From: Elusimicrobiota bacterium
GTDB lineage: Bacteria; Elusimicrobiota; Elusimicrobia; 2-02-FULL-39-32
NCBI GenBank assembly: GCA_021730935.1
Contig: JAKFYJ010000023.1
Coordinates: 1 to 54,379 of the forward strand
DNA length: 54,379 bases
Direction of reading: 5' to 3'
In this document: positions 1-54,379 of the stretch, piece by piece
How positions within the stretch are numbered: position 1 is the stretch's first letter
Layout: the number at the start of each line of letters is the position of its first letter
Translations under genes and position numbers: made by a program
Notes under the pieces: generated by a model
The model's database searches: none
Told to the model about the DNA's origin: nothing
The model's input: only the letters and a program-made list of their open reading frames with translations

Positions 1-938
1 AGGATGAGGGAAGTGATCCCGCTTGCCAAAAGCGTGCTGAACAGATTTGTGCTCCGCGCCGCGATCCGGAGTCCCAGCCATGCCAAAAGACCGAAGAGCG
101 CGATCACCGTCCAGGACCCCGCGAGGCCGAACTCTTCTCCAAAGATCGGAAATATGAAATCCGTGTGCGGTTCCGGCAGATATAGCAGTTTTGACCGGGA
201 ATCTCCAAGGCCCACTCCCGTGAGCCCTCCGGAACCAAGGGCGAGGATGGATTGGACGAGCTGATAACTGATGCCCTGGGCGTTCTCCCAGGGAGAGAGG
301 AACGCGAGCACCCGTCTCCGCCGATAGGGTTCAAGCCACACCGCGAGGCCGGCCACCGGCATGACCGCCAGGGCCAGAATGATGAGTTGTTTGAGGTTTC
401 CCCCGCTGATGAAGATCATCGTGACGGAGGTGAGAAAAATAAGCGAGGCCGTTCCAAAGTCAGGCTGGAGGAAAATAAGCCCGCAAAAAAATGACACGAC
501 GAGGAGGAGAGGCAGAACGCCTTTGGTGAAATTTCCCAGCTTGCTCCGCTTGCGGTCGCAATAGGAGGCGACGAAAAAAATCATCGTGAGCTTGGCCATT
601 TCGGAAGGCTGAAACCCGATGCCTCCGACTCTGAGCCAGCGCTTTGCTCCGCTGACCTGGCGGCCGAAGATCAGGACGGCCACGAGGGAAACAAGCGTGA
701 CCGCAAGAAGCGGTTTGATCCAGTTTTGGAGTTTCCGATGGTCGGTGACAATAAAAAACAGCGCGGCTCCGAGTCCAAGGATCGTCCAGATGAGCTGGCG
801 CCAGAGAAAGTATTTTTCGTTTCCGTATTTTTCATAAGCGTAAATGGCGCTCGAAGAATAAACCGTCACGAGGCCCATGCCGAGGAAGATGAGGATGATC
901 GTTGTCAGAAGAAGGTCCGGAGAGTTTTTTTCTTTCAC
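1..938 (-). CDS. ftsW: FtsW, septal peptidoglycan polymerase (partial, cut by window edge)
   Basis: The gene is not closed inside the window: 312 codons run from a GTG at 938 off the left edge without a stop. The start codon overlaps the murD stop (GTGA, 935-938), so translation is probably coupled. The translation is a SEDS-family polytopic membrane protein. Visible segments are a first membrane helix (residues 9-26), a typical early motif QPSEMAKL near residue 125, and a later stretch ending LYLPEPHTDFIFPIFGEE, which is the classic FtsW/RodA signature. FtsW polymerises lipid II at the septum together with the class B PBP encoded by ftsI upstream in the same operon. Position at the end of a dcw cluster favours FtsW over RodA. 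The C-terminal helices lie outside the window. Confidence 0.95.
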   Translation of the reverse strand, partial: MKEKNSPDLLLTTIILIFLGMGLVTVYSSSAIYAYEKYGNEKYFLWRQLIWTILGLGAALFFIVTDHRKLQNWIKPLLAVTLVSLVAVLIFGRQVSGAKRWLRVGGIGFQPSEMAKLTMIFFVASYCDRKRSKLGNFTKGVLPLLLVVSFFCGLIFLQPDFGTASLIFLTSVTMIFISGGNLKQLIILALAVMPVAGLAVWLEPYRRRRVLAFLSPWENAQGISYQLVQSILALGSGGLTGVGLGDSRSKLLYLPEPHTDFIFPIFGEEFGLAGSWTVIALFGLLAWLGLRIAARSTNLFSTLLASGITSLI

Positions 939-2275
939 GCTTTCAGTTTTTTGACGGCGTCCCTGAACTGGTCGCCGCGGTCTTCAAAATTTTTAAATTG
1001 GTCAAACGAGGCGCAGGCGGGAGAAAGAAGGACCGAATCCCCCGTCCGGGCTCTCGCGTGGGCTTCCGAGACGGCCTTCTCCAGCGTGCCGCAGAGGATC
1101 ATTTCTGCTTCGCCCGCAAGTTCCTTCTGAATTTTTTCAGCCGCTTCCCCGATCAATAAAATTCCTTTCGCTTTCGCGCGGATCAGGTTTTTGAGAGGCG
1201 CATAGGGCGCGCCCTTGTCTTGTCCGCCCAGGATCAGCCACAAGGGGCCCGGCACGGCTTCAAGCGCCTTGAGCGTCGAATCAACATTGGTCCCCTTGGA
1301 ATCGTTGATGTAATCAACCCCTTTCACCGTCCGCACTCTTTCCAGCCGGTGCGGAACGCCTTTGAAGGTTTCAAGGGATTCCGCGATGGCTTTGGGCGGC
1401 ACTCCGAGCGCAATCGCGGCGGCAGAAGCCGCACAGCTGTTTTCAATGTTGTGCCGTCCCGGCAGATATTTTGGAAAGGGCAAAGTCCCTTTGACTCCCA
1501 GCTGATATTCAATCTTCAAGGTCTTTGCGTTCATGCACACGCCGGCCGCGAGCGGAGAATTCACCGAAAAAAATATTGTTTTTGACTTGAGACCGTCCGA
1601 CATTTTTCGGCAAGCGGGATCGTCCCAATTAAGAACTGAATAATCTTCCGCGCCCTGGTTCATGAAAATTCTTTTTTTGACTCCGGCATATTCCTCCATC
1701 GTGCCGTGCCGCTCCAGGTGGTCCGGAGTGAGGTTCAGGACGCAGGCGACGTCCGGCCTGAAAAGGGAGCAGGATTCCAGCTGGTAGGAAGAAACTTCCA
1801 AAATAATTTTTTCATATTTTTCGGACGCGTCAAAATAATCGCAGAGCGGCTCGCCGATGTTTCCCGCGGCCAGGGTTTCAAATCCCGCAGTTTTGCACAT
1901 GTGGGCCAGGAGGGCCGTCGTGGTCGTCTTTCCGTTGGTCCCCGTGATCGCGGCCACGCTTTTGAAATGACCCAATCTCCAGCCCAGTTCGAGTTCGTTC
2001 AGGATGATCAGGCCCTTCTGCCTGGCTTTTTCGATGATGGGAATGTCGAGATGAATTCCCGGCGAGACCACGAGGATGTCCTGCGCCAGAATTTTTTCGG
2101 TGTGGCCGCCGAATTCGGCTGGAACCGATTTTAAATCAGCCGGAAGGGACGGGGATGGATTTCCGGACTCGCTGATAAAGACGTTGGCTCCGATTTTTTT
2201 GAGAGCGCGCGCCGCAGAAATGCCCGATTTCCCGAGCCCCAGGACCGCGGCGTTTTTTCCCTTGAATTCCTTCAT
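935..2275 (-). CDS. murD: UDP-N-acetylmuramoylalanine--D-glutamate ligase
   Basis: This 446-residue protein has the usual MurD length. It adds D-glutamate to UDP-MurNAc-L-Ala in the cytoplasm, using ATP. The N-terminal Rossmann-like domain begins KNAAVLGLGKSGISAA. The ATP-binding P-loop GTNGKTTTT is near residue 110. The Mur ligase central and C-terminal domains follow, with NDSKGTN (residues about 317-323) and the HRLE motif just before it. The ATG at 2275 directly abuts the mraY stop (2276-2278), and the stop overlaps the ftsW start, so the gene sits in a coupled operon. No key residue appears to be missing. Confidence 0.97.
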   Translation of the reverse strand: MKEFKGKNAAVLGLGKSGISAARALKKIGANVFISESGNPSPSLPADLKSVPAEFGGHTEKILAQDILVVSPGIHLDIPIIEKARQKGLIILNELELGWRLGHFKSVAAITGTNGKTTTTALLAHMCKTAGFETLAAGNIGEPLCDYFDASEKYEKIILEVSSYQLESCSLFRPDVACVLNLTPDHLERHGTMEEYAGVKKRIFMNQGAEDYSVLNWDDPACRKMSDGLKSKTIFFSVNSPLAAGVCMNAKTLKIEYQLGVKGTLPFPKYLPGRHNIENSCAASAAAIALGVPPKAIAESLETFKGVPHRLERVRTVKGVDYINDSKGTNVDSTLKALEAVPGPLWLILGGQDKGAPYAPLKNLIRAKAKGILLIGEAAEKIQKELAGEAEMILCGTLEKAVSEAHARARTGDSVLLSPACASFDQFKNFEDRGDQFRDAVKKLKA

Positions 2276-3355
2276 CTATCTGACTTTCAGCGATGCCAAA
2301 GCGATCAGTGAAAGGACGATGGAGATGATCCAGAACCGGATGGTGACTTTGGATTCCGGCCAGCCCTGCAGTTCAAAATGATGGTGAAGCGGCGCCATCC
2401 GGAAAACTCTTTTTCCAAATTTCCTGAACGAGATGACCTGGATGAGGACTGAAAGAGCTTCCGCCACAAAGAGTCCTCCGACAACGACGAGGATGAGTTC
2501 CTGTTTGATGACGAGGGCCACGAGGCCAAGAGCGCCGCCCAGGAAAAGAGATCCTGTGTCCCCCATGAAAATTTGAGCGGGATGGCAGTTATACCAAAGG
2601 AATCCAAGGCCGGACCCAATCATGGCCGCCAGGAACACGGAAATTTCGCCCGCTCCGGCCACCGGAATGATCCTGAGATAACTGGAAAATTTTGCGTGTC
2701 CCGCCAGATAAGTGAAAATCACAAAGGTGAGGCACGACGAGACGATCGCTCCGATCGCGAGCCCGTCCAGCCCGTCGGTCAGGTTCACGGCGTTGGAAGA
2801 TCCGACCAGCACCATGATGGCAAAGAAAATATAAAAAACGCCGAGATCCAAGAAGAGATTTTTAAAATAAGGCACATTGATCTGAGTCCTGAAATCCGCG
2901 TTCGGGGGGTTGATGTATAAATATCCGGCGACCGCGACGGCAAAGAAAATTTGGGCCATCATTTTTTGTGTCGGAGAGATCCCCTCTTTTTTTCCTTTCC
3001 ATTTTTTATAGTCATCGATCCATCCGATAAACCCGAGATAAACCACAGTCACGAGGCAAAGCCAGATGAAAGAGTTGTCCAGTTTCGCCCAGAGGACCGT
3101 TGAAATGACGGTGGAAAGGAGGATCAGGACGCCGCCCATGATGGGAGTGCCCGACTTGGTTTGATGCGTCGAAGGCCCGTCTTTTCGGATGGTTTGCGTC
3201 ACGCGGTTGGCTTTGACATAATCGATGAAGGTCGGCCCGAACGCCAGAGTGATGCCGAAAGCCGTGAGGATGGAACCTCCGGCACGGAAGGTGATGTAAT
3301 TTAAGAGATTAAAGGGAGAAAAAAGGTGTTTGAGCACTGTGAGATAAAACAGCAT
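2276..3355 (-). CDS. mraY: Phospho-N-acetylmuramoyl-pentapeptide transferase MraY
   Basis: MraY transfers phospho-MurNAc-pentapeptide to undecaprenyl phosphate at the inner membrane to make lipid I. I chose the ATG at 3355 (MLFYLTVLKHLF). It gives 359 residues, the family's normal length, and lies 2 nt after the murF stop. The frame stays open further upstream, but only inside murF. About ten hydrophobic helices are visible. Key motifs are STHQTKSGTPTMGG-like residues (here SGTPIMGG), DDYKKWK, NAVNLTDGLDGLA with its catalytic aspartates, and the C-terminal HHHFELQGWPE. The gene lies in the standard place between murF and murD. Confidence 0.97.
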   Translation of the reverse strand: MLFYLTVLKHLFSPFNLLNYITFRAGGSILTAFGITLAFGPTFIDYVKANRVTQTIRKDGPSTHQTKSGTPIMGGVLILLSTVISTVLWAKLDNSFIWLCLVTVVYLGFIGWIDDYKKWKGKKEGISPTQKMMAQIFFAVAVAGYLYINPPNADFRTQINVPYFKNLFLDLGVFYIFFAIMVLVGSSNAVNLTDGLDGLAIGAIVSSCLTFVIFTYLAGHAKFSSYLRIIPVAGAGEISVFLAAMIGSGLGFLWYNCHPAQIFMGDTGSLFLGGALGLVALVIKQELILVVVGGLFVAEALSVLIQVISFRKFGKRVFRMAPLHHHFELQGWPESKVTIRFWIISIVLSLIALASLKVR

Positions 3356-3357
3356 GG

Positions 3358-4782
3358 CTAAACGAGATGCTCCGAAATTTTTTTCACGATTTCTTCCAGA
3401 TGCATGCCCCGCGAGGCCTTGAAGAGGACCGCGGTCCCGGGCTGAATGCATTCCTCGACGGACAGGAGCAGGTCTGCGGGGTCCGTGCAATGTTTGATGG
3501 CGTTTTTGTCCACAAAAGCATTTTTTGCGCTCTGGTAGGAGAACCTGGACTGAGGGCCATAGAAAAAAATGTTCGAGACCGCGAACCCCGCGAGGAATTT
3601 TCCGATCTCCTCGTGTTCCCGGGTGGAAATTTCTCCCAGTTCCAGCATGTCCCCCAGAACGATGCAGAGGCGTTTGTTGGAAAAGGATTCGACGAAAGCT
3701 TCAACGGAAGATCTCACGGACCCCGGATTGGAATTATAGGTGTCATTCACGATCGTGACATCGTCTTTGAGCTGAAGAATTTCGAACCTCATGGGGCTCG
3801 GCTTAAATTTGGCAAGGCCAGCCTGGATTTTTTCTTTGGGGATGCCGAGGGCAAAGGCTCCGGCTCCAGCCGCGCATGCGTTTAGAATATTGAATTTCCC
3901 CATCACCGGAAGCTCGCAGGGTATTTTCGCCAAAATTTTTCCGTGATCGTCTTTGCGCACCATGTTGAATTTGACGGGTCCCGGCCACATCACGATGTCT
4001 GCCGCGTGAACATTCGCCGCTTCCGTGAGGCCGAAGCTGACGGTTTCGATGGATTTGTCCAGCGGAATGCGTCCTTTCATAAACGAAAAGAATTCGTCTT
4101 CAAAGGGGAGCACGGCCGTGCCTCCGGGGAGGATCGCGGAGAGGATCTCACTTTCTCCTCGGGCAATGTCTTCAAGGCTCCCGAAAGTTTCCGTGTGTTC
4201 CAGCCGGATATTGGTGATGATCGCGACGTGGGGCGAGACGATTTCAGAAAGTTTTTGCACTTCCCCCCTGGCGGAAGCCCCGATCTCAAAGACGCCATAG
4301 ATGTGAGCCGGGTCCAGGCGCAAAACGGAAAGCGGGCACCCAATGTCATTGTTGAAATTTCCGAGGCTTGAAACGGACGGGGCTGTTTCGTGCACGATGG
4401 AGGCCAGCATGTCTTTGACTGTGGTTTTTCCGCAGGACCCCACGATCCCCGCGCGTTTGGTCCGAGCGCCGTATTTTTCGCGATAAGCCCTGGCCAGGTC
4501 TCCGAGCGAGCGTTTGGTGTCTTTCACCTTGAGGATGGCGGAAAATCTGGACGGGCTCACGGCGAAGCGGTCAGGGAGCTGGGAAACGACGCAGAGAGAA
4601 GCGCCTCTTTTGATGCAGTCTTCAAGATAGGCGTGGCCGTCAAACTTTTCGCCTTTGATGGCGAAAAAGATGTCGCCGTTTTTCACGGACCTGGAATCCG
4701 TGGAAATGCCTGAGACCGCGGCCTTGGGGTCCCCGATCACCAGGAGCCCGCTTGTGGCCCGCGTGATTTCAGACACCGTCAT
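3358..4782 (-). CDS. murF: UDP-N-acetylmuramoyl-tripeptide--D-alanyl-D-alanine ligase
   Basis: MurF adds D-Ala-D-Ala to complete the UDP-MurNAc pentapeptide. The translation has the N-terminal substrate-binding domain (STDSRSVKNGDIFFAIKGE), the ATP loop GSCGKTTVKDM, and the C-terminal ligase motif NDTYNSNPGSV with GDMLELGE. GSCGKT instead of GTNGKT is normal for MurF. I prefer the ATG at 4782 (MTVSEI, 474 residues) because it overlaps the murE stop as ATGA. An in-frame ATG at 4791 would add three residues. Neither start has a clear Shine-Dalgarno, so coupling to murE translation is likely. Confidence 0.96.
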   Translation of the reverse strand: MTVSEITRATSGLLVIGDPKAAVSGISTDSRSVKNGDIFFAIKGEKFDGHAYLEDCIKRGASLCVVSQLPDRFAVSPSRFSAILKVKDTKRSLGDLARAYREKYGARTKRAGIVGSCGKTTVKDMLASIVHETAPSVSSLGNFNNDIGCPLSVLRLDPAHIYGVFEIGASARGEVQKLSEIVSPHVAIITNIRLEHTETFGSLEDIARGESEILSAILPGGTAVLPFEDEFFSFMKGRIPLDKSIETVSFGLTEAANVHAADIVMWPGPVKFNMVRKDDHGKILAKIPCELPVMGKFNILNACAAGAGAFALGIPKEKIQAGLAKFKPSPMRFEILQLKDDVTIVNDTYNSNPGSVRSSVEAFVESFSNKRLCIVLGDMLELGEISTREHEEIGKFLAGFAVSNIFFYGPQSRFSYQSAKNAFVDKNAIKHCTDPADLLLSVEECIQPGTAVLFKASRGMHLEEIVKKISEHLV

Positions 4783-6245
4783 CGGAGACATTTTTTGGCT
4801 ATTTCCCTGTCGTCAAAATGCACGGTCTTGTCTTTGAAAATCTGATAAGTTTCATGGCCTTTGCCCGCCAAGAGAACGATATCATCTTTTTTCGCCATTT
4901 GCAAAATGCGCCTGATCGCGGCTTCCCGGTCAATGATCACTTCATAATTTTTAAGCTCAACTCTGTGGATCCCCACTTCGATGTCGAGCGTGATCTTTTC
5001 CGGATCTTCCGATCTGGGATTGTCGGAACTGATGATCACATAATCGCTCATCTTTGCGGCCAGAGCTCCCATGAGAGGCCGTTTGGACCTGTCCCTGTCT
5101 CCGCCGCAGCCGAACAATGTGAGAATTCTTCCCTTGGCCAACGGCTTGAGCGATTCCAAAACGTTTTTAAGAGCGTCTTCGGTGTGCGCATAATCCACGA
5201 GAACCGTGAAATTTTGCCCGCACTGGACAGGCTCAAGTCGGCCCGGCACGCTCGCAAGCCCTTCAAGCCCGGAGACGATTGTCTCGAGAGAAACTCCCAA
5301 GCTGAAAGCCGCAGAGGCCGCGGCCAGCGCGTTATAGATGTTGTGTTTTCCGGGGAGGTGAAGTTTCACGGCCGCTGTTTTGTTTTTGATGGAGAGCGAA
5401 AATCTGCTTCCGGAAGGTTCCAAGCGGATGTCTTTTGCCTCGCAATCCGCGGGATGGTCGATGCCATAGGTCAGGACGGGCGCTTGGGAGTGTTTCATCA
5501 TTTCTTTCCCATAAGGATCGTCAATGTTGACGGTTCCAAAACCTTGTGGAGAAGTCATTTCAAAGAGTTTGGCCTTCGCTTTAAAATAATCTTCCATCGT
5601 TTTATGAAAGTCCAGATGATCCTGCGTGAGATTGGTGAACACGGCGCCGCTGAAATGCAGGGGTTCCACTCGGCCCAGCGCGAGCGCGTGCGACGAAACT
5701 TCCATCACCGCCCAGTCGCATTTCCGTTCCACCATCGCGTTAAGGAGCCTTTGAATTTCAAGAATAATCGGCGTGGTGTTGGGCGCGGAGAATTCTTCTG
5801 TCTTGTTTGATCCCGTCTCGGGGAGACGATAATTGATGGTCCCGATGATTCCGGCCCGTTTTCCCGCTTTCGCCGCGATGGATTCCATCAAATAGGTGAA
5901 AGTGGTTTTTCCGTTGGTTCCTGTGACCCCGACCACCTTGAGTTTTTTTGAGGGCGTCTTATAGAAATTGTCCGACATCCTTGATTCGGCCGCGGAAATG
6001 GAAGCGACGCGGATGAACGGCACGGTGAGGCCAGGAATATCCTCTTCGCTCACGATTCCCCCGGCGCCTTTGGCAACGGCGTCCCGCGCAAACTCAATTC
6101 CGGAGGATTTCAAGCCTCTCCGCGCGAAAAACAAAGAACCGTGTTTTATGTTTCTGGAATCTTCGCTTAAATCCATGATTTCCGTCTCAACATTTCCAGA
6201 GACGAAAAGCGTTTCCGCCCCGGCAAGGACATCTTTCAGTTTCAT
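4779..6245 (-). CDS. murE: UDP-N-acetylmuramoyl-tripeptide synthetase, meso-DAP type
   Basis: MurE adds the third stem-peptide residue. It contains the ATP loop GVTGTNGKTTFTYL, the acyl-substrate region NTTP...LEIQRLL, the HALALGRVEP motif, and near the C-terminus DNPRSEDP. The DNPR tetrad is the classic marker of meso-diaminopimelate specificity, which supports a Gram-negative-type wall. The start is set at the ATG at 6245 (MKLKDVL, 488 residues). It follows the ftsI stop (6250-6252) by 4 nt and has an AAAGG-like ribosome site. An in-frame extension of 20 residues to 6305 lies inside ftsI and is not used. Confidence 0.96.
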   Translation of the reverse strand: MKLKDVLAGAETLFVSGNVETEIMDLSEDSRNIKHGSLFFARRGLKSSGIEFARDAVAKGAGGIVSEEDIPGLTVPFIRVASISAAESRMSDNFYKTPSKKLKVVGVTGTNGKTTFTYLMESIAAKAGKRAGIIGTINYRLPETGSNKTEEFSAPNTTPIILEIQRLLNAMVERKCDWAVMEVSSHALALGRVEPLHFSGAVFTNLTQDHLDFHKTMEDYFKAKAKLFEMTSPQGFGTVNIDDPYGKEMMKHSQAPVLTYGIDHPADCEAKDIRLEPSGSRFSLSIKNKTAAVKLHLPGKHNIYNALAAASAAFSLGVSLETIVSGLEGLASVPGRLEPVQCGQNFTVLVDYAHTEDALKNVLESLKPLAKGRILTLFGCGGDRDRSKRPLMGALAAKMSDYVIISSDNPRSEDPEKITLDIEVGIHRVELKNYEVIIDREAAIRRILQMAKKDDIVLLAGKGHETYQIFKDKTVHFDDREIAKKCLR

Positions 6246-6249
6246 CCGG

Positions 6250-8001
6250 TTACCTTTTAGAGGCGAGGAGCCGCACTTCTTGGGCGGATTTAACTCCGTC
6301 CGCAAGAAGTGCGGCCTTCGTGGGTGGGATGCCCAGGATCGTTACGGCCCTGGACATGACGCGGGAGAAGATCGGCGCGGCGGTTTCCCCGCCCCAATAG
6401 GTCCGCCTGGGTTCATCCAGAACCACATAGCAGACGAGGAGCGGATTTTCGGCGGGCAGGAACCCGCAGAAGGACGCCACATATTTTTCTGTCGAATATT
6501 TTCTTGTTCTGGGATCGAGCTTTTGCGCGGTCCCGGTTTTGCCGCAGACGGAATATCCCGGAACCTGCGCTTTCAGTCCGGTGCCCTGTTCCACCACTTT
6601 GCGCATCATTTCGGTGAGGATGGACGCGGTTTCCGGCGAAACCACCTGCCGGACAATTCTTGAGGAAAAAGCTTCGGGCTCTTTTTCCCCCGAGGTTTCA
6701 ACTTTGCGGATGATCCGGGGTTCAGGGAGCGCGCCTCCGTTGGCGATCGCGGAATAGGCTCCGATCATCTGGATCGCGGTCACGCCGATTTCCTGCCCGA
6801 AGGAAAGGATGGGAAGCGACAGCGGCGACCATTTTTTGGGAACCCTGAAAAGCCCATCCGTTTCTCCGGGAACCTGGATCCCGGTTTTTGTCCCGAACCC
6901 GAAGGCCCTGGCATAACGATAAAGTTTGTCCTTTCCGAGTTTGATTCCAATTTTTGCGGTCCCGATGTTTGAAGATTTTTCCAGAATTTGTGAAACCGTG
7001 AGAGTTCCGCTGGGCTCGTGGTCGTTGATCTCGCTTCCGGCGATTTTCCATTTTCCGTTTTCGCAGTTGAACAGATCTTTCGCGGTGACGGCCTTTTCCT
7101 CGATGGCCGCCGACAACGTCACGATTTTAAAGGTCGAGCCGGGCTCAAAAAGCCTGCAGACTGCGGGGTTTTCCAGCCATTTCCTGTCAAAATTGGAAGG
7201 CGGCGTTCCCTTGGCGAGCAAGTTGGGATCATAATCCGGATAAGACGCCATGGCCAAAATTTCGCCCGTCTTCGGATTTTGAATGATGAGCATCCCGGAC
7301 TTCGCCTGATTTTCTTCCACGCCCGCTTTCAGTTCCTTTTCCGCGTAATATTGTAGCGTGCGGTCAATGGTGAGCGTGACAGAGCGGATGTCCTGCGGGG
7401 CGTTTTCCTCGGACGCTTCGCTGATCCTGCGGCCTTTGCCGTCCCGGAACTGCGTGGAGGTGACCAGTTTGCCCTTGAGATGGGAATCCATGGTCTGTTC
7501 AATGCCCGAAAGTCCGGTGTTGTCGAGACCGACGGAACCGATCAGGTGACAGGCGAGAGAGCCGTTGGGATAATATCGTTTTTGCTCGGCCATCATGCCG
7601 AGCCCTTTGATTTTTTGTTTCGCGATGGATTCCGCGGCCATGGGATCCACTTTCCGCTCGATCCAAACGAAGTCTTCGCTTGCGGCCATTTTGGATTTGA
7701 GGAGTTTGGGTTCAACGTCCAGCGCCTGGCCGAGAAGTTTGAGGGAACTGTTGGACGCATCCATTTCCTTGGGATGGGCGAAGATGGATTGGCATTCCAT
7801 GCTGGCCGCGAGGATCTGATTATTCCTGTCCAAAATTTCTCCCCGGATCGTTTCCGATTTCACTTTCTTGACGAACTGTCTTTGCGCCATTTCCGAATAG
7901 GTGAGGCCGTTCAAAACCTGAATCTGGAAAAGCCGCGCGGCCAGTCCCCCCAAAAGGAGCATGATCCCCATGAACTGGATCTGCAGGCGCCGCTGGGTCA
8001 T
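6250..8001 (-). CDS. ftsI: Septal class B penicillin-binding protein FtsI/PBP3
   Basis: This is a 583-residue transpeptidase anchored by one N-terminal helix (residues about 9-28) with its catalytic part in the periplasm. The dimerisation domain starts around RGEILDRN. The transpeptidase motifs are all present: SxxK as STFK near residue 287, SxN as SSN near 344, and KTG in CGKTGTAQK near 490. It crosslinks septal peptidoglycan with FtsW. The start overlaps the ftsL stop as ATGA. A C-terminal PASTA domain is absent. Confidence 0.95.
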   Translation of the reverse strand: MTQRRLQIQFMGIMLLLGGLAARLFQIQVLNGLTYSEMAQRQFVKKVKSETIRGEILDRNNQILAASMECQSIFAHPKEMDASNSSLKLLGQALDVEPKLLKSKMAASEDFVWIERKVDPMAAESIAKQKIKGLGMMAEQKRYYPNGSLACHLIGSVGLDNTGLSGIEQTMDSHLKGKLVTSTQFRDGKGRRISEASEENAPQDIRSVTLTIDRTLQYYAEKELKAGVEENQAKSGMLIIQNPKTGEILAMASYPDYDPNLLAKGTPPSNFDRKWLENPAVCRLFEPGSTFKIVTLSAAIEEKAVTAKDLFNCENGKWKIAGSEINDHEPSGTLTVSQILEKSSNIGTAKIGIKLGKDKLYRYARAFGFGTKTGIQVPGETDGLFRVPKKWSPLSLPILSFGQEIGVTAIQMIGAYSAIANGGALPEPRIIRKVETSGEKEPEAFSSRIVRQVVSPETASILTEMMRKVVEQGTGLKAQVPGYSVCGKTGTAQKLDPRTRKYSTEKYVASFCGFLPAENPLLVCYVVLDEPRRTYWGGETAAPIFSRVMSRAVTILGIPPTKAALLADGVKSAQEVRLLASKR

Positions 8002-8306
8002 CTTGAAACCGCGAGGACGACAATGTCTTCCCTTTTGGGCTCAACGAAGCCCAGTTTATTTTTTGCGGTCCATTCCACGAATTCGAGCGAGGTCATTCTG
8101 TCTTTGAGCATCTCCAAAGCGATTTTTCGGTCCTGTTCATGTTTCATTTCTTCGTCAATTTTCTGGATTTGATATAAAATTTTTGTGGAATTGACGGTCT
8201 GGTTCACCCAGAGGAGGATGACGGGGACAAGGACTAAAATGCCCGTCCAAAATCGTTTGACCGATTTTTGGGTCTCGTGGCGAAACTTCAGTTTGCGAGA
8301 CATCAT
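7998..8306 (-). CDS. ftsL: FtsL/DivIC-like cell-division protein
   Basis: This is a 102-residue bitopic membrane protein. It has a basic cytoplasmic tail (RKLKFRHETQKSVKR), one transmembrane helix (about residues 20-36, ILVLVPVILLWVNQTV), then a short periplasmic coiled coil ending in a small C-terminal segment with LGFVEPK. Sequence conservation in this family is poor. The call rests on topology, size and its place between rsmH and ftsI, where ftsL always sits in dcw clusters. It would help recruit FtsW/FtsI. The ATG at 8306 has no Shine-Dalgarno and follows a GC-rich hairpin immediately, which is odd for an essential gene. Confidence 0.85.
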   Translation of the reverse strand: MMSRKLKFRHETQKSVKRFWTGILVLVPVILLWVNQTVNSTKILYQIQKIDEEMKHEQDRKIALEMLKDRMTSLEFVEWTAKNKLGFVEPKREDIVVLAVSR

Positions 8307-8351
8307 AAAAGGGGGGCGGGTACCCCGCCGAGTGTAGGTACCCCGCCCTTT
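8307..8351 (-). promoter_or_regulatory. Alternative hairpins between rsmH and ftsL
   Basis: In the transcript the sequence GGCGGGGTACC occurs twice as a direct repeat, and the second copy runs straight into CCGCC. The first copy can pair with the downstream GGTACCCGCCC to make a long stem. The second copy can fold locally as GGCGGG-GTA-CCCGCC. The two folds are mutually exclusive. The element fills the whole spacer between the rsmH stop and the ftsL ATG, so it could attenuate or regulate ftsL, or be a small repeat insertion. Function is not known. Confidence 0.5.
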
Positions 8352-9291
8352 AGATCTTTTCCAGCGCCCTCATCTTCGCGCTTCGGCTGCGCGGGTTCTG
8401 CGCTGTTTCCTCTTCGGCCGCGATGACCGGTTTCTTTGTCAGCACTTTATACTGGGCCGTTTTGCCGCACGCGCATTGCGGAAAGTCCGCGGGACAGGTG
8501 CATCCGCGCGACAGTTCCCGAAAGGATTCTTTCACCATGCGGTCTTCAAGCGAATGGAACGAGATGCAGACCATCCGTCCGCCTTTTGCCAGCAGCTGCG
8601 GCCCTTCGTTTAAAAAAATTCTGAGGTTGTTCAGTTCCCCGTTCACCGCGATCCTCAATGCCTGAAACGTCCTTGTCGCCGGATGAATTTTGCTGTGCTT
8701 GTGCGCGCCATAAACCGAAGACGCGATTTTCGCGCAATCCAAAGTGTCTTTGAGTTCCCCTTTTTCAGCCGCGGCTTTGAGCCTTTTCGCAATCGGCCAC
8801 GCCAGGCGCTCTTCTCCGAATTCTTTCAGGATGGAAGAGAGTTCCTCCGCGGAAACGTCCTCAATCAGGGACAAGGCGGTGCGCGCCGTGCCGGAATCCA
8901 TCCTCATGTCGAGAGGACCCTGCTTTTGAAACGAAAATCCGCGGTGCGGCCTGTCAATCTGGAGAGAGGAAACGCCCAGGTCGGCCAGGATGCCGTCCAC
9001 TTCATGAATCTCCATTTCACTGAGCGCGTGAGCCAGGTTCATATATCCTTCCTTAATGAGACGAACCCGAGAGCCGAATTTTGCCAGTCGTGGACCCGCA
9101 ATTCCAAGGGCCTCCGAATCGATGTCCAGGCCGATGACTGTGGCATCGGGGTCGATTTCAAGAAGCGCTTCCGTATGACCGCCCAGGCCCAGTGTCGCAT
9201 CGACGAAGCAGCCGCCCGGTTTTGCGCGCCAGAGTTCAAGAGCCTGGCTGCAAAGTACAGTTTGGTGTTCATATTTCGAGCTGTGAGGCAT
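8350..9291 (-). CDS. rsmH: 16S rRNA (cytosine-1402-N4)-methyltransferase RsmH
   Basis: RsmH methylates C1402 of 16S rRNA with SAM. The translation has the typical opening YEHQTVLCSQALELW, the SAM motif DATLGLGGHTEALLE, and GILADLGVSSLQIDRPHRGFSF. It also has the conserved PATRTFQALRI, the C-terminal FHSLEDRMVK and the cysteine-rich CTCPADFPQCACG stretch. The ATG at 9291 (MPHSSKYEHQ, 313 residues) fits the family length and overlaps the mraZ end by 23 nt. An ATG at 9324 and a TTG at 9369 are in frame but lie deeper inside mraZ. None of the starts has a strong ribosome site. Confidence 0.95.
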   Translation of the reverse strand: MPHSSKYEHQTVLCSQALELWRAKPGGCFVDATLGLGGHTEALLEIDPDATVIGLDIDSEALGIAGPRLAKFGSRVRLIKEGYMNLAHALSEMEIHEVDGILADLGVSSLQIDRPHRGFSFQKQGPLDMRMDSGTARTALSLIEDVSAEELSSILKEFGEERLAWPIAKRLKAAAEKGELKDTLDCAKIASSVYGAHKHSKIHPATRTFQALRIAVNGELNNLRIFLNEGPQLLAKGGRMVCISFHSLEDRMVKESFRELSRGCTCPADFPQCACGKTAQYKVLTKKPVIAAEEETAQNPRSRSAKMRALEKI

Positions 9292-9715
9292 ATCGGGCGA
9301 AGGCTCCCCGCTGTTTCTTTTCATATTGTGTCCATCGGTGTTTGGCCCAGATTTCAATTTTTTCTCCAAGGCCGATGATGGCCGCTTCCTTTTTCAGATC
9401 CGCATAAGCCGCGAGCTGTTGGGGCACGAGAATTCTGCCTTCATCGTCAAATTCAACTTCAGAGGCGCTGGCATAAAGCATGCGCTTAAAGGCCCGGTGC
9501 GCGCTCTTGTCTTTGAGCGCCATGGTTTCGAGTTTTTCCCCGATGCGTTTCCAGCCGTCCGCCTGATAAAGGTTCAAGCACCCTTCCAGGCCGCAGGTCA
9601 GCACGAGGTCTCTCGGTTGTTTGATGGCAAAACGGATTTTGGAAGGAATCGCCAGACGGTTTTTCGCGTCCAGCGCGTAGAAGTAGGCTCCGACAAAATT
9701 GGGCGTCTCTGACAT
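9269..9715 (-). CDS. mraZ: MraZ, transcriptional regulator of the dcw operon
   Basis: This 148-residue protein contains two SpoVT/AbrB-like repeats. The first begins near residue 13 (ALDAKNRLAIPSKIR) and the second near residue 88 (EVEFDDEGRILVPQQL). Both carry the conserved D-x-x-x-R-x-x-x-P pattern. MraZ forms a ring-shaped oligomer and represses the division and cell-wall operon by binding short G-rich repeats. Such repeats lie directly upstream of its own ATG at 9715, so autoregulation is expected. It is the first gene of the operon. Confidence 0.96.
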   Translation of the reverse strand: MSETPNFVGAYFYALDAKNRLAIPSKIRFAIKQPRDLVLTCGLEGCLNLYQADGWKRIGEKLETMALKDKSAHRAFKRMLYASASEVEFDDEGRILVPQQLAAYADLKKEAAIIGLGEKIEIWAKHRWTQYEKKQRGAFARYASQLEI

Positions 9716-9719
9716 TATT

Positions 9720-9735
9720 CCCCACTTTTCCCCAC
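9720..9735 (-). promoter_or_regulatory. MraZ operator boxes
   Basis: On the minus strand GTGGGG occurs twice with an exact 10-bp period (9730-9735 and 9720-9725), separated by AAAA. A weaker GTGG lies further upstream at 9753-9756, next to the -10 box. TGGG-type boxes with 10-bp phasing are the known MraZ binding pattern. Here they lie between the promoter and the ATG and probably also serve as the purine-rich ribosome site. Confidence 0.75.
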
Positions 9736-9746
9736 AAGGTAACTGA

Positions 9747-9775
9747 AATATACCACAAGCGTGTTTTCATGTCAA
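9747..9775 (-). promoter_or_regulatory. Sigma-70-type promoter of the dcw operon
   Basis: TTGACA (9770-9775) and TATATT (9747-9752) are separated by exactly 17 bp. The leader to the mraZ ATG is about 25 nt and contains the MraZ boxes. Confidence 0.85.
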
Positions 9776-9811
9776 TAGAAAAATCATTTAAAAAAATATT
9801 TTTTTGGAAAT

Positions 9812-9850
9812 AAAAAAAGCCCCCCGCCGATTCCTGCGGCGGGAAGCTTT
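9812..9850 (-). terminator. Rho-independent terminator after rnpB
   Basis: In the minus-strand transcript AAGC-TT-CCCGCCG pairs with CGGCGGG-GG-GCTT around a short loop, and a run of seven T follows. It lies 12 nt after the RNase P RNA and separates it from the divergently regulated dcw promoter region downstream. Confidence 0.9.
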
Positions 9851-9862
9851 TAAAAAAATAAA

Positions 9863-10264
9863 GTCCGGGGCCTGTAAGCCGAATTTTGTCGTCGCGTGCG
9901 GCGACTGAAGACCATTCCTCTGATGCGGTTTACCCGGAGAGATTGAACCGAGCACAGTTTATCCGTCCGGCGTTATGCCGGACAGGCCTCTCGTTATTTA
10001 ACCTTGCTGCGGACGGGGTTTGTCCTCTCTCAGGATTTCGCCTGAGAGCGTGAGCTCTTGCCTCACGTTTTCACCCTTCCTCCGACGTGAATCCGGAGAG
10101 GTTTGGTTTCTGTGACACTTTCCTGACCCGCCCTCTCGGACGAACCCGCCTGATTGACTCAGGCCGTCCTGCTCTTGCTCCGCCATGCATCCTGCGGACT
10201 GCAGTTCGGACTTTCCTCCCCGTTCCAACGCGAGCTGGAACAGAGCGGTCTTCCGGCACCGGAC
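9863..10264 (-). ncRNA. rnpB: RNase P RNA, bacterial type A-like
   Basis: The 402-nt RNA begins GTCCGGTGCC and ends GGCCCCGGAC, so the ends pair as helix P1. The universally conserved 5' core GAGGAAAGTCCG (near 10208-10220) and the 3' core ACAAAATTCGGCTTA (near 9873-9888), which together form P4, are both present. CGAGAGG-type internal loops and the AGAGGAATGGTC stretch also fit. It processes the 5' ends of tRNAs with RnpA, which is not in this window. It starts only 11 nt after the stop of the RNase HI gene, so it may be cut out of the longer transcript. Confidence 0.95.
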
Positions 10265-10275
10265 TTTAAAAAAAA

Positions 10276-10692
10276 TTATTTTCCAGCTTTGTCTAAAGCG
10301 ATGTTGGCCAGTTTGTCGGCCAGTTTGTTTCCGGGGTGCGAGGACCTCATGATGTGAGTGACGCGGACTTTTTTAAATTGGTTCTGAAGGGCGCGCACTT
10401 GCGCCATGATGTTTTTCAGCCCTTCGTGCTTCACGCGGTATTGCCCTGAAAATTGCCGCGCCACCAGTTGCGAATCCGTATAAATGTCGAGTTCTTCGGC
10501 ATGCATTTTTTTCGCTTCTTCGAGTCCACGGATCAGGGCCTGATATTCGGCGACGGAGTTTGTGGCGGTGCCCAGATATTCATGGAACTCCAGATATCCC
10601 GAGCCGTCGTCTTTTTTGATGCAGACGCCATAGCTCGCGGGGCCGGGGTTCCCTCGGGAAGCCCCATCCACATAAATTTCAAGAGGCTTCAC
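10276..10692 (-). CDS. rnhA: Ribonuclease HI family protein
   Basis: This 138-residue protein has the RNase H fold. The opening IYVDGASRGNPGPASYG carries the first catalytic aspartate, TNSVAEYQALIRGL carries the glutamate, and IYTDSQLVARQ carries the second aspartate. The C-terminal NKLADKLANIA supplies the last acidic position. It cleaves the RNA strand of RNA-DNA hybrids. Sequence style (ASRGNPGPA, short length) is that of the RNase HI-like/YpdQ group rather than E. coli RnhA. The start overlaps the upstream zinc-ribbon gene as ATGA. Confidence 0.92.
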   Translation of the reverse strand: MKPLEIYVDGASRGNPGPASYGVCIKKDDGSGYLEFHEYLGTATNSVAEYQALIRGLEEAKKMHAEELDIYTDSQLVARQFSGQYRVKHEGLKNIMAQVRALQNQFKKVRVTHIMRSSHPGNKLADKLANIALDKAGK

Positions 10693-11417
10693 GCAGTCGT
10701 TGTTTGGGTTTCGGGAGCGGGATAATAGAGAATTCTGGAGCAGGATTCGCAGATGACCAAATCTTTTCCCTTGCGCACTTCGTTGATCGCGCTTTGGGTG
10801 AGTCCCGTGTTGCAGCCGCCGCAGGAATCTCCCTTGATCTGCGCGACCGCGCTGGATTTTTTCTTGGTGCGGATGAAATCGTATTTAATGAGCAGGTCCT
10901 TGTTGACCTGAGGGATGAACGCTTCTCGTTTCTTTTGTTCAGCGTCCAGTTCGCCTTTGAGTTGAGCCGCCTTGCCTTCCAGGCCTTTGATCACGGCGTC
11001 CAGTTCCTGCTGAACTTTTTTGGATTCAATTTCCGCGGCCTTGAGTTCTTTGGTGATGGCATCGAACTGTTCCATGACATTTAAAATTTCGTCTTCGAGC
11101 TCAACTTTTTTTCTTTTGGCCGCTTCGATTTCTCCGAGCATGGCCTTGTACGCCTCGTTCGATTTGAGGGAGTTGAGTTCTTTCTCGTGTTTGGCGACTT
11201 TTTCGTCCTGCGCGGAGACTTCAAGTTCCTTGGCTTTGCGTTCCACCTGGTTGTGGGTGAGTTTCTGCTTCTCCCCCTCAAAGGCGGCCTGGGCTTCCTT
11301 GATCTTGGCGCGCGAGCCTTCAATCTCCAATGGAATCTGTTCCAATTCTTTTTGGAGGCGTTCGATCACGAGATCGATTTCCTGCAGGTCTAAGAGTCTT
11401 TTTAATTCATCATTCAT
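10689..11417 (-). CDS. Zinc-ribbon coiled-coil protein (CT398/DUF164 family)
   Basis: This 242-residue protein has a long antiparallel coiled coil (about residues 10-185). It is followed by a C4 zinc ribbon, with CGGCN near 206 and CESC near 228. This is the widespread CT398-like family, proposed to bind nucleic acid or secretion components; its exact role is unknown. The start is the ATG at 11417 (MNDELKRLLDL). The reading frame remains open upstream only because it runs through tRNA-Val, so longer annotated versions would be wrong. It is translationally coupled to rnhA. Confidence 0.88.
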   Translation of the reverse strand: MNDELKRLLDLQEIDLVIERLQKELEQIPLEIEGSRAKIKEAQAAFEGEKQKLTHNQVERKAKELEVSAQDEKVAKHEKELNSLKSNEAYKAMLGEIEAAKRKKVELEDEILNVMEQFDAITKELKAAEIESKKVQQELDAVIKGLEGKAAQLKGELDAEQKKREAFIPQVNKDLLIKYDFIRTKKKSSAVAQIKGDSCGGCNTGLTQSAINEVRKGKDLVICESCSRILYYPAPETQTTTA

Positions 11418-11422
11418 AAATT

Positions 11423-11497
11423 TGGTGGGCGGTACAGGTTTCGAACCTGTGGCCTTTCGCGTGTGAGGCGAACGCTCTACCGCTGAGCTAACCGCCC
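11423..11497 (-). tRNA. tRNA-Val (anticodon CAC)
   Basis: All four arms fold: acceptor GGGCGGT/ACCGCCC, D-arm GCTC/GAGC, anticodon arm TTCGC/GCGAA with loop CTCACAC, and T-arm ACAGG/CCTGT with TTCGAAA. The anticodon CAC is at 11463-11465. Discriminator A and an encoded CCA end the gene at 11423. An extended -10 box (TGC-TATAAT, 11508-11516) lies 10 nt upstream. Confidence 0.97.
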
Positions 11498-11507
11498 GCG
11501 ATAACAC

Positions 11508-11516
11508 ATTATAGCA
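11508..11516 (-). promoter_or_regulatory. Extended -10 promoter for tRNA-Val
   Basis: A perfect TATAAT (11508-11513) preceded by TGC forms an extended -10 element. The tRNA 5' end is 10 nt downstream. The -35 region is weak. It lies between the cytochrome gene stop and the tRNA. Confidence 0.7.
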
Positions 11517-11520
11517 TGTT

Positions 11521-12273
11521 CTACTTGGCGGGTCTAAGGGATTCGAGATATTGCACGAGAGATTTGATCTGCTTCTTTGTGAGGGGGCCGGAATGTTTTT
11601 CGGCGAAGGCGGGCATGGAAGTTTCGGGGAGGCCGTTTGAGATTATTTTTTTGAGCGTTTTGGAATCAAGCGTTGCCAGGCCATCGCGCGCGGCGCTCAG
11701 CGTTTTGTGGGGGCTGGATCCGGGGGCGGGGTCATGGCAGATGGCGCAGGCGGCTTCATAAAGCTCTTTGCCGCTTTTTCCTCTGGCGGGAATGGAGTGG
11801 CATTCCGCGCAGGACCCTTTGAACAGCACTTCCCCCGCCTGCATCGGCGGGTGAGCCGCGTTTTCCATCACCATGCCTTCAATCGCGAGGGTCACTGGAG
11901 ATTTGGGATCATTGGAATCCACGCGCACGTCCTTATAGATGTGTCCGAACTTTCCCCGGCTGTCAACGGAAACATCGATCGTCCCTTGTTCTCCCGGTTT
12001 ATACGGTCCGCTCGAAACCGAGGCCACGGTGCATCCGCAGGAACCTTTCGCGTTATGGATGACGAGGTCTGCCGTGCCGACATTCTTAAAAGTAAATCGA
12101 TGTTTGATGTCGTTGCCCTGCGCGATGCTTCCGAAATTGTGCTGAGGTTCGTCGAACTGAATTTTGGGAGTTCCGATCAGAGAGGGAGATGAAGCAAACG
12201 GTTCAGGAGGCGTCTCGGCGCGAGACGGAGAAAAAAGAAGGAGAGAGAGGAGAGCGGCGAAAACGATTTTCAC
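11521..12273 (-). CDS. Exported DUF1573-cytochrome c fusion protein
   Basis: This 250-residue periplasmic protein starts at a GTG at 12273, giving the signal peptide MKIVFAALLSLLLFSPSRA. The frame upstream runs through tRNA-Phe and is not coding. Residues about 38-135 form a DUF1573 Ig-like domain with the hallmark HNAKGSCGCT (cysteines about 79 and 81). A cytochrome c part follows with two haem motifs, CAECH (about 155-159) and CAICH (about 176-180). A distal Met in ETSMPAF is the likely axial ligand. The two haem motifs are only 21 residues apart, too close for two full domains, so the first may be a partial duplication. It probably transfers electrons or handles metals in the periplasm; the partner is unknown. 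Confidence 0.88.
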   Translation of the reverse strand: MKIVFAALLSLLLFSPSRAETPPEPFASSPSLIGTPKIQFDEPQHNFGSIAQGNDIKHRFTFKNVGTADLVIHNAKGSCGCTVASVSSGPYKPGEQGTIDVSVDSRGKFGHIYKDVRVDSNDPKSPVTLAIEGMVMENAAHPPMQAGEVLFKGSCAECHSIPARGKSGKELYEAACAICHDPAPGSSPHKTLSAARDGLATLDSKTLKKIISNGLPETSMPAFAEKHSGPLTKKQIKSLVQYLESLRPAK

Positions 12274-12297
12274 AAATCTGGCGAAGTTAAAAAAATG

Positions 12298-12370
12298 TGC
12301 CGGGGGACGGAATTGAACCGCCGACACACGGTTTTTCAGACCGTTGCTCTACCGACTGAGCTACCCCGGC
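12298..12370 (-). tRNA. tRNA-Phe (anticodon GAA)
   Basis: The cloverleaf is complete: acceptor GCCGGGG/CCCCGGC, D-arm GCTC/GAGC, anticodon arm ACGGT/ACCGT with loop CTGAAAA, and T-arm GGCGG/CCGTC with TTCAATT. The anticodon GAA is at 12335-12337. CCA is not encoded, unlike the neighbouring tRNA-Val. Confidence 0.97.
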
Positions 12371-12386
12371 GCAATGTTGCGTATAG

Positions 12387-12415
12387 ATTCTAGTATGTTG
12401 GGAGCGAACGGTCAA
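12387..12415 (-). promoter_or_regulatory. Promoter of tRNA-Phe inside the moeB end
   Basis: TTGACC (12410-12415) and TAGAAT (12387-12392) are spaced by 17 bp. The -35 box lies within the last codons of the adenylyltransferase gene. The tRNA begins 16 nt after the -10 box. Confidence 0.75.
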
Positions 12416-13544
12416 TCTCATTCGCCCAGGCCGTGATGCCTCCGGCGACGTTTTTGACTTTTTTGAATCCGAATTCTTTCAGGATTTTTACGGCCTTGGC
12501 GCTTCGGATGCCCGATTTGCAGTGGACATAAATCTCGTCCGCCGTGTCGAGCTCGTTCACATGTTCGCGCAAATTCCCCAGCGGAATGAGTTTCGCCTGG
12601 GGCAGATGCACGATCTGCCACTCTTCGGGTTCGCGCACGTCCAGCACAAAAACTTTCTTGTCTTTGTTGTCCAGAATTTTCTTGAATTCCGTCACGCTCA
12701 CTTCTTCCACATGGCCATTCGTCGCGGGAGCTTCTTCCTGGCCGCGCGTGAGGCCGCAGAACAAATCATAATCGATCAATTCTTTCACTGTGGGGTTCTT
12801 GCCGCAGACCGGGCAGTCGGGATCCTTCTGCAGTTTCACTTCCCGGAACCGCATTTCCATGGCGTTGAAAAGGAGCAGTCTCCCGATCAAAGGTTCGCCC
12901 CGGCCCATCGCGATTTTTATGGCTTCCGTCGCCTGCATGACGCCGATGATGCCGGGCAAAATGCCGAGCACTCCGCCTTCCGCGCAGGAAGGAACCATTC
13001 CCGGAGGAGGAGGTTCGGGATAGAGGCAGCGATAGCACGGGCCTTCGGGGGTTTTGAAAACGGTGCATTGTCCGTCGAACCGGAAGATGCTTCCATAGAT
13101 GAGGGGCTTGTTCAGGAACACGCAGGCGTCGTTGACGAGATAACGCGTCTGGAAATTGTCGGTGCCGTCCACGATGATGTCATATTCTTTGAATATGTCC
13201 ATGATGTTGTCGCGGGTCAGGCGGATCTGATAAGTGATGACTTTCACTTCGGGGTTGATGGAATTGATCCGGGCCTTGGCGGAATCCACTTTGGGCTTGC
13301 CGATGTCGGCGGTGGAATGGATGATCTGCCTCTGTAAATTGGATTGGTCCACCATGTCAAAATCGACGATGCCGAGAGTTCCCACGCCTGCCGCGCCCAA
13401 ATAAAGCCCGAGAGGAGAGCCCAAGCCGCCGGCTCCGATCAAAAGCATTTTGGTGTTGAGGAGTTTTTCCTGGCCGTCCACGCCCACTTCGGGCATGATG
13501 AGGTGACGGGAATATCTTTGGATTTGTTCGTTGGTTAATGCCAT
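12390..13544 (-). CDS. moeB: ThiF/MoeB-type sulfur-carrier adenylyltransferase with rhodanese domain
   Basis: This 384-residue, MoeZ-like protein has two parts. Residues 1-260 form an E1-like adenylyltransferase, with the ATP site LIGAGGLGSPLGLYLG, the DNFQTR substrate loop, the catalytic cysteine in PSCAEGGVLG (C187), and zinc cysteines C170/C173 and C244/C247. Residues 280-384 form a rhodanese domain with active-site HCKSGIRS (C342). It activates the C-terminus of a ubiquitin-like sulfur carrier (MoaD or ThiS type) and loads sulfur on it. No carrier gene is nearby, so molybdopterin, thiamine or thiolation use cannot be decided. It abuts gph upstream. Confidence 0.93.
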   Translation of the reverse strand: MALTNEQIQRYSRHLIMPEVGVDGQEKLLNTKMLLIGAGGLGSPLGLYLGAAGVGTLGIVDFDMVDQSNLQRQIIHSTADIGKPKVDSAKARINSINPEVKVITYQIRLTRDNIMDIFKEYDIIVDGTDNFQTRYLVNDACVFLNKPLIYGSIFRFDGQCTVFKTPEGPCYRCLYPEPPPPGMVPSCAEGGVLGILPGIIGVMQATEAIKIAMGRGEPLIGRLLLFNAMEMRFREVKLQKDPDCPVCGKNPTVKELIDYDLFCGLTRGQEEAPATNGHVEEVSVTEFKKILDNKDKKVFVLDVREPEEWQIVHLPQAKLIPLGNLREHVNELDTADEIYVHCKSGIRSAKAVKILKEFGFKKVKNVAGGITAWANEIDRSLPTY

Positions 13545-14225
13545 TTAGTTTTTCCTGCTTTGTAAGGACGATTCATGAATCGCCCTTACGATAGATTTCA
13601 GTTCATTTAGATGATCAATCATATAGTTTGGATTCAGTTTTTTTAATTCTTCGCGCGAACGATAACCATAGGTCACGGCGCAAATTTGTGTTCCAGCTTT
13701 TCTGCCCGCTTCCATGTCTGTGGGGCCGTCCCCGATCATGATCGCCTGAGACGCTTCGGCTTTCAAGTCCGAAAGGGCCTTGAGCACGGGTTCGGGATCG
13801 GGTTTCTTCTTCGGAGTGGATTCTCCCCCCACGACGCTTTTGAAATATTTGGATATGCCGAAGCGGGCGAGAATTTTTTCCGTCATCGCGACCGGCTTGT
13901 TGGTCACGAGGGCCATGGATTGCGTCTTGAAATGCTCGAGGGTTTCAAGGGCTCCCGGATAAAGAGTGGTGCGGTCCATGCAGTGCTCAAGATAATAAGG
14001 TCGAAAAATTTCTGCGGCTCTCGCAAGGTCGGCATCGCTGGAAAATCCGGTGGCGCGTTCCAAAAGCGTTTTCATGCCGTCGCCGATATAGGTCATGACT
14101 TCCTGATCGGTTTTCCCTGGGATGCCCAATTGGGCCAGCGTATGGTTGACCGCGTGAGAGAGGTCCGGCGCCGAATCCACGAGCGTCCCGTCCAAATCAA
14201 AGAGCAATGCCGACAATTTTGTCAC
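13545..14225 (-). CDS. gph: HAD-family phosphatase, phosphoglycolate phosphatase-like
   Basis: This 226-residue HAD hydrolase has motif I DLDGTLVDSAPD, motif II in LVTNKP, the lysine in PKKKPDPEP, and motif III GDGPTDMEAGRKAG. The helical cap between residues about 15 and 80 is of the Gph/PGP type, so 2-phosphoglycolate is the likely substrate. Closely related enzymes act on other small phosphates. The start is a GTG at 14225 only 8 nt after a TATAAT box, so the mRNA may be leaderless. The stop lies immediately before the moeB ATG. Confidence 0.88.
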   Translation of the reverse strand: MTKLSALLFDLDGTLVDSAPDLSHAVNHTLAQLGIPGKTDQEVMTYIGDGMKTLLERATGFSSDADLARAAEIFRPYYLEHCMDRTTLYPGALETLEHFKTQSMALVTNKPVAMTEKILARFGISKYFKSVVGGESTPKKKPDPEPVLKALSDLKAEASQAIMIGDGPTDMEAGRKAGTQICAVTYGYRSREELKKLNPNYMIDHLNELKSIVRAIHESSLQSRKN

Positions 14226-14233
14226 GTATTGAT

Positions 14234-14239
14234 ATTATA
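14234..14239 (-). promoter_or_regulatory. -10 box giving a likely leaderless gph transcript
   Basis: A perfect TATAAT lies 8 nt before the GTG start of gph. The -35 region is weak. Transcription would begin within about 2 nt of the start codon. Confidence 0.65.
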
Positions 14240-14281
14240 CAAAAATATGCTGCTTGAGTTGACTCGCGGATGGGTTAGTCC

Positions 14282-14305
14282 AAATTAGAAATTGATTTCT
14301 AATTT
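14282..14305. repeat. Perfect AT-rich inverted repeat
   Basis: AAATTAGAAA and TTTCTAATTT form perfect 10-bp arms around a TTGA loop. It sits between the brnA stop and the gph promoter. It lacks a T-run, so a terminator role is possible but weak. An operator for gph is the alternative. Confidence 0.6.
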
Positions 14306-14317
14306 ATAAAACTGCCC

Positions 14318-14527
14318 TTAAAAATGTTTTTGGAGGAGTTTTACCTCTTTCTTAACAAGTCCGTTCACCATGTCGCCAATCTGTAGATGCTTTTTCTGAG
14401 CGAGCTTTTCCAGGCTATGCTGTAAATTAGCGGACAAATAGATCGGCAAACGGAGGTGCGCGCCTTTTTTATAAAATTTTCCTCTCGTTCCCTCGCTGAA
14501 ATCATATTCTTTTTTCATAAATTTCAC
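14318..14527 (-). CDS. BrnA-like antitoxin
   Basis: This 69-residue protein is encoded directly after a BrnT toxin with a 4-nt overlap. A basic N-terminal half is followed by LRLPIYLSANLQHSLEKLAQKK, a ribbon-helix-helix-like pattern (a beta strand with alternating residues, then two helices). Such antitoxins bind the toxin and repress the shared promoter. The short size leaves little else to recognise. The call depends on the partner. Confidence 0.75.
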   Translation of the reverse strand: MKFMKKEYDFSEGTRGKFYKKGAHLRLPIYLSANLQHSLEKLAQKKHLQIGDMVNGLVKKEVKLLQKHF

Positions 14528-14817
14528 CGTCCGTATTGTTTAATTTCGTTCTTTGTCGCTTTTCTGGCTGAAAAGATTCGAATGAAAGTTTCTGCGTTTG
14601 CTGATTTTCTATATGTATGGCAAACAACGATTACGGCGCCATTCCGGTCCATTCCCATTGTGATCCATCGATCTTCATCCCGGCTGTGATCGTCGTCAAA
14701 TCGAGACAGCGCTCTGGGATCTTTAAAAACAGATGAAGCAACTTCAAAACTCACATGATGTTTTTGCTTATTTTTTGCGGCTTTTAGCGGGTCCCATTCA
14801 AAGCTATAGATGAACAT
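14524..14817 (-). CDS. brnT: BrnT family toxin
   Basis: This 97-residue protein has the BrnT hallmarks: FEWDPLKAAKNKQKHHVSFEVASSVFKDP at the start, the R-W-x-x-M-G strand near residue 50, and FIRIFSARKATKNEIKQY at the end, which contains the conserved R-I-x-S-A-R-x-A motif. BrnT toxins have a RelE/ParE-like fold and cut RNA. It is the first gene of a two-gene unit with its own promoter 11 nt upstream of the start codon. Confidence 0.9.
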   Translation of the reverse strand: MFIYSFEWDPLKAAKNKQKHHVSFEVASSVFKDPRALSRFDDDHSRDEDRWITMGMDRNGAVIVVCHTYRKSANAETFIRIFSARKATKNEIKQYGR

Positions 14818-14828
14818 TGTTTACTCAT

Positions 14829-14857
14829 AGTATATCTATCAGAATTTAATATTTCAA
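14829..14857 (-). promoter_or_regulatory. Promoter of the brnTA unit
   Basis: TTGAAA (14852-14857) and TATACT (14829-14834) are separated by 17 bp. The start codon is 11 nt after the -10 box, so the leader is very short. Confidence 0.75.
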
Positions 14858-14864
14858 TCAATTC

Positions 14865-14903
14865 CCCCAAAAAGAAATCGGGACCCTCGGAGGAGAGTCC
14901 CGA
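14865..14903 (-). terminator. Rho-independent terminator of the giant gene
   Basis: In the minus-strand transcript TCGGGAC (14897-14903) pairs with GTCCCGA (14878-14884) around a 12-nt loop that is itself partly paired, and TTTCTTTTT follows. It lies 28 nt after the stop of the giant ORF. Confidence 0.85.
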
Positions 14904-14931
14904 CTCCTTGTGTGTCTTGTGAGGTAACGGG

Positions 14932-17900
14932 TTATTGCTGAACGGCGATGACGGCCTGAGCTTTGGCGGCTTCCATGAATTTGTCGAGCGTATAGATCTC
15001 ACGGAGGACGCCGTTTTCGCCGAGCAGGAAGACCAGGACTTGATGTTTGAGACTTTCGATCAGGAGGCCAGGGTCCGTGGTGAAGATGGCGAATTTTCCC
15101 GGCACATTTTGAGCGATGAACTCCACGCTCACTTGGGTCGGCACGACATTTCCGGTTTGTTTCTGGACGATGATTTCGGTTTTTATGTTCTGTTGCGCAA
15201 GAATGGAGGCAAGCCATTTCTGGTCTGCAACCGAGGGAACCACGATGGTGAACTCCGCATCTTGTTCCTTGAGCTGAGCCATTCTCTTGAGAGCAGTTGT
15301 GATGGCTCCTTTGTCGGCTTTGCGGTCCATGACGAAAACATTGCGGACTGTGGGGATTTTGTTGGCGTGCACGGGGTTTCCGATTCTTTGTTCAGGGGAA
15401 CTCGCGGCAAAGGCGGCGGCGCCATATCCTTCCTGCGCGGCTTTAAGACGGTTGCTGAAGAGTTCGCTGAGTTTGGCTTGTGAGGCATGGGCGGCGGCAT
15501 CTGCCCCCGAAGTGTCAACGCGCGCCGGATTCATGGATTCAAGAAGTTTCACGGGTTCCCTGACGACGACATTGTCTCCGCCGAGAAGATCTCTCAATGT
15601 TTGGAGGGTCCGAGGGTCGTTCGGGTTGCTGTGAGCCAGAGCCCCCGCGAGGAATGCGGTTCTCTCATCAGCATCGCCCAGCTGACCTGCAAGTTCCGTG
15701 ATCCTGTCGCTGGTCTGAGGCTGTGTCTTGCGCAAATAAGCAAACGCTTGATAACCAAGAATCCCAACCCCAATGACAGGCGACCAGGCGCCGAGGACCG
15801 AGAGCCATCCGGCTGATGTTCCGGCGGAGACGGCAGAAACCGCGGCGTCGGACGAAACGACGGAGAGAGCCAGGAGTCCGGGAACGAGAAGGGCGATGAG
15901 GATCACAGAGTGAATGCCTGAGATCTGGGATATTCTGGCTATAGCTCTTTGAAGCGGGATTAATAACTCCCTGATCGACGTTTGATGTGGAGTGGTCGAA
16001 ATCCGAGATATCGCAGATAATCTATCTATCGCAGCTGTAATCCATTCTGTCAGATCTCTCGAATTTATATCTGTTAAGGTCTCGAAGAATCCGTCGTATC
16101 TGTCTTTTTCGTGCTCTGGAAGCCAAAGTTTGATCCCATACATAGAGGCCACCACAGATACTTTGATCGCATCGAGAGTGTCCGTTGGCCTGTTGAGGGC
16201 CTGGTTTGCGCGGTCGAGGAGGTGGGGCGGGGCGGCGATAAGGATTTGAATGTTGCCGGCGCGATGTTGAAGACTTCTGACGAAAGTTTCAATCGGATGA
16301 ACTTGAGATTCCGTTTCGATCTCTTCGCTGGGAACCTCCCAACGCGCGACGATCATTTTGTTGTTGGACATGTGCTTCGCTAGATCCGTCTGCACAACAA
16401 ATTCTTTCATATCTTCATCATTCCTAATGGAAAACATGAAGCCGTCGGCTGTGCCGCGGTCTGAATTGATTGATGCATTTCCCTCAAGAAGGACGATGAC
16501 GCGATCCCCCTGAGAGGGCAATCTATTATTTATGAGATATCTGACTTCACTCATTTCTCTCTTGTCTTTTAATACGACGATGAGCTTTTCGGGCGTTTTC
16601 CTAAGCGCTTTCGTTATCGACCTTTCTACAAAAACATGCCTAAGGTCATTGACGCCGCGTATTTCCAGGATGACTTTTGCCATATCACTCTCTAAAGCGT
16701 GCTGTAAGAGTCCGACTGTTTCAATATCATTGTTTCCAATCCTGGAAAGCGCTAAAGATTGTGCGTGTTCTTCATTAAAACTTATGATGCCTCCGGTTAT
16801 GCCGATTTCCTGCAATTGCTCAGGAGTGATGTTTGAATTGGGTATGTGAGGTCTTCCCATGTGGTTGGAAATGATGGTGATCATGGAAATGATAAGGAGA
16901 GGGGTTCCCGCGCTTAAAATAAGGTTTGCCCAGGCCATGACAGCGCTCTGAACACCGGAATGAGCGGCGGTTGCGGCGGGGATCACGGGGCCTGCGAAGA
17001 GCGCCGCGGCGGAGAGAGTGACGGCGATGAAGGCGGACATGATGGCTCCGGGGGCGCCGAAGCCGACAAAGCCGCTTGCTTCAAAACGCTGCCACAGAGA
17101 CGCGTCGCTCTTGCCGAGCTGATTTTCGTCGACGGATCCATACTTGGCCTTTTCATTTTCAAGCCAGTCTTTCATGACCTTCATTGTCGCCATCAGGCGC
17201 GTGTTGACGGCGTCGCCGTACATGGCATCCTTGTTTTCGCCCGGCAGAAGCGGGGTTTCGAACGCGGAGACATAGGTGGGGTCGTTGGCGGAAGCGCGGA
17301 AAACGATGCGCGCGGCAAAGACTCCGTTCAGTGTGAAATGGATGTCGGCATAACGATTCAGGCCTTTTTCTTCATCCTCGTCCACATTGATGTCCAAATA
17401 AGACACCTCGAGGACGCCTGCGGCGGTCTGGAATGGTTTCCCCACTGCAAAGTCTGTCCGCGCGTGCTCGATCGCGTTGTGCCTTGCTCTTGCGATCAGG
17501 AGCTGTCTGGGCTCTTCGGGGTCTTCCGGGAGCGCCGTTGCGGACTGTTTCCGGAGGAAATTCTTGTCGATGGCCGGCTGGAAACGGGCAGACTGGCGAT
17601 AGGGGGTGGTGTTTTTTTCGAAGGCTTCATAGAACGGATTTGTTGAAGCGGGATGCGCGTCTTTATAATTCTTCACCATCATGGCATAGAGCACGCCGAC
17701 AGCCACGGGGTTTTCGATGGGACCTGTGACGTCCGTCCATGCATGTCCGCTTTTCTCGGCATACATCGGGATGACATAACCGTCGTTCATGAGCTTGCGG
17801 CGTCTGGCTTTGAGGAACACATAACCCGCATCAGTTTGGAAAGTTTCAAATCCCTGCTCTTTCGCTTTGTCGACGACGCCCCAGGTTCCCAAAACATCTT

Positions 17901-20900
17901 TGATGAAAGCGACGCCTTTTTTGCCGTTTCTTTTGAGGACTTCAGGATTATATCCCCCGCGTTCTTTGAAGAAGGGCATGAGCGCGGCCATCAGGTTGTC
18001 GGGAGGAAGGACCAGGAAATCGCCGTTGGGCAGGCGCACCACGATGGCTCCGCGGTCTCCGTCCAGGTCGAAAGACAATCCGAAGTCCGCGGTTTCAGCC
18101 AGCATGGTTTCTTTGAGCTCGGCAAGGTTTTCCGGTTTTGAAGGGTCCGCTTTGTGCATGCCGTGAAGGGCGAGCACCTTTTCATTTTTGCGGATCACTT
18201 TGGCTCCCAATTGTTCAAGCGTGTCTGCCGCGATTTTTCCGCTGGGGGTGTGGGCGCCGTCGATCACGCATTTGAAGCCTTTGAGCGGTTTGTCGTTGCC
18301 GAAAATTTCTTCCCATTCTTCCAGGAGCTGGAGCGGATTTTCAGACGCCTCAAGAGCTCTTGCAAGGTCATAAAGATTTTTGCCTCCGTGCCCCGTGTCG
18401 GCGACTCTTCCGATGAGAGCGTTCAGGCGGACTGCGGCGTCGTCGGGGTTGATGGCTTTGACCGTGCCTTTGATTTTTCTCTCCTGCGCTCGAAGAGATT
18501 TGGGGTTTTTCACGAAATCATCGACGGTTTTCTCTGTGGTCTGCTTGATTTCTTTTGAGGTCAGGCTTTGCGGTTCCCCGGACTCGTCCTGAATGACGAC
18601 CTTGACTCCGCGGACCTGGATGTTTAATGTCCCCTTGGGATAGAAAGCATGCAATTGCTGGGGCGTTGTTTCATCGAGATTGTTCAGAACTGATGCGATC
18701 TTTTCAGCCACCTTTTTATCATCGCCTTCGAGATTTTCAGGACCTCCGATTTTTTGAAGGATTTTTAAATCGATGGGACGGCCCAAAATCACTTCTTTCT
18801 TGAATGCCTTTACATCGATATGGATGCTGGTGAACGGTTCGGAGATCTCCGGTCTCGCCACATGGCTGGAAGTGATGTCCGGTCTCGCGACATGGCTGGA
18901 AGTGAGGAACACGCCCATGAGGGGTTTATAGAGCTGGATGGCGGCGGAATAGGAAGTGACGCAGTTGGGGCCTTCTTCCTGAATATCGAGGACATGGATT
19001 CCGGCATATTGGAAACCGGCTCTCACCGCGTCGATCAGTTCCTTGTTCACTTTGCGGGCGTCGCGCGCGAGCACGACGGTGCGTTTCTCGGCGGGCAAAT
19101 TGAGTTTGTCCGCTTTTTCGTGCGCCATCTTGGCCCAGGTGACGGCCAGACGGAACGCCATCGCGGGCGTGATGACCTGCTCAACGGAATCGTCATCCAC
19201 ATTTTTCTCTCCGCGGAAATCATAGGTGCGATAAAAATCATCGCTGATCTTGAGCTGGTCTTGGGGGGCGTTGAGATATTGAGACACATCGGCTCCCTGG
19301 CGCAATTTCTGATTCTTGGCGAAATTTTCGTTCGCGGCCCGCTCGAAAGCTTTTTCGAGCAGGGAGATTGAAGAGAGCGTGGACTCCGTGCGAAGGAACG
19401 CGGCTTTTCCCCCCTGAGCGGAACGGTCCAGCAGGACCTGATACATGGATTCGGCGAAATAATCGCGGACCAGGTTGGTGCTCACGCGGTCAAGATATCC
19501 CTTCGCTAAGACAGCTTTGCGGCCGGCCTGAGGCGTTTCAGGATTCATGGAAATGATGAACGGCAGATATTTTTGCGGCTGGAACGCCACCTGGTTGAAG
19601 CTGATGTGCTGGTCGCCTGTCCCTTGCATGACCCAGGGAATGCCCTTGCTCATGAAATATTCCCTCAGGGTAATGAACCCGACGCCTTCCAGATATATGA
19701 ACGGAACGAATTTCCGGCCTTCTTTGTCGGCGACATCCATCGCGGCGCTGATCTTTGCCTGCAATTCTTCCATGTTGATTGCGTTGCCGGCGGGAATTTC
19801 CGCGATGTTGGTCAGGAACTGACCATTTTTGGAATGGGCATAAACATCCGCATAGGCCTGATCGATGGCGGCAGGGTTTTGTTTGGCTCTTTCCTGGAGG
19901 GCTTTGAGGCGTTTTTCCAGAATTTTCTTTCCCAGCTCGACATAGGGCTGGCGCAGATACAGGTTGTCGATCACAATGCGGGTCGCGGGGTTGTCCAAAT
20001 CTTTCATGTCCACATTTTTGACCTGGAGCTGTTCGGCGAGTTCGGCGTTGCCGGCGGCATAGGCCGCGTCTCTGGCTCTTTTCATTGTGGCCGCGATCAA
20101 CCGGGTTCCCACGGTGTGGGTGATGCCGTAAAAAAGAGAGTTGAGCCGGGCGAAAGAATCAGCGATCTGCTGGCCGCTCATGTTTTGGAAATCAATGCGG
20201 GGCAGGCGGAGGTCATTTTTATATTGAGCGAATTCGTCTTCGGAAATATCCAGGGCGGACAAATTGATGACGAGTTTGTTGGGTTCGTTTGAATAAAGAT
20301 GTTTCTGGTTTTCCCAGAGGCTTTGACGGAGGGTCACGAGGTTGGAGGAACCGTCCTGGAATATGCTTTCGTTATAATTTTGTTCTATGGATTTTCCGAA
20401 CCAGAAAAGATGGTCCGGGACCACGAGGGCGATGTCTGTGATTTTTTCATCGACGATCCGGTTTCCTATTTTAACCGACGGGTGCCAGCCGAAACGGAAC
20501 CGGCGGATGGCATTGTATCGCGTCCGCCAATAATCTTTGGCGCTCAGCCCATATTTCGCGAGGAAAGTCATCATGTGGAGGTCCGCAGTCCATCGGCCGC
20601 CGACATTGTCATACATTTCCCCAAAACCCGGCGTGTGGTCCGGGCCCAGCTCTTTGTCCAGCCCGGAATTCTTGATGAACGCGGCGAGCCGGCTTTGGTC
20701 CACGCGCGGAGTGGTTTCAAAGAACATGTTGCCGAGGACAGTTTGGAATGATTTGAGGACGGCGGCTCTGTCTGCGCCGGATTTGGACGCGATCATGTCG
20801 ATCAGGTTTTTCCCGGCGGGAACCTTGAACAGTTCCTCTATCGGTTTTTCCTGGCCTTTTTTGTCTCCGTCCTGATAGAAATTGATTTCGTGGAGGACAT

Positions 20901-23900
20901 CCAAAACGGAATCTGCAAACGTTGCGCCCGACACGCCCACGGGAGTGTTGTGTTTGAGGAGGACATATAAAATTTCGACGAAGATCATCATGGTTTCGTC
21001 CGTGGATCCGGACTTGGAGCTCGGGATCACGACGATCTGGTCCCAGTCGATGCCCAGTTCCGTGACGATTTTCTGAAGGGCCGCTTCATAATCTTTGCCC
21101 AGTTCATATTCGCCCAGGATGACGGTGTTGTCTTGTTCCTGCACTTGCACGGAGACGCTGAACCCGTCGCTTGCGGCCTGGAACGGAGTGTGCTGTCCGC
21201 CGATGCCTGTCTTGATGATGACGCGGATGCTTTTGCCCGGGGATTTGGCGCTGAGGACCCTGTTGCGCCGATCAAAAAATGCTTTCATGTTTTCCACGGT
21301 CCCTATGAACACTTTATCGCCTTCGTCTGTGTAATATCCCTGGTTTCCGTGTAACGCAAAAGATCCGTCCACGGCGGCTCCAAATCCGACGCCGGTCCCT
21401 TTTCCGTCCATGCCTCCGTCGAGATATGGCTTCTCGAGCTGTTTTCTTAAAGGCTCATTTTTCTTTGCTTTCCTCGGGACAGGGAGCACCTGCCAGAGTT
21501 TTCTGGAGATGGCGCGGGAATCAAGATATTCCTGGGAGCGCGGTTTTCTCACCAAAACGCTCAGCCGTTTGAAGGGTTCAACATTCGCATTCCAGGCCCA
21601 GTGGCCGAGCCAGTGAGGGAGGCCGTAGCCGAGGAATGAGAGGAAGAAGCTGAGGGCTCCGGGCGAGGCGAAGCTCTGAAAATAATTCGCAAAGGGAACC
21701 GCGCCCAGCGTGAGGAGGACCATCATGATCGGAGATTCGAGGAAAATTCTGAAATTGTCTTTCTGATTTCCGGGGTGAGCGGCATACCACGCCGCGGACA
21801 GGACGAAACCGATCGCGGCCTGGGTCATGAATCCGTCCTGAAGGAAATGGCTCAGAACCGCAAAAGCGAGCGCGAGGGTCCAGCTTTCAACGGCGGGGTC
21901 CCGGTGCTTTTCGAGACTTTCAGTTTTGGCCGCGGCTTGATCTTCAGATAAACCAGCGTCCATAAATTTCTTTATGCGCGCTTCGCGGTCGAAGACGGAG
22001 AGGCGGGCACGAGCGTTGGGGTTGTGGATCGAGATTTGCACGGTTTTCCCGTTGATTATTTTGAGGTTAAATGTCTGCGCAAAATTTGTCACAGCCAAGG
22101 CATCTCGGATATCCATTTCAGGACTTTCTCGGAACGAAGGCTTTTTTGTAAAGACAATCTTTCCATCTCTGACCATCTGCAGTTCGACTGTGCCGTTTTG
22201 ATCCATTAAATTTCTTACTTGAGAAACAACCAGGTTCATGCCGATGTTGGACAAGATGGTTCCATTGGGCATGCTGAACATTGCGAAGATCACGGGGAGT
22301 CCCAGGGTCAGGCTTGCGGGGCCATGGAAGGCATATCCGAGCGCGACGGCAAGGAGGGCAGCTCCTGTTGCGATGATGCTTCGGGTCCGCCGCGTCGCGG
22401 GCTGAGCGGGCATTTCGGCGAGTTTTCTGTCGATTTTATTGATTTGATCTTGCCAGTATTCATACCTGGGATTTGTCTCTCTGGAAGCATAGATTTTCCT
22501 GGTCACCGATCTCTGGGCCACGGCGAGGGTTTTGAGAATTTGAAGGCGTTCTCTTCTACTATTTTTCACTTTATATATATTGAAATCCTCAAGAGTTTTT
22601 TCTATATCTGCCGAGCCGACCAGATAGGCTTCTGCTGGGCCTCTTTTATGGTATGTTGACATGATGCCAGAGCTCATCCTCATCCGGGCCAAAATGAGCA
22701 CGACGGCCAAAATTTCTTCATCGAGCATGCTCTCGAAATATTGAGTGTCTCCCCGATCTTTTAATATGTCGCGCAGGACTTCTTTGGGGCCTGATTCATC
22801 GGGGATTTTGAGATCTCGTCTTAATGCCGCCCACCGGATCGCGGCGTCGCTGACTATATCGTTGTTTAAAGTTTCGTTGTCGGCGGAAAGGCTCTCAAGG
22901 AATCGTTTTTGCAAGTCAACTTCTTCATTCTTATAGACATTGTGCGGGGTAATATAATCAGTAAATACTTCCATTGCATATGGAGTCCTTCTTCTGAACC
23001 ATCCCTCTTTCTGCCAGGTGATCCCAATCGCGGCGGTTCCGGCGCCGAGGACGGCATAAAGCGCGTTCGCGGCGGTGAACCAGGAGCCGGCATCGGCGCT
23101 GGCGGCCTGGAGCAGGACCGCGGCGTCAGAGGAGTCGGGCAAGAGGGCGGATCCGATGGCGGCCAGGATGAGGACGCGGATGAGACGATAAGGATGCGCT
23201 AATGATTTTTGAATGGCGGGAAGATTATTAGATTCGGTTGGATGTATGGCTGTCCTGAATAGGAGAGGAGGTTTATTCGATTTTTCCGCAAACATTACCC
23301 TCGCGGTGTAAAACTTTGGCACAAGATTTGAACCTAAATTGTTTAGTTCATCCGTGACATATTTACGGGCCGCGGGTCGATAGCGCAGAGCATGATCATA
23401 CATATTCAATAGAATGTGATCCCGCTCTAAAAATATGGTTTTTCTCTCTCCAGTGAAAGAATAACCATCGATGGCAATGTGCACAACATCATCTTTAAGG
23501 AAATTTTTCACGACTTCATCGATGAATTTTTCCTTGGCGCTGAGGCGACGAGGTTTCGCGTTCATTCTTTTGCCGATGACGGCGCGTTCCGAAGATTTTC
23601 CATCTTTCGAGGTTTTGCTGATACTCGTCCTTTTTATCTGATTTCCTGCCGTGAGAGCGAGAGGGAATTTCATGCCGAAGAGAAGGGAAACAGGGATGAA
23701 AATGATGTTGTATATGAGATGCGTCAATTCGCCGATTTTTGATTTGTAGTTGTTAACGATGAAGACCCCGACCACAATTGAAACTGGAATGCTGACGAAC
23801 CACATCCCAGAAGTCATTTCAAAAACTTTATATCCCACCATTCCGCCGATGACGTATGGCAGGGTATACATCGAGATGATGATGGCTCCGACGCCCAAAA

Positions 23901-26316
23901 GTCTGACGGATTTTTGGATCGTGGCGAGGACGAAATTTTTGCTGTAATCCTTATGTTCATTGGCCAAAAAATTAAGGAAATTGTTCTCGATGTGTTTCTG
24001 TTCCAATCGGGGTGCGAACTTCAATCCTGCGTAGAGATAAATGACAGCCGCGCCGAGATGGGGAAATTTCTTTGACAGATATATTGCCCATTTTTTTCCA
24101 TCGCTCTGGGGAAGTGGTTCATGGTTGCCGAATATTTCGGCGGCAATAGCCATGGTTCCGCCATAAAAAAGAAGTTTTCTCGTTATTTCAGTTCCCAAGA
24201 GATAGTTTGTCGCGTGCCGAATGGCGTTTTCCGATGTGAGAGCGAAAGCGAGACCGTTACTCTTTAGGGTAAAGAACAGATTGGATTTCGCTGGAGCGAT
24301 GGCGAACTGCCTGCTGGGTTTGGGGGCAATGGGATTTTGCAATTCTCCGGAGGCGCTTGCTTTCGTGAGAGTCGAATCTGTTCCGGCTTCCATGATTTCG
24401 ACTTTGACGGCGCCGGTTTGGGTGTTGACGGTTGTGACTTGCCGGCTTGATTTCAATGCGGCAGTGATGGCCTGGAAGAAGGATTTTACTGTGACGGCAG
24501 ATTGAGCGAACCACGGCTGGCCCAGGTTGAGGGCTTTGACGATGGTCACTTTTTCAGGGGCAAAAAGTTTTTCGAGAGGGATCAAGTCCCGCGAGAAGGC
24601 ATTCATGGGATGATAATCTTTGGTGATTTCTGCCAGGTTCATTTTGGGGCGGATGGTGATGAATGAGATGTCTTTATCTTTAAGGAGGGTTTCCAGGCCG
24701 CCTGTGTGGGCGCCGCCGGCAACCAGGACGCTGACTTTCGCGTTTTTCTCGGACATTTTCTTTGTGAGGCGTCCCACGAAAGCATGGCTTCGGACATCGG
24801 ACTGTTTGTTGAAGAGCGAAATGTTTTTGATGAGAGCGGGGTTGAGTTCGGGGGCTCCAATTCGCTGTGCGATGCCAAGGATGCGGGACTCGTGCGCGGT
24901 GAACTCGGCAAAATCTGAGGGAGTGAGGCTGAAGGCGATGCCTTTTTTAAGGAGGCGGAAATCCTGGTCGATCTCGTGGAGTTCTCGACTCGCTTCGCTC
25001 GCTCGAACAATAACATTGCCGGTGTCGCGCGAGAGCGTCGAAATTTCATTTTGCAGGGATTCCTGGTTGATGCTTTCCGTGCCGGCGACATATTGGATAT
25101 ATTTGGAGAGTTCTGAGGAGACAGGAATTTTTGCGGAGCGGCAACGGTCTTTGAGGGACTCATAAAAATCGGCGTATCCGATGCGGCCCAGGCGGAAGAT
25201 GAGGCAGTCCTGGAGGAGGGCCATGAGATCGTCTTTGCTCAGGGACTCGGAAAGTTCTTTGAGGACTTTTCTCTGTTCCGCGCTGATCTTTGCCATGTCG
25301 AGAGAATTTTCGGTTTCATAAAGCTTGAGGAAAGCGGAGACATTGGGGAATTTTGAGGTTTGGCCGCTGAATTTGGCGAGGGCGGAAATCCATTCCCCGA
25401 GTTTGAGTTCCCCCTTTTCATATTGCGTCTGGGCGCGGTCAAATTTTTTGGCTGGTTCGGAATAGGTTTTTTCTTTGAGCGAGGCGAGGAGAGTTTCGGT
25501 TTGCGCGGCCCATTCGGCGGACGGCTTGTTCTGGGCGAAGGCGTTTTTATAGGCGTTCACCTGTGTCATATAATTTTCTTTGTCTTCAAGTCCCCAGAAT
25601 TCGACTTCGTCGCGGGTTCTCGCGAGGCCAGCGATTTCGGAACCTGTCAGGAGCTGGACGCTCAGCAGATATCCCGCGGCTTCCATCACGCTTTCGCGGT
25701 CCGGGAACTTGTGCCACTCTTCCATGGCGTCAAGGCGGCCTTCCGTGCCTTCAAGGCCGACGAGATCAACGCCGGAATCGGTCAGCTCCTTTAATAAAAA
25801 CGCAAGGTTTTTCTGGACGCCCAGGACATCATGGACATCCTGAATGTGGATGACGACGGGGAGGTTGGAAGAAATTTTGCCGTTTGCAAGGGAGAGTTTC
25901 GCGCCTTTGGCGAGCTGGACGCGCTCAATGTTGCCGTAACTTGCGACTTTTTCCCAGAGCCAGGCCGGGATCTGCGTGTTTTGGGCGCCTTTGGAATGTC
26001 TGGCTGTGTGTTTGTTGAGCGCTGACTGAATTCTGGCCTGAAGCGCGTCGTTTTGTTCTTTTGAGAGGCTGTTGGTGAGGCGCGTGACATCGTTCTGAAG
26101 TTGGCCTGGGACCATGGCGGCGGAGGCGAGCTGTGGATACGCGCGGGCATCGGAGGATTTTTCCGACATTTTTTCAGCGGCTTTCCGGCGTTCTTCCCAG
26201 AGGCCGGCCTGGGCATAAGGCGCGGAGAAGGTGGTGAACGAGAATGCGGCCAAAACAAACAGGGCGACCGCTCTCTGAATTTTTTCAAAAGTTGTTTTTT
26301 TAAGTTTTGTTTTCAT
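14932..26316 (-). CDS. Giant exported/membrane protein with phosphoglucose isomerase- and phosphoglucomutase-like regions
   Basis: This is a 3,794-residue protein. The ATG at 26316 is chosen because GGAG lies 6 nt upstream and a signal peptide follows (residues 1-37, ending APYAQA). Regions in order: 155-560, a globular domain starting VVIHIQDVH and ending in VLVAGGAHTGG, resembling ChaN/TraB-type folds (tentative). 720-885 is multi-helix membrane. 920-1010 is unknown. 1035-1090 and 1305-1350 are membrane hairpins. 1480-1575 has about four helices. 1620-2330 is a phosphoglucose isomerase (SSKSGSTDET, VGGRWTADLHM, GTGDQHISFNQ). 2355-3030 is a phosphoglucomutase/phosphomannomutase (YDFRG, serine loop TSSHVAR, metal loop DLDGDR, sugar loop EKSGH, phosphate loop RASANDP). 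3090-3145 is a membrane hairpin. 3150-3460 is unknown. 3465-3530 is a membrane hairpin, and the C-terminal part is unknown. Activity is unproven: the isomerase ESNGK glutamate motif is not clear. It appears monocistronic with its own terminator. Confidence 0.85.
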   Translation of the reverse strand: MKTKLKKTTFEKIQRAVALFVLAAFSFTTFSAPYAQAGLWEERRKAAEKMSEKSSDARAYPQLASAAMVPGQLQNDVTRLTNSLSKEQNDALQARIQSALNKHTARHSKGAQNTQIPAWLWEKVASYGNIERVQLAKGAKLSLANGKISSNLPVVIHIQDVHDVLGVQKNLAFLLKELTDSGVDLVGLEGTEGRLDAMEEWHKFPDRESVMEAAGYLLSVQLLTGSEIAGLARTRDEVEFWGLEDKENYMTQVNAYKNAFAQNKPSAEWAAQTETLLASLKEKTYSEPAKKFDRAQTQYEKGELKLGEWISALAKFSGQTSKFPNVSAFLKLYETENSLDMAKISAEQRKVLKELSESLSKDDLMALLQDCLIFRLGRIGYADFYESLKDRCRSAKIPVSSELSKYIQYVAGTESINQESLQNEISTLSRDTGNVIVRASEASRELHEIDQDFRLLKKGIAFSLTPSDFAEFTAHESRILGIAQRIGAPELNPALIKNISLFNKQSDVRSHAFVGRLTKKMSEKNAKVSVLVAGGAHTGGLETLLKDKDISFITIRPKMNLAEITKDYHPMNAFSRDLIPLEKLFAPEKVTIVKALNLGQPWFAQSAVTVKSFFQAITAALKSSRQVTTVNTQTGAVKVEIMEAGTDSTLTKASASGELQNPIAPKPSRQFAIAPAKSNLFFTLKSNGLAFALTSENAIRHATNYLLGTEITRKLLFYGGTMAIAAEIFGNHEPLPQSDGKKWAIYLSKKFPHLGAAVIYLYAGLKFAPRLEQKHIENNFLNFLANEHKDYSKNFVLATIQKSVRLLGVGAIIISMYTLPYVIGGMVGYKVFEMTSGMWFVSIPVSIVVGVFIVNNYKSKIGELTHLIYNIIFIPVSLLFGMKFPLALTAGNQIKRTSISKTSKDGKSSERAVIGKRMNAKPRRLSAKEKFIDEVVKNFLKDDVVHIAIDGYSFTGERKTIFLERDHILLNMYDHALRYRPAARKYVTDELNNLGSNLVPKFYTARVMFAEKSNKPPLLFRTAIHPTESNNLPAIQKSLAHPYRLIRVLILAAIGSALLPDSSDAAVLLQAASADAGSWFTAANALYAVLGAGTAAIGITWQKEGWFRRRTPYAMEVFTDYITPHNVYKNEEVDLQKRFLESLSADNETLNNDIVSDAAIRWAALRRDLKIPDESGPKEVLRDILKDRGDTQYFESMLDEEILAVVLILARMRMSSGIMSTYHKRGPAEAYLVGSADIEKTLEDFNIYKVKNSRRERLQILKTLAVAQRSVTRKIYASRETNPRYEYWQDQINKIDRKLAEMPAQPATRRTRSIIATGAALLAVALGYAFHGPASLTLGLPVIFAMFSMPNGTILSNIGMNLVVSQVRNLMDQNGTVELQMVRDGKIVFTKKPSFRESPEMDIRDALAVTNFAQTFNLKIINGKTVQISIHNPNARARLSVFDREARIKKFMDAGLSEDQAAAKTESLEKHRDPAVESWTLALAFAVLSHFLQDGFMTQAAIGFVLSAAWYAAHPGNQKDNFRIFLESPIMMVLLTLGAVPFANYFQSFASPGALSFFLSFLGYGLPHWLGHWAWNANVEPFKRLSVLVRKPRSQEYLDSRAISRKLWQVLPVPRKAKKNEPLRKQLEKPYLDGGMDGKGTGVGFGAAVDGSFALHGNQGYYTDEGDKVFIGTVENMKAFFDRRNRVLSAKSPGKSIRVIIKTGIGGQHTPFQAASDGFSVSVQVQEQDNTVILGEYELGKDYEAALQKIVTELGIDWDQIVVIPSSKSGSTDETMMIFVEILYVLLKHNTPVGVSGATFADSVLDVLHEINFYQDGDKKGQEKPIEELFKVPAGKNLIDMIASKSGADRAAVLKSFQTVLGNMFFETTPRVDQSRLAAFIKNSGLDKELGPDHTPGFGEMYDNVGGRWTADLHMMTFLAKYGLSAKDYWRTRYNAIRRFRFGWHPSVKIGNRIVDEKITDIALVVPDHLFWFGKSIEQNYNESIFQDGSSNLVTLRQSLWENQKHLYSNEPNKLVINLSALDISEDEFAQYKNDLRLPRIDFQNMSGQQIADSFARLNSLFYGITHTVGTRLIAATMKRARDAAYAAGNAELAEQLQVKNVDMKDLDNPATRIVIDNLYLRQPYVELGKKILEKRLKALQERAKQNPAAIDQAYADVYAHSKNGQFLTNIAEIPAGNAINMEELQAKISAAMDVADKEGRKFVPFIYLEGVGFITLREYFMSKGIPWVMQGTGDQHISFNQVAFQPQKYLPFIISMNPETPQAGRKAVLAKGYLDRVSTNLVRDYFAESMYQVLLDRSAQGGKAAFLRTESTLSSISLLEKAFERAANENFAKNQKLRQGADVSQYLNAPQDQLKISDDFYRTYDFRGEKNVDDDSVEQVITPAMAFRLAVTWAKMAHEKADKLNLPAEKRTVVLARDARKVNKELIDAVRAGFQYAGIHVLDIQEEGPNCVTSYSAAIQLYKPLMGVFLTSSHVARPDITSSHVARPEISEPFTSIHIDVKAFKKEVILGRPIDLKILQKIGGPENLEGDDKKVAEKIASVLNNLDETTPQQLHAFYPKGTLNIQVRGVKVVIQDESGEPQSLTSKEIKQTTEKTVDDFVKNPKSLRAQERKIKGTVKAINPDDAAVRLNALIGRVADTGHGGKNLYDLARALEASENPLQLLEEWEEIFGNDKPLKGFKCVIDGAHTPSGKIAADTLEQLGAKVIRKNEKVLALHGMHKADPSKPENLAELKETMLAETADFGLSFDLDGDRGAIVVRLPNGDFLVLPPDNLMAALMPFFKERGGYNPEVLKRNGKKGVAFIKDVLGTWGVVDKAKEQGFETFQTDAGYVFLKARRRKLMNDGYVIPMYAEKSGHAWTDVTGPIENPVAVGVLYAMMVKNYKDAHPASTNPFYEAFEKNTTPYRQSARFQPAIDKNFLRKQSATALPEDPEEPRQLLIARARHNAIEHARTDFAVGKPFQTAAGVLEVSYLDINVDEDEEKGLNRYADIHFTLNGVFAARIVFRASANDPTYVSAFETPLLPGENKDAMYGDAVNTRLMATMKVMKDWLENEKAKYGSVDENQLGKSDASLWQRFEASGFVGFGAPGAIMSAFIAVTLSAAALFAGPVIPAATAAHSGVQSAVMAWANLILSAGTPLLIISMITIISNHMGRPHIPNSNITPEQLQEIGITGGIISFNEEHAQSLALSRIGNNDIETVGLLQHALESDMAKVILEIRGVNDLRHVFVERSITKALRKTPEKLIVVLKDKREMSEVRYLINNRLPSQGDRVIVLLEGNASINSDRGTADGFMFSIRNDEDMKEFVVQTDLAKHMSNNKMIVARWEVPSEEIETESQVHPIETFVRSLQHRAGNIQILIAAPPHLLDRANQALNRPTDTLDAIKVSVVASMYGIKLWLPEHEKDRYDGFFETLTDINSRDLTEWITAAIDRLSAISRISTTPHQTSIRELLIPLQRAIARISQISGIHSVILIALLVPGLLALSVVSSDAAVSAVSAGTSAGWLSVLGAWSPVIGVGILGYQAFAYLRKTQPQTSDRITELAGQLGDADERTAFLAGALAHSNPNDPRTLQTLRDLLGGDNVVVREPVKLLESMNPARVDTSGADAAAHASQAKLSELFSNRLKAAQEGYGAAAFAASSPEQRIGNPVHANKIPTVRNVFVMDRKADKGAITTALKRMAQLKEQDAEFTIVVPSVADQKWLASILAQQNIKTEIIVQKQTGNVVPTQVSVEFIAQNVPGKFAIFTTDPGLLIESLKHQVLVFLLGENGVLREIYTLDKFMEAAKAQAVIAVQQ
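18845..18904 (-). repeat. In-frame 30-nt tandem duplication in the mutase catalytic loop
   Basis: Two 30-nt units (18845-18874 and 18875-18904) differ at only 2 positions. They encode TSSHVARPDI followed by TSSHVARPEI (residues 2472-2491 of the giant protein). The unit contains the Ser-His pair that corresponds to the phosphoserine loop of phosphoglucomutases. Confidence 0.9.
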
Positions 26317-26363
26317 GTTTGTCTCCATAAAAAAAGAAATCACCCTTTGACTTCAGGATGATC

Positions 26364-27119
26364 TCACTTGGGTGAACGGCCTCCAAAATAAAACGACGGT
26401 GAATCTTCTCCCACCCCTCGGGCATGGCGCCAGAGGCGGAGTTTTTGGGACGCAGGCAGCGATGCCTGACGCTCGATCTGTTTGTGATGCGTGACTCTGA
26501 ATTCAACGCTTGGAATCGGGATGAGAATAAAGTTGAGGGGACTCAAATCAGGCTCGTCGTCTGGTTTGCGTTCGTCGGTGCGTTTCAAAATCGCGTGGTG
26601 ATGAGTTTGAATGTGCGATGGGCCAGAAATGCTCTGCGAGACTGTTTGCGAGACCGTCCACAGAACTGAATGAATTTGTTGTAAATTTATTTTCATTCCA
26701 GCGTTTTGGATGGGGGGCCCGGTCGCCTGCGGCGACTGGGGGAAACCACGGAGAGGTTTCCCGCAGAGAACCCGCTGGAAGGAAAATAAATTTACGACAA
26801 GTTCATTCAGTTTTGTGGATCGAATGTGAAGGTCTGGAGCGAGAAGCGAAGGATGATATTTCTGGAGGGCGTTTTTGGATGAGACGGAAAGGACTTTCGA
26901 AGTTCCGAATAATATTTGTTTCAGATTGAGGCGGCGGAGCGAAGATTTCCAGATGAAAGGGTTGACGGCGGAACAAAGGGAACGGAGGGCGACGGGAGCG
27001 AAAGCGATGGGCTGAACGGATTGGGCCTGAGCCGCGATGAAAGTGAACCCGTTGTTCAGGCCTGAGAAATGGAAGAACGACAGCAAGGTCAGGAGTCTGA
27101 CGATTCTGGCTCGGCGCAT
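26364..27119 (-). CDS. Doubtful small secreted ORF upstream of the giant gene
   Basis: I do not recognise this 251-residue ORF. From the ATG at 27119 it begins RRARIVR followed by a hydrophobic stretch and FTFIAAQAQ, which could be a signal peptide. A TATCAT box lies 7 nt upstream. The C-terminal half runs through the 163-bp inverted-repeat element at 26657-26819 and has low-complexity, improbable composition (TVSQTVSQ, many His/Arg). It may be a real short gene whose 3' half was replaced by an inserted repeat, a pseudogene, or chance. It ends 47 nt before the giant gene start. Confidence 0.3.
   Translation of the reverse strand: MRRARIVRLLTLLSFFHFSGLNNGFTFIAAQAQSVQPIAFAPVALRSLCSAVNPFIWKSSLRRLNLKQILFGTSKVLSVSSKNALQKYHPSLLAPDLHIRSTKLNELVVNLFSFQRVLCGKPLRGFPQSPQATGPPIQNAGMKINLQQIHSVLWTVSQTVSQSISGPSHIQTHHHAILKRTDERKPDDEPDLSPLNFILIPIPSVEFRVTHHKQIERQASLPASQKLRLWRHARGVGEDSPSFYFGGRSPK
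26657..26819 (+). repeat. 163-bp structured inverted-repeat element
   Basis: The 47-nt arms 26657-26703 and 26773-26819 are inverted copies with 43 of 47 positions identical. If transcribed from the plus strand, three of the four differences become G-U pairs, leaving a single mismatch. The 69-nt interior has two further hairpins: CCCGGTCGCC/GGCGACTGGG (26718-26740, loop TGC) and GGGAAACC/GGTTTCCC (26740-26762). The result is a branched RNA-like shape. It could be a MITE or palindromic repeat, or a structured non-coding RNA. No other copy was seen in the window. Confidence 0.75.
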
Positions 27120-27160
27120 GGGTATAATGATACCAAAGGAGGAATAAACTTGTCCTAAAC

Positions 27161-27219
27161 TTTTTGTAACATTTTTGTAAACTTTTTGTGTTGACAAAAG
27201 GCACACAACGGACTATAAT
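27161..27219 (+). promoter_or_regulatory. Perfect consensus promoter with three phased T-rich repeats
   Basis: TTGACA (27191-27196) and TATAAT (27214-27219) are spaced by 17 bp, a full sigma-70 consensus. Upstream, TTTTTGT occurs at 27161, 27172 and 27183, exactly 11 bp apart, ending just before the -35 box. The repeats could be an UP element or the operator for autoregulation by the downstream antitoxin. The ATG at 27226 is 6 nt after the -10 box. Confidence 0.85.
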
Positions 27220-27225
27220 TCCAAG

Positions 27226-27513
27226 ATGCCGATCATGAAATGGTCGCTGGAAAAGAACGAATGGCTCAAGGCCAATCGCGGCATCACCTTTGAGGAAATA
27301 AAATTTTCAGTTGAAAACGGAGGACTCCTGGATGTCATCAAACATCACAATCCCCATAAATATCCCAATCAGCATCTTTGGATTGTGTCCGCCAATGAAT
27401 ATGTTTTTTATGTCCCATTCGTCGAGAATTCAGATGAAATCTTTTTAAAAACCATCATTCCAAGCAGAAAAGCGGTCAAGCGATATTTGAGAGGAGGTCG
27501 TTCAGATGAATAA
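27226..27513 (+). CDS. BrnT-like toxin of a type II toxin-antitoxin pair
   Basis: This 95-residue protein has KWSLEKNEWLKANRGITFEEI, then GGLLDVIKHHNPHKYPNQ, then FLKTIIPSRKAVKRYL. This is a common family annotated as toxin, with a BrnT/RelE-like layout, and it is always followed by a gene like the next one. The FLKTIIPSRK ending corresponds to the R-I-x-S-A-R strand of BrnT. The start at 27226 is nearly or fully leaderless; a second ATG at 27235 is in frame. It overlaps the antitoxin by 8 nt. Confidence 0.82.
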   Translation: MPIMKWSLEKNEWLKANRGITFEEIKFSVENGGLLDVIKHHNPHKYPNQHLWIVSANEYVFYVPFVENSDEIFLKTIIPSRKAVKRYLRGGRSDE

Positions 27514-27796
27514 AACGAGCAAGCTCACGAAAGAAGAAAAAGAAATATTGAAGTCTGTGGAAAAAGGCGAGTGGCGGTCTGTCCCCAATGTCAGGGCGGA
27601 AATTGATCGTTATCAAAAAATCGCCCGTTCATCGTTGCAGAAAAACATGAGAGTCAATATCCGCATCTCTGCCATGGACATTGAGGGGATCAAACACAGG
27701 GCGTTTCAGGAGGGGATCCCCTATCAAACTCTGATGGCCAGCGTGATCCACAAATATGTGATGGGGCGGTTTGTGGAAAGGGGCGTTTCGCGCTAA
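27506..27796 (+). CDS. CopG/BrnA-like antitoxin
   Basis: This 96-residue protein is typical of the antitoxin partner family. KLTKEEKEILKSVEKGEWRSVPN is followed by the ribbon-helix-helix part VNIRISAMDIEGIKHRAFQEGIPYQTLMASVIHKYV. It should neutralise the toxin and repress the promoter at 27191-27219. AGGAGG lies just before the ATG (27493-27498, 7 nt spacing), so it has its own ribosome site. An orphan relative is at 53656-53934. Confidence 0.85.
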   Translation: MNKTSKLTKEEKEILKSVEKGEWRSVPNVRAEIDRYQKIARSSLQKNMRVNIRISAMDIEGIKHRAFQEGIPYQTLMASVIHKYVMGRFVERGVSR

Positions 27797-27802
27797 ACGC
27801 CC

Positions 27803-28291
27803 GTGATTATTTATCTCTGGCGGCACGGGAAGGCGGAAAGTTCCTCGATGAGCGGCAAGGACGAGGACCGGGCTTTGGCGCCTGAAGGGCGGAACGAAGT
27901 CATCGACATCGCGGATTATTGTTTCGGGGTCCAGGGGCATCCGAAACCTCAAAAAATTTTTTCCAGCCCATATCTGCGCGCCAAGGAAAGCGCGGAGATG
28001 ATTCAGGGGTTTTTGGCGTGCGAGAAGGGACTTGAGATCGTTCCCGCGTTCAGGAGCGGGGCGAGTTTTCCCTCCATGGCGGAGGCCCTCGCGCAAAAGG
28101 CGGGCGGACTTGCGGCTTGCGCGGTGGTGGGGCATGTGCCGGACCTGGAAAGTTTCGCGTTCGGGCTTCTGGACGGAAAACTGGAAGAAATTCACCTCAA
28201 GACCGGCGGCATCATCGCTGTCGAAATCTCCCGACTGCAGGACCCCTTCAGCGGCAAACTCCTCTTCTCAATCAATCCGGAAAATATTTAG
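27803..28291 (+). CDS. sixA: SixA-like phosphohistidine phosphatase (histidine phosphatase family)
   Basis: This 162-residue protein has the catalytic RHG motif at residues 7-9 (LWRHGKAES), the ALAPEGRNE segment, SSPYLRAKESAEMI with the second phosphate-binding Arg, and VVGHVPDLE with the second catalytic His. SixA removes phosphate from phosphohistidine, for example on HPt domains or PTS proteins. The substrate here is unknown, though a histidine kinase lies in the window. The start is a GTG at 27803, 6 nt after the antitoxin stop, so it is probably cotranscribed with the toxin pair. Its 3' end overlaps the convergent cyclase gene by 4 nt. Confidence 0.85.
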   Translation: MIIYLWRHGKAESSSMSGKDEDRALAPEGRNEVIDIADYCFGVQGHPKPQKIFSSPYLRAKESAEMIQGFLACEKGLEIVPAFRSGASFPSMAEALAQKAGGLAACAVVGHVPDLESFAFGLLDGKLEEIHLKTGGIIAVEISRLQDPFSGKLLFSINPENI

Positions 28292-29187
28292 GGAACGATC
28301 GCGAAAACTCTTGCGGGGAAACCTGTTCCGCCGACGGGGCGCGGGAAGGTGATGAAGGCGAGGCCGCCGTATTCGGGGAGTTCGTCCACATTGGCGAGGA
28401 GCTCGATTTGATAGCGGTTCTCGCCAAGGATATAGGTTTCGGCGGGATATCGGTCGTCAGAAACGGTGATGCCCGGGTCCGTGTCGGTGGTCTCGTGGCC
28501 GATGGCGACGATGTTGCGCTCCAGGACCAAAAATTTTAATGCGTCCACGCTCCATCCCGGAAAATGTCTCCGGCCTTTGACGTCCGAATTCTGCATCAAA
28601 ACATTGTCCGGCCACCTTTTCCCCCAATCGTCCCGCTTGACCACGAACGCTCTCGGCGGGATCCTGCCGTATTTCGTTTCCCAGGCGCGGACATCGTCCA
28701 CCGTCAGGCGCGCGTCCGGGTCTTCCGCGGCGCGCGAGCTGATGTTGATGACCACCAGGGGCGCCACCATCTCCCGGACAGGAATGTCGTCCAGAGACCG
28801 GAGCCCTTCATGAAAATGGGACGGCGGATCGACATGGGTGCCCCACTGGCCCACGAAGGTGTATTTCGTGGCCGAGAAACCGTCCCGGGCATAAGTATAG
28901 ATCTTCTTTCGCTTTTCGTCTGGGAACCCGCTCCATTTCGGAATCCCGGGCTGGAAGGGGTGCGTCATGTCCACGAATTTTTTGCCTGTGAGCATGCGAT
29001 AAGTGTCCCAGAGCGGTGTTTTGTCAGCCGCAGGTTGAGCTTTTTTGGGTTCAGAAGTTTTTGCGGTTGCGGTGGACACCGGAACCTGGGCGGGAGCTGT
29101 GGATTTCGCGACGGCGGCGCCGAAGCAGGGCGCAACTGCGATGGAAATTTGAAGGGCGGATAAAACAAATAATTTATTTTTTCGCAT
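28288..29187 (-). CDS. Exported cyclase-family metal hydrolase (kynurenine formamidase-like fold)
   Basis: The ATG at 29187 gives 299 residues starting with a signal peptide (MRKNKLFVLSALQISIAVAPCFGAAV). An Ala/Pro/Lys-rich linker follows, then the catalytic domain. The metal site GTHVDPPSHFHEG fits the family pattern H-x-x-T-H-x-D-x-P-x-H. The later GHETTDTDPG also matches. Family members hydrolyse cyclic or formyl amides; the substrate cannot be told here. The frame upstream to 29247 lies inside the hydrolase gene and is not used. Confidence 0.85.
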   Translation of the reverse strand: MRKNKLFVLSALQISIAVAPCFGAAVAKSTAPAQVPVSTATAKTSEPKKAQPAADKTPLWDTYRMLTGKKFVDMTHPFQPGIPKWSGFPDEKRKKIYTYARDGFSATKYTFVGQWGTHVDPPSHFHEGLRSLDDIPVREMVAPLVVINISSRAAEDPDARLTVDDVRAWETKYGRIPPRAFVVKRDDWGKRWPDNVLMQNSDVKGRRHFPGWSVDALKFLVLERNIVAIGHETTDTDPGITVSDDRYPAETYILGENRYQIELLANVDELPEYGGLAFITFPRPVGGTGFPARVFAIVP

Positions 29188-30433
29188 GTTTTTCAATCCA
29201 TTGAATGATGTTTTGTTCAAGACGGCAGGGTTTGTTTTCAAATTCACGCCTCAGGAGCTGGACGCCGTGGCCGCGATCGGGAGCTTCGCGGTAAACTATA
29301 AGCCCGGATTTGTCCCCGATCATCCGGTCCAGGACATCGCAGGAATAGGACGCGTTGGGGTCGCCTGAACTTGAAGCGAGGAGGAGCGGGCGGCTGCCAT
29401 AAACCGAGGGCAGATCGTCGGTTTTCAGGCCCTGATAGTTGAGGCCGGGCGAGAGGAGGACCGTGAAAGGAACCTCCTTGGATTGCGCGGCATAACGGAA
29501 CGCGACATTGGCTCCCACGCTGGCTCCCCCCACGCCGATTCTGGATCTGGGAATTTTATATTTTGCGTTAAGAAACTGAACCGCGGATCCTGCGTCAGAA
29601 ACCATTTTGGAAAAATCCGAGGCGATGCCCTGGCTTTTGCCGTGGCCGCGGAGATCGAAATATAAAACGCCGAGACCTTTCGAATTGCAAAATCTCGCGA
29701 AAGGTTCCCATTCGGGCCGGTTGCTCCCATATCCGTGGAGGAGGACGACGGTCGGCTTTGAGGGGGCGGGCTTTAAAAAATCGCCTTCGAGGATTGTGCC
29801 GTCAGACGCTTTGAATTTCACAAGTTCTGCGGATGCCGGCGCGAGGACCATGAACATAAACGCGGACAAAATGCCGAACGCTTTCATGACGGCTTTCATG
29901 ACGGCGGAAGTCCTCCCGATCACGGACGGGCGGAAAAGATTTTTGGAATGCGCATCGCCTTCGAACCTCCAGTGCCAGGGTTCGTAGCTGACCCTTTGCC
30001 AGTTTCCGGGCGGGAACGAGAGGGCGAAGCCGAAACGCGGAGCGTTGTGTTTGAGCCAGGCGAAAGTTTGGGTGTTTTCGAAAGACGGCTCATCGTCGGT
30101 CTCCGGGTGATTTTTGTCCGCCAAGTCATAAACATAACCCGTGTGGTGTTCGGAATATCCTCCCGGCGCCACCCACAGAGCGCCCCGGCCTTTGCCGTGC
30201 CGTTTTTCGGCGTCCAGGAAATAATTGTTCTGATATTCGAGCGTGCGGTGCGACGAGATCACCACGATTTGGATGCGTTCGCTCTCTGCGGCGGCGCACA
30301 TTTTTTTTAACGCCTCGACGGCGGCGGGGCGGGCTTTATATGTTTTGTTCGGGTCGCGCGTGAGGTGTTGAGGGACCTTTTCGAGTTCCGATTCCTGGGC
30401 GACGGGATAAGGTTTATGGAAAACGAAACTCAT
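29174..30433 (-). CDS. VanY-type carboxypeptidase fused to an exported alpha/beta hydrolase
   Basis: The 419 residues form two unrelated enzymes. Residues about 10-165 are a peptidase M15B/VanY domain with SEHHTGYVYDL (S94, H96, D103) and EPWHWRF (H154), which normally trims D-Ala-D-Ala in the envelope. Residues 179-202 are a complete signal-peptide-like segment (MKAFGILSAFMFMVLAPASA). Residues 203-419 are an alpha/beta hydrolase with nucleophile GGASVG (S305), D358 and H389. No signal precedes the VanY part. A 12-bp tandem duplication (29882-29905) lies exactly at the junction, and GGGAGG lies 12 nt before the internal ATG at 29899. The ORF may therefore be a recent in-frame fusion, or contain an independent internal start. 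Confidence 0.85.
   Translation of the reverse strand: MSFVFHKPYPVAQESELEKVPQHLTRDPNKTYKARPAAVEALKKMCAAAESERIQIVVISSHRTLEYQNNYFLDAEKRHGKGRGALWVAPGGYSEHHTGYVYDLADKNHPETDDEPSFENTQTFAWLKHNAPRFGFALSFPPGNWQRVSYEPWHWRFEGDAHSKNLFRPSVIGRTSAVMKAVMKAFGILSAFMFMVLAPASAELVKFKASDGTILEGDFLKPAPSKPTVVLLHGYGSNRPEWEPFARFCNSKGLGVLYFDLRGHGKSQGIASDFSKMVSDAGSAVQFLNAKYKIPRSRIGVGGASVGANVAFRYAAQSKEVPFTVLLSPGLNYQGLKTDDLPSVYGSRPLLLASSSGDPNASYSCDVLDRMIGDKSGLIVYREAPDRGHGVQLLRREFENKPCRLEQNIIQWIEKHAKK
29882..29905 (-). repeat. 12-bp perfect tandem duplication at the VanY-hydrolase junction
   Basis: TTTCATGACGGC is repeated exactly twice on the plus strand. On the coding strand it encodes AVMK-AVMK and creates two internal methionine codons (M179, M183) right before the internal signal peptide. 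Confidence 0.9.
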
Positions 30434-31776
30434 GACAATCGGGGAGTGTCTTTTTTATGTTCAAGCGCGCGGATCAAAACATAGATGGGAATGCCGGCGG
30501 AAACGATGGCGAGGCCCCAGAGGGAATCTTTGGGGTTTTGGACGGCGGTGTTGATCACGATCCAGCCCATGCCGAGGATGAAGAGGACGGGGAGCACGGG
30601 ATACGCGAAACATTTGTAGGGCACCGCGCCGGGATCAAATTTATTTTTTGTGCGGAGGAGGATGAGGCTGGCTCCGTTGATGGCCGCGAAAAAAACCATG
30701 GGGACGGTGACATAATCCAAAAGCTGGTCAAAGGTTCCCGTCACGGCGAGCACGCAGGCCCAGAGGCCGTGGAACCAGATGGCTTTGGAGGGCGTTGCGA
30801 AACTGGAGTTCACTTCCCCCGCGGCTTTGGGCAGAAGTCCGTCCCGCGCCATGGCGAAAATTACTCTCGGGCCCGTGAGGATGGTTGCGGAGAGGCATCC
30901 GATCACGGAGACAGCGACCAATGTGCCGATCACCTGGCCTGTCCTTGCTCCGAAAAGCGCCTGAGACGCCACGGTCACGATCCGGCTTTTGTTTTCGGGC
31001 GTGACGAAAGGCTCGGCGTTGACGGGGAGGGCATAAAGATAAAGGCAGGCGAGAGAGAGATAAATGATCATGCAGGTGAGACAGCCATAAAAAAGAGAGA
31101 AGGGCAGAGTTCTGGAGGGATTTTTTATTTCGCCCGCGACATAGACGGTGGCGTCCCAGCCGGAATAAGTGTACATGACGGGGATGAGGGCCAAAGGGAA
31201 CGCGAAGAGCATGGGGCGGGCGCTTTGCGTGGAGACGGCGAAATTGGAAAAGGATCCGTGTCCGAGCAGGAATCCCGCGAAGATGAGGCCGAAGATGAGG
31301 GCGAGTTTAAGCACCATGAAAGAGTCCTGGAGCCAGGCGCCTTTCAAGACGCCGCGGTCGTTGACGAAAGAAATCAGGAGGATGGAAGCGACGGCGACAG
31401 ATTTCGCGATGAACGGATCCAGGATGCCGGCGTATTTCGTGACGCCGATGGCCAAAAAAGCGGCGGTGCCGGGGATCGTGACCATGCTGGAAGAAAATCC
31501 CGCGAGGAATCCGAGGAACGGTCCGAAGGCCTGGGTGATATAAACATAGCCGCCGCCGGCGCGAGGGAACCGCGTGGAGAGTTCAGCATAAACCAGGCCG
31601 CCCGCGAGAGAAAGCAGTCCTCCGACGATCCAGGCCGAGAGGATGGCGGTTGGGTTGGGGAGCATTTGATAAATGCGGCCTGCGGTGATGAAGATGCCGA
31701 TGCCGATCATGTTGCCGGCCACGAGCATGGTGCAGGAGAAGAGTCCGAGATCGCGTTTGAGTTCAGTTCTGGCCAT
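30430..31776 (-). CDS. APC-superfamily amino-acid permease
   Basis: This 448-residue inner-membrane transporter has about 12 helices. The start GLFSCTMLVAGNMIGIGIFITAG carries the G-S/N-x-I-G-x-G-I-F substrate loop of APC carriers. YAELSTRFPRAGGGYVYITQAFG is the typical helix 2-3 signature, and the region YSGWDATVYVAGEIKNPSRTLP is also conserved. It resembles the LAT/serine-threonine exchanger branch; the exact substrate is unclear. It overlaps the VanY-hydrolase start as ATGA. Confidence 0.92.
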   Translation of the reverse strand: MARTELKRDLGLFSCTMLVAGNMIGIGIFITAGRIYQMLPNPTAILSAWIVGGLLSLAGGLVYAELSTRFPRAGGGYVYITQAFGPFLGFLAGFSSSMVTIPGTAAFLAIGVTKYAGILDPFIAKSVAVASILLISFVNDRGVLKGAWLQDSFMVLKLALIFGLIFAGFLLGHGSFSNFAVSTQSARPMLFAFPLALIPVMYTYSGWDATVYVAGEIKNPSRTLPFSLFYGCLTCMIIYLSLACLYLYALPVNAEPFVTPENKSRIVTVASQALFGARTGQVIGTLVAVSVIGCLSATILTGPRVIFAMARDGLLPKAAGEVNSSFATPSKAIWFHGLWACVLAVTGTFDQLLDYVTVPMVFFAAINGASLILLRTKNKFDPGAVPYKCFAYPVLPVLFILGMGWIVINTAVQNPKDSLWGLAIVSAGIPIYVLIRALEHKKDTPRLS

Positions 31777-32449
31777 TTTTTTGTGCGAGGATCAGGATGT
31801 GCGTGGATCCATGGGCGCCGAGACATTTCGCGAGAGGCCTAAAGGCCCTGGCGATCCAGGTTCTGGACAAAATATATTTGGAAATTTTCAAGCCGCGGAC
31901 CGCCTTGAACCAGCTTTCAAATTGATACCATAACCGATCGTTCAAGTATACCAGTTTTATAACGGAGAAATGCGCGCTGATGAGGCGGATGAAAGGCTCG
32001 AAATTTCCGGGGCGCATGTAATCGCTGAAAAGAATGGTTCCCCCGTTTTTCAGGACCCCGCGAAGCTCTTTGAGGGCGGAATCTCTTTTGTCCTGCGGGA
32101 CAAATTCGTGGATGCCGTCTGCGACCACGATGAGATCAAACGCGTTCTCCGCGAATGGGAGGCCGGGAAGCCCCGCGGCTAAAAATTTGATGCCCGCGTT
32201 TTCCGGCATTTTTTCCGCTTTCTGGACGGCGGCGCTCGAAACGTCGCATCCTGTGACATTTTTTGAGAGGGGCCGGAGTTTGCGGGTGAGCTGGCCCAGG
32301 CTGGAGCCGACATCCAGAGCGTCGGAAAATTTTAGGCCGAGGGAAGAAAGTTCTTCCGCGATGATTTCGTGTCTCAGGAGCTCCGCGGCGCGCCCGCTAT
32401 AGTTCCAGGGTTCTGATTCCGAGGTGTATAACGCCTGATAATCGTTCAA
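31763..32449 (-). CDS. Class I SAM-dependent methyltransferase
   Basis: This 228-residue protein has a Rossmann methyltransferase core: motif I ALDVGSSLGQLTRKL, the acidic GCDVSSAAV after strand 2, LPFAENAFDLIVVADGIHEF for motif post-I/II, and the GGTILFSDY strand. It resembles NodS/small-molecule methyltransferases (opening with SEPWNYSGRAAELLRHE). The substrate is unknown. It overlaps both neighbours (4 and 14 nt), so it is part of the same transcript. Confidence 0.87.
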   Translation of the reverse strand: MNDYQALYTSESEPWNYSGRAAELLRHEIIAEELSSLGLKFSDALDVGSSLGQLTRKLRPLSKNVTGCDVSSAAVQKAEKMPENAGIKFLAAGLPGLPFAENAFDLIVVADGIHEFVPQDKRDSALKELRGVLKNGGTILFSDYMRPGNFEPFIRLISAHFSVIKLVYLNDRLWYQFESWFKAVRGLKISKYILSRTWIARAFRPLAKCLGAHGSTHILILAQKNGQN

Positions 32450-34197
32450 TTGACGTCTCTTTGCTCGGGAGTGAGAGTCTCTTCAGGATTTTTTTCCTGC
32501 GGTTCGCTCGGCGTTTCGGCTTTCGGCTGAGGTTCAGGTTCCGGGGCCGGAAGGATCGTCTGCTCTGGTTTTTGTTCCTGGACCGGAGCTGGAGCGGGTT
32601 CCTTCACTTCGTTCACGGGGCCCCGCCCAAGGGCCTGCAGGATTTCTCCGTGCAGGCGAACGACGTCCGGGTCTTCGGGGAGGATCTGATAAAGCGCTTC
32701 CACGCGTTTGAGGGCCAGGTCCAGTTTTCCGTCGCGCTTTTCCTTTGTGGCGAGCTCTCCGAGCACGAGCGTGAGGGAGTTGCGGATGATCGTGTTCGAG
32801 GGATCCAAATCATAGGCCTTCTCGAGCTGTTTGAGGGAATTTTCCAGATTTCCTTTCGTGAACTGTTCGTTGCCTTTCATGAGGAGCGCCTGGGCTCTCA
32901 CGCTTCTCCGTCCCTGGCTTTCAAAGACCAGGAGCGTGGAGGTCAAAATGAAAAGCAGAAGGCCCGCGAAAACCAGCACCCAGCTTTCCCGTTTCCGGAG
33001 GAAAAGGACGCCGCTCTTGAACGAGGGATATTTTTCCGCGATGGCTTCGAGGTTCGCGTCCGCATCTTTGTGGATGGAAGGCGGCCGTCCGAGCGTCAGG
33101 TTCTGGGCGTGAGGGATGACCGGCGGCCGGAGCCCCAGTTTGGATTCGAGTTTCGATAAAAGATCGACGGATTTTTCCGAGATGTTGAGTTCCTGGGACG
33201 CCTGGGAACGGACCGAATCCACCCAGTCTTCCCTGCGCCTGCGGACCGTTTCCTCGTCGTGCAGAATTTTTTCTTCGCGGATCCGGAGCGACTCTTCGCG
33301 CTCCATGCGCTCTTTCGTCATCCGTTCCACTGTCTGTTCCAGTTCGCGCACTTTCACTTCGCGGGCGAGCATCTGTTCCGTCATGCGTTTGCGGTCTTCT
33401 TCGCTCTGGATCGTGACTTTTTCCCGCTCCACGGCCGCCAGGCGCCGTTCCTCTTTTTCGTTGTCCAGCCGTTTCACGGTTTCTGAAAGGTCCGCGTTCA
33501 GTTTCTGGATCTGCGCCTGTTTTTCGTTGACGAGGTTCTGGAGTCCCGCTTTTTCAGTTTCATAAAGCGTTTTGTCGTCGGCGAGCTGGCGCTTGAGTTT
33601 TTTCGCGGTCTCTTCAAGCTTTGCGATGTCTTCAAGCTCCGTTTCGCGCTTCGAGAAAATTTCCCGTTTGGTGTTTTCAACTTCCAGCTCTTTGTGCGCG
33701 ACTTCGTCCCGCCACTTCTGCTCTTCTTCGTCCCATTTCCCCTTCATCTTCTGGCGCAGGACTCTTTCTTCTTCCAGATCAAGACGCATCATGAGCGTTT
33801 CTTTGCGCGCGGATTCCAGGTCTTCTTCCAGTTTATGGATGTGGTTGTTGAGGGACCGTTTCTGGATCTCCAGGGTGGAGAAGGACTGCTGGATGATTCC
33901 GGTTTGTTCCGACTGAAGTTCCTGGATTTTGTCGCGGAGGCGGTTGGTTTTAAGGTTTTGTTCCTGGACTTCTTTTTCAAGGCGGGCCACGGCCTCGTCC
34001 TTGGCCGTGACGAGGTTTTCCCAATATTTTTTTTCTTTTTCGAACCGCTGTTGGAGCGCCCTCAGGGTTTCAGCGTGGATTTCGGACTGGGCCAGTTCGA
34101 AGGCGGAGACGGACTCCTCCCGGTTTGAGCCGGAAGGCGTTTCCTTCACTTTTTCCCAGAGCTTGTCCAGCTGTTTTTTTAAGTGTTCTTCGTCCAT
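32446..34197 (-). CDS. Coiled-coil membrane protein with TPR-like region and acidic-proline tail
   Basis: I do not recognise a named family for these 583 residues. Residues 1-330 are almost unbroken charged heptads (long coiled coil, no signal peptide). One transmembrane helix follows near 403-423 (WVLVFAGLLLFILTSTLLVF). Next come about two TPR-like repeats (residues 430-515, GNLENSLKQLEKAYDLDPSN), then a Pro/Glu/Gln-rich tail. Topology would put the coil in the cytoplasm and the TPR in the periplasm. In context it could link the neighbouring kinase or outer-membrane protein to the cell interior. AGGA is close to the ATG. Confidence 0.75.
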   Translation of the reverse strand: MDEEHLKKQLDKLWEKVKETPSGSNREESVSAFELAQSEIHAETLRALQQRFEKEKKYWENLVTAKDEAVARLEKEVQEQNLKTNRLRDKIQELQSEQTGIIQQSFSTLEIQKRSLNNHIHKLEEDLESARKETLMMRLDLEEERVLRQKMKGKWDEEEQKWRDEVAHKELEVENTKREIFSKRETELEDIAKLEETAKKLKRQLADDKTLYETEKAGLQNLVNEKQAQIQKLNADLSETVKRLDNEKEERRLAAVEREKVTIQSEEDRKRMTEQMLAREVKVRELEQTVERMTKERMEREESLRIREEKILHDEETVRRRREDWVDSVRSQASQELNISEKSVDLLSKLESKLGLRPPVIPHAQNLTLGRPPSIHKDADANLEAIAEKYPSFKSGVLFLRKRESWVLVFAGLLLFILTSTLLVFESQGRRSVRAQALLMKGNEQFTKGNLENSLKQLEKAYDLDPSNTIIRNSLTLVLGELATKEKRDGKLDLALKRVEALYQILPEDPDVVRLHGEILQALGRGPVNEVKEPAPAPVQEQKPEQTILPAPEPEPQPKAETPSEPQEKNPEETLTPEQRDVN

Positions 34198-34234
34198 AAA
34201 TCCTATTTTACAGTATCAGTTCAGCCGATCCAAA

Positions 34235-35841
<1,607 letters not shown>

Positions 35842-35845
<4 letters not shown>

Positions 35846-37362
35846 CTGGATTTGAGGGAATTCAGCTCGTCCCTCACCCGCGCAATGTCGGCGCCTGTCT
35901 TTGAGAACCGTTCGATCATGGTGTTGAGAAGCAGGATGCGTTCGGGAACGGAAGCGCCGCGGGCGGCGATCTTCTGATAATAATTCCAGGACACGGCGAG
36001 ATCTTCGTCTGAGCGGTTTTTGTCGCGCTCCAGCGCCGCGAGCTCGTTTTCGGCGACGGAAACGTCAAAGTCTTTGTTCCTGAACTCGCTCAGGATCGGG
36101 CGGAGCAGGGCGATGCGCTCTTCATTGGAGGCCCCGGCTGATTTTCTTTTCCAATATTTGTCCATCAGTTCCGCGAACCTTAAGGCGAGGGCTTTGAGAT
36201 CGATCGGGATCTGGAAGGCCTCGTTTCGTTTGGCTTTTTTCTCCGTTTCGTCGCGGCTCTGTTTGAGCTCGTCCAGCAGCTGAACTTTTTCCGCCTGGAT
36301 GAGTTCGAGTTCGCGCTCGGTTTTCTGGAGGTCCAGTTCGGCCTGCCGCATGCGGAGTTCATAGTCCGGCTCGATGATCACTTTCCCGAACCTGAGCGTC
36401 ATCGTGAGCTGGTGCGTGCCCTGCGTGGTGCCCAGGCTGGCCCCGTGGAGCGGCATGAGGAAACCATAATCCATCTGCACGGATTCCAGACGGAATGAAA
36501 ACCCGAAAGCCAGGCGGCTATAAGACCTGGAACCGAAGACGAGAGAACCCCGCGCCGAAAGGTCTCCGTTGGCGAAGGCGGAACCCAGCCACCATTTTTC
36601 CCCCGCGGCCGTGAAATGAATGTCCCGGTCGATCCCGCTGGAAGATTTCCTGCTGTCGAGGGCGGTCAGGAGCGCGAGCGATCCGTCGCTATAGGCCATC
36701 CCGCCCCGGATCGTCATGGGCACGGGGTCGCTGTTCTTTGACGCCACGGCGAGGTTGGGTTCATTGATATTTTCAATCGAGAAACCATAAGAATAATTAT
36801 AGGCGGGCCTATAGATCGCGCCCAGGTCAAAACCGATGTTCCAGGCGGAATCTCCGTCGGAAAATGCGGGGTCCGTTTTGGCGGGGTCCGTGACGCCGCT
36901 GTTCGAAGTCTGGCCCTGCGGAACGCCGAAACTTCTTGAAAGCTGTTTGATGTTGGCGCCGAACGCCCATCTCTGACGCACCCGTTTGGCATAGCCCATT
37001 GCGACGGAGCGTTCATGATATAAGCCGTTCAGGTTCATCTGATAATAAGACAGTCCAAGGGAACCCCTGTCAGGGCTGATCGGGTGGGCATAGGCGACGA
37101 ACGAATTGTAGATCTTGGATCCGTCATCGAGTCCCGGGTGGATGAGTCCATAGGTGGCGGTGAACTCTTTGCGTTTCAGATAAACCAGTCCGGCGGGATT
37201 TTGGGTGATGGCGTAAATGTCGTTGGCCGCGGCGGTATAGGCGCTTCCGAGAACGGAGGGCCTGGCTCCGATTCCCACTGCCTCAAAAGAGCCCATGGAC
37301 AGGCTGGGGGCCGCGAGGAATGCGGCAACGGAGATGAAGATCCAGAGGACGCATCGGTTCAT
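35842..37362 (-). CDS. PorV/UPF0164-type outer-membrane protein with C-terminal coiled coil
   Basis: The 506 residues start with a signal peptide (ending LSMG-SFEA). Residues about 25-315 resemble PorV/PorQ and UPF0164 barrels: the opening GIGARPSVLGSAYTAAANDIYAITQNPAGL is characteristic, with repeated beta strands ending in aromatic residues. From residue 320 (LRMRQAELDLQKTERELEL) to the end the protein is a charged coiled coil, which normal PorV proteins lack. PorV-type proteins act in surface secretion/attachment of proteins in Bacteroidetes; here that is only an analogy. The upstream gene encodes a FlgD-like Ig-tailed secreted protein, a common neighbour. Confidence 0.8.
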
Positions 37363-38489
37363 CTCGCGACCGCGACCGCTCCCGAAAATTTTCTGTCTCC
37401 CACTTCAACTTTATAGATATAAAATCCGCCCGCCACCGTGGCGCCGTTGCTGTCGGTCCCGTCCCAGAAGAGGACCGTGTCTCCCCCGAACAGGTCCGTG
37501 GTCCGGAGATCCGCCACTTTCGATGATTCCGCATCAAAGATGGATCCGCTCGCGGACGCCTGCGACGGGTTTTCGAAGAGGAAGAAGACCCGGTCATTGA
37601 TGCCGTCGCTGTTGGGCGTGAGCGTTCGGGGATAGACCGCATTCAGCTGGGCGGAGAGGGGCTGAGAGACGAGCCGGAGCTGATAGGACCCCGGCAGGCG
37701 CGAAGAGGTCGTGGCGACCCGGTTCGCGGTGTCAACGGAACTTCCCAGTTTTACGAAGCCGGCTCCGTTGTCCCAATAGACCGAGAAGGAAAATTTTGCG
37801 CCGGCCGCATCGGGGTAGGACACAGCCGGCGAAAGGGATTGAGGGGCGGAAGCGATCACCTGCCCGGAACCGTTGACGGAATACGCGATGCCGAGGGTGG
37901 CGGGCGAGCTCAGGACATAATTCTGCCGAACCTGGCTGGTGAGAGAATCAAGCACAGAAAAATTGAGGGATTTATAGATGCGGTTCCCCTCCGCGCTGGT
38001 GACCCGGCTGGCTGAAATGACGGAACCTTCGGCGTCAAGCGCGCTCTTGAGCGTTCCCGGAACGCTGGCGAAGGACAGCCCGTCATCGGCCATGAAATAA
38101 GCGGTGTTGTTGATGTCGGAGGAGACGGGGGTGGAATCCTCGGATTCATGGCCGTCCCCAATGGAGTCCACGGCGCGGACGCGGTAATAAAAAGTCCGGC
38201 CCGAGACGGTGGTGTCGGTGAAAACGGCGGCTGAGGCGATCGGGACAACAAAATTGATGACGGTCGTGCCGTTGGTGAGCGCGTTGGAACGGATGATTTT
38301 AAACGAGCCCAGTTCCCCCGGAGTCAGCAGGTTTCCGTCGGAGCGGAGCGTGGGCGAAGACCAGGTGATGCGGAAAGAGGTCCCGCTGGCGGAACGCGCT
38401 CCCTGAACTTTTTCGGGAGGTTTGGGAACGGCATAAGCGTGTCCCGAAACGATGAACGCGGAAACCATAAACAAAAATATTTTTTTCAT
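37359..38489 (-). CDS. Secreted FN3 protein with FlgD/gliding-type Ig C-terminal domain
   Basis: The ATG at 38489 gives 376 residues with a clear signal peptide (MKKIFLFMVSAFIVSGHAYA). Residues about 23-125 form a fibronectin type III domain (ITWSSPT...FYYRVRAVD). The middle is beta-rich and unrecognised. Residues about 285-376 form a FlgD-like/gliding-associated Ig domain: TPNSDGINDRVFFLF, then LFWDGTDSNGATVAGGFYIYKVEVG. Such C-terminal domains often serve as sorting or surface-retention tails. It overlaps the PorV-like gene by 4 nt, so the two are likely used together. A frame extension to 38567 lies in the regulator gene and is not used. Confidence 0.85.
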   Translation of the reverse strand: MKKIFLFMVSAFIVSGHAYAVPKPPEKVQGARSASGTSFRITWSSPTLRSDGNLLTPGELGSFKIIRSNALTNGTTVINFVVPIASAAVFTDTTVSGRTFYYRVRAVDSIGDGHESEDSTPVSSDINNTAYFMADDGLSFASVPGTLKSALDAEGSVISASRVTSAEGNRIYKSLNFSVLDSLTSQVRQNYVLSSPATLGIAYSVNGSGQVIASAPQSLSPAVSYPDAAGAKFSFSVYWDNGAGFVKLGSSVDTANRVATTSSRLPGSYQLRLVSQPLSAQLNAVYPRTLTPNSDGINDRVFFLFENPSQASASGSIFDAESSKVADLRTTDLFGGDTVLFWDGTDSNGATVAGGFYIYKVEVGDRKFSGAVAVAR

Positions 38490-39100
38490 GGGATCAAAAG
38501 TTTCTGCACTCGTTCGATCAGCTCTTTGTTGTCCATGGGCTTGGCGAGATAATCGTTGGCGCCGCATTTTATGATTTTGTCCTTCATTTCCTGGGAATCA
38601 TATCCGGTGATGGCGAGCACGCGGATGCCGGTGAGCAATGGATCTTCGCGGATCTGCTTGCAGACATGGAACCCGTCCACGCCCGGGAGCATGAGGTCCA
38701 GGATGATGAGGTCTGGATAGAATTCCCCGATCAGCCGGCCGGCCGTAAACCCGTCTCCCGCGACCCGGACCTGCCAATCGGGGAAGCGATTTTTCAGGAG
38801 TTCCACCAACAGCTCGGAAACTTCCTGCTCGTCGTCCACGATGAGAATTTTTTTGGATTTGGATTTGCCTTCCATCGCTATCTTGATTTCGGGAAGGGTG
38901 AGTCCGCGCTTGCTCAGCGCCTGAATTTTGGTGAGCCGTTCCACCGTTTCCGTCCTGGCATAAAGCCTCTGCCCGCCTTCGGTGTATCCCCCGACTTTGA
39001 TGAGTCCCATGTCCGTATAATGACGGATCGTGGAACTTGCCACATCCGCCAGCTCGGCGATCATGCTTATTTTTATGAGCTCTTCTTCATTCATGGTCAT
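38486..39100 (-). CDS. MerR-type DNA-binding domain fused to a response-regulator receiver
   Basis: This 204-residue protein has a MerR winged helix at residues 9-75 (ISMIAELADVASSTIRHYTDMGLI, then GGYTEGGQRLY) and a receiver domain at 83-202. The receiver has D89/D90, the phospho-acceptor D135 (LIILDLMLPG), T165 and K187. MerR regulators normally have a C-terminal dimerising helix and effector domain; a receiver in that place means phosphorylation would control the DNA twisting mechanism. GAGGA lies 6 nt before the ATG. The adjacent palindrome at 39134-39157 is a likely operator. It heads the operon that contains the histidine kinase. Confidence 0.9.
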   Translation of the reverse strand: MTMNEEELIKISMIAELADVASSTIRHYTDMGLIKVGGYTEGGQRLYARTETVERLTKIQALSKRGLTLPEIKIAMEGKSKSKKILIVDDEQEVSELLVELLKNRFPDWQVRVAGDGFTAGRLIGEFYPDLIILDLMLPGVDGFHVCKQIREDPLLTGIRVLAITGYDSQEMKDKIIKCGANDYLAKPMDNKELIERVQKLLIP

Positions 39101-39133
39101 GCTTTTCCTCGTTTTGCGCCCATTTTTAAAGTT

Positions 39134-39157
39134 AAAGTAAACTGCATGGTTTACTTT
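39134..39157. promoter_or_regulatory. Palindromic operator upstream of the MerR-REC gene
   Basis: AAAGTAAAC and GTTTACTTT are perfect 9-bp arms around TGCATG. It lies 33 bp before the MerR-REC start codon. A dyad of this size is what a MerR dimer binds, so autoregulation is plausible. Confidence 0.75.
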
Positions 39158-39223
39158 TGGCCCGAAAAAATTGACGACCAGGCTCGTTTCGCCTTAAGTC
39201 GTTTCTGTTCCAGGTCCCTCTGT

Positions 39224-39251
39224 ATATAACAGGGGATTAAAAATCTGTCAA
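39224..39251 (-). promoter_or_regulatory. Promoter of the MerR-REC operon
   Basis: TTGACA (39246-39251) is followed after 16 bp by TATATA (39224-39229), or after 17 bp by ATATAC. The leader to the ATG would be about 115 nt and would contain the palindrome, so the operator lies downstream of this promoter. Confidence 0.65.
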
Positions 39252-39293
39252 GTCCGGATTATTTTCCCAAATATTCCCGGGTTTGTCCAGCGC

Positions 39294-39914
39294 TCAGGAG
39301 GCTTTAATTTTGAGGACGGCTCGGCCCAGGAGGAACCCCGCCGCGACTGTGATGCCGAGGCTGGTCACGGACTCTCCAAACCCTTGTCCGGGCGGAAGTT
39401 TGTTGGAAATCACAAGCCACACGAACAGGCACAGCGACGCGAGCGCCGCATAAAAATTGGAGTCGGACTCAGGTTCGGTGACGGCGGGGACGAGGGCGGA
39501 GGCGGAACCCAGGATGAGCCAGGGCGCAATGCGTTCCAGAAACAATATCTGACCTGCCGAGAAGGATTCCGTTCGGCTCGTGTCGAATTCCCCCATCGCT
39601 CCGAGTTTTACGATCCACCAAATCTGAAATATCCGATATGCCAGAAGGCCCAGGAGCATGCCGAGGACTATTTTTTGAGCCCGTTTTCTGAGGGCGGGGT
39701 CGTCCACCGTGGCGATGGAAACCAGGATGCCCAAGAGGACCAGCGGGGAGAGAAGGATCAGAATGTGGACCAGATTGAACCGGACGGCGTTTGAGGGTTC
39801 CACGGCGATGAATATGCGGATGACCTGCAGGAGGAATTGTTCCAGGGTTTCGCCGAAAGCGTGAGTCAATGCCAGAGCCAGGATCACGAGCAGGGCTCTC
39901 AGGAATGAAATCAT
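39294..39914 (-). CDS. Polytopic membrane protein of unknown function
   Basis: I do not recognise this 206-residue protein. It has about five hydrophobic segments: residues 4-21, 46-68, 82-102, 126-150 and 155-172, with a last one near 180-200. The loop after helix 3 contains FDTSRTESFSAGQ. It ends the long operon, 6 nt after tsaD. No enzyme motif is visible. Confidence 0.7.
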   Translation of the reverse strand: MISFLRALLVILALALTHAFGETLEQFLLQVIRIFIAVEPSNAVRFNLVHILILLSPLVLLGILVSIATVDDPALRKRAQKIVLGMLLGLLAYRIFQIWWIVKLGAMGEFDTSRTESFSAGQILFLERIAPWLILGSASALVPAVTEPESDSNFYAALASLCLFVWLVISNKLPPGQGFGESVTSLGITVAAGFLLGRAVLKIKAS

Positions 39915-39920
39915 TTTGCG

Positions 39921-40907
39921 TCAGGCCCAGTTTAAAATGGGGAGCGAAGGGTTCGTCTGGAGGCGGACTTTTGAAGGGCCAATTTTTTTAAATTTATGGT
40001 ATCCGAGCGCCGCCACCATGGCCGCGTTGTCGGTGCAGAGAGATTTGGAGGGCAGATAAACTTTGATCCCGTTCTTCTTTCCCTCTTCAAGCAGTCTTTT
40101 TCTCAGTTCGGAGTTGGCCGCCACTCCTCCCCCGACGGAAACGCTTTTCATACCGAATTTTTTCGCCGCTTTCACCGCTTTTACGGACAGGACTTCTGTC
40201 GCCGCGGCCTGAAACGAGGCGCAGATGTCCGGGACATTCTTTTGGGTTTTGAGGTCTTTCAGATAATAGAGGACGGCGGTTTTCAGCCCCGAAAAGGAAA
40301 AGTCCCAGGACCCGTGAAGAAAGGGCCTTGGAAACTGAACCGCTTTGGGGTTGCCTTTGGCCGCGAGTTTATCGATTTGGGGGCCTCCGGGATAACCCAG
40401 GCCCAGGAGGTTGGCCGCCTTGTCGAAACATTCTCCCGCCGCGTCGTCCCGCGTGCGTCCCACGACTTCATAGACCCCGAAATCTTTCACGAGGACCAGG
40501 TCCGTGTGCCCGCCGGAAACAACCATGCCCATGAAAGGCGGCTGAAGTCCCGGATGCTCAAGAAGGTTGGCGAAGAGGTGCGCTTCAAGGTGGTTGATCC
40601 CGATCAGGGGTTTTCCGGAAACCCACGCGAGGGCCTGGGCGGCCATTTTTCCGACGAGGAGCGAGCCGATGAGCCCGGGCCCGACCGTGACGGCGATCGC
40701 ATCATAGTCCGCTTGCTCCAGGGCCGACGACAGGGCTTCGTTGATTTTTTCAACATGGGCGCGGCTCGCGATTTCCGGGACGATGCCGCGATAGGCCCCG
40801 TGCAGGTCGTTCTGCGAGAAGACGATGTTGGAGATGATTTTCTTTCCGTCTTTGACGACGGACGCGGAGGTTTCGTCGCAGGAACTTTCGATGCCGAGGA
40901 TGTTCAT
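39921..40907 (-). CDS. tsaD: tRNA N6-adenosine threonylcarbamoyltransferase TsaD
   Basis: This 328-residue protein is complete. IESSCDETSASVV is the start of the ASKHA fold, HLEAHLFAN provides the metal-binding histidines, and SGGHTDLVLV and DDAAGECFDKAA are the nucleotide loops. YPGGPQIDKLA and the late GGGVAANSELR and CTDNAAMVAA also match. TsaD makes the universal t6A37 modification of ANN-decoding tRNAs with TsaB/TsaE, which are absent from this window. It overlaps the upstream unknown gene by 4 nt. Confidence 0.97.
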   Translation of the reverse strand: MNILGIESSCDETSASVVKDGKKIISNIVFSQNDLHGAYRGIVPEIASRAHVEKINEALSSALEQADYDAIAVTVGPGLIGSLLVGKMAAQALAWVSGKPLIGINHLEAHLFANLLEHPGLQPPFMGMVVSGGHTDLVLVKDFGVYEVVGRTRDDAAGECFDKAANLLGLGYPGGPQIDKLAAKGNPKAVQFPRPFLHGSWDFSFSGLKTAVLYYLKDLKTQKNVPDICASFQAAATEVLSVKAVKAAKKFGMKSVSVGGGVAANSELRKRLLEEGKKNGIKVYLPSKSLCTDNAAMVAALGYHKFKKIGPSKVRLQTNPSLPILNWA

Positions 40908-41356
40908 GGCCGTTTCTTCATAAAAAGGAGGCTTTGATAAATCCGTCCGTGTTTTCCGAGGGTGATGTGAATCTTGTCCGGGCTCGCTCGCCGCGAATGA
41001 AATTCAAGTTTATTTTCTTCGGCGGCGGATTGCACGGTTTCAGCCATCTCCTCAAGCGGAGCTTTGGCCGGAAGCAAAAATTCGCGTTCTGTCTCCACCC
41101 AGGAAAAAAGGTGAGGGATTTTAGATTTTTTTTCGAGCCTCACCACGCGGACGATGTCCCGTTCCTGGACATGATATTGCGAAAGGATGGCATTGACCTT
41201 GCTTTCCAGGGCTCCGCACGCGGCGGACTCATCCATCACCGCCCCGGTCTGATGGATCCTCCAGCCGCAGAACGCCAGAACGCCGAGGAGCAGAATGAGA
41301 ATAAACCGTCCGCTCCCCGACTTCTTTTTGGATTTCGTCTTGGTTTTTCGGCTCAA
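40904..41356 (-). CDS. Unknown single-pass membrane protein
   Basis: This 150-residue protein has a strongly basic N-terminus (SRKTKTKSKKKSGSG), one transmembrane helix (about 17-34), then a soluble, probably periplasmic domain of about 110 residues ending near ITLGKHGRIYQSLLFMKKRP. The layout is like the N-terminal anchor and domain preceding divergent polysaccharide deacetylases, but no deacetylase follows. It overlaps ctpA and tsaD by 4 nt each. Confidence 0.65.
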   Translation of the reverse strand: MSRKTKTKSKKKSGSGRFILILLLGVLAFCGWRIHQTGAVMDESAACGALESKVNAILSQYHVQERDIVRVVRLEKKSKIPHLFSWVETEREFLLPAKAPLEEMAETVQSAAEENKLEFHSRRASPDKIHITLGKHGRIYQSLLFMKKRP

Positions 41357-42630
41357 CCTGGAAGCTTGCGGTTCAGGATGTTGCCGGCTTTGAGAAACTC
41401 AATGGCGCGTTTAAGCGCGATGTCGTCCACCTGCTCTTCTTTTTTGACGACGGATTTGGGCGCGCGGTCTTTGCCATAAATCTCTTCCTGCTGTCTGCGG
41501 ATCTTGATCTCCATTTCGCGGGTCACTTCAAGGACGATGTCGGGCACGATGCCGCCTTTGCCGGTTTTTTCGTCGCGCATGATGCCGCGGCCTGCGGGCG
41601 TATAATATTTCGCCGTGGTGAGCCGGAGCCCCGCGCCGCCGCTGAGCGGGATCACGGACTGGACGGAGGCTTTCCCGAAGGTGGTGGTGCCGAGGAGGAG
41701 CGCGCGGTGATGGTCCTGCATGGCGCCCGCCACAATCTCAGAGCCGGAGGCGGATCCTCCGTTCACCAGCACGACCATGGGGATCTTGGCCCAGGGCCCC
41801 ATGGCGTCTGCACGATATTCCACACGGTCCGATTTCCGTCCTTCGGTATACACGACCAGTTTATTGTCGTCAAGAAATTTCTTGGACACGCCCACCGCGA
41901 CATTCAGGAGTCCTCCCGGATTGTTGCGGAGATCGAGCACGAGCCCTTCCATGCCCTGAGCCTGAAAGTCGTTCAGAGCCTTGACCATGTCCACGTCGGT
42001 CTTGGCCGTGAACTCGATCAGCTGGACATAGCCGATCTTGCTGTCCATCATCCTGGAGCGGACCGATTCAATCTTGATTTCTTCGCGCGTGAGGTTGAGG
42101 TCGAGCGGCTCTTTCATCTCTTCATGGATGATGGTGATCCTCACCTGCGTGCCGGGCGCGCCGCGGAGTTTGCGGACCGCGTCTTGCAGGGAGAGTCCCT
42201 GGGTGCTTTCGCCTTCGATCTTGATGATCTTGTCTCCGGGCAAAACCCCTGCGCGATAAGCGGGCGTGTCGGGGATGGGCGTCATGACGGTGAGCCATTC
42301 GTCGCGCATCTCAATCCGGATGCCGAGGCCGCCGAATTTCCCTTCCGTTTCCGTCTGCATGTCTTTCAAAGGTTCCGGCTCCAAAAACTGGCTGAAAGGG
42401 TCCAGCGTGCGGACCATGCCGTGCGCCGCTCCATAAATCAGGTCTTTGGGATCTTTTTCGATGACATAGTTCTTCTGGATATAGTCAAAGACTTCGGAGA
42501 TGATCTTGAGATCTTCAAGCGTCTTGTCGATGCCTGACCCGGCGGCTTTGATGGCCGTGATCGAGCACAGAAATCCAAGGCCGAGGCAAAGGATTAATTT
42601 TACGGATCTGCGCGTGACGGTTTTCTTCAT
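41353..42630 (-). CDS. ctpA: C-terminal processing peptidase CtpA (S41 family) with PDZ domain
   Basis: The 425 residues have an N-terminal signal anchor (about 8-28), then a PDZ domain (FGGLGIRIEM...GDKIIKIEGEST). The S41 catalytic domain carries LVLDLRNNPGG, the serine in NGGSASGSEIVAGAM and the lysine in GTTFGKASVQ. The Ser-Lys dyad is intact. It cleaves periplasmic proteins at their C-terminus and often controls peptidoglycan hydrolases. The adjacent envC-like and ftsX genes fit that role. It starts 28 nt after envC. Confidence 0.94.
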   Translation of the reverse strand: MKKTVTRRSVKLILCLGLGFLCSITAIKAAGSGIDKTLEDLKIISEVFDYIQKNYVIEKDPKDLIYGAAHGMVRTLDPFSQFLEPEPLKDMQTETEGKFGGLGIRIEMRDEWLTVMTPIPDTPAYRAGVLPGDKIIKIEGESTQGLSLQDAVRKLRGAPGTQVRITIIHEEMKEPLDLNLTREEIKIESVRSRMMDSKIGYVQLIEFTAKTDVDMVKALNDFQAQGMEGLVLDLRNNPGGLLNVAVGVSKKFLDDNKLVVYTEGRKSDRVEYRADAMGPWAKIPMVVLVNGGSASGSEIVAGAMQDHHRALLLGTTTFGKASVQSVIPLSGGAGLRLTTAKYYTPAGRGIMRDEKTGKGGIVPDIVLEVTREMEIKIRRQQEEIYGKDRAPKSVVKKEEQVDDIALKRAIEFLKAGNILNRKLPG

Positions 42631-42658
42631 GGATGGGACTCCTTCGTGTGATGTTGTT

Positions 42659-43813
42659 TCATCGTTTGCTCAGCCACAGGAGCGGGTCTTCCGACCGTCC
42701 CTGGTTTTTGAGTTCAAAATAAATCTGGCTCGGCTCGTCTTCCCCCGTGGTCCCTATCCCTCGGCCCGCGGTCACTTTCTCCCCTTCTTTCACGCTGATG
42801 TCTCCCAGGAGCCCATAGACCGAGAAGGTGTTGCCGCCGTGGTCCAGGATGACGGTTTGGCCGTAAGACCGGAAATCGGAGGCATAGATGACGGTTCCCT
42901 TCTCAACGGCCTTGACGGGAACGCCCTGCTGGGTTTTGATTTTTATGCCGTTATGGATCACCATGATGTTCAGGTCCGGGTGTTTGCGGTGGCCGAAAGG
43001 CACGGTCACGGTCCCCTCCACCGGCCAGGGGAGGTTCCCTCTCCGCTCATGAAAGGACTTCTTGGCCAGCTCCGCCTCGCGCTGTTCGGTGAGCGTTTTT
43101 TCCTTTTTTGCCGCGAGGTTTCCGATGAGTTTTTCGAGAGCGTCCCGCGTTTCGTTGAGGCGCTGAACTTCTCCCTGGGCGATCAGCCGTTTGCCGAGCG
43201 TGGTTTTGTGCAGGCGGGCTTTTTCTTCCTTGATCTTTTTCTGCCGAGCGATTTCCCCTTCGAGCTCGGACTTCATCTTCACCAGGTTTTCCTTGGACTG
43301 CGCGAGCTGTCTTTCCTTGTCCTGGGAGAAAACGATTTTGGAATGGGTGTCTTTCATCTGTTCCACGCGGAGCGCCACCGCGGCTCGCAGGATCCAGGCT
43401 TCCATGGGGCGGTGAACCATCCTTTGGGGATACGCTATTTCCTGATGATAGCTTTTCAGGTCGGTGAAGATCGTGTTCTCCCACATCCTGCCCTCGTCGG
43501 TGAGGAGCGAAATCTGCTGTTTCATCTGCCGGATCTGGCTCTCCGTTTCAGAAATTCTCCGCCTCTGTGCCACCTGTTTTTTATTCGATTTGTCGATGTC
43601 ATTTTCTATCTTCTTGATCGTCTTTTCCAGGAAATCGGCGTCTTTTTTGAGCCGCGTGTCCTCGTCTTCGAGCGATTTGATCTGCTCGTCGATCTGTTCC
43701 AGATTTTTCTTGTGCGTCTTTATTTTTTTGTTCAGTTCCCGGACCGATTCGGCCTGAACCGCGGTCCCTGAGAGCATCGCGGCCAGAAGGATCAGCGCCG
43801 TTGACGCGCGCAC
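42659..43813 (-). CDS. envC: EnvC/NlpD-like murein hydrolase activator (degenerate LytM/M23)
   Basis: The GTG at 43813 is chosen because it lies 1 nt after the ftsX stop and starts a signal peptide (RASTALILLAAMLSGTAVQA). It gives 384 residues. Residues about 25-235 are a long two-part coiled coil, as in EnvC. Residues about 265-384 are an M23/LytM domain (GVPVKAVEKGTVIYASDFRSYGQTVILDHG). The zinc ligands are partly lost: the H-x-G-I-D motif reads HNGIKI, and the late H-x-H reads QIYFE. This suggests an activator rather than an active endopeptidase, as known for EnvC, which works with FtsEX. Confidence 0.88.
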   Translation of the reverse strand: MRASTALILLAAMLSGTAVQAESVRELNKKIKTHKKNLEQIDEQIKSLEDEDTRLKKDADFLEKTIKKIENDIDKSNKKQVAQRRRISETESQIRQMKQQISLLTDEGRMWENTIFTDLKSYHQEIAYPQRMVHRPMEAWILRAAVALRVEQMKDTHSKIVFSQDKERQLAQSKENLVKMKSELEGEIARQKKIKEEKARLHKTTLGKRLIAQGEVQRLNETRDALEKLIGNLAAKKEKTLTEQREAELAKKSFHERRGNLPWPVEGTVTVPFGHRKHPDLNIMVIHNGIKIKTQQGVPVKAVEKGTVIYASDFRSYGQTVILDHGGNTFSVYGLLGDISVKEGEKVTAGRGIGTTGEDEPSQIYFELKNQGRSEDPLLWLSKR

Positions 43814-43814
43814 T

Positions 43815-44684
43815 TTATCCGCGCCGGCGCTCAAACAAAAGGGACGCGTGAGCGCAAAAACTGAACAGGATGGAAAGCCCGATCTGAAAAATCAGCGAGC
43901 GCCCCAACTGGTTTTTCCAGCTGAAAGTTTCCGGAAAGAAGGAGATGGAGAGGATCGCCAAATAGAGAGCGTGGCTTGCCAGGGCGCCCAGGATGCCGAT
44001 CGAAAAAAATCCCACGGCCTCCGTCACAAGTTCCTGGTCCGGCGTGAATTTCCTGCGGACTTTCACGGCGAGGTATCCCATGATGCCGAGGACCAGGCTG
44101 AGCAGAAAACCCAGGACGCGTTTCAGCCAGCGGACATAATTGAAGAGCGCGAAAGTGAGGGTCCAGCGTTCCCGGTCATAATGGATTTCGGAGACGGCTT
44201 TGATTTTGTTTTGCCCCACCTCCATGTTCTCGATGGTTCCGAGGAGGCCGGCCAAAAATTTTTCGTCCCATTTCGCGAGGTGCAGGTCATAACTCCAGGG
44301 CAGGAGCGTGTCTTTTCCCTTGAGGTCCTCTTTCTTTTTCATCAGCCACTGGGGATCAATCCCGAACTTGGGGTCCTCGGAAATTTTGGCGAGGGATTCT
44401 TCCGGAGAGACCGCGATCACTTCTTTCACGCCTTCAAGGGCGCGGAGGTTTTCTTCGAGCAGTTTATAGTTTTCCGGGGCCAGGTCGGTGCGCGAAAACA
44501 CTTCCATCACAAGAGCCCCTTTTTGCGCCGAGAAAACGGCCTGTCCTTCCTCGCTGAGCGTCTTGAGGACCGTCAACGGCACAATCAGCGTCGGAATAAA
44601 CAAAAGCAGGAGCCACCTCGTTTTGAGGGTTTTTTTTATGATTCCGGCCAGAGGAGAAGACTTGATCTTCTCGAGAGTCAGCAT
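43815..44684 (-). CDS. ftsX: FtsX-like cell-division permease protein
   Basis: This 289-residue protein has FtsX topology: one helix (about 25-45), an extracytoplasmic domain of about 130 residues (FSRTDLAPENYKLLEENLRALEGVKEV), then three C-terminal helices (about 180-205, 226-250 and 260-282). FtsX normally pairs with the ATPase FtsE to open EnvC-type activators. No ftsE lies next to it; csaB is upstream. envC follows immediately, which supports the assignment. Confidence 0.82.
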   Translation of the reverse strand: MLTLEKIKSSPLAGIIKKTLKTRWLLLLFIPTLIVPLTVLKTLSEEGQAVFSAQKGALVMEVFSRTDLAPENYKLLEENLRALEGVKEVIAVSPEESLAKISEDPKFGIDPQWLMKKKEDLKGKDTLLPWSYDLHLAKWDEKFLAGLLGTIENMEVGQNKIKAVSEIHYDRERWTLTFALFNYVRWLKRVLGFLLSLVLGIMGYLAVKVRRKFTPDQELVTEAVGFFSIGILGALASHALYLAILSISFFPETFSWKNQLGRSLIFQIGLSILFSFCAHASLLFERRRG

Positions 44685-44697
44685 AAATTGAAGTATA

Positions 44698-45672
44698 TCA
44701 TAAACCCTTCATGCCCTCAAAGTCCGTTTGCGCCCGAGATTTGAGTCCCGGCAACCCCGTTTCAACCGCCTTCAGGAGTCTTTCCTTATGGTGCCACGAT
44801 TCCAGAAGTTTTTGGGATATGGATTCCGCGGTCGCATTGTCGAGAAGAACCCTCGGGACGGCCGTTTCGCCGAAATCAAATTCTCTGATAAATGAATCGA
44901 TTTTCGGATCCATGGAAATTCCGGCAAACGGTTTTTTAAGAAGAGACGATAAAATGAGCCCATGGAGGCGCAGGGACACCACAAAGTCCGCCGAACTGAT
45001 TTTCCCGAAAGCGTCCTGAGGGGTCTTCCACGCGTTTTGGGGCTGGAACGCCAGAGTTTCCACTTGTCCCCCGATCTCTCGGGCAAAGCGTTCGACGCCT
45101 TCAATGGCCGTTCGTTTATGGATATCGTTTATCATTCCATCCAGCCCCGGGATAAATAATATTCTGGGTTTAGGATTCAAATTTTTGCTGACCGGAGCTT
45201 GCGCGTCACACAATAAAACGGCGTCGGCCGAAAGTCTTGCTTGACCCTCAATGAGTTTCAGGGAATCCCGGTCCCTCACGCTCACAAAATCAGCGCGCTT
45301 GAGGAGCGTCCGGGCGATCCGCGCGTTCACAGGGTTCAGGGGGCCGATGCCCTGGCCGAGAAGAACGGTTTTTTTGCCGAAGAACCGGGCAAGCAGGATC
45401 AGGGAGACATAATAAAAAAAACTTAAAAATCCGCTTTTGTCCTGAAGGATGCCGCCGCCGCCGAAAACCAGGATGTCGCAGTTCCTGACGGCAGAAATTA
45501 TTTTTAACGGAGACCAGCGGTCAACGGCGTTCCTGATTTCAGGATCGTGTCCCTCCATCAGGACAGTGACATCAAAGTGAGGGGCGAGTTTAGAGAGATG
45601 CGTTTTGAGGAGGAGCTCGTCGCCGAGGTTTCCGAACCCGTAATATCCGGCGAGGAGGATTTTTTTGGGCAC
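44698..45672 (-). CDS. csaB: Polysaccharide pyruvyl transferase CsaB
   Basis: The GTG at 45672 shares its G with the upstream stop and gives 324 residues. The start KKILLAGYYGFGNLGDELLL is typical of CsaB. FGGGGILQDKSG, GQGIGPLNPVNARI, SVRDRDS and the late FVVSLRLHGLILSS all match the family. CsaB adds pyruvyl ketals to a cell-wall polysaccharide, which in many bacteria serves as the anchor for SLH-domain surface proteins. The longer frame to 45858 lies inside the DUF5693 gene and is not used. Confidence 0.92.
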   Translation of the reverse strand: MPKKILLAGYYGFGNLGDELLLKTHLSKLAPHFDVTVLMEGHDPEIRNAVDRWSPLKIISAVRNCDILVFGGGGILQDKSGFLSFFYYVSLILLARFFGKKTVLLGQGIGPLNPVNARIARTLLKRADFVSVRDRDSLKLIEGQARLSADAVLLCDAQAPVSKNLNPKPRILFIPGLDGMINDIHKRTAIEGVERFAREIGGQVETLAFQPQNAWKTPQDAFGKISSADFVVSLRLHGLILSSLLKKPFAGISMDPKIDSFIREFDFGETAVPRVLLDNATAESISQKLLESWHHKERLLKAVETGLPGLKSRAQTDFEGMKGL

Positions 45673-47300
45673 TAAAGGGCGAGCGGGGACGCGGCGCGCT
45701 GGCGTTCGAGCCAGAAGTTGACGAGTTTCACGAGCCCCGCTCCGATGACCGCGCCCAGCCAGAGTCCATGAAACGTTCTCAGGAGCGTCACCGACAAGGG
45801 GCAATGCAGGTGGCAGAAACTGTTCAGGATGGAGACGAGCCCGATCATTCCGGCCCACAGGCAGGCGGCCGAGAGAGGTTTGTTGCGTTTGAAATAAATT
45901 CCCGCGATCAAAAGCGGGTGCCCGAACAAAAATTCCTTGAACCTGGGGCGCGTGCCCAAAATCGCTTCGAGCTTTTCCCGAAGGCCGAGTTCGACGGCGC
46001 TCACATGGGACGATAAATTCCCGCTCCGCTCAACCATGAGGGCAAGCCCCGCGGCGACGATCAACACGGCCAGCAGATCCATGACGGTTATTTTTCGGTT
46101 CAGGAAATCTTCCATCTGGCTCACGCTGAGAAGGAGCGGGCCCGCGAAAGCGATGGGCAGGACCAGGGACGCTTTGACGCCCCGGAAAATGTCCAGGCCG
46201 TTGACGAAAACGCTGTCGCTGAGGAGCGCGGAAAGCGAAATGCCTCCCAGGACCGCAATGGCGGCGCCCATGCCCCAGATTTTCAGCGCTTTTCGAAACC
46301 TAAGGGGTTCTTCAGGCGCGGAGAGGCTTTTCTTGATCACGGCAAGCGCCGCAAGCGGCGCCAGGACAGAGAGGATCCACGCCAGGGCCATCCGGACCTT
46401 TTTAAGCGGATATTCGACATAAGACGACAATGTGTTTTGTGAAAGTTCCAGAGAAAAACCGTCCGATTTGAGCCGCTTGGCAAGGTCCCTGAGGAAAGTC
46501 AGGTTGTCTTCCGCGCTCCAGACGGGGTTCCAGTGAATGTAGAGGCATTTGCAGGAGCGTTCTCTCACGGCCCTCATCCACCGGGACATCATCATTTCGC
46601 GCGACATCCCCTTCATCTCGGCGGCCGTGATCGTGTGGGCCCTCACCACCTGTTTCGGCAGTCGTCTTGCCAAAATCCTCACTTGCTCATATGTTTTCGG
46701 CTGGTTTTCCAAAAGGATGAAGCTTGCTCCGCTGGTTTCCGCGGCTTCGACAATGTCGTCGTTGAAATGGAGTTTGACCGCGGCCAGGTCCGGAGAGTCC
46801 GGCATGAAAACCCAGGATTTCACCATCTCCGGGTCCGGCCCGAGATTGATTTTTGTGGTGCCGCCCATCACGTGTTCCGCGCTTTCTTCGGGGAGCGGCG
46901 GCCAGATCTGAGGCGTTTTGATGAAGGGCCCGTTTTCGTCCACGAGATACACCGCCGAAAAGCCCAGAGACTTGAGCGACGACACCTGGGCTGAGCTGAA
47001 CCCAGCGTTTTTGCCGCCCACGATTTCTTCCTGCAGGGCGGCGGACCGGGCGCCGATGATGCTGCAGCGTTCAAGGAAATTCAAAAATGTCGTGCGCGGA
47101 CTGTTGCCGATGAGCTGGGGTTCGCGGTCCACCATTTCGCGCGTCTCGTTCCAGGGGATGCAGATTTCCACCGTCTTGCCGAAATTTTGGGCCTGAATTT
47201 TTCTGAGAGCCGCATAGCCCGCGATCAGCGTCCAGGCCGAAAGGCCCGCAACGAGGAATTTTTTAGTCCGCACGGGTTTTTCCCTGAGACGCATTTTCAT
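45672..47300 (-). CDS. DUF5693-family membrane protein
   Basis: This 542-residue protein has one N-terminal helix (residues about 14-30), a globular extracytoplasmic region to about 300 (NAGFSSAQVSSLKSLGFSAVYLVDE; YIHWNPVWSAEDNLTFLRDLAKRL), then about eight helices in the C-terminal half. It belongs to a family found next to csaB in many genomes; its role is unknown but the pairing suggests the pyruvylated-polymer pathway. The ATG at 47300 overlaps glgA by 38 nt. A GTG at 47273 with AGGGA 8 nt upstream is an alternative start. Confidence 0.82.
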   Translation of the reverse strand: MKMRLREKPVRTKKFLVAGLSAWTLIAGYAALRKIQAQNFGKTVEICIPWNETREMVDREPQLIGNSPRTTFLNFLERCSIIGARSAALQEEIVGGKNAGFSSAQVSSLKSLGFSAVYLVDENGPFIKTPQIWPPLPEESAEHVMGGTTKINLGPDPEMVKSWVFMPDSPDLAAVKLHFNDDIVEAAETSGASFILLENQPKTYEQVRILARRLPKQVVRAHTITAAEMKGMSREMMMSRWMRAVRERSCKCLYIHWNPVWSAEDNLTFLRDLAKRLKSDGFSLELSQNTLSSYVEYPLKKVRMALAWILSVLAPLAALAVIKKSLSAPEEPLRFRKALKIWGMGAAIAVLGGISLSALLSDSVFVNGLDIFRGVKASLVLPIAFAGPLLLSVSQMEDFLNRKITVMDLLAVLIVAAGLALMVERSGNLSSHVSAVELGLREKLEAILGTRPRFKEFLFGHPLLIAGIYFKRNKPLSAACLWAGMIGLVSILNSFCHLHCPLSVTLLRTFHGLWLGAVIGAGLVKLVNFWLERQRAASPLAL

Positions 47301-48756
47301 AAAGCTTGAGATATTCCTGGGCTGAGCGTTTCCAGGAAAAATCTGCGGTCATGGCGTTTTTCATGAGGGTCCTCCATTCCTGCCTGTCTTCATAGGTTTT
47401 CAAAGCTTTCCAAAGAGTCTGGTGAAGCGCGGCTGAGGAGATGTCCGCGCAAATGAACCCGTTGCCTCCGGAAGATTCCTGCGTTTTTGGCGTGACGGTG
47501 TCCAGGAGTCCCCCCGTCGGCGTGACCACGGGGATCGTGCCGTATTTCATCGCGATCATCTGGCCCAAACCGCAGGGCTCAAACTCGGAGGGCATGAGGA
47601 AAATGTCGGAGCCGGCATAAATCTTGTGCGCGAGCGGGTCGTTGAACCCTTTTTCATAACAAAAACGCCCTTTGAAGCGTTCCGAGAGAGCCGTCAGTTC
47701 CTTCTCCAGGTCGGGCGCGCCGGAGCCCAGGATCACGGCCTGAACCTTGGGATGTTCGTCAAATATTTTGGGGAGAATTTCCAGGGTCATGCGAAACCCT
47801 TTCTGCGGGTCGACGCGGGCCACCATGCTGAGGAGCGGCGCTTCGTTGTCCACGCCGAGGCCGCAGAGTTTCTGCAGTTCGCGCTTGCACGATTTCTTCC
47901 GCCACTCGAAGTCTTTCATCCTGGGCGAAAATTTGGAGATGATGCGGGAATCTTTGGCCGGGTTCCAGGTGTTCTCGTCGATCCCGTTCAGAATGCCGCG
48001 GAGGTTTTTTTCGCGGAGCTTTAAAATCCCTTCCATCCCCGCGCCGTATCGTTCCGTCGTCTGAATTTCCCGGGCGTATCCGGGGCTGACGGTGGTGACA
48101 TAATCCGAATAGGTGAGGCCCGCTTTCAGGAACGACACCTGATCGAAAAATTCCAGCTTCTCCTGGGTGAACTCGCTCCATCCCAGCCCGGTCAGGACCA
48201 GGCTTTGCTTGTGGAAATTCCCCTGATAGGCGATGTTGTGGATGGTGAAAATGGAGGCGGTCCGGTGAAAAAAAGCGTCGGTGGCATAAACCGTTTTGAG
48301 ATAAGCCGGGATGAGCCCGGTCTGCCAGTCGTGGCAATGGACGATGTCCGGGACGAAATCAATCAGTTTGCAAAGTTCCAGGGCGGCGCGGCTGAAGAAC
48401 GCGAAGCGCTCGTCGTTGTCCTCGAAATCTTTTCCGGCCTGGCCATAAAGCGCGGGGCGGTCAAAATATTTTTCGTTCTCGACGAAGAAAGTCCAGAGCG
48501 GGCCTTCTTTGCAGACATAAACCCCGCCTTCCTCAATCTTTTCTCCGACGGGAATTTTGAGGACGCCGGGGATTTTTTCGAGCGCGAATTTGCGGGGGTC
48601 GATGAGGGAATGTTTGGGGAGGAAACGGAGGATCCTCGATTTGCGTTTGTCGGGAAGCTGGGCCAGGATCGCTTTGGGCAGGTCCCCCGCGACATCGGCG
48701 AGTCCCCCTGTTTTGCAGAAGGGCACGGCCTCCGAAGCGGCAAAGAGGACGTTCAC
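47263..48756 (-). CDS. glgA: Glycogen (starch) synthase GlgA
   Basis: This 497-residue GT5 glycosyltransferase starts MNVLFAASEAVPFCKTGGLADVAGDLPKA, which carries the ADP-glucose-binding KTGGL motif. VHCHDWQTGLIPAYLK, VTTVSPGYAREIQ, GILNGIDENTWNPAKD, and the C-terminal FLMPSEFEPCGLGQMIAMKYGTIPVV with GGLLDTV complete the family signature. It elongates alpha-1,4-glucan from ADP-glucose. No glgC or glgB lies in the window. It follows galT by 16 nt. Confidence 0.95.
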   Translation of the reverse strand: MNVLFAASEAVPFCKTGGLADVAGDLPKAILAQLPDKRKSRILRFLPKHSLIDPRKFALEKIPGVLKIPVGEKIEEGGVYVCKEGPLWTFFVENEKYFDRPALYGQAGKDFEDNDERFAFFSRAALELCKLIDFVPDIVHCHDWQTGLIPAYLKTVYATDAFFHRTASIFTIHNIAYQGNFHKQSLVLTGLGWSEFTQEKLEFFDQVSFLKAGLTYSDYVTTVSPGYAREIQTTERYGAGMEGILKLREKNLRGILNGIDENTWNPAKDSRIISKFSPRMKDFEWRKKSCKRELQKLCGLGVDNEAPLLSMVARVDPQKGFRMTLEILPKIFDEHPKVQAVILGSGAPDLEKELTALSERFKGRFCYEKGFNDPLAHKIYAGSDIFLMPSEFEPCGLGQMIAMKYGTIPVVTPTGGLLDTVTPKTQESSGGNGFICADISSAALHQTLWKALKTYEDRQEWRTLMKNAMTADFSWKRSAQEYLKLYENASQGKTRAD

Positions 48757-48772
48757 AGGGTTCCGGCTCCGG

Positions 48773-49768
48773 TCATTCCGCTTCTTTCAGGAATTGCGCG
48801 GCTTCTTCGGGCGGGGTCGGGTTGATATAAAATCCGGTTCCCCATTCAAAACCGGCGATCTTGGAAAGTTTCGGCGTGATTTCCATATACCAATGGAAGT
48901 GCGGCAGCGACGGATCTTTCAATGGCGAATTGTGGAGGATGAAATTGAAGGGCGGATCGTCCAGCACCACGCGTATCCGGTGAAGAATGTTTTTAAACAT
49001 TTTCGCGAACTGGCTGGCCTCGCTTTTTTGGATGTCCTCGAAATGGGAATCGTGCACTTTGGGGATGATCCAGGTTTCAAACGGGAAGCGCGCCGCAAAA
49101 GGTTCAAAGGCGACGAACTGCTCGTTTTCGGCGACGATGCGTATGTTTTGGGAGAGTTCCTGAGTGATCATGTCGCAGAAGACGCACCGTTCCTTGAAAT
49201 CGAAATATTGTTTCGCACCCAAAATTTCCTGCTTGGCGCGGATCGGAACCATCGGCAGAGCCATGATCTGGGAATGGGGATGATAAAGCGACGCGCCCGC
49301 GGCGGCCCCTTTGTTTTTAAAGACCAAAATATATTCAAACCGCGTGTCTTTCCGGAGATCGATGATGCGGTCCCGGATGGCCCAGATGATGTCCTCCACT
49401 TTTTTATCGTCGAGGTCGGGGATTTCTTTTTTATGTTCCGGCGTCTCAATGAGCACTTCGTGGGCGCCGATGCCGTTCATCTTGTCGTACATCCCCTGGG
49501 CTTCGCGGTTGATGTTGCCTTCAATCTGGAGCGCGGGAAACTTGTTGGGCACGACCCGCACCCACCACCCGTTCTGGTTCTTGGCTCGTTCCGGGGGACC
49601 ATAAGCCAAAATTTCTGAAGGCGTCTTGTCTTCGTTGCCCGGGCAGAAAGGGCAAAACTTTCCCATCTCCGGCTCAATTTCCGTCGAAAATTCGTTCGGC
49701 CGCTTTCCGCGCTCCGTGGAGATGATGACCCAGCGCCCGATGACGGGATCTCTTCTGATCTCAGGCAT
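48773..49768 (-). CDS. galT: Galactose-1-phosphate uridylyltransferase
   Basis: The ATG at 49768 (MPEIRRDPVIGRWVIIS) gives 331 residues, the family length, and overlaps scpB by 8 nt. Zinc site CPFCPGNE, FKNKGAAAGASLYHPHSQI with the catalytic H-x-H-x-Q triad, and PHFHWYMEI all match GalT (HIT superfamily). It exchanges UDP between glucose-1-P and galactose-1-P. The frame upstream to 49861 runs inside scpB. The nearby glgA suggests a storage- or envelope-sugar setting. Confidence 0.95.
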   Translation of the reverse strand: MPEIRRDPVIGRWVIISTERGKRPNEFSTEIEPEMGKFCPFCPGNEDKTPSEILAYGPPERAKNQNGWWVRVVPNKFPALQIEGNINREAQGMYDKMNGIGAHEVLIETPEHKKEIPDLDDKKVEDIIWAIRDRIIDLRKDTRFEYILVFKNKGAAAGASLYHPHSQIMALPMVPIRAKQEILGAKQYFDFKERCVFCDMITQELSQNIRIVAENEQFVAFEPFAARFPFETWIIPKVHDSHFEDIQKSEASQFAKMFKNILHRIRVVLDDPPFNFILHNSPLKDPSLPHFHWYMEITPKLSKIAGFEWGTGFYINPTPPEEAAQFLKEAE

Positions 49769-50504
49769 GTTCTTTTCCTCCGTTTCCGTTTGACGGTTCA
49801 TCGGATGTCCCTGTGTCTTCGATGAGTTGAGGCGCTTCCAGAGTCGCCGTCGCCGTTTCAACCGTCGTTTGAACGGCGGCCTCCGTGGAGGTTTCGGACG
49901 GAAGCTCTGCGGCTGGTTCCGTTTGGGCCAAAGGTTCAGGCGCTTGCGTCGGAGCCGCGGCTTCCTGCGCCTGCTTTCTCTCCGCTTCCCGCGCGAGGTC
50001 TTCGAGCGAAGGCAGATCCGAAATTTTCCACAAATTGAAGTGCCTCAGGAAATCCTGCGCCGTGGCATAAAGCAAAGGCCGTCCGACGGATTCTTTTCTG
50101 CCCGCCACTTTCACGAGTTTGCGTTCCGTGAGCGTTTCAAGCACGCCGATCACTTCCACTCCGCGTATCTCTTCAATCTCGGCGCGCGTGATGGGTTGTT
50201 TATAAGCGATGATGGAGAGGGTTTCAAGGGCGGACTGCGAAAGCTTGAAGAGCGTCTGGTCGCGATAGAGTTTTTTCACCCAATAACCGTATCCTTCTTT
50301 CGTCGCGAACTGATATCCTTCCGCAACCTGAGCGAGCTGGATGGAGGTTGGGCGCGATTCCAAATCAGCTTTGATCTCGTCGATGATCTGCTGAGTGTCT
50401 TCCTGGGATTCTCCCGCGATGTCCGCGATCTCTGCCAAAGGCAAGGCGCGGTTGGTCACGAACAGCAGGCACTCCACGACATTCTTGAATTTTTCTTTAT
50501 CCAT
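49761..50504 (-). CDS. scpB: Segregation and condensation protein B
   Basis: This 247-residue protein has ScpB's two winged-helix domains in residues 1-175 (VECLLFVTNRALPLAEIADI; LSIIAYKQPITRAEIEEIRGV; GRPLLYATAQDFLRHF). It is followed by a low-complexity Ala/Pro/Glu/Thr tail (about 185-247) that is longer than usual. ScpB binds ScpA and SMC in the bacterial condensin complex. It overlaps scpA by 8 nt and galT by 8 nt. Confidence 0.94.
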   Translation of the reverse strand: MDKEKFKNVVECLLFVTNRALPLAEIADIAGESQEDTQQIIDEIKADLESRPTSIQLAQVAEGYQFATKEGYGYWVKKLYRDQTLFKLSQSALETLSIIAYKQPITRAEIEEIRGVEVIGVLETLTERKLVKVAGRKESVGRPLLYATAQDFLRHFNLWKISDLPSLEDLAREAERKQAQEAAAPTQAPEPLAQTEPAAELPSETSTEAAVQTTVETATATLEAPQLIEDTGTSDEPSNGNGGKEHA

Positions 50505-51225
50505 TGGCGGGGGTCTCCGTTGTGCGATAAATCATGATTTCTCCCATTTGCTCGTTCTGCCTGGCGACCACTTGCTTCATGCGGACCAGCTCGAGGAGGG
50601 CGAGGAAGGTCACGATCAATTGCCGCTTGGGCTGGTTGGCGCGGAAAATTTCGCTGAACGCGAGCGCGGGTTTGCCTTCGATCAGGTCCAGGATTTCCCG
50701 GATCTTCTGCTCGAGCGGAATTTCTTCATAAATGAGTTCCTTGACCTCGTCCCCCGCGTTTTTGAGGATGCCCCGGAACGCGTCCAGCAGGTCAAAGAGC
50801 GTGGCGTCCAGGTGGAAATCATCGTCTGAAAATGTGGGAACCTGGTTGCGGTAAAAAATGTCCCGCGCCGCGAACTCTTTCTCGGCCAAAAATTTCGCCG
50901 CTTCCTTGAACTTCTGGTATTCCATGAGCTTCGCCATCAGTTCCATCTGCGGGTCCGGCCCTTCGTTGGCATCCGCGGGGAGCGTGTCTTTGGGCAGGAG
51001 CGAGCGCGCTTTGATCTGGATGAGGGTGGAAGCCATCACCAAAAATTCTCCCGCGACTTCGAGGTTCAAATCTTTCATCAGGCCGATCACGTCCAGATAT
51101 TCCTGAGTGATCTTGGAAACCTGGATGTCCTGAATGTCCATGTCCTCTTTTTTTATGAGATAGAGGAGCAGGTCCAGAGGCCCTTCAAAAATTTCGAGCT
51201 TCACTTCATAGGGCGTTGCGCTCAT
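50497..51225 (-). CDS. scpA: Segregation and condensation protein A
   Basis: The ATG at 51225 overlaps the trpS stop as ATGA and gives 242 residues. YEVKLEIFEGPLDLLLYLIKKEDMDIQDI is the unmistakable kleisin N-terminus. The C-terminal winged helix contains TFLALLELVRMKQVVARQNEQMGEI. ScpA bridges the SMC heads. The frame open to 51519 lies within trpS and is not used. Confidence 0.96.
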   Translation of the reverse strand: MSATPYEVKLEIFEGPLDLLLYLIKKEDMDIQDIQVSKITQEYLDVIGLMKDLNLEVAGEFLVMASTLIQIKARSLLPKDTLPADANEGPDPQMELMAKLMEYQKFKEAAKFLAEKEFAARDIFYRNQVPTFSDDDFHLDATLFDLLDAFRGILKNAGDEVKELIYEEIPLEQKIREILDLIEGKPALAFSEIFRANQPKRQLIVTFLALLELVRMKQVVARQNEQMGEIMIYRTTETPANG

Positions 51226-52265
51226 TGGGCCGCCTCGTGTTTGGGGAATCCGATGGTGTGCAGGACATTGTTGAGTGTGAGCGTTGCGACTTGGGACGCC
51301 TTGTTGGATCCCTCGACAAGAATTCTCTGAACAAGGCCTTTTTCCTTCTTGGCTTTTTCCCGCCGTTCCCGGATGGGTTTTAAATAATGGTCCATTCTCT
51401 TGAACAAATCTTCTTTGCAGGGCCGGCAAGACAAGCTCCCGTCCGCGCAGGATTTCGCGCGCGCGCCGTATTCCACCGGCGGCTCTTCCATCACGCCGTG
51501 GAGTGAATAAACCACGCATCCGGTCGGATTTTCCGGGCAGGGGAGAGGGTGTCCCGGATCATTGGCCTTGATCTTGAGCGGGTCCGTGAACATGGAATTG
51601 ATCTTTTTTCTGAGGATGGTTTCGTCGTCGGAAAGATAAACGCAGTTGTCATAGGACTTGGACATTTTTCGGCTGTCCGTCCCGGGCACTTTGGGCGTGC
51701 GCGAAAGAATCGCCTGGGGTTCCACGAAGGTGGATCTTTTATATAAAAAATTGAACCGCCTTGCAATTTCGCGCGTGAGCTCCAGATGCGGAAGCTGATC
51801 TTCCCCCACCGGCACATGCGTGGCGCGATAAAGCAGGATGTCCGCCGCCTGGAGCACGGGATAACCCAAAAATCCGTGAGTGGAAATTTCCTTGTCTTTC
51901 AGCTCGGTCACTTGTTCCTTATAGGTTGGGTTGCGTTCCAGCCACGAGAGAGGCGTGATCATGGAGAGGATCAAGTTCAGTTCCGCGTGAGGCTGAACCC
52001 AGGATTGGCGGAAGATGACGGATTTTTTGGGGTCCAAGCCCGCCGCGATCCAGTCGATGACCATTTCTTCGATGTTGGAATCGATGGCGGAAGTGTTTTC
52101 GTAATCGGTGGTGAGGGCGTGCCAGTCGGCCACCATAAAAAAGCAGAGGGTGTCGGGGTCGTCCTGCAACTTGACCCAGTTGGCAAGAGCTCCGACATAA
52201 TTCCCGAGGTGCAGTTTCCCCGTCGGCCGCATGCCGGAGAGGATGACGCGTTTAGGCGGTGCCAT
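51222..52265 (-). CDS. trpS: Tryptophanyl-tRNA synthetase
   Basis: This 347-residue class I synthetase is complete. The HIGH-type motif is PTGKLHLGNYVGAL, followed by the Trp pocket region VADWHALTTDYEN. The KMSKS motif reads RKMSKSYDN. VGEDQLPHLELTREIARRFN also matches. A Cys-rich segment near residue 265-285 (CADGSLSCRPCKEDL) is a variant found in some lineages. It is first in the 13-gene operon and has a promoter only 7 nt before its ATG. Confidence 0.96.
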   Translation of the reverse strand: MAPPKRVILSGMRPTGKLHLGNYVGALANWVKLQDDPDTLCFFMVADWHALTTDYENTSAIDSNIEEMVIDWIAAGLDPKKSVIFRQSWVQPHAELNLILSMITPLSWLERNPTYKEQVTELKDKEISTHGFLGYPVLQAADILLYRATHVPVGEDQLPHLELTREIARRFNFLYKRSTFVEPQAILSRTPKVPGTDSRKMSKSYDNCVYLSDDETILRKKINSMFTDPLKIKANDPGHPLPCPENPTGCVVYSLHGVMEEPPVEYGARAKSCADGSLSCRPCKEDLFKRMDHYLKPIRERREKAKKEKGLVQRILVEGSNKASQVATLTLNNVLHTIGFPKHEAAQ

Positions 52266-52272
52266 TTACGCT

Positions 52273-52301
52273 ATGATATTATTCCCGACGGAGGAAGTCA
52301 A
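52273..52301 (-). promoter_or_regulatory. Promoter of the trpS operon, probably leaderless
   Basis: TTGACT (52296-52301) and TATCAT (52273-52278) are spaced by 17 bp. The ATG of trpS begins 7 nt after the -10 box, close to the expected transcription start. Confidence 0.75.
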
Positions 52302-52314
52302 ATTGAAGGGAGCT

Positions 52315-52593
52315 TTAGCGTGACAGTCGCGCTTCCTGGCTGATGGCGCGGTTGAGGAGCACCTTCATCAAAGATTGATAGGGGACGTCCCTCTGGTGAG
52401 CGAGGGCTTTGAGCCGTTCGATAATTGATATCGGAAGCCGAATAGCCATGAGTCTCGTCGTGGGCTTGAGGTTTGGGAAAGTGACTTTCGTGGCATTGGC
52501 TAAGTCCGCATAATCCGACACATCGTGCGATGCCCAGAATTTAAACTCCTGCTCGTCGTTTTTGAAATGAGGGATTCTTTTAAGCTTTTTCAT
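52315..52593 (-). CDS. brnA: BrnA-family antitoxin
   Basis: This 92-residue protein opens KKLKRIPHFKNDEQEFKFWASHDVSDY, the typical start of BrnA/CopG-like antitoxins. A ribbon-helix-helix region follows (RLMAIRLPISIIERLKALAHQRDVPYQSLMKVLL). It overlaps the toxin gene by 14 nt. It should bind the toxin and autorepress. Confidence 0.88.
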   Translation of the reverse strand: MKKLKRIPHFKNDEQEFKFWASHDVSDYADLANATKVTFPNLKPTTRLMAIRLPISIIERLKALAHQRDVPYQSLMKVLLNRAISQEARLSR

Positions 52594-52888
52594 TTCTTTG
52601 CCTCCGTTCTTTGCGGCTCGCGTTTCTGGCTGAGATGACGCGGATCTTATTTTTTCTAATGGTGAAAATCACTGTCAAGGTTCTTCCCGCATTCGTTCTG
52701 CCGATGACATAAAACCGGTCTTCTTTATGTTCCGCCCGTTGCGGAAGCGTTCCAAAATCAGGTTCGCGAAAAAACACTTCCTCGCATTCGAACGGATGAA
52801 CTTCATGTTTTTCGACATTTTTATGAATGTTCCACGGATCCCACTCAAAACCCTCGATCGTTTTCAGCAAGTCCTGGAGGGAATGCAT
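52580..52888 (-). CDS. brnT: BrnT family toxin
   Basis: This 102-residue protein has FEWDPWNIHKNVEKHEVHPFECEEVFF at residues 14-40, the canonical BrnT start, then RFYVIGRTNAGRTLTVIFT and IRVISARNASRKERR. The predicted product is a RelE-like ribonuclease. Promoter TTGAAA (52921-52926), 16 bp, TATAAT (52899-52904) gives a 10-nt gap to the ATG. Confidence 0.9.
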   Translation of the reverse strand: MHSLQDLLKTIEGFEWDPWNIHKNVEKHEVHPFECEEVFFREPDFGTLPQRAEHKEDRFYVIGRTNAGRTLTVIFTIRKNKIRVISARNASRKERRQRNEKA

Positions 52889-52898
52889 TGTTATATTG

Positions 52899-52926
52899 AT
52901 TATAACATTTTTTGGGAGGATTTCAA
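52899..52926 (-). promoter_or_regulatory. Promoter of the second brnTA unit
   Basis: TTGAAA (52921-52926) and TATAAT (52899-52904) are spaced by 16 bp, 10 nt before the toxin ATG. ATATTGATTATAA around the -10 box is partly palindromic and may be the antitoxin operator. Confidence 0.75.
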
Positions 52927-52987
52927 GAAGGCATCTTGAGGACTTGAGCTGAAGACAGAAACCCGGGTCAGCTCACGCTGTCCCTAA

Positions 52988-53617
52988 TTAGACCTTCCAG
53001 TCAGGGTCAGCTTTGATTTGTTCGAGGAGTTTTTGGTAGAGGGAGAGGCGGTCGTTTTCTTTGAGGAGCTTTTCCAGGCCCGTGATCATGGACTGGCGTG
53101 ACCTCTCGCCTTTTTCGCCAAGAGGCAGGATATAAGGAATGCCTTTCACGCGCGCAAAGGCCTTGGGGAGTTTGATGGCTTTCATCCCGAGAGACTTGCA
53201 GACATATTCCGCGACATCGGACTCGTCGGTCAAGTCGTCGTCGATCTTGAGCACATCGCAAAGCTGGTCCATGCCGAAAAGCATCAGCGGGCCATAGGTG
53301 AGTTTCTCGTCGTCCGCAAGCTTGCTCTGGAGCTCGCTGAAAGTCGCTTTCATCTGTTCGGCCATCGGGCCCTGGTTTTCCTTCATCGCATAAGGATAGA
53401 CGAAAGCCATCAGCTCCTGCGCGTGGTCATGATAAAGCACAAAATTTTCCGCGTAGATGACCTGGTGACAATGCGGGCACTCCACCATGTTGAACTCTCC
53501 GCCCAGAATCAGGTCTTTGAGTTCCGGGTCTTCCCCCACCGAGACCGACTGATAAATCTCCGTCTCAAAAGTGTCTCCGCACGCGCATTTGATTTCTTTT
53601 AAAGTTTGTAAGGACAT
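52988..53617 (-). CDS. CpXC-domain protein
   Basis: This 209-residue protein has an N-terminal CpXC-type zinc-binding domain with CACGDTFETEIYQSV (cysteines about 11 and 13) and CPHCHQVIY (about 47-50). A helical C-terminal half with no recognised motif follows. The role of this family is unknown; it is often found in single copies with small TA-rich surroundings. A TGC-TATAAT extended -10 box ends 6 nt before the ATG (53624-53632), so the mRNA is probably leaderless. Confidence 0.85.
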   Translation of the reverse strand: MSLQTLKEIKCACGDTFETEIYQSVSVGEDPELKDLILGGEFNMVECPHCHQVIYAENFVLYHDHAQELMAFVYPYAMKENQGPMAEQMKATFSELQSKLADDEKLTYGPLMLFGMDQLCDVLKIDDDLTDESDVAEYVCKSLGMKAIKLPKAFARVKGIPYILPLGEKGERSRQSMITGLEKLLKENDRLSLYQKLLEQIKADPDWKV

Positions 53618-53623
53618 ATCAAT

Positions 53624-53632
53624 ATTATAGCA
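53624..53632 (-). promoter_or_regulatory. Extended -10 promoter of the CpXC gene
   Basis: TGC-TATAAT with six nt (ATTGAT) to the ATG at 53617. The -35 region is not recognisable. Confidence 0.7.
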
Positions 53633-53655
53633 TGAGCTCGCTTGAGGTTTGCTTG

Positions 53656-53934
53656 TTAATGTATTGCGTGGACGCGTTTGTCTGGGCGTTGGGCGATGGT
53701 GTGGATGATTTCAGAGATGAAAGTCTGATATTTCACGCCCTGATTTTTCGCCTTTTGTTTGATTAAATTTAAATCATTTTGACTGATTGTGATGTTTACA
53801 ATCGTCTTTTTATTGCATGCATTAATTGCTTTAGAAATTCTCTTGAATTCTGCACGACTGACGCTCTTATATTCTCCGCGCATAATTGCGTTTTCGATAC
53901 TTTGTTCGTATTTGTTGAGTTTAAAGATATTCAT
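53656..53934 (-). CDS. Orphan CopG/BrnA-like antitoxin
   Basis: This 92-residue protein is closely similar in layout to the antitoxin at 27506-27796: an N-terminal EQSIENAIMRGEYKSVSRAEFKRI, then IVNITISQNDLNLIKQKAKNQGVKYQTFISEII. No toxin gene adjoins it on either side. It may be a degraded system, an anti-toxin acting in trans, or a lone regulator. TATAAT (53942-53947) is 7 nt before the ATG. Confidence 0.8.
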   Translation of the reverse strand: MNIFKLNKYEQSIENAIMRGEYKSVSRAEFKRISKAINACNKKTIVNITISQNDLNLIKQKAKNQGVKYQTFISEIIHTIAQRPDKRVHAIH

Positions 53935-53941
53935 GGAAAAT

Positions 53942-53947
53942 ATTATA
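53942..53947 (-). promoter_or_regulatory. -10 box of the orphan antitoxin gene
   Basis: A perfect TATAAT 7 nt before the ATG. It fits a leaderless transcript. Confidence 0.65.
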
Positions 53948-53958
53948 CAAAAGAGATT

Positions 53959-54144
53959 TTATTCTTTCTCCGCCGTGAAATTTTCGATTTCGCCTTCGCG
54001 GATTTCGAGCCGGATCAGGATGGGGTGACAGCAGTTCTCGCAATCGAGCACGAATTTCTGCCGTTTTCCCCCCGTGAAGTCCGCGGCATGAGTGTTTTCA
54101 ATCCCGCAATGCGGGCAGGCGAATGAAACGGCGTCTTCGTGCAT
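53959..54144 (-). CDS. CPXCG-motif small zinc-ribbon protein
   Basis: From the ATG at 54144 the protein has 61 residues: ACPHCGIENTHAADFTGGKRQKFVLDCENC is the core, with CPHCG and CENCCHP forming a probable zinc ribbon. It belongs to the small CPXCG cysteine-rich family of unknown role. A TGC-TATGAT extended -10 box (54152-54160) ends 7 nt before the ATG. The frame continues upstream to 54180 but crosses this promoter, so the shorter version is preferred. Confidence 0.85.
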   Translation of the reverse strand: MHEDAVSFACPHCGIENTHAADFTGGKRQKFVLDCENCCHPILIRLEIREGEIENFTAEKE

Positions 54145-54180
54145 GGGGGATATCATAGCATACGCCCAATGCCAAAACAT

Positions 54181-54209
54181 TTGACAAGAAATTTTTCATA
54201 TTGTAAATT
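54181..54209 (+). promoter_or_regulatory. Promoter of the histone-like gene
   Basis: TTGACA (54181-54186) and TAAATT (54204-54209) are spaced by 17 bp. The leader is about 54 nt and ends with an AAGGGGTGA ribosome site. Confidence 0.75.
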
Positions 54210-54269
54210 ATTCAGCTTCGTAATGAAGTTTGTCATGAATTCGTCACACATTAAAAAGGGGTGAAGCGC

Positions 54270-54379
54270 ATGGCCGATACATACGTCGTCGTGAGCAAGG
54301 TTAAAAAAGTCGTCAAAGAAGCCGGATTCCGCACGGGCATGGATTATATCACCGGGCTTTCCGCGAAAGTCGAAGGCAT
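54270..54379 (+). CDS. Bacterial histone-like protein (partial, cut by window edge)
   Basis: Only the first 36 residues are present. They read MADTYVVVSKVKKVVKEAG and continue with FRTGMDYITGLSAKVEG. This closely follows the start of small bacterial histones (DUF1931/HBb type): a short strand, the V-x-S-K-V-K-x-x-x-K helix 1, then the loop and the long helix 2 beginning near TGLSAKV. Such proteins, best known from Bdellovibrio and Leptospira, form histone-fold dimers and coat or bend DNA. The ribosome site AAGGGG is 8 nt before the ATG. The diagnostic C-terminal RKTV motif is outside the window. Confidence 0.72.
   Translation, partial: MADTYVVVSKVKKVVKEAGFRTGMDYITGLSAKVEG

Follow-up and report, generated by a model that had tools for sequence, protein, structure and literature searches.

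Glycolytic enzymes joined on one chain are known from small natural fusions, PGK-TIM of Thermotoga and TPI-GAPDH of stramenopiles. These hold two enzymes only, have neither a giant scaffold nor a signal peptide of this kind, and provide main rather than extra copies. The protein described here likewise carries related glycolytic enzymes on a single chain, within a scaffold of giant size.

The largest known bacterial proteins include those encoded by giant ORFs of Omnitrophota and Elusimicrobiota, most of which lack an assigned role. Published interpretations give them a part in adhesion, in the coat or in predation (PMC10066038, PMC12057145, PMC11573180). The protein studied here resembles them in size, phylum and membrane segments and differs in its enzymes: the giants are described as adhesive or unassigned, and the sections consulted report no glycolytic modules (PMC10066038, PMC11573180). 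A literature search, with preprints and most subscription papers outside its scope, retrieved neither glycolytic modules in giants nor a PGI-PGM fusion; an earlier note on this DNA knew of no characterised isomerase-mutase fusion of this design.

The analysed stretch of DNA (the window) comprises 54,379 nucleotides of contig JAKFYJ010000023.1 from an Elusimicrobiota bacterium (GCA_021730935.1). An uninterrupted frame occupies positions 14932-26343 of its minus strand. From the probable start, an ATG at 26316 that follows GGAGACAAAC, with the ribosome-binding site GGAG 6 nt before it, to the stop at 14932, the gene encodes 3,794 amino acids; residues are numbered from the upstream GTG at 26343 (3,803-aa frame). 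At this composition, an open frame of 3,804 codons would arise by chance with a probability of about 1e-70, and GC by codon position is gene-like over the entire frame. The 3,794-residue ORF of the earlier note, for which no strand had been given, was thus borne out, and we confirm that the observation of a giant isomerase-mutase ORF is real. The gene and its protein show the following features:

14932..26316, minus strand: full giant gene, 3,794 aa from ATG 26316 (alternative start GTG 26343)
26206..26316, minus strand: signal-peptide-like N terminus, residues 10-46 (MKTKLKK, a hydrophobic stretch, SAPYAQA; sequence and hydropathy)
24484..25896, minus strand: N-terminal domain, residues 150-620, common to other giants of the class
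23650..23931, minus strand: membrane-segment cluster, residues ~805-898
21619..23184, minus strand: several membrane hairpins in region 1054-1575 (heuristic; ~1054-1109, 1323-1365 and 1533-1575)
19348..21438, minus strand: PGI-like module, residues 1636-2332 (structure comparison and motifs), with GIGG 1713, SKSGSTDET 1776, GGR (R1917), E1992, QPYVELGK (K2139) and GTGDQH (H2246)
17254..19248, minus strand: predicted phosphohexomutase module, residues ~2366-3030 (Pfam domains and motifs)
18844..18903, minus strand: 30 bp repeated in tandem within the active-site loop of the mutase (TSSHVARPDI-TSSHVARPEI, 28 of 30 bases identical)
18619..18843, minus strand: ~75-residue insertion after the phosphoserine loop
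16867..17046, minus strand: membrane hairpin following the mutase, residues 3100-3159
15757..15915, minus strand: membrane hairpin close to the C terminus, residues 3477-3529

The Pfam search found no family in residues 930-1620 and 3160-3803. The N-terminal domain (AlphaFold2 pLDDT 73) had no fold match in the PDB; its assignment as a ChaN/TIKI/EreA-like hydrolase, suspected from motifs, could not be supported. Directly downstream of the giant gene (14226-14931, minus strand), a putative BrnT/BrnA toxin-antitoxin pair was noted by eye (MFIYSFEWDPLKAAKNKQKHHVSFEVA...). The ~1.9 kb upstream (26344-28287) contain no convincing gene, and two minus-strand ORFs located there look spurious. A class A RNase P RNA and two tRNAs are also encoded on the minus strand of the window (9859-10264, 11426-11497 and 12298-12370).

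The isomerase region matched no entry in Pfam (including PF00342) or NCBIfam and no PDB sequence, and we therefore name it PGI-like and do not file it under PF00342. An AlphaFold2 model built from a 14-sequence alignment (pLDDT 83.2, pTM 0.85) showed the two-SIS-domain fold of phosphoglucose isomerase, and Foldseek against the PDB returned a PGI in all 50 of the matches listed (best E 3.6e-8, probability 1.00). The TM-scores to these matches were only 0.3-0.5, as a rearranged fold would give. Comparison with canonical PGIs from related genomes shows GIGG, SKSGSTDET and GGR to be colinear, and by eye the NES glutamate as well. The canonical order is broken thereafter: QPYVELGK with K2139 (resembling FDQxGVELGK) precedes GTGDQHISFNQ with H2246 (resembling GTNGQHSFYQ), and the sub-profile matches of the Lys and His segments were equalled by 0/100 and 1/100 column shuffles. 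S1776, K1777, S1778, T1781, R1917, E1992, K2139, T2242 and H2246 are invariant in all covering rows of the family alignment (27-29 aligned). E1992 and K2139 probably correspond to the canonical catalytic Glu and Lys.

Relative to phosphoglucose isomerase (PF00342; Thermotoga maritima 2q8n), the module shares the fold and the motifs GIGG, SK.G.T.ET, GGR, E(S), GT..QH and Q..VELGK. It differs in that the catalytic-His segment follows the catalytic-Lys segment, in giving no profile match, in a large insert and in total length (~700 aa versus 450-550). The segment swap together with the strong divergence explains why sequence profiles miss these proteins, and we call them a divergent, segment-swapped, putatively PGI-like family. 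The isomerase identity proposed in the earlier note thus holds by structure and motifs, close to the range given there, and structure prediction recovered the PGI fold; the match to sequence profiles does not hold, and this failure, which had been named as counting against the proposal, did occur.

The mutase region matches PGM_PMM_I (1.7e-8) and PGM_PMM_II (5.5e-11), both above their Pfam gathering scores. Domains III and IV are suggested by motif and by alignment to the L036 mutase, whose domain III passes the cut-off. All four loops are present (phosphoserine TSSH 2481, metal DLDGDR 2759, sugar EKSGH 2863 and phosphate RASANDP 3016). The phosphoglucomutase-like region of the earlier note was recovered at about residues 2366-3030, with motifs of all four domains. 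By family, the region is a phosphohexomutase with predicted activity; the EKSGH loop leaves the choice of sugar (Glc, Man, GlcN) undecided. Domains I and II and the four loops are common to the alpha-D-phosphohexomutase superfamily (PMM/PGM of Pseudomonas aeruginosa, 1k35; GlmM), whereas the window copy lies inside a giant fusion and its active-site loop is duplicated and extended. Mutases of the same subfamily from Omnitrophota (L036 and L076) have neither the serine-loop duplication nor the ~75-residue insertion. Located beside the catalytic serine, these two changes could impair the window mutase.

Members of the PGI-like family were detected at 13 loci in a scan of a genome collection, in 4/341 Elusimicrobiota genomes and in 20/384 sampled Omnitrophota genomes, three counts that overlap in part. 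The family is found in Omnitrophota, Elusimicrobiota and, with one locus, Goldiibacteriota; the phyla are intermixed in the gene tree and the deep nodes are poorly resolved. Its members are either stand-alone proteins (cytosolic, no signal) or modules within signal-peptide giants. A phosphohexomutase is located in the same ORF or the next gene at 10 of 27 PGI-like loci, and it may stand on either side. It precedes the PGI-like part in G343 (weak), G346, G347, G348, G374, G518 and G367 (adjacent gene) and follows it in the window protein, in G522 and in G290 (weak domain scores). L076 represents a compact version, a 1,564-aa protein with the order signal peptide-PGM-PGI. The homologue search suggested in the earlier note to see whether domain order is conserved therefore showed that the pair recurs, but that its order varies. 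We argue from this recurrence, in independent MAGs and in both orders, that isomerase and mutase form a functional couple. In a search of 341 genomes of the same phylum and 28 module genomes, the PGM subfamily nearest to the window's mutase was confined to genomes with a PGI-like module. We also considered the module as a stand-in for a missing canonical PGI. PF00342 was absent above cut-off from 9/20 Omnitrophota module genomes and present in 216/325 of the phylum sample, which is no clear difference (9/20 versus about 1/3 without PF00342).

Both enzyme identifications were supported overall, and they were extended by a wider set of giants with glycolytic modules. One Omnitrophota MAG contig (JAHJGZ010000186.1, L078) carries a single ORF of at least 5,343 aa with the order PFK-TIM-enolase-PGK-PPDK-PGM-PGI-like, in which the modules show recognisable active-site motifs. 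Its TIM at 341-620 aa is apparently circularly permuted, its N-terminal GANWK strand lying behind the C-terminal part, and a second, degenerate TIM copy lies at ~1970-2040. The Elusimicrobiota genome G290 encodes two giants, one of 5.4 kaa with a signal peptide and TIM-GAPDH-enolase-histidine-phosphatase (PGAM-like)-class II aldolase, the other with PGK, PGI-like, a weak PGM match and a methyltransferase. Further combinations are PGK-enolase (L095), TIM-FBPase (L097), TIM (L098), proline dehydrogenase-TIM (L099), PGK (L100), PFK with PGM domain I and PGI (L031), PGI-PPDK (L040) and a UDPGP-PGM that adjoins PGI (L077). A 27,888-aa frame in Omnitrophota (L118, G570:C35) contains two canonical PGIs, a PGM and a hexokinase (PF00349+PF03727), as well as 6-phosphogluconolactonase-type, 6PGD, PRK and ARMT1 domains. 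Hexokinases of this type are usual in eukaryotes, and it is possible that the L118 domains were acquired from one. In L094 (G544:C12), a single frame combines two TIMs with class I aldolase and isocitrate-lyase-family domains. A 40,515-base contig (L081/L086, G579:C45) consists of one 13,505-aa frame with glycosyltransferase, glucan synthase, PGI-like, PRPP synthetase, PGK, NUDIX, amino-acid kinase, aminotransferase and PEPCK domains.

The embedded TIM and PGK modules retain their catalytic residues in most cases. Stand-alone TIM and PGK are also present in most of 29 genomes checked, so the embedded copies are extra; in the window genome, stand-alone PGI, TIM and PGK are all present. We therefore place the window protein in a class of giants, apparently not described before, to which such additional glycolytic modules are common.

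Hydropathy gave the window protein ~9-14 hydrophobic membrane segments in addition to its signal-like N terminus; the earlier note had likewise placed the enzymes between membrane segments behind a signal peptide. That note had left the side of the membrane open. Our topology prediction used a simple home-made hydropathy and positive-inside model, and its result depends on the threshold: the N-terminal domain is placed outside, and PGI and PGM are placed inside at those thresholds that put no helix within the enzyme folds, whereas several lower thresholds reverse the answer. For the window protein, this rough model favours enzyme modules that face the cytoplasm. Relatives with a signal only argue for export. 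Nearly every giant whose 5' end is complete begins with a signal-like N terminus, and most of these proteins show few or no further membrane segments. No signal is present on the stand-alone PGI-like proteins or on the L034 PGM-PGI fusion. The window protein and its kin might then be exported, their enzymes acting in the periplasm or at the cell surface on sugar phosphates that are taken from other cells or released when polymers are broken down. The signal peptides point in this direction, as do several giants without a further membrane segment by hydropathy, L076 among them. Omnitrophota giants are also tied to predation and adhesion, and ATP/ADP translocases occur in some lineages (PMC10066038). 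We nevertheless consider export unlikely, given that known bacteria keep the substrates and ATP in the cytoplasm and that the window protein has many membrane segments whose parity favours the inside for both modules at the thresholds mentioned above.

Less probable still is a structural or binding role, with the modules as remnants whose enzyme folds now serve as adhesin or scaffold blocks and perform no catalysis. Such a reuse would be analogous to moonlighting glycolytic enzymes on cell surfaces and would suit the usual view of giants in these phyla as surface or adhesion proteins (PMC10066038, PMC12057145). The disturbed mutase loop of the window protein and the degenerate second TIM of L078 also fit. 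A binding block, however, would need neither intact sites nor the recurrent pairing of consecutive pathway enzymes, and the active-site residues are invariant across deeply diverged PGI-like members and mostly kept in embedded TIM and PGK. That separate genes were fused by an assembly or annotation artefact has a vanishingly small probability in our view. Every source is a metagenome bin with many contigs, yet the codon structure is gene-like throughout the window frame, and one entire 40.5-kb contig (L081/L086) is a single ORF. The same pair is fused in independent MAGs in both orders, which contradicts the assembly join named in the earlier note as evidence against the fusion and leads us to regard it as excluded.

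We propose, as the probable reading, that the window encodes a giant membrane-anchored protein with a catalytic isomerase-mutase pair, belonging to a wider class of giants in Omnitrophota, Elusimicrobiota and Goldiibacteriota with extra copies of glycolytic enzymes. Its mutase would interconvert glucose-1-P and glucose-6-P via phosphoserine S2483 (or S2493), with Mg held by D2759/D2761/D2763. The isomerase step, between glucose-6-P and fructose-6-P, would rely on E1992, H2246, R1917 and K2139. Through fusion and anchoring, these successive enzymes may be kept side by side at the inner membrane, the cytoplasmic face being the most likely one in the window protein, and glucose-1-P from glucan or nucleotide-sugar turnover could thereby be linked to glycolysis. 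A more far-reaching idea, which we put forward tentatively and with some doubt, is that signal-peptide giants together provide a second, near-complete glycolysis that is exported or anchored, to which the window protein would supply the steps from glucose-1-P to fructose-6-P. If true, this would constitute a fused extracytoplasmic or membrane-bound glycolytic chain.

Stretches of glycolysis built into the giants of two little-known phyla apparently represent an undescribed arrangement of central metabolism, as predicted from their genomes. The rearranged PGI found here escapes standard profiles. Glycolytic modules with intact active sites, often neighbours in the pathway, give part of the giants a concrete, testable function, and these proteins offer natural multi-enzyme glycolytic chains for studies of metabolite channelling.

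Follow-up and report, generated by a model that had tools for sequence, protein, structure and literature searches.

Phosphohexomutases work through a serine loop, one of the best conserved stretches of their superfamily, and in the available portions of PMC7761743 and PMC7101342 the loop 1 phosphoserine is described as donating its phosphate to the sugar and taking another back. The DNA analysed here (the window, a contig stretch of 54,379 bases from a 2.7 Mb genome in 96 contigs with 2.74% contamination) encodes this loop twice in tandem within one giant open reading frame, raising the question of which serine, if either, would carry the phosphate. The features concerned are as follows.

14932..26343, minus strand: giant open reading frame P0001, 3803 codons with a GTG start, open throughout, which holds the mutase domain.
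17224..19248, minus strand: divergent alpha-D-phosphohexomutase domain, residues ~2366-3040, predicted from Pfam and an AlphaFold2 model match.
18874..18903, minus strand: unit A, TSSHVARPDI, residues 2481-2490; gene-strand DNA ACTTCCAGCCATGTCGCGAGACCGGACATC.
18844..18873, minus strand: unit B, TSSHVARPEI, residues 2491-2500; gene-strand DNA ACTTCCAGCCATGTGGCGAGACCGGAGATC.

The two 30-nt units abut on the minus strand at 18844-18903 and are identical at 28 of 30 bases, exactly as a sequence-only reading of this DNA had claimed for a duplicated Ser-His loop; the coordinates it gave (18845-18904) were one base too high. Both mismatches are C/G differences, one of them synonymous (Val) and the other exchanging Asp for Glu. 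Tandem Repeats Finder detected the array independently (18844-18905; period 30, 93% matches, score 110), and across 300 codon-shuffled copies of the gene the best adjacent 30-mer identity was 16-22/30 compared with the 28/30 observed. The same reading took the event to be recent, a date that is not established because no relative is close enough to time a divergence of 2/30.

Whole-codon tandem duplications are evidently common in the giant-gene loci of relatives. Over 437,281 bases of these loci there were 17 Tandem Repeats Finder arrays with a period of at least 15, six of which score above the 110 of the window; the periods of all six are divisible by three. As the surveyed loci had been chosen for their giant genes, this rate is not a general one. 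Given that comparable in-frame arrays occur in the relatives' loci, the duplication event itself is ordinary; it is the location, in a catalytic loop, that is unusual.

Over the giant reading frame, only PGM_PMM_I (PF02878; residues 2372-2484, 34.7 bits with a cut-off of 22.5) and PGM_PMM_II (PF02879; residues 2687-2768, 43.4 bits with a cut-off of 29.3) exceeded the Pfam gathering scores, placing domains I and II in homology with the alpha-D-phosphohexomutase superfamily. Alignment of the Ser-His loop with the mutase phosphoserine position had been set beforehand as the test of the proposed catalytic role, and the two did align: by phmmer, GVFLTSSH of unit A lies opposite GVMLTGSH of Pseudomonas aeruginosa PMM/PGM, so that unit A faces the LTGSH of loop 1. 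A profile made from the window and three relatives likewise placed TASH...RGFK opposite TGSH...NGFK of the same enzyme.

An AlphaFold2 model of the mutase domain (m5827425cf2fe), built from a four-row alignment, had a mean pLDDT of 66.7 and a pTM of 0.72. Its best matches were structures of P. aeruginosa PMM/PGM, the top one with a Z of 34.2 (402 aligned, rmsd 3.2), which points to the four-domain fold of the superfamily, and the 50 matches listed by VIA-align 2 were all members of the phosphohexomutase superfamily or complexes containing one. A second structure prediction, of domain I and the loop from a single sequence, reached a mean pLDDT of 39 and was left unused. Its homology and predicted structure place the domain in the superfamily in both descent and fold, although as a divergent member.

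Relatives of this mutase were reached by way of a neighbouring domain, as direct scans for orthologues found none. Single-sequence mutase scans of genome_contigs and viral_contigs returned no orthologue, and neither did a profile search of viral_contigs with alignment A2. Among 340 genomes of the window's phylum, the mutase matched only its own genome at E 1e-20, and domain I alone gave merely weak canonical matches in 7/340, own genome included. Searches of 60 relatives gave matches to canonical domain II and no orthologue; the A2 profile gave weak canonical matches, and nothing more, in seven of eight genomes drawn from the window's own family and genus; and a plasmid search gave distant canonical mutases only (25 records). 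The neighbour through which the relatives were found lies in the same reading frame.

19324..21426, minus strand: PGI-like domain, residues ~1640-2340, with 27 related loci that are 42-51% identical.

This domain of ~700 residues has the motifs SSKSGSTDET, VGGRW and GTGDQH, which we take to resemble those of glucose-6-phosphate isomerase; it matched no Pfam family and no PDB sequence. It was found in four of the 340 genomes of the phylum (own included), and a profile of four such domains identified 27 loci in genome_contigs, most of them labelled Omnitrophota and the rest Elusimicrobia or one of a small number of other groups. The mutase is also encoded at three of the 27 (L047, L048 and L062), a weak partial match in L051 having been left out of the count. 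When 384 genomes from one relative's phylum, themselves a sample from a larger group, were searched with a profile, six had a match at 1e-30, namely the same three and the new L076, L077 and L078; a further search of six genomes of one order added no relative. The window's phylum is taken to be Elusimicrobiota since one of its genomes, G289, has a sequence match to L059, Candidatus Endomicrobium embiratermitis.

The six mutase relatives, all in other genomes, are 41-50% identical to the window. Each carries a single Ser-His, which reads TSSH in L078 and TASH in the other five, together with the motifs V(R/S)GFK, DLDGDR, TDAGY and RASSNDP. The duplication is absent from all six that were found. 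At 27 of 158 columns invariant in the other six the window departs from them, the most of any member; the others range from 1 to 15, the next most divergent differing at 15/146. Part of this departure is expected, since the other six members all come from outside the window's phylum.

Two further stretches complete the loop.

18616..18843, minus strand: loop insert, residues 2501-2576 (~76 in all), which separates unit B from the conserved VRGxK and is a gap in the six relatives.
18601..18615, minus strand: VRGVK, residues 2577-2581, which closes the loop (alignment A2 and profile alignment).

Ser2483 of unit A aligns with the TASH/TSSH of the six relatives and adjoins a modelled strand: fragment residues 116-120 form a strand that runs into unit A, starting at 121 (residue 2481). 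Unit B is a gap in the alignment rows of all six. As unit A is in register both with the strand and with every relative, Ser2483 is the likely phosphate carrier, although the model cannot prove which serine fills the site because it was built from four sequences only and is weak at just this loop. Model residues 123-173 and 188-218 have pLDDT below 50, and the stretch with unit B was modelled at about 25-48, which leaves the earlier suggestion of a second phosphorylation site there unsupported.

VRGVK corresponds to the relatives' V(R/S)GFK and to NGFK of PMM/PGM, the profile placing GFK opposite GFK. Loop 1 of canonical enzymes is compact, with the serine ~10-14 residues before the lysine, and the distance in the six relatives is 14, 14, 14, 14, 11 and 11 residues; in the window it is 98 from unit A, and 88 from unit B, because ~76 more residues come after unit B. 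The extra length of ~84 residues is made up of unit B (10) and the insert (~76), minus the short linker of the relatives, so the tandem duplication accounts for a minor share of the loop's growth. The description of a duplicated loop thus holds for the Ser-His repeat but is incomplete, as the loop is also stretched by ~84 residues of which only 10 had been noticed.

For the insert there was neither a Pfam match above cut-off nor a matching PDB chain; it had no second copy within the 54,379 bases and no confirmed copy in its own genome or 30 relatives, and a six-frame search of the relatives' loci gave nothing below E 0.1. Its one weak match (E 0.048, at 38% across a stretch of 53 residues) was to L080, a 5096-residue open frame from the same family (G008), and was not reproduced by tblastn. 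A foreign origin was considered from the third-position G+C of 0.45 (residues 2501-2566) and dropped, because 412 of the 3727 windows along the gene are equally low.

The remaining active-site positions are these.

18052..18069, minus strand: metal loop DLDGDR, residues 2759-2764, invariant in A2 and in all seven members, opposite DGDGDR.
17743..17757, minus strand: sugar loop EKSGH, residues 2863-2867, from alignments to PMM/PGM and the relatives.
17278..17298, minus strand: phosphate loop RASANDP, residues 3016-3022 (RASSNDP in the relatives).
17830..17832, minus strand: Asp2838, opposite the Lys of WKTGHS in PMM/PGM (phmmer against 3uw2).

The D-x-D-x-D-R metal site of loop 2, the E-x-S sugar site of loop 3 and the R-x-S phosphate site of loop 4 are all found in the domain, RASANDP being presumably the equivalent of the RASNTTP loop 4 of PMM/PGM. 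A domain III lysine as in the canonical enzymes is not: the Lys of WKTGHS, which we assume to be the proposed general base, is replaced by Asp2838, and an Asp at this position is common to all seven family members. Because of this replacement the activity of all seven is only putative, and the family possibly uses a different acid-base chemistry. As far as the accessible text of the two papers goes, PMC7761743 puts forward the domain III Lys as the base, and PMC7101342 covers the role of the sugar-loop Glu and Ser.

We favour, with moderate confidence, the interpretation that one catalytic serine (Ser2483) is kept and that unit B is part of a lineage-specific expansion of the loop. A 30-nt stretch of the phosphoserine loop would have been duplicated in tandem and in frame, probably by replication slippage between junctions that appear to share TC, and the loop would have been lengthened in this lineage by unit B and ~76 unrelated residues between the Ser-His and Gly-x-Lys. 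Ser2483, just after the domain I strand, would still occupy the phosphoserine position; Ser2493, in unit B, would sit in a flexible extension and take no part in phosphoryl transfer; and the domain may still handle a sugar phosphate. Given that the larger insert, lacking from the relatives found, sits right behind it, the second serine would probably be a side effect of the loop's expansion. Weighing against this interpretation are the mean pLDDT of 66.7 and the four sequences behind a model that is weak at the loop itself, and the main doubt concerns whether a domain so altered in sequence would have mutase activity: an 84-residue expansion beside the catalytic serine could abolish it, and the 27/158 changed columns could mean relaxed constraint. 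The duplication and insert may then have broken the catalytic loop, leaving a dead or dying mutase that has taken on some different function in the giant protein or no longer has any. The Ser-to-Lys distance of 98 versus 11-14, the top share of altered family-invariant columns, the low confidence of the modelled loop, the Asp opposite the PMM/PGM Lys and a sugar-loop Gly to Ala change at residue 2862 all speak for such a loss, the leading alternative, which we nevertheless consider unlikely: the Ser and His, the three metal Asp, the Arg, the sugar-loop Glu, Ser and His, and the phosphate-loop Arg and Ser are retained, the frame is open over 3803 codons, and an Asp shared by seven of seven members gives no sign of recent decay.

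An assembly artefact in a metagenome bin would also produce a doubled loop, and the fragmentation of the genome and its contamination are of a kind to allow it; the two copies differ at two sites, however, the repeat and insert are both in frame within the long open frame, and the ATC-ACT junction does not appear to be a simple overlap of two single-copy-loop alleles, making this explanation improbable. Phosphorylation of both Ser-His units, in a two-site or relay loop, strikes us as very doubtful. Unit B does keep TSSHVARP exactly, with one conservative change relative to unit A, and a loop of this length could perhaps swing either unit to the metal, but just one register follows the strand, the six relatives all manage with one Ser-His, and loop confidence is too low for judgement. 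We give least credence to a working new design in which either unit reaches the metal, so that there are two phosphoserines, or the insert switches between them. A natural member with a doubled loop stretched by ~84 residues would show how much this loop tolerates, or the fate of a mutase domain after losing it.

The wider setting may merit more attention than the repeat: in Elusimicrobiota and Omnitrophota, giant reading frames encode a divergent family of mutases with PGI-like domains next to them. The PGI-like domain (loci L046-L072) stands alone in L033/L052 and lies inside giant reading frames elsewhere. The order in L047, L048 and L062 is mutase followed by PGI-like domain, the reverse of that in the window (residues 1640-3040). 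Central-carbon enzymes are strung together in giant or long reading frames of L062, L036 and L047: one frame (L062:2-12772) joins PGK, PPDK, mutase and PGI-like domains, another (L036/P0003) has PGK, PGI-like, another mutase-like stretch with weak Pfam scores and a methyltransferase, and a third (L047:3784-9792) has UDPGP and mutase. In L048:1-7692, enolase and glutamate-dehydrogenase-type domains share one frame, with the C-terminal part ahead of the N-terminal part. The start of the window's own giant frame resembles a signal peptide by eye, and its residues ~150-650 have ~22-26% identity to other long reading frames near PGI-like domains, this N-terminal part being shared by loci L038, L047, L053, L054, L058, L059, L061 and L072.

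Among the titles found in the phosphohexomutase literature none describes a duplicated catalytic loop, which does not prove its absence from print. According to the available part of PMC7761743, which mentions no doubled motifs, TASH, SASH and TPSH are the common motifs among 20,000 similar sequences collected by BLAST. The same paper also describes PGM5 (aciculin), an inactive phosphoglucomutase relative of unclear function that belongs to the superfamily and has altered active-site loops; the changes reported there are substitutions and single insertions, with no duplicated Ser-His in that part of the text, and PGM5 has no close kinship with the window's domain. Nearer to it are the mutases of Omnitrophota beside or fused to PGI-like domains (L047, L048 and L062), together with L076-L078, which have a single Ser-His and lack the 76-residue insert. 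P. aeruginosa PMM/PGM (PDB 3rsm, 1k35, 1pcj and others) has a fold like that predicted here, with a Z of 34.2 to 3rsm, and its Ser-His and metal loops align with those of the window, as does the sugar loop of its relative 3uw2 from Burkholderia thailandensis, in alignment to which the window's Asp2838 stands in place of the PMM/PGM-type Lys. At ~20% identity to the window, P. aeruginosa PMM/PGM differs from it in having one Ser-His and a short loop.
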